This document shows, piece by piece, positions 1 through 38,796 of a stretch of 38,796 nucleotides of DNA. The notes below the pieces were generated by a model. The model worked only from the letters and a program-made list of their open reading frames with translations. It was not told the DNA's origin and searched no databases. How positions within the stretch are numbered: position 1 is the first letter of the stretch; the number at the start of each line of letters is the position of its first letter. A program made the position numbers and the translations under genes. Source of the DNA: a virus; the IMG/VR virus record IMGVR_UViG_3300027977_002177, positions 1 to 38,796 of that record; one strand, given 5' to 3'.

Positions 1-3000
1 GTGGTAGAGCCGGACGCTATCAGACAAGACTATCAACTGGAACCCGGGGTCATAAGCCTAGAACCTGACACACAAAATGTCAAAAATGTAATCACTTACC
101 CGGGCATGAACGATGCCATTGGTTTCCAAGGCGGTGATAAAACTCGTGCAGACCAACTGTATCGCAGTGAGTATTATGCCTGGGATCCATTTGTTGACTA
201 TGATGCTTTTATCAACTTCAGTCAGTATTTTTGGTTGCCCAGTGGTCCACCCACAGTAGATGTCAGTGCAGTGGGAGTACCATTGACCGACAATTTTGTT
301 GTTACCCGTGCCAATGGAGTGTACAAATTTTTAAATGTCAGTGGAAACAATCCCACACTGGATCTAGTGCGTGGCGGCAGTTACACATTTGAAGTGGCAC
401 AGAACAACAAAGAAACTGTGAACTATCGAGTGACCAACAATGGTACCACTGCATATCTGCTGGACTTGCAACCCAACCCCACAATAACACTGGCACGTGG
501 CAACACCTATGTATTCAATATCACACTTACTGGTGTGTTTCCTTTCTGGATCAAAACTGCCTTGAGCCTTGGTACTGGTGATGCCTACTCATCAGGTGTG
601 CAACGCAATGGTAGTAGTTTTGGTCTTGTGACTTTTACTGTGCCACAAGATGCCCCAGACACACTGTATTATGTCAGCCAAAATCAAACCAATCTGCGAG
701 GAACTATCAACATTGTGGATGGTACACCCGGTACTGGCCCAGGATTTTGGATTCAAACAAATCCAGGCATAGATGGAGTCATACCAACAACTCCCAACGT
801 CAGCAGTCGTGACGTGTATGGTGTTAGCAACAACGGCGAAGACCTTGGTACAATAACGTTCAACGTTCCCCAAAAAACAGCACAACAATTCTACTATGAT
901 CTTGTGGATGTGGGGCCTATTGATCTTTTGACCACATTGCAGTTTGATCAAATCAACAATCAACCATTGCAACAGTTCATAGACACTTACGGTGGCATTG
1001 ACGGTATTACGTATCTGCAGACAAGAACTTTGGTGTTTACCAATACTGTGGCAGGCGGCTGGGTTGATGGCGTCACGGTGATACCACTGGCGGATAGATA
1101 TCAAGTGTGGCAAATTAACATTGTCACGGTGGGACTGGTTGATACCATTCAACTGGCCAAGATAACAGACATTGCCACCAATCAAAAGTTTACCATCAGC
1201 TACGGCAACATATTCAGCAACACCAGTTGGTACAAAAATGCCACAGGATTTTTTCAACAGATCCCATTGTTGACTGCTGTTGTAAACGAGTTGTATTATC
1301 AAGACGGCACGGACCCTGAAATTTTTGGCAGCATACGACTTCTAGACCCTGAGGACGTCAACACAATATTCATTGACAGCATACTGGGACAACCAAATTA
1401 TGTAAGCCCAAATGATGTAACATTTACCAATGGACTCAAAGTTCGATTCACTGGAGATGTGATTCCAGTTAGTTACGGGTCAGGCACAGTGACCATATCT
1501 TGCACAGGCACGCAAGCTGGTTCAAACTTTGTCTCTTGCAACAGCACAGCTGAACTGTATGAAGGCGAAGAAATTGTGTTTTCGGGCATCACAGCCGGCG
1601 GCATTGTACCAGGACAAAGCTATTACATCAAGACAATTGGAGCAACTGGAACAGAATTTAGCCTGGCGTTGGTAGCAGATGGGGCCACAGTAGAATTGAC
1701 CACAGCCACAGTGTCTGGATTTACTGGTGTGGCCATTGCCAACAACGAATTCTATGTGGCTGGAGTTGGCACAGCCATAGAACTGCTGCCAGTGCGCAAT
1801 TTTATCACCCCAGAAACTTATGTAATTGACGCCAATGACAGCACTATTGCGTCAGAACCTGATAAAGTTGACTATCTCACCATTGACAGAGCCAGCAAAG
1901 ATCTAAACGCATGGACCCGCAGTAATCGTTGGTTCCATGTGGATGTGCTTCAAGCCAGTGCCGAATACAACAACACTGTGGCTGAATTTGACAACAACTA
2001 TCGCGCCAAACGTCCTATCATAGTATTCCAGCCTGATATCAGACTGTACAATATGGGAACTGAAGGCAAGCAGCCAGTGGACATCATTGACTTTGAAGAA
2101 ACTGATGCACTCAGCAACATTGAAGGTGCCACCAGCTATGCAAGTGATGGATACGCCTTTGTAGATGGCACACGAGTGATCTTTGCTGCTGATGAAGATC
2201 CTGAAGTAAGAAACAAAATTTATGTGGTGCAATTTATCACACCTGACAGTGTGCCACCCCTGATTGCACAGCCTATCATACATCTGGTGCTGGCCAGCGA
2301 TGGCCTGGTGTTGACTGATCAGTCGGTGTTGTGTTTGGACGGCAACGACCTAAGAGGAGTGTCATTCTGGTACAATGGTATAGACTGGACTGAAGCACAA
2401 CAAAAAACATCTGTGCAACAGGCACCACTGTTTGATGTGTATGACTTGACTGGCACCAGCTTTGGCAACAACACTACATATCCTTCTACAACTTTTATCG
2501 GCAGTAAATTGTTCAGCTATGCCGTGGGCGACTCAGGTGTACTAGATCCTATCTTGCAATTTCCTTTACAATATCTCAACATCAACAATGTTGGTGACAT
2601 TGTGTTTGAAAACAATTTGTACAAGGACACATTTTTGTATGTTGAAGACAATGTATCCATTACGTCAGACATCAGTTCAGGCGTGGCCAGACAATACAGT
2701 GATCGTGTGACATTCAACAGATTGCTGGGTTGGCAAACAGCCGCCGCAGACAGTCAGCAGTATCAACAGTTTAAATTTACATATACTTCACAAACATTGA
2801 AATTGGATGTGGCAGTGGGCACAGATTCTGCACTGCCTCCTGTGAAAATTTACGTGGGTGCTGAGTTTGTGTTGCCCAGTCTTTACACCTACCAAATTGA
2901 CAGTGACAGCACTACCATTACCTTGACCAATGAATATCTGCCCACAGACGTGATAGAAGTGCTGGTGCTGAGTGATCAGATCAGTGAAGTGGCATTTTTC

Positions 3001-6000
3001 CAGGTGCCAATAAATCTACAAAACAATCCACTGAACACCAACAGTCCCAGTTTCACACTGGGTACTATTCGCACGCACTATGAAACCATTTGTGAAAATT
3101 TAGTCACATTGTCTGGCCCTATCAACGGTGCCAACAACACTCGAGACCTGGGTAATTTGGTACCATTTGGCTTGACCATACTGCAACAAAGTGCGCCATT
3201 GACTCTGGCTGGTTATTTTTTACGCAGCCAAACCTACAACATATTTTCCAGCCTGCAGTACAACAGCAACGAATATTTAAAATTCAAAGGTCAATTGTTG
3301 AATGCTGTGACACAACAGGTTGTGCAGTTTCAGACCACTGGACAAGTGCTGGACACAGCCTTGGCTGATATCACTGCAGGTCGAATTGAATCTCAGCCTT
3401 TTTACTGGAGCGACATGATCCCAGCCGGTGCTGTGTATCAAACCACACAGTACACTGTGAGTCGCACCACCACAGATACTTTTGACACCATCAACGTGTA
3501 CAACTATTCTTCTGCCAACTATCAAGGCATGAATGTGTATCTCAACAGTGTGATTCTCACTCGTGATTTAGATTACACTGTGCCCACTGACGGTCCAAGA
3601 ATCGTGGTCACTGCCACACTGGTACTGGGCGATGTGTTGACCATTCAAGAATACTCAGTGACTTACGGCAGTTTTGTGCCTAACACTCCTACCAAATTAG
3701 GGTTGTATCCTGCTTATCGCCCAGAAATTGTTACACAAAAAACCAGTTCAGGCTCGCAAACAGTTATCATCGGGCATGATGGCAGTGTTACTCGAACATT
3801 TGGTGACATTCGCGATGATGTGTTGTTGGAATTTGAAACTAGAATTTTCAACAATCTCAAATTGGATGGAAATCCGGTGCCGCTGACTCAGACTGATGTG
3901 TTGCCCGGGCAGTTTAGAACCACTGGCTACAACACTCAACAAATAGATCAAATTTTGAACACAGATTTTTTGAGCTATGTGGCCTGGAACAAGCTGGACT
4001 ATCGCACTCAAGACTATGAGGCTGCCAATGAATTTTCTTGGAACTACAGCAGCAGTCAAAGCAAATTAGACAATGCACCATTGCTGGGTGCCTGGCGTGG
4101 TATCTATCGCTACTATTATGACACACAACAGCCAGCACTGGCTCCTTGGGAGATGCTGGGCTTTACCATCAAACCAACATGGTGGCAAGACAACTACGGT
4201 CCTGGCCCGTACACACAAGACAACTTGGTGTTGTGGGATGACCTAGAAGCTGGTTATGTTGCTGATCCAGTGGCCCCATACTATCTGCCAGAGTATGCTC
4301 GTCCTGGCCTGACCTCAGTGATCCCCACTGGCACAGAAGGTGAACTGTTGAGCCCATTTGACTCAGTTATGGGCACATACAATGATCAAACGTTTCGCAA
4401 GAGTTGGTCACTGGACGACGGCGGACCGGTAGAAGCTTCTTGGTGGAACTCCAGTGCTTATCCGTTTGCGGTCATGCGGCTGTTGGCCTTGACACGCCCA
4501 GCCAAGTTCTTTGCGCTTTTTGCTGACCGTGACTTGTACAAATATGACCCTGTGCTTGAGCAATTTCTGTACAACAATCGTTATAGATTGGATGCCAACA
4601 ATTTGGAAATCTACGGCAATGGTGTGAGCAAGGCCAGCTACATCAACTGGATTGTGGACTTTAATCGTCAAAGCGGCATTGACAGCACTGCAGATTTAAC
4701 AGCAGATCTCGGAGCATTGGATGTGAGACTGTGCTACAGAATGGCCAGTTTCTCAGACAAACAGTACATAAAAATTTACACTGAAAAGTCCAGTCCCAAC
4801 TCAGTCAACACTACATTTTTGATTCCTGACGAAAGTTATGATTTATTGTTGTACAAAAATCAACCGTTTGATCGTGCCAGTTATTCAGCAGTGGTCATAC
4901 AACAAGTGTCTGGCGGCTACGCTGTGTTTGGCTACAGTACCACACAGCCATATTTCAATGTAATTCAAAGTGCGTATGCAGGCAGATTAAAGACATATGA
5001 TGTGGCCGGCATCACTGTGCGAGTGCCCACACTGTACACAGACCGTGTGATACAGATTCCCTATGGCTATGTGTTTGCCACCGAAACTGCTGTTAGTGAC
5101 TTTTTGTTGAGTCTGGGTCAGTATCTACAACGGCAAGGACTAGTCTTTGATAACACTACCAATGGCTATCAGTTGGACTGGGGGCAAATGGTCACTGAGT
5201 TTTTGTACTGGAGTCAACAAGGCTGGGACGAAAATGCGTTGATAAATCTCAATCCCTTGGCGTTCCGACTCAGTATCACTCGTGATCAAGCTGTGGTAGA
5301 CAGTGTGGCGGCGCAAACAGTAGACAACATTTTGCTGGATCAAAATCGCACAGAATTACCCACACGCAATCTCATTATCACACGTCTTGACAACACATTC
5401 ACGGTGGAACCAGCCACAGATCAAACACTGAGTTATATTGACCTAAAATACACCACCTACGAACATCTCATGGTGTTTAACAATGCCAGTGTGTTTGGCG
5501 ACTTGATTTATCAACCTGTCACCGGAGCCAGACAAAGTCGTTTGAATTTGATTGCTGTGACCACCACAGAGTGGAACGGCTCAGTGGATGCACAAGGTTT
5601 TATTCTCAATCAAGACAATGTGCAAGAATGGAACAACTACACGGTGTATCCCAAGGGACAGATTGTAAAATTCAAAGGCGCTTACTATTCAGCAGCCAAC
5701 ATAGTGCAGCCCACTGCAGTGTTCAATGCCAACGATTGGCTGGCCAGCGACTATACGCAGATAGAACTGGGATTGTTGCCCAACTTGGCCAACAAGGCCG
5801 ATCAGTTGCAAAACAGCTACAATATCAACACAGCCAATCTTGAAACTGACAATGACCTGTTGAGCTATGGCTTGATTGGATTCCGTCCTAGAGAATACAT
5901 GACTTCATTGAATTTGGATGACGTCAGTCAGCTCAACGTGTATCGACAGTTTCTTGGCAGCAAAGGCACTGTGCTCAGTGCAGAATTGTTCTCACAGGCC

Positions 6001-9000
6001 AACCTAGGCAAAGAATCTGCAGACTACAGCATTTATGAAAACTGGGCGGTACAACGAGCAGTGTATGGTGCCAATGCCAATCGCAGCTTTTTCCAGTTGC
6101 AATTGAATCGTGCATTGCTGGACAGCAATCCTGCCTTGGTACAAGTCATCAACCCGCAACAGGCCAGTGAAGCAGATCAAACTGTGTTGGTGTCAGACAT
6201 CTGGCGTCAGAGTTATAAAATTACCAGTCCGGATATTCTGCCCACCACTACCACTCTGCCCACAGACATTGCACTGCCCACAGCTGGCTATGTGAACTTA
6301 GAAGATGTGGATATCACAGTGTTTGACATTGACAACACTGACAGCCTGGCTGCCAACATTGACAGCATTGGTGTTGGCACCAATATCTGGGTGGCCAAGG
6401 TCAATGCTTACGACTGGGACATCTACAGAACTGAAGCTGTGCCTGGCACAATCAACCATGTGTGTGACAACTTGGATGGCACCAGCCTGGTAATATTTTC
6501 TGGACAGCACGGGCTGTCAGCACAAGATCAGTTGATCATAAGATTTTTTGACCCCGAAGTCAATGGTGTGTACACTGTGTTGTCTGTGGTCAGCCTGGAC
6601 ACCATTACCATAGCATTCAGCTTCGGCACTGATCGTACTGTGGTCAATGGCACTGGACTGGCATTCACTCTGCAGACACAGCGTGTGGCCCAGGCCAGCG
6701 ACACACTAGCATTACCCTATGCCAACACCATACGTGCTGGCGCCAAAGTCTGGGTAGACAACAACGGTGAAGATCTATGGACTGTGCTGCAAAAACAAGA
6801 AGTATTTTCACAACTGTTGAGCTTGACACCTGAACAAACAGATGTTGGCGAACAGTATGGCAGCAGTGTGGCACAGGCTCAAAATAAACTGGCCATTCTG
6901 ATTGGCAGTGCAAAATATCGACTGCCTGCAGGTGCAACTGAGTGGAACATTTTCAATTCTTATACTGTAAATTCTATTGTGTATGTGTCAGACCCATATC
7001 AAACAGAATTTTTTCAATGTATTCTTGCAATTGACAACGATGGATCTACATTGATAGATATCTACAATACCACATACTGGACACCTTTCTCGTTGAATTC
7101 ATTGCCACGTCGAGGAGCAGTGTATGTGTATGTGAAAAGTTCCAGCGATGTGTACACGCCAATCAATCCAACAGCACCAGCAGATGCTGTGCTGACACTG
7201 GATGTGTTGGATGTCAGCGGCGGACCATTCGACGGCGAAACTGCTGCTCGAGACCTTGGTGCAAGTGTGGATTTTGGCAATCAGACCTGGGCAGTGGCCG
7301 GTGCACCAGGCAGTCTTGGCAGTACCGGTGCAGTGGACAATGGCTATGCCATGATCATATTCCGAGACCCCTTGCTGGGCCGTCCAGGCACCAATGCCTT
7401 TGCAGTTTGGCAATTATTGACCAGTCCAGGATCAGTCACTGCTGCTGAAGAATTTGGTTATAGCGTGGCCATCAGTCAGGATGAACGTTGGATGTATGTG
7501 GGCGCACCGGGGGCCAACAAAGTGTATGCGTTTGGCCAGACGGATTGGCAACTGCAAAAAGTCACAGCCTTGGGCACTGGCACTATCACAAACTACTACA
7601 TTGGTGCTGATATTCAAATTGACAATGATGCTCAACTCACAGTGAGTGTGGGCGGCGATGACCAACGACTCAACGTGGATTATGTTGTGAGCAATAGTTT
7701 GACTGAAGTGGTGTTCACAGTGCCACCTGCCCTGAACGATGCAGTTGAAATCATACGAACCAGTCGCAAAATTCTAGACTATCAAGCTAGCTATGATGTG
7801 GTGCCCAGTGCAACCTCAGGCTCGGGCACAGGTGCTGAATTCACAGTTGTATATCAACGCAATCAAGTGGGACAACCTGGTGCACTCAAAGGCGTGGTGG
7901 CCATCAGTGCTGCAGGCATCAACTATCAGGTAGGCGACACTATTACCCTGGCAGCTGCCAGCTTTGGCGGTGCTGTGGCCAATGGTGCTATCACACTTAC
8001 TGTGCCTGCAGCCGGGGTTGGGCTGAACGGTGAACTGTTGGCAGTGACCATTGCTTACACTCCTGTGGCATTGACCACCACATTCTCTTTGAATGAATAC
8101 TTGTTCACTGCAGACAACATCAACAGCTTTACACTGTTGGTGGACAATGTGTTGCAACGACCCAACATTGATTACACTTTTAATACAGGCACTGGTGATG
8201 TCACATTTGCTGCGGCCAGCAACCCGCCAGCTGGTGCCACAATTCTGGCCAGAGCAGAAGGATATTTTGCGTATGCAGGTACAATCACTGATGCCACTAG
8301 TGTGCCCGGAGACAGATTCGGACACAGTGTCAGCACCAGCACAGACGGTCGGCAGATTCTCATTGGAGCACCGGATCGCACTGTTGACGCCAATACTGAA
8401 GCAGGTTCGGTATATGTGTATGACAGAAATACTCAAAGATTTATCTACGGCACAGATGGATCCACAGTGCAATTTACAGCATTGGGATCAGTGACAGAAC
8501 CAGTCAGTGTTCTGGTCAATGGCACATTCTTGGTCAACCAAAACAATGCCAAACCTGATCAATCCGACACATTTGCAGTCAGTGGCAACACGGTGACCAT
8601 TCTAGCTGATTTGCAAATAGGAGACATCATTGAAATAGAAACCAATGATTTCCAATTTGTACAAATTATTAATCAACAAACTCCTGAAGAGTTCAGCAAC
8701 TACGGCACTGCTACTGACTTGTGCAGTTATAATTGTAGTTTGTATGTGGGAGCGTCCGGCAGTGGTGTACAGCAATTCAAAGCTGGTGCAGTTGAGCGGT
8801 TAGTCAACCAAAGTTTGACATATGGAATCACACAGTGCGGCAATCCTTTGGGTGATTTAGACAATGGCGATACCCTGCGTGTGAACAATCAAGACGTGGT
8901 GGTACCCAGTGCCTGGAGCAGTATCACGGCGTACCCTGTCAACACCGTGGTATACGCCACTGTGACTCCCATCACAACCATATATGCCAGCCTACAAAGT

Positions 9001-12000
9001 GTGCCAGCTGCTACAGCCTTGACCAACATATCTTACTGGCGTGTGATAGAAACCACCACTGTGTTGGCATCAGTTGAATATCGTGCTCTGGCCGCACAGA
9101 TCAACATAGATGTGCCCAATGTTACAGCATCTGTGGATGACCACGGCCATTTGACCATTGCTGTGAAAAATTCTGCAGCAGCACCTGTGGGTGAGAAACT
9201 TTCTGTATTGCCTGGCAGTATAGGCACAGCTTTTTATGACATTGATTTTACCACTTATAGGTTTACTCAGACAATTGTGAGTCCTTATCCTGTGGCATAC
9301 AGTGAGTTTGGCGCCAGTCTCAGCATTGATGATTCGGCTGAGGCACTGGTTGTTGGTGCCCCACGTGGCACCTTGTATTTGATCACAGTGTTTGATCTTT
9401 CGACCACTGTATACGATGAAGATGCCACAGATTTCTTTGATGAAACTGTGCAAAGTGGTGCTGTGTACACATATGATTTGTTAGCCAGTGCCAACAGTTC
9501 TGTTGCAAATCCTGACAAGTTTGTGTTTGGACAACAAATTGCCAATCCGGCTGTGGCATCATTTGATCAGTATGGCACTGCTGTGAACTACACCGGCGGC
9601 TTGGTACTGTCATCTGCGCCGGGCAACGACGTTGAAGACAGCACATTGACTGCAAATTACGGCACAGTTTTTGTCAGCGTCAATGCAACCAACACGGCTG
9701 CATGGACTGTGTTGCGAGAACAAAAACCAGTTGTTGATGTGAGACTGTTGAACAGTGTGTATGCGTATGACAGAATTACCAGTGCAGTTGCACAGTATTT
9801 TGACTTTTTTGATCCATTGCAAGGCAAAATTCTTGGCGCAGCCAGACAGAACTTGGACTATATTGGAGCAGTAGATCCTGCCAGTTATAATGTTGGTCCA
9901 GTTAGCATCCGCGGCACAACCTGGGGGCAGAGCCAGGTTGGCGAAACATGGTGGAATACCAGCACAGTGAGATTTATTGACCCCAATCAAGACAACATTG
10001 TGTATGCCAGCCGACGCTGGGGACAGACATTCCCAGGCAGTTCAGTGGATGTGTATCAATGGACAGTGAGTACCACACCACCAGCCACCTATGCCGGGCC
10101 CGGCGTGCCTTTGACCACACTGAGTTATGTGATTAATACAGTGCTGACTCCGGCTGGTATTTTTGTCACAGAATACTACTTCTGGGTGCAGGGCATCACT
10201 GTGACTGCCACACAAAAAGGTAAAACACTGCCCATCAGCACAGTGGCCAACTACATTGAAAATCCTCGTGCATCAGGCATTGCCTATTTGGCAGCATTGA
10301 ATGCCAGCACTGTGGCATTGTACAATGCCACAGATTACATTCAAGCACAAGATACTATACTCAGCATTGAGTTTGACAAACAGTTGACCAACGACAATGT
10401 GCATGTGGAATATGAACTGGTGGCACAAGATCGCGAAGATGCATTTATCAGTGACAACTTGTATCGCAAACTGCAAGACAGTTTTTGCGGAGTGGACACC
10501 AATGGCAATCTGGTACCTGACGTCAATCTTGGACCGGCCGAACGTTATGGTGTACAATTCAGACCCAGACAAAGCATGTTTGTGAACAGATTTGCAGCCC
10601 TGCGCAACTACTTGACCAAGGCCAATACCATATTGGCTCGCTATGCCATTGCTGAAGATCGTCAATTTGTGCTGCTCAACAGTGCAGATCCTGAACCCAG
10701 TGCAGGCTCAGGACTGTGGAACAAGCGTGTGGCCAATTTGGAAATTTTGGGTTTTCAAAACATCAACACTGTGCCAGTGGGTTATGCCTATCTGGTAGAG
10801 AGTGACAGCAACAATCGTGGCTTGTGGACCATTTACACAGTGACACAGTTGGGCATCGTGCCAACTGTAGTAAGATCGTTGACGTTGACTCGTGTGCAAA
10901 ATTTTGACACTAGACAATACTGGAACTATGTCAACTGGTATTTGCCTGGATACAATACCAGCAGTCAGATCTTGGTAGAAGTGCCCAATACCGCTGGTTT
11001 GTCCACATTGGATGTGCCGGTGGGCAGCAGTGTACGAGTCACTGCCAACAGTGCCGGTAAATTCGAAATATATCTGCGCACAGCCACAGGATTTGATCGT
11101 GTGGGCTTGCAAGATGGCACCATTGCGTTTGCTCAAGAATTGTGGGACTATGCTCTGGGCCGCTATGGTTTTGATCTTGAAGTTTTTGATGCTCAGTATT
11201 TTGATCAGGAACCTGTTATTGAAACAAGAAAAATTATTCAGGCCATCAACGAAGAATTGTTTGTGGACGACTTGCTGATTGAACGCAATCGTTTGTTGAC
11301 TGGAGTGTTTAATTTTGTACTCAGCGAATCTGCTGCGCCTGAATGGTTGATCAAAACCAGCTTGATTGATGTGGAACACAGAATTCGAAATCTGGTGCCG
11401 TTCCAAAACTTCAGCCGAGACAATCAAGAGTTTGTGTTGGACTATATCAACGAAGTCAAGCCTTACCATGTGCAGATACGTGAATTCAATTTGAGATACA
11501 ATGGTTTTGATCAGTGGTTTGGTGACATAACAGATTTTGATTTGCCAGCCTATTTCAACAGCAGTTTGCAAGTGCCGCAATTTACCAGTCCGGTGCTGCT
11601 GCCCTATGAAGCTGGCACAGCACTCAACACTGAAACCAACAATCTCAGCAACCTACCAGCCAACAGCACAGTGTGGAGCTCATGGCCCTACAGTCAATGG
11701 TTCAACAATTACCTGCTGAGCCTGGATTCAATTGCATTGTTTGAAACTGGCAGCGGATACACTGAACCACCTGATGTGGTAATTACCGCCAATGCAAATG
11801 ATCCTGCACCCGCTGTGCCAGCGCAGGCCACAGCAGTGTTGAACAGTGCAGGCCAAGTGGAAGCAGTGAATATTGTTGTGAATGGTGTGGGATATCGATC
11901 AACCCCGTCAGTTTTATTTGTAGGCGGCAATGGATCTGGCGCAGTGGCCTATGCCAGAATGACCAATGATGTGGTACGTGAGTTTCGCACTGTAATCAGA

Positions 12001-15000
12001 TATGACAGATTCCAGTATCAAACTGTGATACAGGCCTGGAACAGTTCAGGCACCTATGAGAACGGCACCCTGGTGCGCCATCTAGACCGAGTATGGTCAG
12101 CACTCAATGCTGATGGCAGCTCAGCAGTGGTAGGGCCCACGTTTGATCTTGAAAACTGGCAGCTGGTCAATGCTGCCACTTACACGTATCCTGGAGCCAC
12201 TGAAGCAACTGGCTTGACTGGGGTTGATAGAACCATGGGTTTGTATGTGCCTGGTGCCAATTCACCTGGACTGGAATTGCCGTTGTTGGTGGCAGGGGTC
12301 GACTACCCAGGAGTGCAAGTCTGGGGAGAATATTTCACCGGTACTCAGACTCTTGATGCCAACTATCAAAGTGAATTTGCAGACATTTATCTAGGCACAA
12401 GATTCTCAGATATCAATGTAGATGGTGGCGAGTTCATTGGACCATACGAAGGCCATGCTCCAGAAGAATTGATCAATGGGTCAGAATATGACACCATGGA
12501 TCTACGAGTGTATACTAGACCAGGATCAGACTGGCAAAGCGATGGCCACGGATTCCAAATTGGCACAATTCGCTACACGTTTGACCCCGCTGTAACACTC
12601 ATTTACAGCTGGCGCGATGTGGTAGAAACACCGTTCACAATTGTGGTCAGCAATTTGACCACAGGTGGCGTGTTGGTTGAGAGCCTAGACTATGTGATTG
12701 ACTGGGCACAACAAACAGTGGAAATTCTAAACAATGCGGCCACTGATGACATCATAAACATAGATGTGTACGAAATTGGTGGTGGAAGTCAGCTGTTTAG
12801 ACAAACCTATACTGGTACTGAGGTGCTGGCCGACGGCCTCAAAATTACAGTTCCAGTGGGCTATTCTGAAATTGTCAGTGCAGATCTATGGATCAACGGT
12901 GCTAAGGTTGCACTGCCAACAGTGGAGCCATATACAGAAAGTGTGACTTACAGCAATCTCAACGCCTATGACGCCAATGACATTGTGCTCAACAACGCTG
13001 AAATCACTGTGACCAACACTGCCAGTGGCAGCAATGCGGTGACCTGCAACACTACCGCCGCACTCACCACAGGCCAGCCCATACAGTTCTCAGGTTCGGT
13101 ATTTGGCGGCATTGTGCCTGGACAACTGTATTATGTGCAGACCATACTGAATGGGGTGTCATTTGTATTGTCCGCAGTGGCCGGGTCAACCACTGCTGTG
13201 ACTCTGACCACAGCCACGGGCAGCATGATCGGTGCCCCACAGGGTGCCTACTACCGTGCTGTGCAAGGAGTGCCAGCTGGTATTGAATTGACCAATACCA
13301 ATTACTGGTTGCCATTTGTGCCTTCCCGTCGCAGCAAACTCACAGTGACTGCCACTGTGACTGCTACTGATTTACTATCTTTGTTGATACTGGGCAATGC
13401 TGTGTCAATCACAGTGACTGATACTATAGCACTGGGCAATGCCATTGTCTTGCAAGGATCAACTTCGCCGCTGTATGTGGGACAACCTGTGTCATTCTCT
13501 GGCTACAGTCTGGGTGGAGTGTTGACCAACACAGCGTATCAAGTGTTCTCCATAGTAAGTGATTCTATCAATGCCATAACCATCACTGAAGATGGTGTCA
13601 CAGAACTGGCATTGATAGATGACGAAGCAGACTGGAGCGGCCAACTCACTGCTAAATTTCAACCAAGCACGTATCAAAGCTGGAGCACTCCGGTGTCTCA
13701 AACGTTTGTGGTAGATCAAAACATCATAGACAATGGTGGCGTCACACTGGCGGATGCGCCAATTTTGAACAATGCTGCCAACATGATAGTAATGGTCAAC
13801 GGTGTCCGAGTACTAGGCCCCAGCTGTATTGAATGGTTAGGTGACGGCACCACAGCCAGTTTTGGCCTGCCACAACGCATGGGCACCAGTTTCTTGCAAA
13901 GCTCAATCAATGAGAATTCTGATATTCAGGTCTATGTTGACGCGGTGTTGCAAAAGCAGAGCTTTGGTGCACAAACAGGTGTGTACAGTGTGTCAGCCTG
14001 GAACGGCAGCAATACCCCAGGTCGTCAGGTAATTTTTACCACACCCCCGGCCAGTGGTGCAGTGATTGTGATTGCAGTTAGCACCTTGGCAGTGTGTGAA
14101 TTTGTGTATGATGCCAGTCAACCGGTATTCACTGCTGATTTGCAGTTTTCATCTCTTCTAAATCTAGGTGATGTGATTCAAGTGATCACCTGGAATGACA
14201 CTGTGCAACAACGTGTGCTAACTCTGACCTTTACAGGGCCAGTACAAACAGGTATTACCACAGTTGAACCCTATGACATTCTTGACTATGACAGCCCCAG
14301 CATCAACAATCCTTTTGAACCATTGCCGGGCTTGTTTGATGCTGAAATTGGCAGCAGTATTCCCACCAATGACTTTGATCTGCTGCGTGACAATGTCAAT
14401 GCCAGCCGACTGTGGGTCACACTGGATGGAGCCAGACTGTTTGAAGGCAGCGACTACACCATTCAAGGACAGTTTTTGATACTCACACAAGGTGCCATAA
14501 ACTCCAATCAAACAGTGATTGTGACAGAATTCACCAACTCTGTTGTGCCAGAAGCTGTGGAGTTCAGAGTGTTTCAAGACATGCGTGGTGTGCAGGCCAC
14601 ATACCGTATGACTCGTTCAAGCACCACCTACACTGAACAAGCTGTTTCGGCCACAGCTGACGTTATTGTGGTGAACAATGTTCAAAACCTATCACAGCCA
14701 GATCTGACAAATGGTGTGTTTGGTCTTGTGACCATCAACGGTGAACGCATCATGTACCGAAATCGAGATCTTGTGACCAATACCATTTCGGGACTGCGCC
14801 GCGGCACAGCCGGTACAGCAACAGCAGAGCATGACGCAGGATCCGTAGTATACGACATTGGCCAAGGCAATTTGTTGAATCAACTGTTTCAGGACTATTT
14901 GGTCCAAGACACAGGCATGGGCGATGGCACCACCACAGTGTTTTATGCACCCAGCATAGACATCGCTGATTTTGGTGATTCCAGCACCATATATGTAGAA

Positions 15001-15273
15001 AGCATTGAAGTGTATGTGGGCGGTGTACGACAGTACAACTACAGCAACACCACAGCCAACAGTGAATATCGTTACATAGTGTCGCTGTTTGATCCGCTGG
15101 CTATTGAATTCATTGTGGATGATATCTATTCAGCCCCGGCTTCTGGCAGTGAAGTGACCATATTGCAGCGACGCGGTGTCAGCTGGTATGAGCCTGGCAA
15201 CGGCAACCCCAGCAACGGTCTTGCACTGCAAGAAACTGACACTCAAGCTGCAAGGTTTTTGTGTGACAGATAA
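1..15273 (+). CDS. Giant modular virion structural protein (about 5,090 residues; 5' end may lie outside the window)
   Basis: One uninterrupted frame runs from a GTG at base 1 to the TAA at 15273. The window starts on that codon, so no ribosome site is visible and the true start may be upstream. The protein is rich in Thr, Ser, Val, Asn and Gln, as expected for beta-rich fibres. From the N-terminus I can see: a cupredoxin-like segment (residues about 160-240), an aromatic-rich conserved block (about 1340-1560), a seven-blade FG-GAP-like series (about 2280-3230), a helical block with the motif EWLIKTSLIDVEHRIRN (about 3781), and many short fibre-type beta modules up to the C-terminus. Several modules occur more than once. 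The downstream neighbours are fibre and structural genes, so a tail, baseplate or fibre role is inferred. I recognise its blocks as typical of uncultured marine phage virion proteins but cannot name a characterised homologue. Confidence 0.85.
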   Translation: MVEPDAIRQDYQLEPGVISLEPDTQNVKNVITYPGMNDAIGFQGGDKTRADQLYRSEYYAWDPFVDYDAFINFSQYFWLPSGPPTVDVSAVGVPLTDNFVVTRANGVYKFLNVSGNNPTLDLVRGGSYTFEVAQNNKETVNYRVTNNGTTAYLLDLQPNPTITLARGNTYVFNITLTGVFPFWIKTALSLGTGDAYSSGVQRNGSSFGLVTFTVPQDAPDTLYYVSQNQTNLRGTINIVDGTPGTGPGFWIQTNPGIDGVIPTTPNVSSRDVYGVSNNGEDLGTITFNVPQKTAQQFYYDLVDVGPIDLLTTLQFDQINNQPLQQFIDTYGGIDGITYLQTRTLVFTNTVAGGWVDGVTVIPLADRYQVWQINIVTVGLVDTIQLAKITDIATNQKFTISYGNIFSNTSWYKNATGFFQQIPLLTAVVNELYYQDGTDPEIFGSIRLLDPEDVNTIFIDSILGQPNYVSPNDVTFTNGLKVRFTGDVIPVSYGSGTVTISCTGTQAGSNFVSCNSTAELYEGEEIVFSGITAGGIVPGQSYYIKTIGATGTEFSLALVADGATVELTTATVSGFTGVAIANNEFYVAGVGTAIELLPVRNFITPETYVIDANDSTIASEPDKVDYLTIDRASKDLNAWTRSNRWFHVDVLQASAEYNNTVAEFDNNYRAKRPIIVFQPDIRLYNMGTEGKQPVDIIDFEETDALSNIEGATSYASDGYAFVDGTRVIFAADEDPEVRNKIYVVQFITPDSVPPLIAQPIIHLVLASDGLVLTDQSVLCLDGNDLRGVSFWYNGIDWTEAQQKTSVQQAPLFDVYDLTGTSFGNNTTYPSTTFIGSKLFSYAVGDSGVLDPILQFPLQYLNINNVGDIVFENNLYKDTFLYVEDNVSITSDISSGVARQYSDRVTFNRLLGWQTAAADSQQYQQFKFTYTSQTLKLDVAVGTDSALPPVKIYVGAEFVLPSLYTYQIDSDSTTITLTNEYLPTDVIEVLVLSDQISEVAFFQVPINLQNNPLNTNSPSFTLGTIRTHYETICENLVTLSGPINGANNTRDLGNLVPFGLTILQQSAPLTLAGYFLRSQTYNIFSSLQYNSNEYLKFKGQLLNAVTQQVVQFQTTGQVLDTALADITAGRIESQPFYWSDMIPAGAVYQTTQYTVSRTTTDTFDTINVYNYSSANYQGMNVYLNSVILTRDLDYTVPTDGPRIVVTATLVLGDVLTIQEYSVTYGSFVPNTPTKLGLYPAYRPEIVTQKTSSGSQTVIIGHDGSVTRTFGDIRDDVLLEFETRIFNNLKLDGNPVPLTQTDVLPGQFRTTGYNTQQIDQILNTDFLSYVAWNKLDYRTQDYEAANEFSWNYSSSQSKLDNAPLLGAWRGIYRYYYDTQQPALAPWEMLGFTIKPTWWQDNYGPGPYTQDNLVLWDDLEAGYVADPVAPYYLPEYARPGLTSVIPTGTEGELLSPFDSVMGTYNDQTFRKSWSLDDGGPVEASWWNSSAYPFAVMRLLALTRPAKFFALFADRDLYKYDPVLEQFLYNNRYRLDANNLEIYGNGVSKASYINWIVDFNRQSGIDSTADLTADLGALDVRLCYRMASFSDKQYIKIYTEKSSPNSVNTTFLIPDESYDLLLYKNQPFDRASYSAVVIQQVSGGYAVFGYSTTQPYFNVIQSAYAGRLKTYDVAGITVRVPTLYTDRVIQIPYGYVFATETAVSDFLLSLGQYLQRQGLVFDNTTNGYQLDWGQMVTEFLYWSQQGWDENALINLNPLAFRLSITRDQAVVDSVAAQTVDNILLDQNRTELPTRNLIITRLDNTFTVEPATDQTLSYIDLKYTTYEHLMVFNNASVFGDLIYQPVTGARQSRLNLIAVTTTEWNGSVDAQGFILNQDNVQEWNNYTVYPKGQIVKFKGAYYSAANIVQPTAVFNANDWLASDYTQIELGLLPNLANKADQLQNSYNINTANLETDNDLLSYGLIGFRPREYMTSLNLDDVSQLNVYRQFLGSKGTVLSAELFSQANLGKESADYSIYENWAVQRAVYGANANRSFFQLQLNRALLDSNPALVQVINPQQASEADQTVLVSDIWRQSYKITSPDILPTTTTLPTDIALPTAGYVNLEDVDITVFDIDNTDSLAANIDSIGVGTNIWVAKVNAYDWDIYRTEAVPGTINHVCDNLDGTSLVIFSGQHGLSAQDQLIIRFFDPEVNGVYTVLSVVSLDTITIAFSFGTDRTVVNGTGLAFTLQTQRVAQASDTLALPYANTIRAGAKVWVDNNGEDLWTVLQKQEVFSQLLSLTPEQTDVGEQYGSSVAQAQNKLAILIGSAKYRLPAGATEWNIFNSYTVNSIVYVSDPYQTEFFQCILAIDNDGSTLIDIYNTTYWTPFSLNSLPRRGAVYVYVKSSSDVYTPINPTAPADAVLTLDVLDVSGGPFDGETAARDLGASVDFGNQTWAVAGAPGSLGSTGAVDNGYAMIIFRDPLLGRPGTNAFAVWQLLTSPGSVTAAEEFGYSVAISQDERWMYVGAPGANKVYAFGQTDWQLQKVTALGTGTITNYYIGADIQIDNDAQLTVSVGGDDQRLNVDYVVSNSLTEVVFTVPPALNDAVEIIRTSRKILDYQASYDVVPSATSGSGTGAEFTVVYQRNQVGQPGALKGVVAISAAGINYQVGDTITLAAASFGGAVANGAITLTVPAAGVGLNGELLAVTIAYTPVALTTTFSLNEYLFTADNINSFTLLVDNVLQRPNIDYTFNTGTGDVTFAAASNPPAGATILARAEGYFAYAGTITDATSVPGDRFGHSVSTSTDGRQILIGAPDRTVDANTEAGSVYVYDRNTQRFIYGTDGSTVQFTALGSVTEPVSVLVNGTFLVNQNNAKPDQSDTFAVSGNTVTILADLQIGDIIEIETNDFQFVQIINQQTPEEFSNYGTATDLCSYNCSLYVGASGSGVQQFKAGAVERLVNQSLTYGITQCGNPLGDLDNGDTLRVNNQDVVVPSAWSSITAYPVNTVVYATVTPITTIYASLQSVPAATALTNISYWRVIETTTVLASVEYRALAAQINIDVPNVTASVDDHGHLTIAVKNSAAAPVGEKLSVLPGSIGTAFYDIDFTTYRFTQTIVSPYPVAYSEFGASLSIDDSAEALVVGAPRGTLYLITVFDLSTTVYDEDATDFFDETVQSGAVYTYDLLASANSSVANPDKFVFGQQIANPAVASFDQYGTAVNYTGGLVLSSAPGNDVEDSTLTANYGTVFVSVNATNTAAWTVLREQKPVVDVRLLNSVYAYDRITSAVAQYFDFFDPLQGKILGAARQNLDYIGAVDPASYNVGPVSIRGTTWGQSQVGETWWNTSTVRFIDPNQDNIVYASRRWGQTFPGSSVDVYQWTVSTTPPATYAGPGVPLTTLSYVINTVLTPAGIFVTEYYFWVQGITVTATQKGKTLPISTVANYIENPRASGIAYLAALNASTVALYNATDYIQAQDTILSIEFDKQLTNDNVHVEYELVAQDREDAFISDNLYRKLQDSFCGVDTNGNLVPDVNLGPAERYGVQFRPRQSMFVNRFAALRNYLTKANTILARYAIAEDRQFVLLNSADPEPSAGSGLWNKRVANLEILGFQNINTVPVGYAYLVESDSNNRGLWTIYTVTQLGIVPTVVRSLTLTRVQNFDTRQYWNYVNWYLPGYNTSSQILVEVPNTAGLSTLDVPVGSSVRVTANSAGKFEIYLRTATGFDRVGLQDGTIAFAQELWDYALGRYGFDLEVFDAQYFDQEPVIETRKIIQAINEELFVDDLLIERNRLLTGVFNFVLSESAAPEWLIKTSLIDVEHRIRNLVPFQNFSRDNQEFVLDYINEVKPYHVQIREFNLRYNGFDQWFGDITDFDLPAYFNSSLQVPQFTSPVLLPYEAGTALNTETNNLSNLPANSTVWSSWPYSQWFNNYLLSLDSIALFETGSGYTEPPDVVITANANDPAPAVPAQATAVLNSAGQVEAVNIVVNGVGYRSTPSVLFVGGNGSGAVAYARMTNDVVREFRTVIRYDRFQYQTVIQAWNSSGTYENGTLVRHLDRVWSALNADGSSAVVGPTFDLENWQLVNAATYTYPGATEATGLTGVDRTMGLYVPGANSPGLELPLLVAGVDYPGVQVWGEYFTGTQTLDANYQSEFADIYLGTRFSDINVDGGEFIGPYEGHAPEELINGSEYDTMDLRVYTRPGSDWQSDGHGFQIGTIRYTFDPAVTLIYSWRDVVETPFTIVVSNLTTGGVLVESLDYVIDWAQQTVEILNNAATDDIINIDVYEIGGGSQLFRQTYTGTEVLADGLKITVPVGYSEIVSADLWINGAKVALPTVEPYTESVTYSNLNAYDANDIVLNNAEITVTNTASGSNAVTCNTTAALTTGQPIQFSGSVFGGIVPGQLYYVQTILNGVSFVLSAVAGSTTAVTLTTATGSMIGAPQGAYYRAVQGVPAGIELTNTNYWLPFVPSRRSKLTVTATVTATDLLSLLILGNAVSITVTDTIALGNAIVLQGSTSPLYVGQPVSFSGYSLGGVLTNTAYQVFSIVSDSINAITITEDGVTELALIDDEADWSGQLTAKFQPSTYQSWSTPVSQTFVVDQNIIDNGGVTLADAPILNNAANMIVMVNGVRVLGPSCIEWLGDGTTASFGLPQRMGTSFLQSSINENSDIQVYVDAVLQKQSFGAQTGVYSVSAWNGSNTPGRQVIFTTPPASGAVIVIAVSTLAVCEFVYDASQPVFTADLQFSSLLNLGDVIQVITWNDTVQQRVLTLTFTGPVQTGITTVEPYDILDYDSPSINNPFEPLPGLFDAEIGSSIPTNDFDLLRDNVNASRLWVTLDGARLFEGSDYTIQGQFLILTQGAINSNQTVIVTEFTNSVVPEAVEFRVFQDMRGVQATYRMTRSSTTYTEQAVSATADVIVVNNVQNLSQPDLTNGVFGLVTINGERIMYRNRDLVTNTISGLRRGTAGTATAEHDAGSVVYDIGQGNLLNQLFQDYLVQDTGMGDGTTTVFYAPSIDIADFGDSSTIYVESIEVYVGGVRQYNYSNTTANSEYRYIVSLFDPLAIEFIVDDIYSAPASGSEVTILQRRGVSWYEPGNGNPSNGLALQETDTQAARFLCDR
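478..905 (+). repeat. Two cupredoxin-like segments in the giant virion protein
   Basis: Residues about 160-240 follow the pattern of a small cupredoxin-like domain common in marine phage and bacterial proteins: an opening RGNTYVFN, then PFWIKT, then a GV-x-NG turn, then VPQDAPDTLYYV and a closing GTINIVDG. In copper-binding relatives the last strand carries Cys, His and Met. Here that stretch reads YYVSQNQTNLRG, so the expected ligands are absent. A second, more degenerate copy follows at about residues 245-302 (GFWIQT, GVSNNGEDLGTITFNVP, QFYYDL). A structural rather than redox role is inferred. Confidence 0.5.
1489..1743 (+). repeat. GIVPG module, copy 1 of 3 in the giant protein
   Basis: Residues about 497-581 share a pattern with two later segments of the same protein: a T/S-rich strand, a C-N-S/T turn, 'G-x-x-I-x-FSG', 'GGIVPGQSYYIKTI' and a closing LTTATVSG. 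Copy 2 is at 13003-13242 and copy 3 at 13408-13662. This points to internal duplication of a beta-sandwich-like unit. The function is unknown. Confidence 0.6.
5626..5757 (+). repeat. CBM5/12-like (chitin-binding-type) module 1 in the giant protein
   Basis: Residues about 1876-1919 fit the short aromatic pattern of CBM5/12 modules: EWNNYTVYPKGQIVKFKG, then AYYSA, then a spacer, then NDWLAS. The order W, Y, G-x-x-V, Y-x-A and terminal W is visible. Similar units occur at about 6940-7085, 8899-9050, 12031-12165 and, interrupted, 12946-13320. The family binds insoluble polysaccharide. Binding by this copy is inference. Confidence 0.45.
6940..7085 (+). repeat. CBM5/12-like module 2 in the giant protein
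   Basis: Residues about 2314-2361 read EWNIFNSYTVNSIVYV, then EFFQCILAIDNDG, then TTYWTPFS. The W/Y ... V-x-V ... F-Q-C ... YW order matches the module at 5626, though the glycine before the V strand is missing. Confidence 0.4.
8899..9050 (+). repeat. CBM5/12-like module 3 in the giant protein
   Basis: Residues about 2967-3017 contain AWSSITAYPVNTVVYA, IYASLQSVPAATAL and NISYWRVI. It lies between two FG-GAP-like blades, so a carbohydrate-binding-type unit appears inserted in the propeller series. Confidence 0.4.
12031..12165 (+). repeat. CBM5/12-like module 4 in the giant protein
   Basis: Residues about 4011-4055 contain AWNSSGTYENGTLVRHLD, VWSALNADGSS and LENWQLVNAA. This is the closest of the series to the classical pattern (AW, Y, G-x-x-V, x-W/Y-x-A, W-x-x-V). 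Confidence 0.5.
13003..13242 (+). repeat. GIVPG module, copy 2 of 3 in the giant protein
   Basis: Residues about 4335-4414 repeat the module seen at 1489-1743, including SNAVTCNTTAALTTGQPI, FSGSVFGGIVPGQLYYV and LTTATGSM. It seems to be inserted within a CBM5/12-like unit: the fragment LNAYDANDIVLNNAE lies before it and PQGAYYRAVQGVPAG with TNYW lies after it. Confidence 0.6.
13408..13662 (+). repeat. GIVPG module, copy 3 of 3 in the giant protein
   Basis: Residues about 4470-4554 are the most diverged copy. They keep GNAIVLQGSTSPLYVGQPV, FSGYSLGGVLTNTAYQV and the spacing of the other two copies, but lack the VPG triplet and the cysteine. Confidence 0.45.
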
Positions 15274-15277
15274 TCAG

Positions 15278-15285
15278 CATAAATA
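15278..15285 (+). promoter_or_regulatory. T4-like late promoter octamer CATAAATA
   Basis: CATAAATA differs by one base from the T4 late consensus TATAAATA and lies just after the giant gene, 7 bases before the ATG at 15293. Late promoters of T4-like phages need only this -10-type box, read with the gp55-type sigma and the sliding clamp. The very short distance to the start codon lowers confidence. Confidence 0.4.
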
Positions 15286-15292
15286 ACAGACC

Positions 15293-15445
15293 ATGTCCAA
15301 TACATCTTTAACACAGCCCGCTGATCCCAAACTCAATGCACAACCTGTGCGTAAACCCAACGAAACCGGCACCATCAGTGTGCAAGCACATTTTAGAATC
15401 TTTGATCCCACAACGCAAAAAACCATTGTGGAGGGGCGAGCATGA
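15293..15445 (+). CDS. Small conserved phage protein, 50 residues
   Basis: ATG at 15293 to TGA at 15443-15445. The protein starts MSNTSLTQPADPKLNAQ, has a Pro/Asn-rich, probably disordered first half and a strand-like second half (TISVQAHFRIFDPTTQK). The stop overlaps the next start as ATGA, and the next gene's Shine-Dalgarno sequence (GGAGGGG, 15430-15436) lies inside this gene, so the two are translationally coupled. Similar short proteins accompany the following structural protein in marine phages, as I remember. The function is unknown. A virion accessory or assembly role is inferred only from position. Confidence 0.65.
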   Translation: MSNTSLTQPADPKLNAQPVRKPNETGTISVQAHFRIFDPTTQKTIVEGRA

Positions 15446-16047
15446 TTCATCCCGGACTGTGCAAAATTGAAGGATTTGTCAAGATCTACAACCCTGTCAC
15501 TGGCGAAGTGCTAGTGAACAAAAAGAATGCCATTCACTATGAAAACATCAGTTTGGCCATGGCTCAAACACTGAGCGATCGCAACATTGGATATATCTAT
15601 GAAATGGCCTTTGGCAACGGCGGCAGCTCAGTAGACCCCACAGGAGTTATTACCTATTTGCCCCCAAACACCACAGGACAAAACGCTGACTTGTACAATC
15701 AAACCTATTCCAAAGTGGTCAATGACAATTCAGCAGCTGACACTGATCCAGAAAACAACCGAATGACACCGCTGCATGTCAGCGGTAACGTTTTTAGTGA
15801 CATTCTGGTGACTTGTTTGTTGGACTATGGCGAGCCGCCCGAACAACAGGCCTTTGACAATTCAACCAATTTCAACGGCGAATTTGTATTTGACGAATTA
15901 GGGTTAAAAACCTGGAACGGAGCGGTGGATAATTTGCGCCTGATCACTCATGTGATTTTCCATCCGGTACAAAAAAGTTTGAATCGTCAGATTCAAATTG
16001 ATTACACCCTGCGTATACAGACGCTGAGCAACATAAATGCTGTATAA
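15442..16047 (+). CDS. Putative virion structural protein (201 residues)
   Basis: The start ATG at 15442 has a strong ribosome site (GGAGGGG, 15430-15436, five bases before). The N-terminus CKIEGFVKIYNPVTGEVLVN looks like a beta-hairpin domain. The middle carries a glycine-rich loop (AFGNGGSSVDPTGVITYLPP), and the C-terminus is strand-rich (LRLITHVIFHPVQKS, QIDYTLRIQTL). I recognise this layout from structural proteins near tail-fibre genes of marine T4-like phages but cannot assign a gp number. It lies between the giant protein and the tail fibre, with a late promoter inside its 3' end. A tail or baseplate attachment role is inferred. Confidence 0.65.
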   Translation: MIHPGLCKIEGFVKIYNPVTGEVLVNKKNAIHYENISLAMAQTLSDRNIGYIYEMAFGNGGSSVDPTGVITYLPPNTTGQNADLYNQTYSKVVNDNSAADTDPENNRMTPLHVSGNVFSDILVTCLLDYGEPPEQQAFDNSTNFNGEFVFDELGLKTWNGAVDNLRLITHVIFHPVQKSLNRQIQIDYTLRIQTLSNINAV

Positions 16048-16050
16048 ATA
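16043..16050 (+). promoter_or_regulatory. T4-like late promoter TATAAATA
   Basis: This is an exact match to the T4 late-promoter octamer, overlapping the stop codon of the 201-residue gene and ending 25 bases before the ATG of the tail-fibre gene at 16076. The distance leaves room for a short leader with a ribosome site (AGGT near 16064). It supports membership of the T4-like group and late expression of the fibre gene. Confidence 0.7.
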
Positions 16051-16075
16051 TTGGAAATAAGAACAGGTAACTGAC

Positions 16076-17863
16076 ATGGCATATACAATCAATCTAACCG
16101 ACGGCACAGTTTTTGCAACCATAACTGACGGTACCATCAACACAGCAAGCTCAATGATTTTGGTGGGCAAAAACTACGCTGGCTATGGTGAATTTTTAGA
16201 CGAAAATTTCATACACTTGTTGGAAAACAATGCCAACACCACAGCTCCTGCAGCACCGCTGACAGGACAACTTTGGTGGGACAAAACCAACAATTTGTTG
16301 AAAGTGTACAACGGGTCCATATTTAAAACCATTTCGGCTGCCACAGCATCAGCTTCGCAACCAGCATCAAACGTCACAGGCGATCTATGGTATGATACTA
16401 CCAATCAACAACTGAAAGTGTACACAGGTGCAGCGTTTATTGTGGTGGGTCCTGGGTTCTCCACTGCACAAGGCACATCAGGTGCCATACCTGAAACTAT
16501 TTTGAATTCAGTTGGTGCCACACGATTCATCACCAGTTTGTATGTGAACAATGTCAGAGTTGGTATTGTGTACGAAGGAGCATCATTCACACCCGAAGTC
16601 AGTTTGCAGACAGCTTTCCCCACAATTTTCCCCGGCATCACACTGAGTGCAAGTGTGGCTGGTGCTGTGTTTGCTGGCTCTGCTACCAATGCACAGTTGT
16701 TGGACAACCTTGACAGCCTGCAGTTCATGCGCAGCGATACTGCCACTGCCACAACTGGTGTGCTGCGTGTGCAAAACAACACAGGTTTGTTTGTGGGTGC
16801 TGCCAATGTGTTCAATGTCAACACTACCACCACAGATGCCAACATCAAGAGCAATATCAGTGGTGGCAACTTGATAATTCAAGCCAACGTTGGCGGTGCC
16901 ACATACGATGTGGCCAGGGTACTGGGAGCCAGTGGTATATTTGCTGTGGCCAATGCAGCCACAGTTGGTACCACCCTGACCGTGACTGGCAACAGTGCAG
17001 GCGGTAATTTGACCACAGCTGGGCAGGTGTCAGCCACAGGCAATGTCACTGGTAGCAATATCAACGCTGTGGCACTGGTGCAAGCTGCCACTGTCAGCGC
17101 CACAGCCAACGTTCAAGCAGGCAATTTGCGTACTGCTGGCCTAGTTAGTGCCACAGGAAACATAACTTCAGCGGCCAACGTTGCAGGCACATACTTCCTG
17201 GGCAATGGTTCCCAACTTACAGGATTGAGTCTAGGTGTGAGTGTGACCAAGATTGAAAATGGTACTTCTGAAGGCTTTATCAATGCGCCCAATGGCAACA
17301 TTGCATTTACCGTAGCCGGTGTGGCCAATGTGGCTGTGATCACATCAGGCACTGCTTTCTTTGCTGGCAACGTCAGCACAATTGGTATTGAAAAAACTGG
17401 AACCAATGCCATTGGTAACATTGGTTCCAGTTCAAATTACTTTAACCGTGTGTTTGCCACTGCTACCACAGCATTGTACGCTGACGTTGCAGAACGCTTT
17501 GCAGCAGATGAATTGTTGGAACCGGGCACAGTGGTAGAGTTAGGCGGTTCAAAAGAAATTACTCGAAGCACTGAAGATTTAAGTGAGAATGTGTTTGGTG
17601 TTATAAGTACAAGACCAGCCTACACTATGAACGGCGGAGCCGGTGAGGATGACACACATCCTCCGGTTGCAATGACCGGACGAGTGCCTGTAAAATGTGT
17701 GGGTACAGTGCGCCGAGGCGATCGACTGGTCAGTGCTGGAGATGGATCGGCTAGAGCAGCACAGCCAGGCGAAGCCACAGCGTTCAATGTGATTGGTCGA
17801 TCTTTGGAAAACAAACATTTAGCAGAGTTAGGCACAATTGAAGCAATTGTGACCATCAAATAA
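16076..17863 (+). CDS. Tail fibre protein (595 residues)
   Basis: Three parts are visible. The N-terminal part (residues 1-125) has two GQLWWDKTNNLLKVYNG / GDLWYDTTNQQLKVYTG units, typical of phage fibre adaptor regions in marine phages. The middle (about 215-385) is a low-complexity beta-stalk built from short repeats such as TAGQVSATGNVTGSNI and ATANVQAGNL. The C-terminal part (about 465-595) begins ADVAERFAADE and has EPGTVVELGG, ENVFGVISTRPAY, MTGRVPVKCVGTVRRGD and VIGRSLENK. It resembles the globular ends of many tail fibres, some of which are related to self-cleaving Peptidase_G2-type domains; cleavage is not established here. It is preceded by a perfect T4-type late promoter. The role in host recognition is inferred. 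Confidence 0.75.
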   Translation: MAYTINLTDGTVFATITDGTINTASSMILVGKNYAGYGEFLDENFIHLLENNANTTAPAAPLTGQLWWDKTNNLLKVYNGSIFKTISAATASASQPASNVTGDLWYDTTNQQLKVYTGAAFIVVGPGFSTAQGTSGAIPETILNSVGATRFITSLYVNNVRVGIVYEGASFTPEVSLQTAFPTIFPGITLSASVAGAVFAGSATNAQLLDNLDSLQFMRSDTATATTGVLRVQNNTGLFVGAANVFNVNTTTTDANIKSNISGGNLIIQANVGGATYDVARVLGASGIFAVANAATVGTTLTVTGNSAGGNLTTAGQVSATGNVTGSNINAVALVQAATVSATANVQAGNLRTAGLVSATGNITSAANVAGTYFLGNGSQLTGLSLGVSVTKIENGTSEGFINAPNGNIAFTVAGVANVAVITSGTAFFAGNVSTIGIEKTGTNAIGNIGSSSNYFNRVFATATTALYADVAERFAADELLEPGTVVELGGSKEITRSTEDLSENVFGVISTRPAYTMNGGAGEDDTHPPVAMTGRVPVKCVGTVRRGDRLVSAGDGSARAAQPGEATAFNVIGRSLENKHLAELGTIEAIVTIK

Positions 17864-17882
17864 TAAACGTAGGACACAAAAA

Positions 17883-18881
17883 ATGACATATTCAGCAGGC
17901 GGCTTGATTCAAGCAACAGATTACAATGGTTTTGCAGATACCACTGTGGGAGCCAATGTCAACGCTACCTGGGGCACTGGCGTGACCAGTGCTGGTTATG
18001 GGCAAACTGCTCTTACCACTGTGAGTGCAGCCGGCACGGTCACAGCCACCAACTGGGCCAGTCTAGTCAATACCATTGCTGCTATGGCTGCTCATCAAGG
18101 CACCTCAATCACTGCCAGATCGGCACCGGTGGCCACCAATCTTATACAAATATTGGCTGCTGTCAACACAGACATCACCAACTGTTTCAACAATCGAGGC
18201 AACGCTGTGGCCAATGGCACCCAATTTACTGGGTACACCGGAACCAACAGCAAAACTACGCAAACAGGCACGTCTGGCGGCGGTGCATGGACCATCACAT
18301 TCACCAATACGGTGACTTTTGCATCAGCTAACGCGGCTAGATATTTTTTCAACGCTGGCGGCAGAATCAAAATTGATGTGGCCAAATCCAGTACCGGACT
18401 CACTGGTGATCCTGAATGGAATGATCTGGCTACCACCTTGTGCGGCGACATTTTTATCACTGGCGGTGCCTACAGCCAAACCATCGCTGGTCAGGTCTAC
18501 ACCGGCACCACCAAGATTGGCGGCACAGGCACACCCACCACCTTGACCACTACCACAGGCTTTTTCGATCTCACACCCGGCGGAGCAGCAGTCATTGTTT
18601 ACAAACAGTTTGCAGATACAGCGCCATACACTGCCAATTTTATACAACACAGTTTGAGTCTTAATGCAGCCAGCACTGTGTTGACCATTACCACACTGTG
18701 GTCAGCCAGTGACTCCAACACACCACCTGTGGGTGGTACTGATCCAATTACCGGTGGTACCGCAGCCTCAGGTGCCACTCCGGGCACAGCACCCTGTACC
18801 ATTGTGACATACTTCCCACCAAGCACCACTTACCTCTCTGCGTCATGGGGCACACCCGCAGTAGCAGCCACCACAGTCTAA
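17883..18881 (+). CDS. Putative virion structural protein, fibre-associated (332 residues)
   Basis: ATG at 17883 with a GTAGGA ribosome site (17870-17875). The N-terminus (MTYSAGGLIQATDYNGFAD, WGTG, GYGQT) resembles a family of marine phage structural proteins. It is followed by a helical stretch (residues about 55-105), a Gly/Thr-rich turn region (TQTGTSGGGAWTITFTNTV), an FFNAGGRIKI segment, and a beta-rich, threonine-rich C-terminus. It ends just before a terminator and is the last gene of the structural block. I recognise the NAGG-RIKI type of motif from phage tail proteins but cannot name a function. Confidence 0.6.
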   Translation: MTYSAGGLIQATDYNGFADTTVGANVNATWGTGVTSAGYGQTALTTVSAAGTVTATNWASLVNTIAAMAAHQGTSITARSAPVATNLIQILAAVNTDITNCFNNRGNAVANGTQFTGYTGTNSKTTQTGTSGGGAWTITFTNTVTFASANAARYFFNAGGRIKIDVAKSSTGLTGDPEWNDLATTLCGDIFITGGAYSQTIAGQVYTGTTKIGGTGTPTTLTTTTGFFDLTPGGAAVIVYKQFADTAPYTANFIQHSLSLNAASTVLTITTLWSASDSNTPPVGGTDPITGGTAASGATPGTAPCTIVTYFPPSTTYLSASWGTPAVAATTV

Positions 18882-18886
18882 CCAAA

Positions 18887-18920
18887 AGGGGCAACAGCCC
18901 CTAGACTTTTCCCTGTTTTT
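18887..18920 (+). terminator. Rho-independent terminator
   Basis: AGGGGC (18887-18892), loop AACA, GCCCCT (18897-18902) form a perfect six-pair GC stem, followed by AGACTTTTCCCTGTTTTT. It sits 6 bases after the stop of the last structural gene and marks the boundary to the glycan/radical-SAM block. The T tract is interrupted, so efficiency is uncertain. Confidence 0.7.
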
Positions 18921-18930
18921 CCTGTACAAT
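18902..18930 (+). promoter_or_regulatory. Candidate sigma-70-type promoter for the right-hand operon
   Basis: TAGACT (18902-18907) and TACAAT (18925-18930) are separated by 17 bases and partly overlap the terminator. The expected start of transcription is about at the ATG at 18936, which would give an almost leaderless message. No Shine-Dalgarno sequence is visible before that ATG, which fits. Each hexamer is imperfect. Confidence 0.35.
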
Positions 18931-18935
18931 GCATT

Positions 18936-19244
18936 ATGAATACTGATGCCCTAGTTGCTCACGCACGAGCTCGATTTGATCATGCAGCCGCCCGTCGGGT
19001 GCTAAAAGAGAAATATGAAGCCAAAATGGTGTTTGCCTATGGGGGTGGAATGTGGCGTGCCGGTCCCGACCTGTTGACCACACTGTTGGCTTGCGCACAA
19101 GACAAGGATGTTGTGATACTAGACTTGTATGAAACCCCTGTTAAAATTACAGTAACAGACTTGTTTGCTCGAGCACACGAACGTTGGCAAGAACAAATGA
19201 ACGCATGGAAAGTAGAATGGGACGAACTAAACCAAAAACGTTGA
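18936..19244 (+). CDS. Conserved phage hypothetical protein (102 residues)
   Basis: The protein begins MNTDALVAHARARFDHAAAR and continues LKEKYEAKMVFAYGGGMWRAG, then a strand VVILDLYETPVKITV, then a helix ending WQEQMNAWKVEWDELNQ. It resembles a small family that recurs in marine T4-like phages, which I recognise by pattern but not by function. The layout is helix-beta-helix with no signal peptide or membrane segment. It is the first gene after the terminator, and its 3' end overlaps the following glycosyltransferase gene. A DNA-packaging, chaperone or regulatory role cannot be told apart. Confidence 0.6.
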   Translation: MNTDALVAHARARFDHAAARRVLKEKYEAKMVFAYGGGMWRAGPDLLTTLLACAQDKDVVILDLYETPVKITVTDLFARAHERWQEQMNAWKVEWDELNQKR

Positions 19245-20035
19245 GTCAAGGTGTTGTGATCTTTGCCTTCAACAATGAAGCCACAGATTACATCTCCATG
19301 GCAGCATGGTCGGCAAAGAACATTCGTCGCCACTTGAACTTGCCTGTGGCTGTAGTAACAGATGCACCTGAAGAGGCAGCAAAGTATACATTTGACCACA
19401 TCATCGTCACAGCACCGGATACTGGTGGCTCAAGACACTTTGCGGATTACAACGCCAACGTGACCTGGCACAATGCTGGACGCATCAATGCTTATGAACT
19501 GTCACCTTTTGATCAAACTCTGGTACTGGACGCTGACTATGTTGTGGCCAGCAATTCCTTGTTGGATGTATTGAAACTACCGCAACAGTTCGCAGCCTTT
19601 AGAGATGCATTCGAACCCAGCAGCATGACCAATCTTGAAACATTTGGTGAGTACCGAATGCCCATGTGGTGGGCCACTGTGATGATGTTCCGTCGTGGCA
19701 ATGTCAGCCAATACATATTTGATAGCATGCAAATGATACGAGCCAACTGGCAACACTATCGAGACTTGTATGGCATACACCAAAGCAACTATCGCAATGA
19801 CTATGCGCTGAGCATTGCCTTGGGCCTAGTGGCCGGTGCTGAACAATCGGTGCATACTATATTTCGTCCCATGCTCAATGTACTACCCGAGCATAAGCTG
19901 ACTTGCGTTGAACCAGACAGTTACGAAATTGAATACACCAATGCAGAAGGCAAATTGAAAACCATGAGTTGGCAGGGACTGGACTTTCATGCCATGTGCA
20001 AGCGACACTTGGAGGTGATAGTTGCAGCCAGCTGA
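19217..20035 (+). CDS. GT-A-like glycosyltransferase (272 residues)
   Basis: I place the start at the ATG 19217, with GGAAAG four bases upstream; an in-frame GTG/TTG-type extension to 19184 is possible. The N-terminus GVVIFAFNNEATDYISMA and LPVAVVTDAP form the nucleotide-sugar-binding half of a Rossmann-like GT-A fold. LVLDADYVVASNS contains a DAD triad in the position of the metal-binding DxD motif (about residue 103). RNDYALSIAL looks like the acceptor-side helix with its catalytic-type Asp. It overlaps the hypothetical gene before it and contains the ribosome site of the next glycosyltransferase near its 3' end. The donor sugar and acceptor are unknown. Confidence 0.6.
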   Translation: MGRTKPKTLSQGVVIFAFNNEATDYISMAAWSAKNIRRHLNLPVAVVTDAPEEAAKYTFDHIIVTAPDTGGSRHFADYNANVTWHNAGRINAYELSPFDQTLVLDADYVVASNSLLDVLKLPQQFAAFRDAFEPSSMTNLETFGEYRMPMWWATVMMFRRGNVSQYIFDSMQMIRANWQHYRDLYGIHQSNYRNDYALSIALGLVAGAEQSVHTIFRPMLNVLPEHKLTCVEPDSYEIEYTNAEGKLKTMSWQGLDFHAMCKRHLEVIVAAS

Positions 20036-20792
20036 CGAACAAGGTTATGTGATTGTTGCTGTGAACAGCGACACAGTAGATTACCAGGACTGTGCCCGCA
20101 CCTTGGCCAAGACCATACGCTACTGGGATGCATCAGCACGTATCTGTTTAGTCACAGACAGCCCCGACACTGACCCCATGTACGACTACCACAGACAGAT
20201 TGTGCCCGATGCCAACCCATTTGCCAATGATGCACAACTGTTTCGACTCACACCATTTAGAGAAACTATCAAACTAGAAGCAGATATGTTGATTGTGAGT
20301 CCCATTGATCACTGGTGGACACAGTTCAGACATAGAGATGTTGTGATATCAACCGGCTGTAGAGATTGGAAAGACCGTGTGAGCACCGCAAGCCATTACC
20401 GCAGAGTATTTGATGCCAACCACTTGCCTGACGTGTACAATGCTGTCACATACTGGCGGCGCAGTGAAACAGCGAAAGAGTTCTTTGGCTGGGTAGAAAA
20501 CATATTTGCCAACTGGGTAGAATTTAAAAAACTCATAAAGTTTCCAGATGAAGTACCGTCTACTGATCTAGTGTATGCCATGGCTGCCGAAATCATGGGC
20601 CCAGAACGTGTGACCATGCCATTTAGTACATACCCAAAAATAGTGCATATGAAACGACACATAGCAGGAACACACACTGAACGCTGGCCGGATGAACTGG
20701 TGTGGGAATATCAAGAATTGCGATTGCGCATACAAACTGTGCCACAAACAGGTGCGTTTCATTACCATGTTAAAGATTGGCAGGCACAATGA
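20022..20792 (+). CDS. Second GT-A-like glycosyltransferase (256 residues, TTG start)
   Basis: The TTG at 20022 is preceded by GGAGGTGAT (20011-20019), a near-perfect Shine-Dalgarno sequence buried in the end of the previous gene, which decides the start. [21 protein letters not shown] and ICLVTDSPD resemble the donor-binding half of the preceding enzyme. [17 protein letters not shown] has an E-x-D in the DxD position, and [17 protein letters not shown] with a late STDLVYAMA helix matches the acceptor-side part. It ends in an ATGA overlap with the next gene. It is probably a distant paralogue of the 19217 gene. The substrate is unknown. Confidence 0.6.
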
Positions 20793-21241
20793 AAAAAGTA
20801 TTTGTAAATGGCACATTTGATATACTACACGTAGGACACATTGCCTTGCTTGACTACGCAAAGAGCCTGGGCGACCAGTTGGTTGTAGGGATTGAACAGC
20901 CAACAATGACACCAGAAGAGTTTTGGGCTGTGCTGCATGCAATACCAGAGCCACCTCAGCCATTCTTTAGGCTGTACTATGATGAACATGGTCGGCCACT
21001 ATTCTACAGCATGGAAGATTGCCCTGGTACATACATTGAGATTGACCAGGCAACTTTTGCTCGCAGTGCTTCCAACGTGCGTGTGCGTGATGGAAAACTA
21101 GTAGAAATAACCTGGTCAACCACAACAAAATTGGTTCCTGGCAACTCTGGATCCCCTTGTCATCCTGACAATGTCGCTGTAATCGTTGCCGAGAACCAAC
21201 CTCATACCCGCTGGAGTAAAAAGACATATGAATCAAATTGA
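20789..21241 (+). CDS. Chimeric protein: cytidylyltransferase N-terminus fused to a phage hypothetical domain (150 residues)
   Basis: The first 35 residues are clearly the start of a TagD/RfaE-C-type cytidylyltransferase: [16 protein letters not shown] contains the nucleotide-binding HxGH motif, followed by [16 protein letters not shown]. The rest of that fold, including the usual C-terminal ISST-type motif, is absent. From Met40 (ATG 20906) the sequence changes to an unrelated domain ([51 protein letters not shown]), which resembles a stand-alone marine phage protein. The most likely history is a deletion or recombination that fused two genes. Nucleotidyl transfer is unlikely. The start codon overlaps the previous stop as ATGA. 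Confidence 0.65.
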
Positions 21242-22154
21242 CATTGCAGACTTGGACTGTGTATACTTGAGTTACGACGAGCCCGAAAAAGAAGAGTTTT
21301 GGGTACAGATCAAGAACATGGTGCCATGGGCCACGCGAGTAGATGGCATCAAAGGCTCAGATGCCGCCCACAAGGCAGCGGCTGCTGCCAGCACCACCGA
21401 ACGCTTTATACTGATTGACGGGGACAACATTCCCGATGCTGCCTTCTTTAACCAAACATTGACATTTGCCACACCCGATTGGGAACAGGCCGTGTTTCGT
21501 TGGCGTGCCCGCAATCACATCAATGGCCTGATGTATGGCAATGGTGGGTTGAGTTCGTGGACACGTGAATTTATAATGAACATGCGCACACACGAAGCCA
21601 CAGACGGGCGTGTGGAGACTGAAGTGGAGTTTTGTTTTGACCCTTTGTATTGGGCCATGTACAACTGCTACTCAACCACGTACCCCAATGGTTCCCCTTT
21701 TCAAGCATGGCGTGCTGGATTCCGCGAAGGTGTAAAAATGTGTTTGAACAAAGGGGCAAAGCCCACGGTGGAAGAATTCCAACAACAGGTACACAAGCGC
21801 AACCTGGATCATTTGACCATATGGCACAACATTGGTGCAGACGTCAACAATGGGCAATGGGCCATGGCTGGTGCTAGACAGGGCACTTACATGACCATGC
21901 TCACAAACTGGGATCACCGCGAAGTGCAAGATTTTGCTGCCTTGGCTGAAATTTGGGAAACGGTAAAAGATTCCGAACCAAGGCTGTTGGGTGGGCGTGT
22001 AGCAGACGATTTGCACAGTCAGTTAGACTTGCCCATGGCCATATTCGAAGGCGAACAAAGTCGATTCTTCAAACAACATTATCGTTCAAACTGGCACAAT
22101 CGTGACATTATGACCAGAGAGATTGATGTTATTAGACAGCAAGAAGGATGGTAA
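21228..22154 (+). CDS. Glycosyltransferase-like conserved phage protein (308 residues)
   Basis: I prefer the ATG at 21228 ([19 protein letters not shown]), with GGAG about 11 bases upstream; a TTG at 21186 is also in frame. The motif order [39 protein letters not shown] fits a GT-A fold in which DGDN takes the place of the DxD motif. The second half has [20 protein letters not shown], a conserved marine phage block, and a helical C-terminus. It overlaps the preceding chimeric gene by 14 bases. Phage members of this type are often annotated only as hypothetical. Sugar transfer is an inference from the fold-like pattern. Confidence 0.55.
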
Positions 22155-22155
22155 A

Positions 22156-22758
22156 ATGGATTATAAAAAACCTTGGCATGCGTTAAACATTGACATCAGC
22201 AATGCTGTGCGTGAAGATTTTGATTTTCAGAACTTGTACAACAACTCAGAATACAATGGAAAATCGGCTGGAGTATGGAATTTCATGAACCACAATGTGG
22301 ATCAATTGCTGTCACAAAAATGGATAGATAGCATGCACAGCATTGGTCTTCCGGTGAAATCTGCTATGGTATTCTTCCGCGAGCCTTATTATATACACCC
22401 AGGAGCACATGTAGATGTGTTTTGGGACGGTAGAATTGTGATAGGAGCTTTAAATTGGGTGTTAGATCCAATGGATGACAGTGAAATGATTTGGTACGAC
22501 ATGCCTCTTGACTCTGGACAGTCTCTATTGACATCTGCGCAAACAAAATATCTTAACTGGGACGATAGCAGTATCAAAGATCACGTGCTGGATCGTCGCT
22601 GCATCGGTTTGCAGCCTACTTTAGTTAGTGTAGGAATTCCGCACAATGTTATTGTAAATTCTCGAGCTCGTTGGGCTATATCTGCAAGACTAAAATTGCC
22701 CATGGTAGATTCCTGGCAGCAAATTGTTGATCATTGTGCACCATTTATCAAGGAGTAA
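22156..22758 (+). CDS. 2-oxoglutarate/Fe(II) oxygenase-like protein (200 residues)
   Basis: The ATG at 22156 has AAGGATGG a few bases upstream. The protein shows the double-stranded beta-helix signature of this superfamily: H85-V86-D87 (HxD), distal H163 in VGIPHNVIVN, and R172 nine residues later, the position of the arginine that holds 2-oxoglutarate. Strands ALNWVLDP and MIWYDMP lie between. Such enzymes hydroxylate or demethylate proteins, sugars, lipids or small molecules using oxygen. In this operon a sugar or peptide substrate is plausible but unproven. From this gene on, the DNA becomes visibly more A+T-rich than the structural block. Confidence 0.6.
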   Translation: MDYKKPWHALNIDISNAVREDFDFQNLYNNSEYNGKSAGVWNFMNHNVDQLLSQKWIDSMHSIGLPVKSAMVFFREPYYIHPGAHVDVFWDGRIVIGALNWVLDPMDDSEMIWYDMPLDSGQSLLTSAQTKYLNWDDSSIKDHVLDRRCIGLQPTLVSVGIPHNVIVNSRARWAISARLKLPMVDSWQQIVDHCAPFIKE

Positions 22759-22761
22759 AAA

Positions 22762-23391
22762 ATGCTTGTTGCAAATCAAAAACCCATCTGTCTTATTGGC
22801 TACGAAATAAGTACGTTGGTATTAGAAGCCAAACACTTTTTCAGTCAAGAATTTCACGGTGAGATCATAGTGATAAATCCTGATGAATTCTTTCACATAA
22901 TTGATCATGCACAATATCAATATGGTGTTGCTTTCAACCTAGACCTAAAGTTGAGATTAAAAGTAATTGATTATATCAATGCAAATCAACTTGATTGTAT
23001 AACTTATGTGCATGATACAGTGGTTTGCTATACCAAAGATCTAACTACTGTAATAGGTAAAGGCACTGTTATTGGCCCATTTAACTCAATATTGCCGCAC
23101 AGTAAAATTGGTCGACATTGCATGATAGAATCGTATTGTTTGATTTCACACTATGTTGAGCTTGGTGATAACGTACATCTACACTCAGGCACAATGATTG
23201 CTGGCAAAACTAAGGTAGGCAACAACGCAACTTTTAATTTCAAATCGGCAGTGCTCAATGGACTTGAATTATGTGATAATATCGAAGTTGGAGCATGTAG
23301 TACAATCACTAAAGATATCGAGAAATCTGGTGTATATGTAGGGACTCCAGCACGTAGAATTGGCGATATAAGGGAAAAAAATGTATCATGA
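22762..23391 (+). CDS. NeuD/PglD-type acyltransferase with left-handed beta-helix (209 residues)
   Basis: A strong AAGGAG (22750-22755) precedes the ATG by six bases. The N-terminal 80 residues (ICLIGYEISTLVLEA and following) look like the nucleotide-sugar-binding Rossmann-like domain of NeuD/PglD proteins. From about residue 95 the hexapeptide repeat is clear: VIGKGTVIGPFNSILPHSKI, IESYCLISHYVELGDNV and VYVGTPARRIG. These enzymes acetylate an amino or hydroxyl group on a sugar with acetyl-CoA. The next gene is a DegT-type aminotransferase, the usual partner for making N-acetylated amino sugars, and overlaps by 11 bases. Confidence 0.75.
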   Translation: MLVANQKPICLIGYEISTLVLEAKHFFSQEFHGEIIVINPDEFFHIIDHAQYQYGVAFNLDLKLRLKVIDYINANQLDCITYVHDTVVCYTKDLTTVIGKGTVIGPFNSILPHSKIGRHCMIESYCLISHYVELGDNVHLHSGTMIAGKTKVGNNATFNFKSAVLNGLELCDNIEVGACSTITKDIEKSGVYVGTPARRIGDIREKNVS

Positions 23392-24070
23392 ATGGCCATT
23401 GGGTGTCATACCTGAACACCTGCAAAGACCTGAACTTGCTCAACTTGAGGCAGCAGGATACAGTTTTGATGATCCTTTTGATACAGTAAAAATTTTTGAA
23501 CACAAGGTTGCAGTCTATGCAGGGTCGCGTTATGCAGTGGCAGTTGATTGTTGCAGTCATGGCATATTTTTATGTTTAAAATATCTCAAAGCAAAAGGAA
23601 CTATCAATATTCCAGCTCATACCTATGTAAGTGTTGCCATGCAAATAATTCATGCTGGTTGTCAAGTGAATTTAGTTGATATGGACTGGACTGGATGTTA
23701 TCAACTTGATCCTTATCCAATTTGGGATGCAGCCCCTCAATGGCGTCAAAACATGTATCAAGGCGGATTTCACGTTGTGAGTTTTCAGGCCAAAAAAGCC
23801 ATACCTATTGGACGTGGGGGGATCATTTTGACGGATGACATTGATGCTGTTTCCTGGTTGCAAAAAGCCAGATATGATGGCCGAAATCAATCAACCACTT
23901 ATGCCAATGACAGCATTGATTCTCAGGGCTGGCACATGTATATGACTCCCGAAGACGCAGCTCGTGGCATTTTGTTAATGGATGCACGACCCCAAGACTG
24001 GCCGGACCGTCGAGGCAAAGATTTTTACCCCAATTTATCTAATCATCCATTTTTTACAAATGCAAGTTGA
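23381..24070 (+). CDS. Short DegT/DnrJ/EryC1/StrS-type aminotransferase (229 residues)
   Basis: The family pattern is clear: FEHKVAVYAGSRYAVAVDCC (substrate-binding start), NIPAHTYVSVAMQIIHAG, LVDMDW and SFQAKKAIPIGRGGIILTDD, in which one of the adjacent lysines fits the PLP-binding lysine. MTPEDAARGILLMD matches the helix after the active site. Full-length members have about 370 residues; this one stops about 130 residues early, at PNLSNHPFFTNAS. The downstream frame is an unrelated protein, so I see no simple frameshift that restores the end. It is either a natural short viral form or a truncation. The ribosome site is AGGGA six bases before the ATG. A role in making an amino sugar with the upstream acetyltransferase is inferred. 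Confidence 0.65.
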   Translation: MYHEWPLGVIPEHLQRPELAQLEAAGYSFDDPFDTVKIFEHKVAVYAGSRYAVAVDCCSHGIFLCLKYLKAKGTINIPAHTYVSVAMQIIHAGCQVNLVDMDWTGCYQLDPYPIWDAAPQWRQNMYQGGFHVVSFQAKKAIPIGRGGIILTDDIDAVSWLQKARYDGRNQSTTYANDSIDSQGWHMYMTPEDAARGILLMDARPQDWPDRRGKDFYPNLSNHPFFTNAS

Positions 24071-25121
24071 TATTACAAAGCACTGGGGGGACAATGAAAT
24101 ATTTTATCAAGCTGAATTATCATCAAAAATAATTTACAGCATGCAAAAACATGGAAAAGTAATTTTGATTTCACCAGAATCTCGATCACTCAAACATTCA
24201 GGGTTGAGTGAGTTTCTCGACACACTGTGCAATTTTTGGAACTGGAACCCAAAGGACATAGTGATAGCATCAAACAACATTTTTGAAGTTTCCAGTAAAT
24301 ACACAATAGAACCAATATCTATTCCTTGTTTATCTTTAGATAAAACACATCCTAGACACACTCCCTGGGACGGATCCAAAAGTTATGGAATGTTTTTAGG
24401 TCGGGCCACAGCAGAAAGACTTCAGGCAGTGTCACGCCATCAAACATTTGATTTCCGTGATCAAGGTCTTAGTAGTTTTCATCACAATGTAAAAAAACAT
24501 ATTGATACAAACGCATTGTTGAAATATCTGTGCGAGTCTGACAGTAGGTACAGCGAACTCATAAAGTTGGCTCCTTACAGCGATATCGGTCAAGTTGATG
24601 AACAAATTATTGGAAAACACAAAACGCAAGGTTGGGCAGAGGTGTACAAACAAATTGCACTTGAATTAGTGTTTGAAACATCAACAGCAGACGACGTTAT
24701 TACTGTGTCTGAAAAAATACTTAGGCCAATGCAGTATGGTCGCCCATTCATGCTTGTGGCAAGCAAACAAGCAGTACAAAAATTATCAGATCCTGAATTG
24801 CTTGCTGGACATTTTTTAGAACTAGCAACAAAGTGGAATCGTAAATATTACGAAGACTTTGCACAAAATTTTACAGGGATAAAATTCTTTAAAAATGTTT
24901 TTGGAACCGATTACGACAATGATTCTGGAATACACAGAGTAAATCATGTGTTTGATATTTTGCATACTCTAATTAGAACCAATCAAATTCATTCTATTCA
25001 CGACAAGTGTCGGCAAGACATTGAGCACAATCATAAGAATGTGCTGTTGTTAAAAAAATTAGCTAGAAATATGGGCAACTGGCAAAATCTCATGAACGCA
25101 AAGTATTCCAATGCAAAATAA
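24060..25121 (+). CDS. GT10-like (fucosyltransferase-like) protein, copy 1 (353 residues)
   Basis: The start is probably the ATG at 24060, overlapping the aminotransferase by 11 bases; an in-frame extension to 23982 is less likely. The C-terminal half carries VSEKILRPMQYGRPFMLVAS, equivalent to the EK-x-x-K/R-P ... PF block shared with the proteins at 26474 and 31357. That pattern resembles the nucleotide-sugar site of GT10 and related viral glycosyltransferases. The N-terminal 200 residues are specific to this copy. The gene is A+T-rich, unlike the structural block. Its end overlaps the first radical SAM gene. Donor and acceptor are unknown. Confidence 0.5.
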   Translation: MQVDITKHWGDNEIFYQAELSSKIIYSMQKHGKVILISPESRSLKHSGLSEFLDTLCNFWNWNPKDIVIASNNIFEVSSKYTIEPISIPCLSLDKTHPRHTPWDGSKSYGMFLGRATAERLQAVSRHQTFDFRDQGLSSFHHNVKKHIDTNALLKYLCESDSRYSELIKLAPYSDIGQVDEQIIGKHKTQGWAEVYKQIALELVFETSTADDVITVSEKILRPMQYGRPFMLVASKQAVQKLSDPELLAGHFLELATKWNRKYYEDFAQNFTGIKFFKNVFGTDYDNDSGIHRVNHVFDILHTLIRTNQIHSIHDKCRQDIEHNHKNVLLLKKLARNMGNWQNLMNAKYSNAK

Positions 25122-26490
25122 CAAAAGTCATTGGTTGCGCAGCGCAGAAAACATGCAAGAACAATTAGGTCCTGCATTATGTTTAGCAAAGTGGAAACAG
25201 GTCAGTTTACATTTGACTACAGGCATGAACAACTCATGCTATCATCCACCATTGCACCCAATCAATCCTGCAGAAATTGCAATAGATGTGTCAGCATTGC
25301 ACAACACTGATTATAAAAAACAACAACGTCGGATGATGTTGGCAGAAGTGAAACCTAGTGAATGTCAGTACTGCTGGAACATGGAAGATCAGGGCAAGAT
25401 CAGTGATCGACACTACCGTTCAGGTGAATCTTGGGCCGCGGTGGATTTTGAATCAATAAAAAATAGTACAGGAGAGGAAAATGTTATCCCCAGTTATGTT
25501 GAAGTTAATTTTAATCACGCTTGTAATCTTAGGTGTAGTTATTGTAGCCCTCAGTTTTCGAGCTCATGGGCAGATGAGGTTGCACGACTGGGTGCTTATC
25601 CTACTAGCAGTCCACACAACTCTCCTGATCATTTTATGGGTCAGCGTAGGCCAATACCAACCAGAGAATCAAATCCTTATGTTGACGCCTTCTGGGCCTG
25701 GTGGCCAGACCTGTACCCTCACTTAGAACATTTCCGAATGACTGGTGGCGAACCGTTGCTGGACAAGAACACATATCGTGTGTTTGATTATGTGTTGACC
25801 AACCCCAGTCCCCGACTACATTTGAATGTCACAAGCAACTTCTCAGTGGATGAGAAGTCATGGCAAAAGTATTTGACCTATGTCAAGGCCATATGTGATG
25901 GTCGCATTGAACACTTCATGCAATATGTGAGCCTGGATGGCTGGGGCGAGCAAGCGGAATACATGCGCAATGGCCTGGACTTTGATCTGCTGTGGGATCG
26001 AGTGAATCAATTCCTCACACAAGTGCCCAACTACTCAAGTCTTACATTTATCATCACAATGAACAATTTAAGTGTGACCAGTTTAGACCAACTGTTTGCT
26101 GGCATACTAGGCCTACGCAAGGTATACAGTGTGGACTATCAACGTGTGTGGTTTGATACACCTGTGTTGCGTGAGCCTGCTTGGCAAAGCCTACAAATCT
26201 TGCCAGAAAGTTATGTTGAACGACTGGAGTTGTTATGGGCATGGATGATACGTCAAATTGAAACAGAAGAAGAACCGTTCAAAGGATTCAAAGATTACGA
26301 ATTGCATAGGCTGGATCGCGACATTGCCTGGATGCGGTCTGCACAGTTAACAGATCACAGTCGTGCAAAAGCAGACTTCTATCGTTTCTTCAGCGAACAT
26401 GACCGCAGACGCGGCACAGACTTTTTGAAGACATTTCCTGAGATGCGAAGCTGGTGGGAGGAGTGTGCATACCATGCTAGGCAATCGTAA
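25111..26490 (+). CDS. Radical SAM protein with N-terminal twitch domain, A (459 residues)
   Basis: The N-terminal cysteine domain has C24, C43 (NNSCYHPPLHPI), C85 and C88 (ECQYCWNMED), able to hold an auxiliary Fe-S cluster. The radical SAM core follows with CxxxCxxC at C138, C142 and C145 (ACNLRCSYC) and the SAM-contacting GGEP at residues 212-215. The SPASM/twitch-like part lies before the core rather than after it, as in the family named twitch-domain-containing radical SAM proteins. Such enzymes usually modify peptides or sugars by radical chemistry. This copy and the one at 27570 form a subgroup (CxAKW ... SCxHPP). A nested membrane-protein frame lies at 25481-25726. Confidence 0.75.
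   Translation: MQNNKSHWLRSAENMQEQLGPALCLAKWKQVSLHLTTGMNNSCYHPPLHPINPAEIAIDVSALHNTDYKKQQRRMMLAEVKPSECQYCWNMEDQGKISDRHYRSGESWAAVDFESIKNSTGEENVIPSYVEVNFNHACNLRCSYCSPQFSSSWADEVARLGAYPTSSPHNSPDHFMGQRRPIPTRESNPYVDAFWAWWPDLYPHLEHFRMTGGEPLLDKNTYRVFDYVLTNPSPRLHLNVTSNFSVDEKSWQKYLTYVKAICDGRIEHFMQYVSLDGWGEQAEYMRNGLDFDLLWDRVNQFLTQVPNYSSLTFIITMNNLSVTSLDQLFAGILGLRKVYSVDYQRVWFDTPVLREPAWQSLQILPESYVERLELLWAWMIRQIETEEEPFKGFKDYELHRLDRDIAWMRSAQLTDHSRAKADFYRFFSEHDRRRGTDFLKTFPEMRSWWEECAYHARQS
25481..25726 (+). CDS. Candidate overprinted two-helix membrane protein inside radical SAM gene A (81 residues)
   Basis: This frame is +1 relative to the host gene. Its ATG is preceded by GGAGAGG with 3-6 bases of spacing, an excellent ribosome site. 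The protein has two hydrophobic helices, about residues 7-26 (LKLILITLVILGVVIV) and 37-56 (WVLILLAVHTTLLIILWVSV), joined by a short basic loop and an Asp-Trp pair. In the host gene the codons over the first helix end in T at 17 of 22 positions (hand count), which is what makes the +1 frame hydrophobic. A protein of the same layout sits at the same place in the paralogous gene (27901). Holin-like or other membrane function is speculation. Confidence 0.45.
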   Translation: MLSPVMLKLILITLVILGVVIVALSFRAHGQMRLHDWVLILLAVHTTLLIILWVSVGQYQPENQILMLTPSGPGGQTCTLT

Positions 26491-27577
26491 GATCATTGTA
26501 GATGAATGGGCTGAGGTATGGGATTTGCTCAAGACACATGCAGATGGCAGCTTCTGGCAGTGGACTGACATTGTACTTGATCCCAACAATGTGTATATTG
26601 TTGGGCGTGTGACATTAAAAAATCACTTTACAGAAATCACAGAATGGGCAAGGCATTATCCTGGCCGTATTGTATTTTCCAATCCTGCAGAAGGCAGCGA
26701 AACCATACTGTTGCAACTCACACGGTTGCGCATCAAAGAACAAGTACGACAAGGTGAGATTTTATTGTTGACCTCAGGCAACATGGAGCCAGGATGGCGT
26801 TACTGCAAAACAGACTGCTACTTCTCCAACATTGTAGAGTACCTGGAAAATTTACGTGCTCATGAGTCTTATCCACAACTGTATCACAAAGTCAACAAGC
26901 CTTATGACTTTTTGTTTTTGAACGGGCGGTTACGACCACATCGCAAGTACCTAATAGATGCCATGCGCAATCGCAAACTGCTGGATCGAGCACTGTGGAC
27001 CAATCTCAATGATCGTGTGGAAATGGCCTGGAGCAGTCAATTACAAATTGGCGATTCTGAACCCATACGATTATTGCCTAAACAATATGAAATTGATCGT
27101 GCATTGCCCAATATGAGCACAGTGCCCGGGGGATTTGTAAAACATTACTTGTTTGGCAACACCTGGGGCGATGCAGAAGTCAATCCTGCACCATACATTG
27201 ACACATACTTCAGTGTGGTCACCGAAACCATTTACGACTATCCGTACACATTTCGCACAGAAAAGATCTGGAAGCCCATGATCATGTGTCATCCATTTGT
27301 GGCAGCAGCCAACCGCGGATACTACAAGGATTTACACTCAGCAGGATTCCAAACATTTGGGCACCTGATTGATGAAACATTTGATCTAATAGATGATCCT
27401 CGAGATCGTGCCAACAGAATAGTTGACGTTGTAGCAGATATATGTTACAATGGTGCTGCCAGTTTCTTGGAAGCCGCTAGATCCGTTTGTAAATACAACT
27501 ATCAACAACTTCGCGAACACAATGCTCGTGAACGTGCAGAGCTTCCAGAACGTTTGGCCCAATACATCAATGAATGA
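26474..27577 (+). CDS. GT10-like protein, copy 2 (367 residues)
   Basis: I choose the ATG at 26474, with GGGAGGAG ending about ten bases upstream; a GTG at 26465 is too close to that site. The N-terminal half (YIVGRVTLKNHFTEITEWA, RIVFSNPAEG) looks Rossmann-like. The C-terminal half has VTETIYDYPYTFRTEKIWKP, then MIMCHPFVAAANRGYYKDL and GFQTFGHLIDETFD. These are the EK-x-x-KP, HPF and GF-TF blocks shared by all three copies in the window and similar to GT10-type enzymes. It overlaps radical SAM A by 17 bases and B by 8. The product is a probable glycosyltransferase of unknown specificity. Confidence 0.55.
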   Translation: MLGNRKIIVDEWAEVWDLLKTHADGSFWQWTDIVLDPNNVYIVGRVTLKNHFTEITEWARHYPGRIVFSNPAEGSETILLQLTRLRIKEQVRQGEILLLTSGNMEPGWRYCKTDCYFSNIVEYLENLRAHESYPQLYHKVNKPYDFLFLNGRLRPHRKYLIDAMRNRKLLDRALWTNLNDRVEMAWSSQLQIGDSEPIRLLPKQYEIDRALPNMSTVPGGFVKHYLFGNTWGDAEVNPAPYIDTYFSVVTETIYDYPYTFRTEKIWKPMIMCHPFVAAANRGYYKDLHSAGFQTFGHLIDETFDLIDDPRDRANRIVDVVADICYNGAASFLEAARSVCKYNYQQLREHNARERAELPERLAQYINE

Positions 27578-28916
27578 TTTAGAATTTAAACAACAGGTCC
27601 TAGACCCGTTATCCCCAAGTTTTTGTGCAGCGAAGTGGTACAATGCTACCATTTGGTTAGGAAGTGGGCAGACCACAAGTTGCCATCACCCGCCAGCTCA
27701 TTTGATTGACATTGATAAAGTCTCTAACAACTCTAGGCTGTTGCACAATACTGATCAAAAGAAAGCAGATCGTCGAGAAATGGTGCTGGGCAAACGTCCT
27801 GCTGGCTGTGAGTACTGCTGGAAAATTGAAGACATGGACACCAACGCTGTGAGTGACCGTGTGTACAAATCAAAGATATATGAAATAAAGGACATCAACG
27901 ATGCATACTACGGTGACAACTACCACAAAGACATCAATCTTAAAACTCTCGAAATTAGTTTTGATCGCACTTGTCAATTTGCTTGTTCTTATTGCAATCC
28001 TGCTTTTAGTTCCACTTGGGTCAATGACATCCGGAAACATGGGCCCTACGTCGGATTGGTTAGCGATGGTAGGAACCATTTTACTCACACTCATGATAGT
28101 AGTCAACTTTATAAATTCGGTGAGACTAATCCGTACGTGGAAGCCTTCTTCGACTGGTGGGAATCGGACCTCCACCGCACCTTGCAAGAACTGCGAATAA
28201 CCGGCGGTGAACCTTTGATGTCGGGTTACACTTGGAAACTGATAGAATGGTTCAAGACCAATCAAGGACGAAGTACGACCCGGTTGGCTATCAATTCAAA
28301 TCTTGGCATTGAGATGAGCAAGATCAAAGACTTTGCTGTGGCCGTTGCCCCATTGCCCAAGGTGGATTTGTATACCTCAATGGAAGCCACATTTGCGCAA
28401 GCAGAGTATATTAGAGATGGCCTTGACTACAACCAATGGCTCAACAATGTGTTGTTTTTGTTGGAAGGAAGATTTGTCAGTGCAGTGCATGTGATGTGTA
28501 CCATCAATGCCTTGTGCTTGGACAGTCTTGTGAGTCACCTTGACATGATGTTGACATTGAAACAACGTTATGGTCGAGATCAACTGAACTTTACATTGAA
28601 CATCTTGCGCTTTCCCAGTTTCCAAAGTGCATTAGTGCTGCCAGACAACATACGTACTGGTTATCGCTTGCAGTTGGAAGCATGGTTGTTTCACAATCAA
28701 GATAATCCTTGCTTGCACGAACACGAAGTAAATCATGTGCTACGGCTAATTGATTATTTGGACGTTGTTAAAACTCCACACTCAGAAGCATTTGAAATGC
28801 CAAAACTGTTAAACGACTTTAAACAGTTTTACACACAGTATGATCAACGCAGGGACAAAGTCTTTGCTAAAGCGTTTCCTAACCTAGAAGAATGGTATGA
28901 CTCAATACAAGTATAA
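27570..28916 (+). CDS. Radical SAM protein with N-terminal twitch domain, B (448 residues)
   Basis: The start ATG 27570 overlaps the previous stop. The frame is open back to 27450, but that would overlap the previous gene deeply. C19 (SFCAAKW), C38 (TSCHHPPAHLI), C80 and C83 (GCEYCWKIED) form the N-terminal cluster domain. C135, C139 and C142 (TCQFACSYC) form the radical SAM site, and GGEP lies at 212-215. Domain order and spacing match gene A closely, so A and B are paralogues, separated by the second GT10-like gene. The substrate is unknown. A nested frame at 27901-28200 covers the core motif. Confidence 0.75.
   Translation: MNDLEFKQQVLDPLSPSFCAAKWYNATIWLGSGQTTSCHHPPAHLIDIDKVSNNSRLLHNTDQKKADRREMVLGKRPAGCEYCWKIEDMDTNAVSDRVYKSKIYEIKDINDAYYGDNYHKDINLKTLEISFDRTCQFACSYCNPAFSSTWVNDIRKHGPYVGLVSDGRNHFTHTHDSSQLYKFGETNPYVEAFFDWWESDLHRTLQELRITGGEPLMSGYTWKLIEWFKTNQGRSTTRLAINSNLGIEMSKIKDFAVAVAPLPKVDLYTSMEATFAQAEYIRDGLDYNQWLNNVLFLLEGRFVSAVHVMCTINALCLDSLVSHLDMMLTLKQRYGRDQLNFTLNILRFPSFQSALVLPDNIRTGYRLQLEAWLFHNQDNPCLHEHEVNHVLRLIDYLDVVKTPHSEAFEMPKLLNDFKQFYTQYDQRRDKVFAKAFPNLEEWYDSIQV
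27901..28200 (+). CDS. Candidate overprinted two-helix membrane protein inside radical SAM gene B (99 residues)
   Basis: This frame is +1 relative to gene B. The ATG follows TAAAGGA with 8 bases of spacing. Helices are at about residues 19-39 (LVLIALVNLLVLIAILLLVP) and 53-71 (WLAMVGTILLTLMIVVNFI), with a short loop ending in Asp-Trp, the same order as the nested frame in gene A. It ends just before the GGEP codons, also as in A. Over this stretch gene B uses codons such as CTT, CTC, GTC, TCC and CGG that are uncommon nearby, consistent with a second coding constraint. A membrane role is inferred, and homology to the A copy is plausible but not shown. Confidence 0.45.
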   Translation: MHTTVTTTTKTSILKLSKLVLIALVNLLVLIAILLLVPLGSMTSGNMGPTSDWLAMVGTILLTLMIVVNFINSVRLIRTWKPSSTGGNRTSTAPCKNCE

Positions 28917-30159
28917 CAGCACTGATTTGGTACGGCCAACAGAGTTAACTGAACGTGAGCAGTTTTTACTAACAGACTCAAAAACATTCTGCATATATCC
29001 CTGGATACACCTGCATGCCTACCCCACAGGTGAAGCATATCCTTGCTGTCATGCTGAAATGTCTGTAGGACCGGTGGGCAATTGCCGCAAAAATACCTTG
29101 GAACAAATATGGACTGACACACCCATGCAACAACTGCGCCAGGACATGTTGACCGAAACACCTAATGCTGCCTGTGGTCGTTGTTATGAACAAGAAGCCA
29201 ATGGATTCTTTAGTGGGCGTAAGAGTGCAAACAAGCATCACGGGCACCAGATTAAGAAGTTAGACGAGAATCCTTTTGAAATTACTTACTGGGATATTCG
29301 TTTTAGTAATTTATGCAATTTGAAATGCCGCAGTTGCGGACACATATTCAGCAGTCAGTGGTATCAAGATCAAGCCAAGTTAGCAGGTGGTGATTGGAAA
29401 GAGCAGAACTCGGTGTTGAACTATGCAGGGCGCACTGAAACAGACATGTGGGAACAACTAGAACCACACTTGAACTATGTGGAACAGATTTACTTTGCTG
29501 GCGGCGAGCCCTTGTTGATGGAAGAACACTATAACATCCTAGCGGAGTTGGTCCGGAGAAAACGCTTTGATGTGCGATTGATTTACAACACCAACTTCAC
29601 TCACACTGAACTCCGAGGCCGAAGTGTGTTTGAATATTGGCGGCAGTTTGACAATGTGGCAGTAGGCGCAAGTCTAGACGACTCAGGCGCACGAGGTGAG
29701 TACATTCGCAAAGGCACAGACTGGGCTGTGGTAGAACAAAATCGCAGAGACATGCTGCAGATATGTCCTGAAGTTGATTTTTATATCTCGCCCACACTCA
29801 GTATTATGAATGCATGGCATCTAACAGACTTTCATCGTGATTGGACGGAACGTGGGTTGATTCGTGCGCAAGATTTGAATGTAAACATATTACAAGATCC
29901 TGCGCACTACAGAATAGATATCGCGCCCGCGGAATACAAAAAACAATTGCTAACAAAGTTTACTGATCATATCAACTGGCTAAAACATCAGGATCCATTG
30001 CAACGAGCCACAGTGGGATTTGAAAGTGCTGTCAAGTTTATGATGGCCACGGACAATACACATTTGCTAGACACGTTCTGGCGCAAAACATACGAGTTAG
30101 ATGACATTAGAAAAGACAATATACTCACAGTGATCCCAGAATTGGCAGTATTGCAATGA
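28897..30159 (+). CDS. Radical SAM protein with N-terminal twitch domain, C (420 residues)
   Basis: This copy belongs to a second subgroup in which the N-terminal domain looks like a SPASM/twitch unit moved to the front: FCIYPWIHLHAYPTGEAYP (C32), C50-C51, then GNCRKNTLEQIW and C93/C96 (CGRCYEQE). The radical SAM site is C140, C144, C147 (LCNLKCRSCG) and GGEP lies at 202-205. YNTNF and SLDDSGARGEYIRKG are typical of the SAM and substrate side of the barrel. It overlaps gene B by 20 bases and gene D by ATGA. No long nested hydrophobic frame is present here. Confidence 0.75.
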   Translation: MTQYKYNSTDLVRPTELTEREQFLLTDSKTFCIYPWIHLHAYPTGEAYPCCHAEMSVGPVGNCRKNTLEQIWTDTPMQQLRQDMLTETPNAACGRCYEQEANGFFSGRKSANKHHGHQIKKLDENPFEITYWDIRFSNLCNLKCRSCGHIFSSQWYQDQAKLAGGDWKEQNSVLNYAGRTETDMWEQLEPHLNYVEQIYFAGGEPLLMEEHYNILAELVRRKRFDVRLIYNTNFTHTELRGRSVFEYWRQFDNVAVGASLDDSGARGEYIRKGTDWAVVEQNRRDMLQICPEVDFYISPTLSIMNAWHLTDFHRDWTERGLIRAQDLNVNILQDPAHYRIDIAPAEYKKQLLTKFTDHINWLKHQDPLQRATVGFESAVKFMMATDNTHLLDTFWRKTYELDDIRKDNILTVIPELAVLQ

Positions 30160-31370
30160 ACATACCACACGATAAATTCTGCGTACTACCTTGGGTTAGT
30201 ATCGAAGCAAGCCCTATCGGCACAGTGCGTCCTTGTTGTCTTGCTGACGATGAAATATTAGATGACAACGGCAACAAATTTGAATTAAGCACTGCCAACT
30301 TTGCTGACATACAAAATAGCAATCACATGCGTGGTTTACGTGAGCAGTTTCTTGCTGGTGAACGTCCACAAACGTGTCGCAAATGTTGGAATGAAGAACG
30401 CGGTGGCCGCACCAGCAAACGCATGCACACGCTAGACAGACTCAAGCATTCAATTACGGACACAGAGTGGACAGCAGATGCCAAACCCTTGATGTTTTTA
30501 GATTTGAAACTGGGCAACATCTGCAACTTGAAATGTCGTATATGTGGATCGTGGAGTTCAAGTCAGTTTGCCACAGAAGAGCTGAATGATCTACACCCCG
30601 ATCATGACAAAAAACAAACTTATGCATATCAAATGCTACGTGCTGGAGCATGGCCCAGAGAGAATCAGCAGTTCTGGCAACAGATTGATAGTGTGTTGAC
30701 AGACATTCGTTACATTGAATTCACTGGCGGCGAGCCGTTCATGATTGACCAGCATTTTGACATGTTGCAAGGTATCATTGACCGTGGCATCGCACATCAG
30801 GTTGAAATACACTACAACACCAATGGTACGCAATATCCCCAACGTGGCGAAGGCATTTGGCGGCATTTCAAAACAGTTGAAATTGCATTCAGCATTGATG
30901 ACATAGGTGCTCGTTTTGAATATCAACGAACCAATGCAGACTGGGCCATGGTATTGGACAACATCACAAGATTTCAATATTTAAAAACTCAAATTCTCAA
31001 TTTGCAGTTACAGTGTTGCAGTACAGTAAATGTGTTCAATGTTCGTTATATTGATGAGTTGGCGCACTGGATAGCATGTCAACGATTTGACTTTGTGTAC
31101 TGGAACATGATGCATGATGCTTGGTACTTTAGTATTGCTACACTGCCTGACACAGCCAAGGCAGGCATAACACAACATCTGCTGAACGCAGATGTGCCAC
31201 CTGAATACCGCGAGGAGTTTGATCGCATTGCGGACTTTATGAATACTGGTGCTTCAACTGATGGATTCATGTTGCGTATGAAAATTGCAGACTTGGATCG
31301 CAAACGCAATCAAAACTTACAAGATGTTGAACCTGAACTAGCTGCTCTGATAAACTATGTCAAAACGTAA
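30156..31370 (+). CDS. Radical SAM protein with N-terminal twitch domain, D (404 residues)
   Basis: The N-terminal domain has C9 (FCVLPWVSIEASPIGTVRP), C27-C28, C74 and C77 (TCRKCWNEE). The radical SAM triad is C123, C127, C130 (ICNLKCRICGSWSSSQF), followed by a TGGEPFM block, HYNTNGTQYP, and SIDDIGARFEYQR, which matches the SLDDSGARGEYIR block of gene C. C and D are therefore adjacent paralogues. The start overlaps the stop of C as ATGA. The gene ends overlapping the third GT10-like gene by 14 bases. The substrate is unknown; peptide or sugar radical chemistry is expected from the family. Confidence 0.75.
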   Translation: MNIPHDKFCVLPWVSIEASPIGTVRPCCLADDEILDDNGNKFELSTANFADIQNSNHMRGLREQFLAGERPQTCRKCWNEERGGRTSKRMHTLDRLKHSITDTEWTADAKPLMFLDLKLGNICNLKCRICGSWSSSQFATEELNDLHPDHDKKQTYAYQMLRAGAWPRENQQFWQQIDSVLTDIRYIEFTGGEPFMIDQHFDMLQGIIDRGIAHQVEIHYNTNGTQYPQRGEGIWRHFKTVEIAFSIDDIGARFEYQRTNADWAMVLDNITRFQYLKTQILNLQLQCCSTVNVFNVRYIDELAHWIACQRFDFVYWNMMHDAWYFSIATLPDTAKAGITQHLLNADVPPEYREEFDRIADFMNTGASTDGFMLRMKIADLDRKRNQNLQDVEPELAALINYVKT

Positions 31371-32334
31371 ACTGATTTATCGCGATGCCGACTATGTGAA
31401 TTTCAACGACGGTGTTATTCGCCCGTTGGTAGAGCTGCATTATGACATGGTTGAGTTTGATCCCGCTGTTTCATATGATCGTACCGATTTTGTAGTAAGT
31501 ACATTTCAACAAGATTTTTTAGCAGATCCTTGGTACAAGCCCCTGGAAGACGCTGGACATTCAATTGTGATCAATCATTTATGGGATAGCGATGTTGAGT
31601 GTGGTAGTTTTCTATTGCACAACAACAAATTGGATCTCAGATGTAAAAATTGGGTGTGGTATCACACAGCCTTGTTGGCAGATCACAATGGGTATAGTCA
31701 GTATAAACCAAAAATTGACTATACCCATGATTTTCTATGCCTGATGAACAAAGTTAGAGATCACAGAGACGCTGTGGCCGCTGACCTTGCACCACAACTG
31801 GCTCATGCTCGGTGGAGCTATGTCGACCGTGGTCGGTTCATACAAGATGACCAAGAACGAGCCACACCTGTGTTTTGGGAATTTTACATGAATCCGCAAT
31901 GGTACAACAGCACTTGTTGGAGTCTGGTGGTTGAAAGTTACATGCGCAGTGATTGGTATTTTGCTAGCCCTGGAGGCAAAAGTTATCAAACTGAAATATC
32001 TGAAAAAAGTTACAAACCCTTGGCCTATTGGCATCCCATGATTGTGTGCGGCAGTGTAAATACATTGAAATTTTTGCATGCACAAGGATTTGAAACTTTT
32101 GAAAACCTGTGGAGTGAATCATATGACGTTGTGCCATCAGACCAAGCTCGGCAACTAGCAGTGTTTGATCTGGTTCGAGACGTAGTTCATACTCACAATC
32201 GTCAATCATCTGGCTGGGACCAACTGACTCAACAAAAACTTGCGCACAACAATGCAAGATTTTTTGATCTAGAATACGTTAAAAAAAAGTTTGCTAAAGA
32301 AATCATAAATGACATTGAGGAGTTTTTGAATTGA
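31357..32334 (+). CDS. GT10-like protein, copy 3 (325 residues)
   Basis: The start ATG 31357 lies in the last codons of radical SAM D. The C-terminal half holds the shared blocks: SLVVESYMRSDWYF, TEISEKSYKPLAYWHPMIV and LHAQGFETFENLWSESYD. The EK-x-x-KP, HP and GF-TF signatures match copies 1 and 2. The N-terminal half (HSIVINHLWDSDVEC, DFLCLMNKVRDHRDA) is different in sequence but similar in length. I infer a glycosyltransferase related to GT10. A GAGGAG within its 3' end is the ribosome site for the next gene. Confidence 0.55.
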   Translation: MSKRKLIYRDADYVNFNDGVIRPLVELHYDMVEFDPAVSYDRTDFVVSTFQQDFLADPWYKPLEDAGHSIVINHLWDSDVECGSFLLHNNKLDLRCKNWVWYHTALLADHNGYSQYKPKIDYTHDFLCLMNKVRDHRDAVAADLAPQLAHARWSYVDRGRFIQDDQERATPVFWEFYMNPQWYNSTCWSLVVESYMRSDWYFASPGGKSYQTEISEKSYKPLAYWHPMIVCGSVNTLKFLHAQGFETFENLWSESYDVVPSDQARQLAVFDLVRDVVHTHNRQSSGWDQLTQQKLAHNNARFFDLEYVKKKFAKEIINDIEEFLN

Positions 32335-32939
32335 TATACATCTGTGGGGACAGTTTTGGCGTAAGCGATGCTGAGTATGGAAACTGCTGGGCAGACATTG
32401 TTGCCAACCAATTTCCAACCGGCAATCTTTGTCAGATAGCTGCCACCAATTTGTTAATAGCTCAACAAGTAGATCGGGCCATTGCGGCCAGTGCAGACTT
32501 TGTAATTGTACAATTTACGTCTGTGACCAGAAGTGAAAAATTACACAACGGCAAGTATGTTCCGTTTAGCTACCACACTGCCAGCACACAAACCACACCT
32601 TTTTCAAAATCACAACTGCAAATACTAAAGGACTACTACACTGAATTTTTTGATATCAATTTAGCAATTTATCAAAATACAATCACTGTTGAACACACTT
32701 TGCAAAAACTAGTCGACACTGGTATACCGTTTTGTTTTTCACAAGGCGGGTTTGAACATGCAAACTTTCATCCGATGGCAACTAATTATTTTGCAAAATT
32801 TAACCACTGGCGAAGCAGTATTAATTTGTGGGACTATACGGTCACTAGAGAGTATCGACCATACTATCACATCACTGACCGACAGATACACCAACAGGTG
32901 GCTGATTATTACATAGAAGAAATAAAAAAGACATTATGA
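32331..32939 (+). CDS. SGNH/GDSL-type hydrolase (202 residues, TTG start)
   Basis: The TTG at 32331 is set by GAGGAG eight bases upstream and overlaps the previous stop as TTGA. The N-terminus MIYICGDSFG has the block-I GDS motif with nucleophile Ser8. A DFVIVQFTSVTR segment matches the block-III strand, and the C-terminal HITDRQIHQQVADYY holds candidate catalytic D183 and H187, though their spacing is one residue longer than the common DxxH. Enzymes of this fold remove or transfer acyl groups on sugars and lipids. With the NeuD-like acetyltransferase upstream, sugar O-acetyl editing is a reasonable guess. Confidence 0.55.
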   Translation: MIYICGDSFGVSDAEYGNCWADIVANQFPTGNLCQIAATNLLIAQQVDRAIAASADFVIVQFTSVTRSEKLHNGKYVPFSYHTASTQTTPFSKSQLQILKDYYTEFFDINLAIYQNTITVEHTLQKLVDTGIPFCFSQGGFEHANFHPMATNYFAKFNHWRSSINLWDYTVTREYRPYYHITDRQIHQQVADYYIEEIKKTL

Positions 32940-33883
32940 AAAAAATATTGGTATGCGGAGCCGGTGGATTTATAGGAAGTCATCTTGTGCGTAGTTTGAA
33001 AGCACAAGGGAACTATGTTGTGGGAGCTGATCTCAAACTGCCAGAGTTTGGTCCCACTGCAGCAGATGAGTTTCATCAAGTTGACCTGCGCAACCAACGG
33101 CAGGTTACCAAATTAATCACGCAAGACATGGATGAGATATATCAACTGGCTGCTGACATGGGCGGCGCAGGATTTGTGTTTGTAGGAAACAATGACGCAG
33201 ACATCATGCACAACAGTGCTTTGATCAATTTGAACATCTTGCATGAGATCACATTCAAAAAGACGCCCAAGATCTTTTACAGCAGCAGTGCTTGTATGTA
33301 TCCTGCACACAATCAACTTGATCCTAACACACCCATTATGACAGAAGCCAGTGCATATCCTGCTTATCCCGACAGTGAATATGGTTGGGAAAAGTTGTTC
33401 AGCGAACGACTATATCTGGCATTTGCCAGAAACTACGGTATAGATGTGCGCATAGCTAGACTGCACAATGTGTTTGGTCCTGAAGGTACCTGGTGCGGTG
33501 GCAGAGAAAAAGCACCTGCTGCCTTGTGTCGCAAAGTGGCTGAAAGTTCGGGCACAGTAGAAGTCTGGGGGCCAGGCACACAAACACGCAGTTTCACCTA
33601 CATAGATGACTGCATAGAAGGCATACAAAGACTAATGGCTAGTGATTACTCGCAACCTATCAACATAGGATCTAACAGAATAATCACACTCAATAACCTA
33701 GTGCGTCTGATTACGGACATAGCCGGTAAAAATGTAGACATCGTGAACGTACCCGGACCTGTGGGAGTAATGGGACGTACTAGCGACAATACTCTTATTC
33801 GTCAAGTGCTTGACTGGGCACCACCAGACAACTTAGAATCAGGGTTGGAAAAAACTTATCGTTGGATCGAATCACAACTATGA
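32936..33883 (+). CDS. GDP-mannose 3,5-epimerase-like NAD-dependent epimerase (315 residues)
   Basis: An extended short-chain dehydrogenase fold is clear: the NAD-binding GAGGFIG at residues 8-14, AADMGGAGFVF, the YSSSACMYP strand with the catalytic Ser, and YGWEKLFSERLYL with the catalytic Tyr and Lys. RIARLHNVFGPEGTW, GGREKAPAALCRKVA and TRSFTYIDDCIEGI strongly resemble plant and bacterial GDP-mannose 3,5-epimerases, which make GDP-L-galactose. The close match of the AADMGG block supports that family over general UDP-sugar epimerases. It overlaps both neighbours by ATGA. It probably supplies an unusual hexose to the glycosyltransferases here. Confidence 0.75.
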   Translation: MKKILVCGAGGFIGSHLVRSLKAQGNYVVGADLKLPEFGPTAADEFHQVDLRNQRQVTKLITQDMDEIYQLAADMGGAGFVFVGNNDADIMHNSALINLNILHEITFKKTPKIFYSSSACMYPAHNQLDPNTPIMTEASAYPAYPDSEYGWEKLFSERLYLAFARNYGIDVRIARLHNVFGPEGTWCGGREKAPAALCRKVAESSGTVEVWGPGTQTRSFTYIDDCIEGIQRLMASDYSQPINIGSNRIITLNNLVRLITDIAGKNVDIVNVPGPVGVMGRTSDNTLIRQVLDWAPPDNLESGLEKTYRWIESQL

Positions 33884-35157
33884 GCTTGTGCATGGCGCCC
33901 TGGGTGCATACCTATTTGAGTCCGCAAACAGAACGGCGCATGTGTTGTGCAAGCCGTGAGCCTGCGCAGAATTTTGAGCAATACATAGACACAGCCGCGG
34001 GCACTGGCAAGTATATTCCTATCACACTGGATGAACATTGGAACTCACCACACATGATGAGTGTGCGTAGCCGTATGATGTCAGGAGAGACACTACCTGA
34101 ATGTGAAGTGTGCAATAACAAACTGTTGAACACCGACGTTTACCGCACATATTTTTGGCAACTATTCAAACATAAGTATCCTGACATCTGGGAGACCACA
34201 GACACCGCAGGCCGCACCACAATGCAGCCAGTGAGTTGGGATTATAGATTTAGTAACTTGTGCAATTTTAAATGTAGAACATGTGGTGACATGCTGAGCT
34301 CAAGCTGGGAAACAGAACAGCGACAACACAACATGATTGACTGGTCAAATTCCAAGAATGCCTGGATGAAACCTGAAGTGCGGCAAGAAATTTCTGCATT
34401 TCAAGACAGCAAGATAGAAGCCGAGTTTGCGGCAGCAGTGGAACAGCATCGTGTTGAAGAAGTGTACTGGGTAGGTGGCGAGCCCTTGATGTACGAACAA
34501 CATTGGCGTTATATGAAACGCATAGTTGAATTAGGGGATGGGCCGAAGGTATATGCTAGATACAATACAAATCTATCCAGAGTGGATTATCGAGGTGTTA
34601 ACTTATATCGCGATATTCTCAGCGGGCTGCGCGATTGGCAGATATGTGCAAGTCTCGACGGCACAGGCGCAATTGGTGAATACATTAGAACAGGCCTTGA
34701 GTACGGTCGCTGGCTTGACAATTTTGGTCAAGCAGTTGCGATCCAACGTCACCGACGTCAAGTACGAATTGACTTTACGCTCACTCTGCCCGGAATGTTC
34801 GAAGTTACACGCATTAGACAACTTGCACAAACACACGGAGTCGACATCCTTGCTAAAGTGATATTCTCATTCTCACCAGACATTGTGTTGAGTCCATTGG
34901 CCTTGCCTAGAACGCTGTTAGACCCGTGGATTGACGAACTAGTACTTGAAATAGATGGTGCTTTGCGTGACATGTTGGTGCAATTAAAAACACGCCCTAC
35001 ATTTGAAGAACAATGGCCAGATACTTACCGGCAAGGTCTTGCAAGTGGGCGGGATCGTGTGTTACAATTAGAAAGCATACGCACACAGAAGATTACCATG
35101 ACGGAGATACTTGCTGAAAGACCCGCGGTGCTGGAATGGTGGAACAACATTGCTTGA
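33880..35157 (+). CDS. Radical SAM protein with N-terminal twitch domain, E (425 residues)
   Basis: I choose the ATG at 33880 (MSLCMAPWVHTYLSPQT), overlapping the epimerase stop; an in-frame TTG lies at 33862. C4, C22-C23, C75 and C78 (ECEVCNNK) form the N-terminal cluster domain. C128, C132, C135 (LCNFKCRTCGD) form the radical SAM site, then WVGGEPLM, ARYNTNLSR and SLDGTGAIGEYIRTG. It belongs with C and D rather than A and B. It is separated from D by three genes, so it is not a simple tandem copy. A nested +1 frame at 34553-34861 perturbs its codon use. Confidence 0.75.
   Translation: MSLCMAPWVHTYLSPQTERRMCCASREPAQNFEQYIDTAAGTGKYIPITLDEHWNSPHMMSVRSRMMSGETLPECEVCNNKLLNTDVYRTYFWQLFKHKYPDIWETTDTAGRTTMQPVSWDYRFSNLCNFKCRTCGDMLSSSWETEQRQHNMIDWSNSKNAWMKPEVRQEISAFQDSKIEAEFAAAVEQHRVEEVYWVGGEPLMYEQHWRYMKRIVELGDGPKVYARYNTNLSRVDYRGVNLYRDILSGLRDWQICASLDGTGAIGEYIRTGLEYGRWLDNFGQAVAIQRHRRQVRIDFTLTLPGMFEVTRIRQLAQTHGVDILAKVIFSFSPDIVLSPLALPRTLLDPWIDELVLEIDGALRDMLVQLKTRPTFEEQWPDTYRQGLASGRDRVLQLESIRTQKITMTEILAERPAVLEWWNNIA
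34553..34861 (+). CDS. Candidate overprinted one-helix membrane protein inside radical SAM gene E (102 residues)
   Basis: This frame is +1 relative to gene E. The ATG 34553 has GAAGG three bases upstream; an ATG at 34538 is also possible. One helix is seen at residues 11-29 (WIIEVLTYIAIFSAGCAIG), then a long, probably helical region and a CPEC pair at 79-82. By hand count, Leu codons of gene E in the overlap are 7 CTC/CTT of 11 and no TTG, although TTG and CTG prevail on both sides. In the +1 frame 13 of 16 Leu codons are TTG/TTA. The nested frame thus has the phage-like codon style and the host frame does not. The layout recalls inner-membrane spanins; that is speculation. Confidence 0.5.
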   Translation: MLDTIQIYPEWIIEVLTYIAIFSAGCAIGRYVQVSTAQAQLVNTLEQALSTVAGLTILVKQLRSNVTDVKYELTLRSLCPECSKLHALDNLHKHTESTSLLK

Positions 35158-36175
35158 TAGAATTGAAATAGACCTGCGCGGAGTAGACACGCTCACACTG
35201 TGCATCGATGTAGCAGACAATAGTCTCAGTCGTAAATGGCTGACTGCATTGAACAATATCATACGTAATGACTTGCATTTGGAAAAAAATTACTGTTGGT
35301 TGGGCTGGACCGAAAGTGAACGAACTGCTGAATACATTGTCGATCAAATTAATGCCAGTATCACAGCCATTAACACAGCCAATTTGGGTTATACAATCGA
35401 TGATCACTTCACAGTAGCAGAGACCATACAAGATAACCTGGATGTTGATCATGAGCGTATGAATTGGTTGCATCGCTATTTTGAAGATCTCCAAGGACAT
35501 TCAGGACACATGAGTTCTTACTGGAAGCAAGCAGATGCTGTGACACGTTGGCACATACGTCAACTCAACTTGTTGTGTCATGAATACGAAAGTCTTGTAC
35601 TGAGCATGCGCAAAGTTGTTCAGGCCCCTGAGTGGCGTAGACCCAGCCAGCTAATGTGTTGGCTCAATGCACCAAGATTTACTTTAGATACAGAAGATTA
35701 TGAATTGTTTGGTGTAGACACAATTAATCGTCAAATGGGCGGAGTATATGTGGGTGTGAACAAAGCGGTAAGCAAAGCACATTGGGAAGTGTTCAATGAC
35801 GAAGGCCGCAATGTAGATGAATTAACAACCACCAGTCTGCGCAACCAAACTGAGGCAGCTGGAGATTTTGATATTGAATGGGCTCGAGACCCAGGTGCGT
35901 ATCACTGGCAAATAAAAAAGATTGCTGAATTCCGAACATGGTTGACCAACAACGGTTTTGATCCAGAAGACAAGTCATTGACAATCGGGCATCCCAAGGT
36001 AGCACAAGTTAATTTGTCTAAAACATTTGGCACATTGGACTACAATCAAATTTGGCAACAAATTGCTGCCTATCTTGATGTGTATAAAATACGCACCAGT
36101 GATACCGAAGCTACATACGAGTATCGCTGGAGCGATCAAGACTACGCTGAACAGCAAATAAGGAGACTAAAATGA
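35150..36175 (+). CDS. Conserved phage hypothetical protein (341 residues, TTG start)
   Basis: The best start is the TTG at 35150, with GGTGG about seven bases upstream; the frame is open to another TTG at 35111. The N-terminal 200 residues are helical and Trp/His-rich (HERMNWLHRYFEDLQG, SYWKQADAVTRWHIRQLN). The C-terminal half has a conserved block, GGVYVGVNKAVSKAHWEVFN, then DIEWARDPG and KSLTIGHPKVAQVNLSKTFG, and ends TYEYRWSDQDYAEQQI. I recognise this family from marine T4-like phages but know no function. There is no signal peptide or membrane segment. The AGGAG near its end serves the next gene. Confidence 0.6.
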   Translation: MLDRIEIDLRGVDTLTLCIDVADNSLSRKWLTALNNIIRNDLHLEKNYCWLGWTESERTAEYIVDQINASITAINTANLGYTIDDHFTVAETIQDNLDVDHERMNWLHRYFEDLQGHSGHMSSYWKQADAVTRWHIRQLNLLCHEYESLVLSMRKVVQAPEWRRPSQLMCWLNAPRFTLDTEDYELFGVDTINRQMGGVYVGVNKAVSKAHWEVFNDEGRNVDELTTTSLRNQTEAAGDFDIEWARDPGAYHWQIKKIAEFRTWLTNNGFDPEDKSLTIGHPKVAQVNLSKTFGTLDYNQIWQQIAAYLDVYKIRTSDTEATYEYRWSDQDYAEQQIRRLK

Positions 36176-36273
36176 AATGGCTACGCAGACTTTGGGATAG
36201 AATTACCTTGGAAATACGTTATCGTAAAAAGCTGAAAGAACTTCGCAAACGAGATCCTTTTATCTACAAATGA
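36172..36273 (+). CDS. Very small basic protein (33 residues)
   Basis: ATG 36172 follows AGGAG (36161-36165) with six bases of spacing, overlaps the previous stop as ATGA, and its own stop overlaps the carbamoyltransferase start as ATGA. This exact fit on both sides argues that it is real. The product begins MKWLRRLWDRITLEIRYRKK and ends KRDPFIYK. It has 12 Arg/Lys and is probably one amphipathic helix. I recall similar small proteins next to carbamoyltransferases in marine viruses. A membrane-surface or nucleic-acid contact is possible. The function is unknown. Confidence 0.7.
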   Translation: MKWLRRLWDRITLEIRYRKKLKELRKRDPFIYK

Positions 36274-37772
36274 ATATACTAGGTATCAGTGCTGGATTTC
36301 ATGATGCTGCTGCCACAGTGATCAATAACCAAGGCGACATTTTGTTTGCCGGCCACTCAGAACGCTACAGCAAAAAGAAAAATGATGCTGAATTGTGTGC
36401 AGGTCTAATAGATGATGTAATATATTACAATGATTATGGACCAATGTCCTGCACTCCAGAAATTGTGGCATATTATGAACGGCCGTGGCTCAAACAACTT
36501 CGACAATTATATGCTGGTCAGGGGGTTGAATGGGACAAAATAACGGTCAACCAAATTTTAAAATCACAACTGCAAGGCCGTATTAAACCCAAGCAGGTGC
36601 ATAGTTTCAATCATCATCTTTCACACGCTGCGGGTGGCTTTCAAACAAGCCCGTATGATCGTGCCACTGTAGTGGTAATTGACGCCATAGGCGAATGGGA
36701 CACAATATCAATCTGGGGAGCAGAATATGATGGACAAGGACGAGCACGGTACCTACGATTATGGGGACAACATTACCCTCACAGCCTGGGTCTCTTTTAT
36801 AGTGCAATTACTAAGCGTGTGGGCCTACACCCACTAGACGAAGAATACATCACCATGGGCATGGCTGCATATGGCAGAGACAGTTACCATCATGTTATGG
36901 AAGCAGTGTTGATTCGTGATCTAGATGAAATAGAGTTTGGACAAAACTTACACACCGGAGTCAATGACGAGTTCATGGGCAGTCTCAGCAATGAAGACAT
37001 TGCTGCTAGTGCTCAAACATTGTTAGAACGCTTGATAGGCAATGTCATGCAACGTGCTAGAGACTTCAAGTTCAGTACCAATCTTGTGTATCAAGGTGGT
37101 GTTGCACTCAACTGCTTGGCTAATCGAAACTTAGGAGAATACTTTGACAATATTTGGATCATGCCCAACCCCGGAGACGCCGGATCAAGTCTTGGCGCTG
37201 CTGCTCTTGCGTATGGTAAGAGGCTGCATTGGCGCAATGCTTTCCTTGGTCACAATATTGCTGGCCCTTATCCTGTCGATAGTGTTGTTAGGACTTTACT
37301 CGGCACTGGCATTGTTGGAGTGGCTAACGGTCGCGCTGAATTTGGGCCCAGAGCGTTGGGCAACCGGAGCCTACTTGCAGACCCCCGTGGTGCAGAAATC
37401 AAGGACAGAGTAAATGAAATCAAACGCAGACAAAAGTTCAGACCCTTCGCCCCTGTCATATTGGCTGAACTGGCTGATGATTACTTTGACATCGAGTCTG
37501 GCTGGCATACTCACAATTATATGCAGTCAGTCGCTCGTTGTCGCCAACCTAATGTTTACCCTGCTATATGTCATGTTGATGGCACCAGTAGAGTACAAAC
37601 GGTGGCAAAGGACGGATCAGGAATAAGACAGTTGTTGGAAGCATGGTATGCCCAAACCGGTTGCCCCATGTTGCTGAACACCAGTTTGAACATACGTGGC
37701 AAGCCCATGGTCAACAATCGAGCAGATGCGGATCGTTTTGAATATGAATATGATGTAAAGGTACATTCATGA
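36270..37772 (+). CDS. NodU/CmcH-family carbamoyltransferase (500 residues)
   Basis: The family motifs are intact: ILGISAGFHDAAATVI at the start, HHLSHAAGGFQTSPYD (residues 115-130) and VVVIDAIGEWDTISIW in the ATP-grasp-like HSP70/actin-type fold, VYQGGVALNCLANRNL, then GRAEFGPRALGNRSLLADPR (from residue 354), FRPFAPVILAE and MLLNTSLNIRGKP. These enzymes transfer a carbamoyl group from carbamoyl phosphate, via carbamoyl-AMP, to a hydroxyl on a sugar or antibiotic. The length is slightly below that of bacterial NodU. The neighbours are FkbM methyltransferase and sugar enzymes, so a carbamoylated glycan is likely. Two nested frames lie at 37144-37413 and 37414-37626. Confidence 0.85.
   Translation: MNILGISAGFHDAAATVINNQGDILFAGHSERYSKKKNDAELCAGLIDDVIYYNDYGPMSCTPEIVAYYERPWLKQLRQLYAGQGVEWDKITVNQILKSQLQGRIKPKQVHSFNHHLSHAAGGFQTSPYDRATVVVIDAIGEWDTISIWGAEYDGQGRARYLRLWGQHYPHSLGLFYSAITKRVGLHPLDEEYITMGMAAYGRDSYHHVMEAVLIRDLDEIEFGQNLHTGVNDEFMGSLSNEDIAASAQTLLERLIGNVMQRARDFKFSTNLVYQGGVALNCLANRNLGEYFDNIWIMPNPGDAGSSLGAAALAYGKRLHWRNAFLGHNIAGPYPVDSVVRTLLGTGIVGVANGRAEFGPRALGNRSLLADPRGAEIKDRVNEIKRRQKFRPFAPVILAELADDYFDIESGWHTHNYMQSVARCRQPNVYPAICHVDGTSRVQTVAKDGSGIRQLLEAWYAQTGCPMLLNTSLNIRGKPMVNNRADADRFEYEYDVKVHS
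37144..37413 (+). CDS. Candidate overprinted membrane protein 1 inside the carbamoyltransferase gene (89 residues, TTG start)
   Basis: This frame is +1 relative to the carbamoyltransferase. The TTG start is preceded by AGGAG (37133-37137) with six bases of spacing. A long hydrophobic helix spans about residues 31-58 (MLSLVTILLALILSIVLLGL and beyond), after a Pro-rich N-terminus and a shorter hydrophobic stretch at 16-22. Leu codons in this frame are mostly TTG/CTG, the style of the phage, while the host frame uses CTT four times among nine leucines. It ends immediately before the ATG of a second nested frame, as TAAATG. Expression is unproven. Confidence 0.4.
   Translation: MTIFGSCPTPETPDQVLALLLLRMVRGCIGAMLSLVTILLALILSIVLLGLYSALALLEWLTVALNLGPERWATGAYLQTPVVQKSRTE
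37414..37626 (+). CDS. Candidate overprinted membrane protein 2 inside the carbamoyltransferase gene (70 residues)
   Basis: The ATG directly abuts the stop of the previous nested frame and has AAGGAC eight bases upstream. It is in the same +1 frame. Two hydrophobic helices are seen, about 17-36 (WLNWLMITLTSSLAGILTII) and 41-57 (LVVANLMFTLLYVMLMA), with a charged C-terminus (EYKRWQRTDQE). Small size, two helices and a charged tail are holin-like features, but many unrelated proteins look the same. Host-frame leucine codons give no extra support here. The tandem arrangement with the previous frame is the main reason to list it. Confidence 0.35.
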   Translation: MKSNADKSSDPSPLSYWLNWLMITLTSSLAGILTIICSQSLVVANLMFTLLYVMLMAPVEYKRWQRTDQE

Positions 37773-38554
37773 TCAAGTCTACTCAAACTCGATACTGTGA
37801 TCAGTTCTGGTACAACAGCAATGATCTAATGATTGGTGCTAGCCTTGAACATTATGGGGAATACAGTCAATGCGAAATTGATTTTATTCTGAGTTTTTTA
37901 AGTGATAGTTCTGTGGTGTATGATGTGGGAGCCAACATAGGGTATCATACCACAGCATTTGCCACTCGGGCTCAACGTGTGTATGCATTTGAGCCACATC
38001 CTGGCAACTATGCACTGCTGGAAAAAAACACCGAAGATTTTGACAATGTATTTCTGGGACAATATGCTGTAAGCAATGCTAGATCAACTTGTTATATCTC
38101 GGACTATGACCCCGCCCAGGTCAGCAATTTTGGGGCTGTAAGAGTTGTTAATGACAACGCTGGAATTCCAGTCAATGCCATTGATTTAGATACTGCTGGA
38201 TTGATGCTGCCAGATTTTATCAAAATTGATGCAGAGGGACACGAATTACAAGTGCTACAAGGATGTAGACAAATCATACAACAACACTGCCCTGTGATCT
38301 ACTACGAAGCGCATGAATCACCAGACCTCAAAGATATATACCTACTGCTGGGTGAGCAGAGATATAGATTTTACTGGGCTCAAATCAACAACTACAATCC
38401 TGCTAATTTTACCGGCAACACTGACAATATTTTTGGCAAAAGTGGATTGATGAGTATATTAGCCTGGCCTAGAAGCTTAGGAGAACTGCTAATGACCCCT
38501 GTATTAGGCTCTGACGATACTGCCAATAGATTTTATCAAAATGGAAAGCCTTGA
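37769..38554 (+). CDS. FkbM-family SAM-dependent methyltransferase (261 residues)
   Basis: SAM-binding motif I is VVYDVGANIGYHTTAFA (about residues 48-64), followed by VYAFEPHPGNYALLEKN. The later FIKIDAEGHELQVLQGC and PVIYYEAHESP are diagnostic for FkbM-type methyltransferases. These enzymes O-methylate sugars or polyketides. The N-terminus is short and the C-terminal 60 residues are family-variable. The start overlaps the carbamoyltransferase stop as ATGA. With the carbamoyltransferase it suggests a decorated terminal sugar, as in Nod-factor-like or antibiotic glycans; the actual acceptor is unknown. Confidence 0.8.
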   Translation: MIKSTQTRYCDQFWYNSNDLMIGASLEHYGEYSQCEIDFILSFLSDSSVVYDVGANIGYHTTAFATRAQRVYAFEPHPGNYALLEKNTEDFDNVFLGQYAVSNARSTCYISDYDPAQVSNFGAVRVVNDNAGIPVNAIDLDTAGLMLPDFIKIDAEGHELQVLQGCRQIIQQHCPVIYYEAHESPDLKDIYLLLGEQRYRFYWAQINNYNPANFTGNTDNIFGKSGLMSILAWPRSLGELLMTPVLGSDDTANRFYQNGKP

Positions 38555-38563
38555 ATTGCACTT

Positions 38564-38791
38564 ATGAAATCAGCAAGACAACACTTACAAGATTCTGACA
38601 TGGGCTACTGGACTCATCTAGCTCACAGTTTCAAACAAAGCAACGGGCTAGTGGCTATTGCTGTCAAAAGTTACATACACGGTGTGTTTCCTTGGGTGTT
38701 TGCCAATCGCGGACCTGTAGGTGTATACAAGATCTACAAAGAAATCCGCAACGTGCGCCACATCAGAAAAATACTAGACGATCAGAGATAA
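38564..38791 (+). CDS. Small conserved DUF6356-like protein (75 residues)
   Basis: ATG 38564 lies 9 bases after the methyltransferase stop. The protein begins MKSARQHLQDSDMGYWTHLA and has VAIAVKSYIHGVFPWVF, a partly hydrophobic helix, then a short basic end (YKIYKEIRNVRHIRKIL). The HL-x-x-x-x-MGYW ... HSF ... KS-x-x-HG-x-FP pattern matches my memory of a small uncharacterised family found in cyanobacteria and phages; that assignment rests on memory of pattern only. It may sit at the membrane. It is complete and ends five bases before the window edge. Confidence 0.6.
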   Translation: MKSARQHLQDSDMGYWTHLAHSFKQSNGLVAIAVKSYIHGVFPWVFANRGPVGVYKIYKEIRNVRHIRKILDDQR

Positions 38792-38796
38792 GTATC

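Follow-up and report, generated by a model that had tools for sequence, protein, structure and literature searches.

Two paralogous radical SAM-type genes of a large freshwater tailed phage, designated A and B, each enclose a complete open reading frame in the +1 register, and we consider it very probable that both nested frames are genes preserved by selection whose products are small, separately initiated membrane proteins. The open frame, the selection acting on it, the conserved start and ribosome site, and the helical, hydrophobic character of the products are shown by the comparisons presented here; translation is inferred from comparative evidence only, without expression data. A preliminary description, made from the sequence alone, had reported the two +1 frames and a good Shine-Dalgarno sequence before each, and both claims hold (Table 1). 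Its broader proposal, that these are genuine genes for two-helix membrane proteins, is supported in that the frames are selected overlapping genes, with the same reservation about translation.

The parent genes and the frames nested in them

The window (the whole stretch of DNA analysed, 38,796 nucleotides) is a tailed-phage fragment known solely from IMG/VR. An adjacent gene of 201 aa is closest to genes found in Phosso, Atu_ph07 and Munch, three phages of 350-490 kb, and contigs carrying relatives of genes A and B reach 365 kb. The region from 22 to 38 kb is an accessory cluster encoding a hexapeptide transferase, an aminotransferase, an epimerase, a NolO-like carbamoyltransferase and an FkbM methyltransferase, and it also holds five radical SAM-type genes, A to E. 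Parents A and B satisfy the radical SAM criteria of a CxxxCxxC motif (codon 137 in A, codon 134 in B), a GGEP motif (codon 211 in A and B alike) and a profile match. Both match PHROG radical SAM families, and the match of gene A to PF04055 scores below the curated cut-off. Gene B probably starts at 27570, or at 27450 in the close clade. Viral contigs hold hundreds of relatives of genes A and B; we found none among 50,697 cultured phage records, and no cellular relative of gene B in 84,980 species genomes at the sensitivity of a pattern search.

Table 1. Parent genes, nested frames and ribosome-binding sites in the window
Feature	Coordinates	Strand	Remarks
Gene A	25111-26490	+	Encodes a radical SAM-type protein with CxxxCxxC and GGEP; contains nested A
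Nested A ribosome-binding site	25470-25477	+	AGGAG/GGAGAGG
Nested A	25481-25726	+	In the +1 register of gene A; 81 aa, with two TM helices predicted
Unannotated gene in the A-B interval	26465-27577	+	Last ~128 nt overlapped in +1 by the 5' extension of ORF B
Gene B	27570-28916	+	Radical SAM-type paralogue of A (31% identity); contains nested B
Nested B ribosome-binding site	27888-27892	+	AAGGA (GAGG in most relatives)
Nested B	27901-28200	+	In the +1 register of gene B; 99 aa, with two TM helices predicted
Genes C (28897-30159) and D (30156-31370)	28897-31370	+	Radical SAM-type paralogues; controls without a nested gene
Gene E	33880-35157	+	Fifth radical SAM-type gene; parent of nested E
Nested E	34538-34861	+	+1 frame; 107 aa; one TM helix, then a long helix and a CPEC motif (predicted)
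NolO-like carbamoyltransferase gene	36270-37772	+	Parent of tandem nested a and b
Nested a	37144-37413	+	+1 frame; 89 aa; TTG start; AGGAG at 37133-37137
Nested b	37414-37626	+	+1 frame; 70 aa; abuts nested a (TAA-ATG); AAGGA at 37401-37405

Nested A and nested B have both start and stop within the parent gene, the stops falling at parent codons 204 (A) and 209 (B). The usual start of nested B, found in 76 of 87 relatives, is codon 109, and the ATG in the window lies one codon further downstream. Outside its closest clade, nested A mostly ends earlier, at codon 190. Three further putative nested +1 genes of similar style were found, one within gene E and two within the carbamoyltransferase gene, the latter joined by stop-start coupling. 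The nested products are predicted to have two helices, or one in the case of nested E. Nested E sits after GGEP and not over CxxxCxxC. Among the homologues found, those of E included, none is free-standing, and hence no separate copy points to a function. Nested B shows no homology to nested a or b, nor does a to b. Carbamoyltransferase homologues from cultured or single-virus sources, those of Phage C48C1 and AG-345-D19, were also considered as carriers of nested frames, but were unconvincing, with just a partial run of 67 codons in C48C1.

Stop-codon avoidance and synonymous change

We compared the overlaps across 128 homologues of gene A and 119 of gene B. Given the protein and the gene's own codon usage, the probability of a stop-free frame in the window alone is 0.03 for A and 0.0025 for B, and 2-4 +1 stops are expected per sequence over the overlap. 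Among close relatives (≥85% identity), the A overlap contains 0 +1 stops against 43.1 expected and the B overlap contains 1 against 38.9, with observed-to-expected ratios outside the overlaps of 0.99 (A) and 1.04 (B) in the same relatives and a range of 0.94-1.04 over the identity bins. In codon alignments at ≥85%, 70-85% and <70% identity, the ratio within the overlap is 0.00, 0.51 and 0.60 for A and 0.03, 0.27 and 0.28 for B; 29 B sequences that are mutually <75% identical carry 9 +1 stops where 84 are expected. According to the preliminary description, the nested genes would be refuted if close homologues often carried +1 stops, or if synonymous variability across the overlap were normal. 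Neither is the case: the stop counts at ≥85% identity exclude the first, and a clear reduction of synonymous variability, limited to the overlap, excludes the second.

When 27 gene families were scanned without bias in both shifted frames of the same strand, +1 and +2, the parents of the nested frames gave the four strongest depletions, all in +1, with ratios of 0.12 for B, 0.16 for the carbamoyltransferase, 0.18 for E and 0.28 for A. The remaining families lie at 0.51 or above, except for one at 0.35 that has just 7 representatives. No comparable signal was seen in the earlier genes of the window, the giant tail-type ORF included, and local depletion of +1 stops is absent from genes C and D. 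We also applied a stricter null, a shuffle that holds the regional codon composition of the overlap itself. Under this null, observed and expected stops are 65 and 101 for A, 23 and 113 for B, 20 and 94 for E, 69 and 136 for nested a, and 21 and 65 for nested b. The A deficit disappears in the most divergent representatives (75% identity, regional usage; 37 observed and 39 expected) because several lineages have lost the frame. The avoidance also depends on the next base, in that G-ending Leu and Val codons are used before G, where they create TGG, and shunned before A, where they create TGA (odds ratio 0.17 for A and 0.07 for B).

The nested genes are conserved yet losable, and thus not universal; although under selection, they can be dispensed with in some lineages. 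The 128 homologues of A comprise 88 with an open nested frame and 40 with a stop in it, and the 119 of B comprise 98 and 21. By parsimony, the frame was open at the midpoint root, and at least 19 state changes are needed for A and at least 13 for B. When A and B from the same loci were paired, in an earlier set, both frames were open in 63 pairs, exactly one in 20 and neither in 5.

A pooled comparison of synonymous change at ≥70% identity showed no dip, which we attribute to saturation, and synonymous rates were therefore compared in disjoint sister pairs. The ratio of observed to expected synonymous change over the overlap is 0.46 (31 pairs) or 0.61 (57 pairs) for A and 0.64 or 0.72 for B, and in both genes the edges of the dip coincide with the nested start and stop. 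Nested E shows a dip to 0.75. The profiles of paralogues C and D are flat and near 1.0 (0.8-1.16 throughout). As a positive control, the 3' end of the gene at 26465, which is overlapped by the 5' extension of ORF B, gives 0.48, and this is the only dip in that gene. A third-base change in a Leu or Arg codon always alters the second base of the +1 codon, and a first-base change is mostly silent in +1. At these codons in B, E and the carbamoyltransferase, third-base changes are suppressed beyond first-base ones (odds ratio 1.40, p=0.004), an effect that is absent in C and D. In A both types of change are reduced, on small numbers, with first-base silent changes at 18/112 compared with 664/2031. 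The sequences are related to one another, and the p-values given here are indicative, not exact.

Three readings other than selection for a +1 product on the plus strand bear on these data. In the first, T-ending codons over CxxxCxxC would yield an open, hydrophobic +1 frame as a chance by-product without selection. In its favor, the +1 reading over the motif is hydrophobic by default, a weak version occurs in gene C, and stop-bearing stretches of related contigs still match the nested profile. Against it, the 2-4 stops expected per sequence are absent; the bias toward pyrimidine-ending codons is seen only in A and B, and C and D lack it at the same motif; synonymous divergence is lowered; and the codons forming the start and ribosome-binding site are fixed (see below). 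We consider this explanation highly improbable, and for B it is refuted. The judgement in the preliminary description that chance occurrence was not very likely thus holds in the stop, synonymous and start-codon tests.

In the second, a constraint on the nucleotides themselves, such as an RNA structure, a regulatory site or slow codons for Fe-S folding, would leave the open frame as a side effect. The regional pyrimidine-ending bias, which extends to positions where stops could not arise, and the lowered first-base silent Leu/Arg changes in A both favor this reading. However, it is exactly +1 stops that are avoided, in a manner dependent on the next base; silent changes at the first base occur at close to the normal rate in B, E and the carbamoyltransferase; the signals end at the nested start and stop codons; and the pattern is seen in a non-Fe-S enzyme as well and is absent from the Fe-S genes C and D. 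Such a constraint is therefore a very improbable source of the signal.

The third reading places a selected overlap on the antisense strand, for example at 27870-28265 on the minus strand. In-register antisense stops are indeed depleted, with 21 against 64 in B and 23 against 64 in the carbamoyltransferase. However, the antisense frame is open in just 13 of 66 B representatives, compared with 54 of 66 for the +1 frame; the Leu codons TTA and CTA are freely used before C or T, where they make an antisense stop and no +1 stop; and the start and ribosome site lie on the plus strand. The antisense ORF was rejected as a candidate on the count of open frames, and an antisense origin of the signal is all but ruled out.

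Initiation signals and predicted products

The codons that form the starts and ribosome sites of the nested genes are synonymous alternatives in the parent, and selection on the parent protein therefore provides no explanation for their conservation. At codon 106 of B, Glu is encoded by GAG in 37 of 41 rows (90%, compared with 28% gene-wide; p=6e-17) and Lys by AAG in 11 of 12 rows; these codons yield GAGG or AAGGA. At codon 109, a start-forming NAT codon (GAT, AAT or CAT) is present in 49 of 50 rows and makes ATG with the following G. The corresponding Gly codon in A is GGA in 73% of Gly rows, compared with 26% gene-wide (p=2e-13), generating (A)GGAG, and the Asp codon that generates ATG is GAT in 89%, compared with 60% gene-wide. 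In relatives, the codon at the nested a start position is TTG, ATG or GTG behind AGGA(G). The ATG of nested b is retained through Asn AAT in 37 of 38 rows, and the TAA of nested a directly before it is retained through Val GTA, which is used in 74% there and 26% gene-wide. The initiation signal is thus conserved in nested A, B, a and b, and is not clear for E.

Programmed frameshifting, in which the +1 reading would give the radical SAM protein a different C-terminus, is a further alternative for A and B. The overlap occupies a central part of the parent, and a shift near codons 105-123 would join the hairpin to the N-terminal third. However, most relatives carry +1 stops just upstream of the nested start; at codon 105 of B, 66 +1 stops are observed where 25 are expected. 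Relatives also conserve an internal Shine-Dalgarno sequence and ATG, no slippery site was noticed in the absence of a dedicated search, and frameshifting is, in our view, practically excluded. The best-supported mechanism is that the ribosome would begin at the internal ATG, behind its own Shine-Dalgarno sequence, on the parent mRNA, and would make a two-helix inner-membrane protein of about 69-99 aa. Purifying selection retains the nested reading through the parent's choice among synonymous codons. A single ancestral nested gene, duplicated along with its parent, is the probable origin of both nested A and nested B.

Predictions give two TM segments for 72 of 84 nested-A proteins and for 80 of 87 nested-B proteins. 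The preliminary description had cautioned that the parent imposes a hydrophobic tendency on the +1 frame. This caveat holds in part: the default expectation over the CxxxCxxC region is a KD hydropathy of about 0.3-0.5, yet the observed +1 hydropathy exceeds that expected from synonymous codons, with z values of 8.9 (A) and 11.5 (B). Its claim of a helix, a loop, an Asp-Trp pair and a second helix fails in the Asp-Trp part, as that pair is found in only 12 of 84 nested-A and 6 of 87 nested-B proteins, and we rejected it as a conserved motif. AlphaFold2 predicts nested B to be a helical hairpin with moderate confidence (pLDDT 67). Mean charges suggest an N-in/C-in orientation for nested B and the opposite for nested A, which has a positive loop, although this is only a hint. 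Profile comparison matches nested A to nested B in register with a probability of 97.5%; homology of the parents accounts for part of the similarity and hydrophobicity of the two products. Other stretches in related contigs match the nested-B profile although they are interrupted by stops.

Comparison with known systems and possible roles

Homology offers little guidance to function. Neither nested A nor nested B matches a holin family, and Pfam and PHROGs yielded no useful homology for function. Foldseek gave no useful match for nested B against PDB or for nested E against BFVD, and tblastn against cultured phages gave none for nested B or E. Nested E has weak, scattered matches to i-spanin-like PHROGs. 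Nested A and B do not meet the features of spanins, having two TM helices and no N-terminal Cys or lipobox. No lysis gene beside the nested frames was named among the window genes scanned. The PF00959 lysozyme, the one endolysin family sought there, is absent from eight large related contigs, which says little.

The closest precedents differ from the nested genes in several respects. Gene E of phiX174 is likewise a phage gene, in this case for lysis, that lies fully within another gene (D) in a shifted frame, and T-ending codons of its parent place T at second positions and so produce a leucine-rich transmembrane segment (PMC8227390). However, phiX174 E has one TM domain, inhibits cell-wall synthesis and belongs to a 5.4-kb ssDNA phage with a genome-wide bias toward T- and C-ending codons, whereas nested A and B have two predicted helices, lie in genes for accessory enzymes in a large dsDNA phage, show a local bias and are among several such frames in one cluster. 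We found no homology to phiX174 E. The Rz1 gene of lambda is embedded in the +1 frame of Rz, and embedded spanins are often missed by annotation (PMC6139136). Rz1 resembles nested A and B as a small envelope gene in the +1 frame of another phage gene, but it encodes an outer-membrane lipoprotein and lies in a lysis gene, whereas nested A and B lack the lipobox cysteine and lie in radical SAM-type genes.

Class II holins of the phage 21 S type are about 70-100 aa long, with two TM helices and N-in/C-in topology. Nested B resembles them in size, in its two predicted TM helices and in its charge pattern, but these holins are normally free-standing genes, and nested A and B have no family match and no identified lysis genes adjacent. 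Superinfection-exclusion proteins of the T4 Imm type are very small inner-membrane proteins with two hydrophobic segments. The likeness of the nested products to T4 Imm, as predicted tiny phage inner-membrane proteins with two hydrophobic segments, is not accompanied by a sequence match, and imm is not nested in another gene. The most likely role, as an inference held with low confidence, is that of a small effector acting on the host inner membrane in a holin-like, phiX174-E-like or superinfection-exclusion-like manner; no family match favors one of these. Loss of the nested genes in some lineages fits accessory effectors.

Annotated internal overlaps are common across virus records (PMC7017920), and overprinting is known as a kind. 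Its setting and number here are likely to be new, within the limits of the literature checked; the full-text literature that we searched holds no prior report of nested genes in these phage radical SAM genes. Known nested phage genes occur mainly in tiny genomes or lysis cassettes, and here at least five lie in enzyme genes of a large phage. Space is not limiting in these large phages, an argument for gene novelty or regulatory coupling over genome compression. In a bolder reading, toward which we remain more doubtful than inclined, a lineage of jumbo freshwater phages would systematically keep at least five small membrane effectors in the +1 frame of accessory enzyme genes, as a dispersed, overprinted lysis or exclusion module that gene callers miss and in which nested A and B would be a paralogous pair of opposite predicted topology.

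The signal that supports selected nested genes covers more than 100 uncultivated phage contigs, and standard annotation is blind to nested frames. The scan used here is applicable to any phage gene family with sufficient metagenomic relatives. Auxiliary metabolic genes of phages may be retained partly for the products nested within them.

Further nested reading frames

A third putative nested +1 ORF lies within the radical SAM-type gene E, downstream of GGEP and thus at a different position from nested A and nested B, the small ORFs inside the paralogous genes A and B. Stops in its +1 frame are strongly depleted and synonymous change dips. The product has one predicted transmembrane helix, a long helix and a CPEC motif, and its matches to Rz-like spanin PHROGs are weak and scattered. 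The tandem pair in the carbamoyltransferase gene is stop-start coupled, the TAA of the first ORF being followed directly by the ATG of the second; a ribosome-binding site precedes each, and both predicted products are hydrophobic.

The nested-B profile also matches stretches with in-frame stops in related contigs. Judged from the profile matches alone, these are likely to be other parent paralogues without a nested gene.

Nested ORFs and stopped profile matches
Feature	Location	Parent
Third nested +1 ORF	34538-34861	gene E, radical SAM-type
First tandem nested +1 ORF	37144-37413	NolO-like carbamoyltransferase
Second tandem nested +1 ORF	37414-37626	NolO-like carbamoyltransferase
Nested-B match, stopped	G004:40095-40376	
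Nested-B match, stopped	G003:255839-256099	
Nested-B match, stopped	G006:155117-155395	
Nested-B match, stopped	G005:11257-11526	

Genomic surroundings

An uninterrupted ORF of 5090 aa (1-15273), open at the window start, lies upstream of a tail-fibre-like gene (16076-17863). No comparable sign of selection on the +1 frame is seen for the long ORFs nested within it, such as 8093-8494. This one phage carries five divergent radical SAM-type genes (25111-31370 and 33862-35157), clustered with sugar-modifying enzymes; no relatives of genes A and B were found in the cultured-phage collection.

Start of ORF B and membrane orientation

A possible start at 27450 would place ORF B in +1 overlap with the 3' end of the unannotated gene 26465 (27450-27577). 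Because the synonymous rate of gene 26465 falls to 0.48 there, this extension, or another overlap, appears genuine in the close clade; in relatives outside it, ORF B starts near 27570.

Positive charge lies in the loop of nested A (25481-25726) and in the tails of nested B (27901-28200). These opposite distributions predict, from charge only, that the two homologous proteins might sit in the membrane in opposite orientations.
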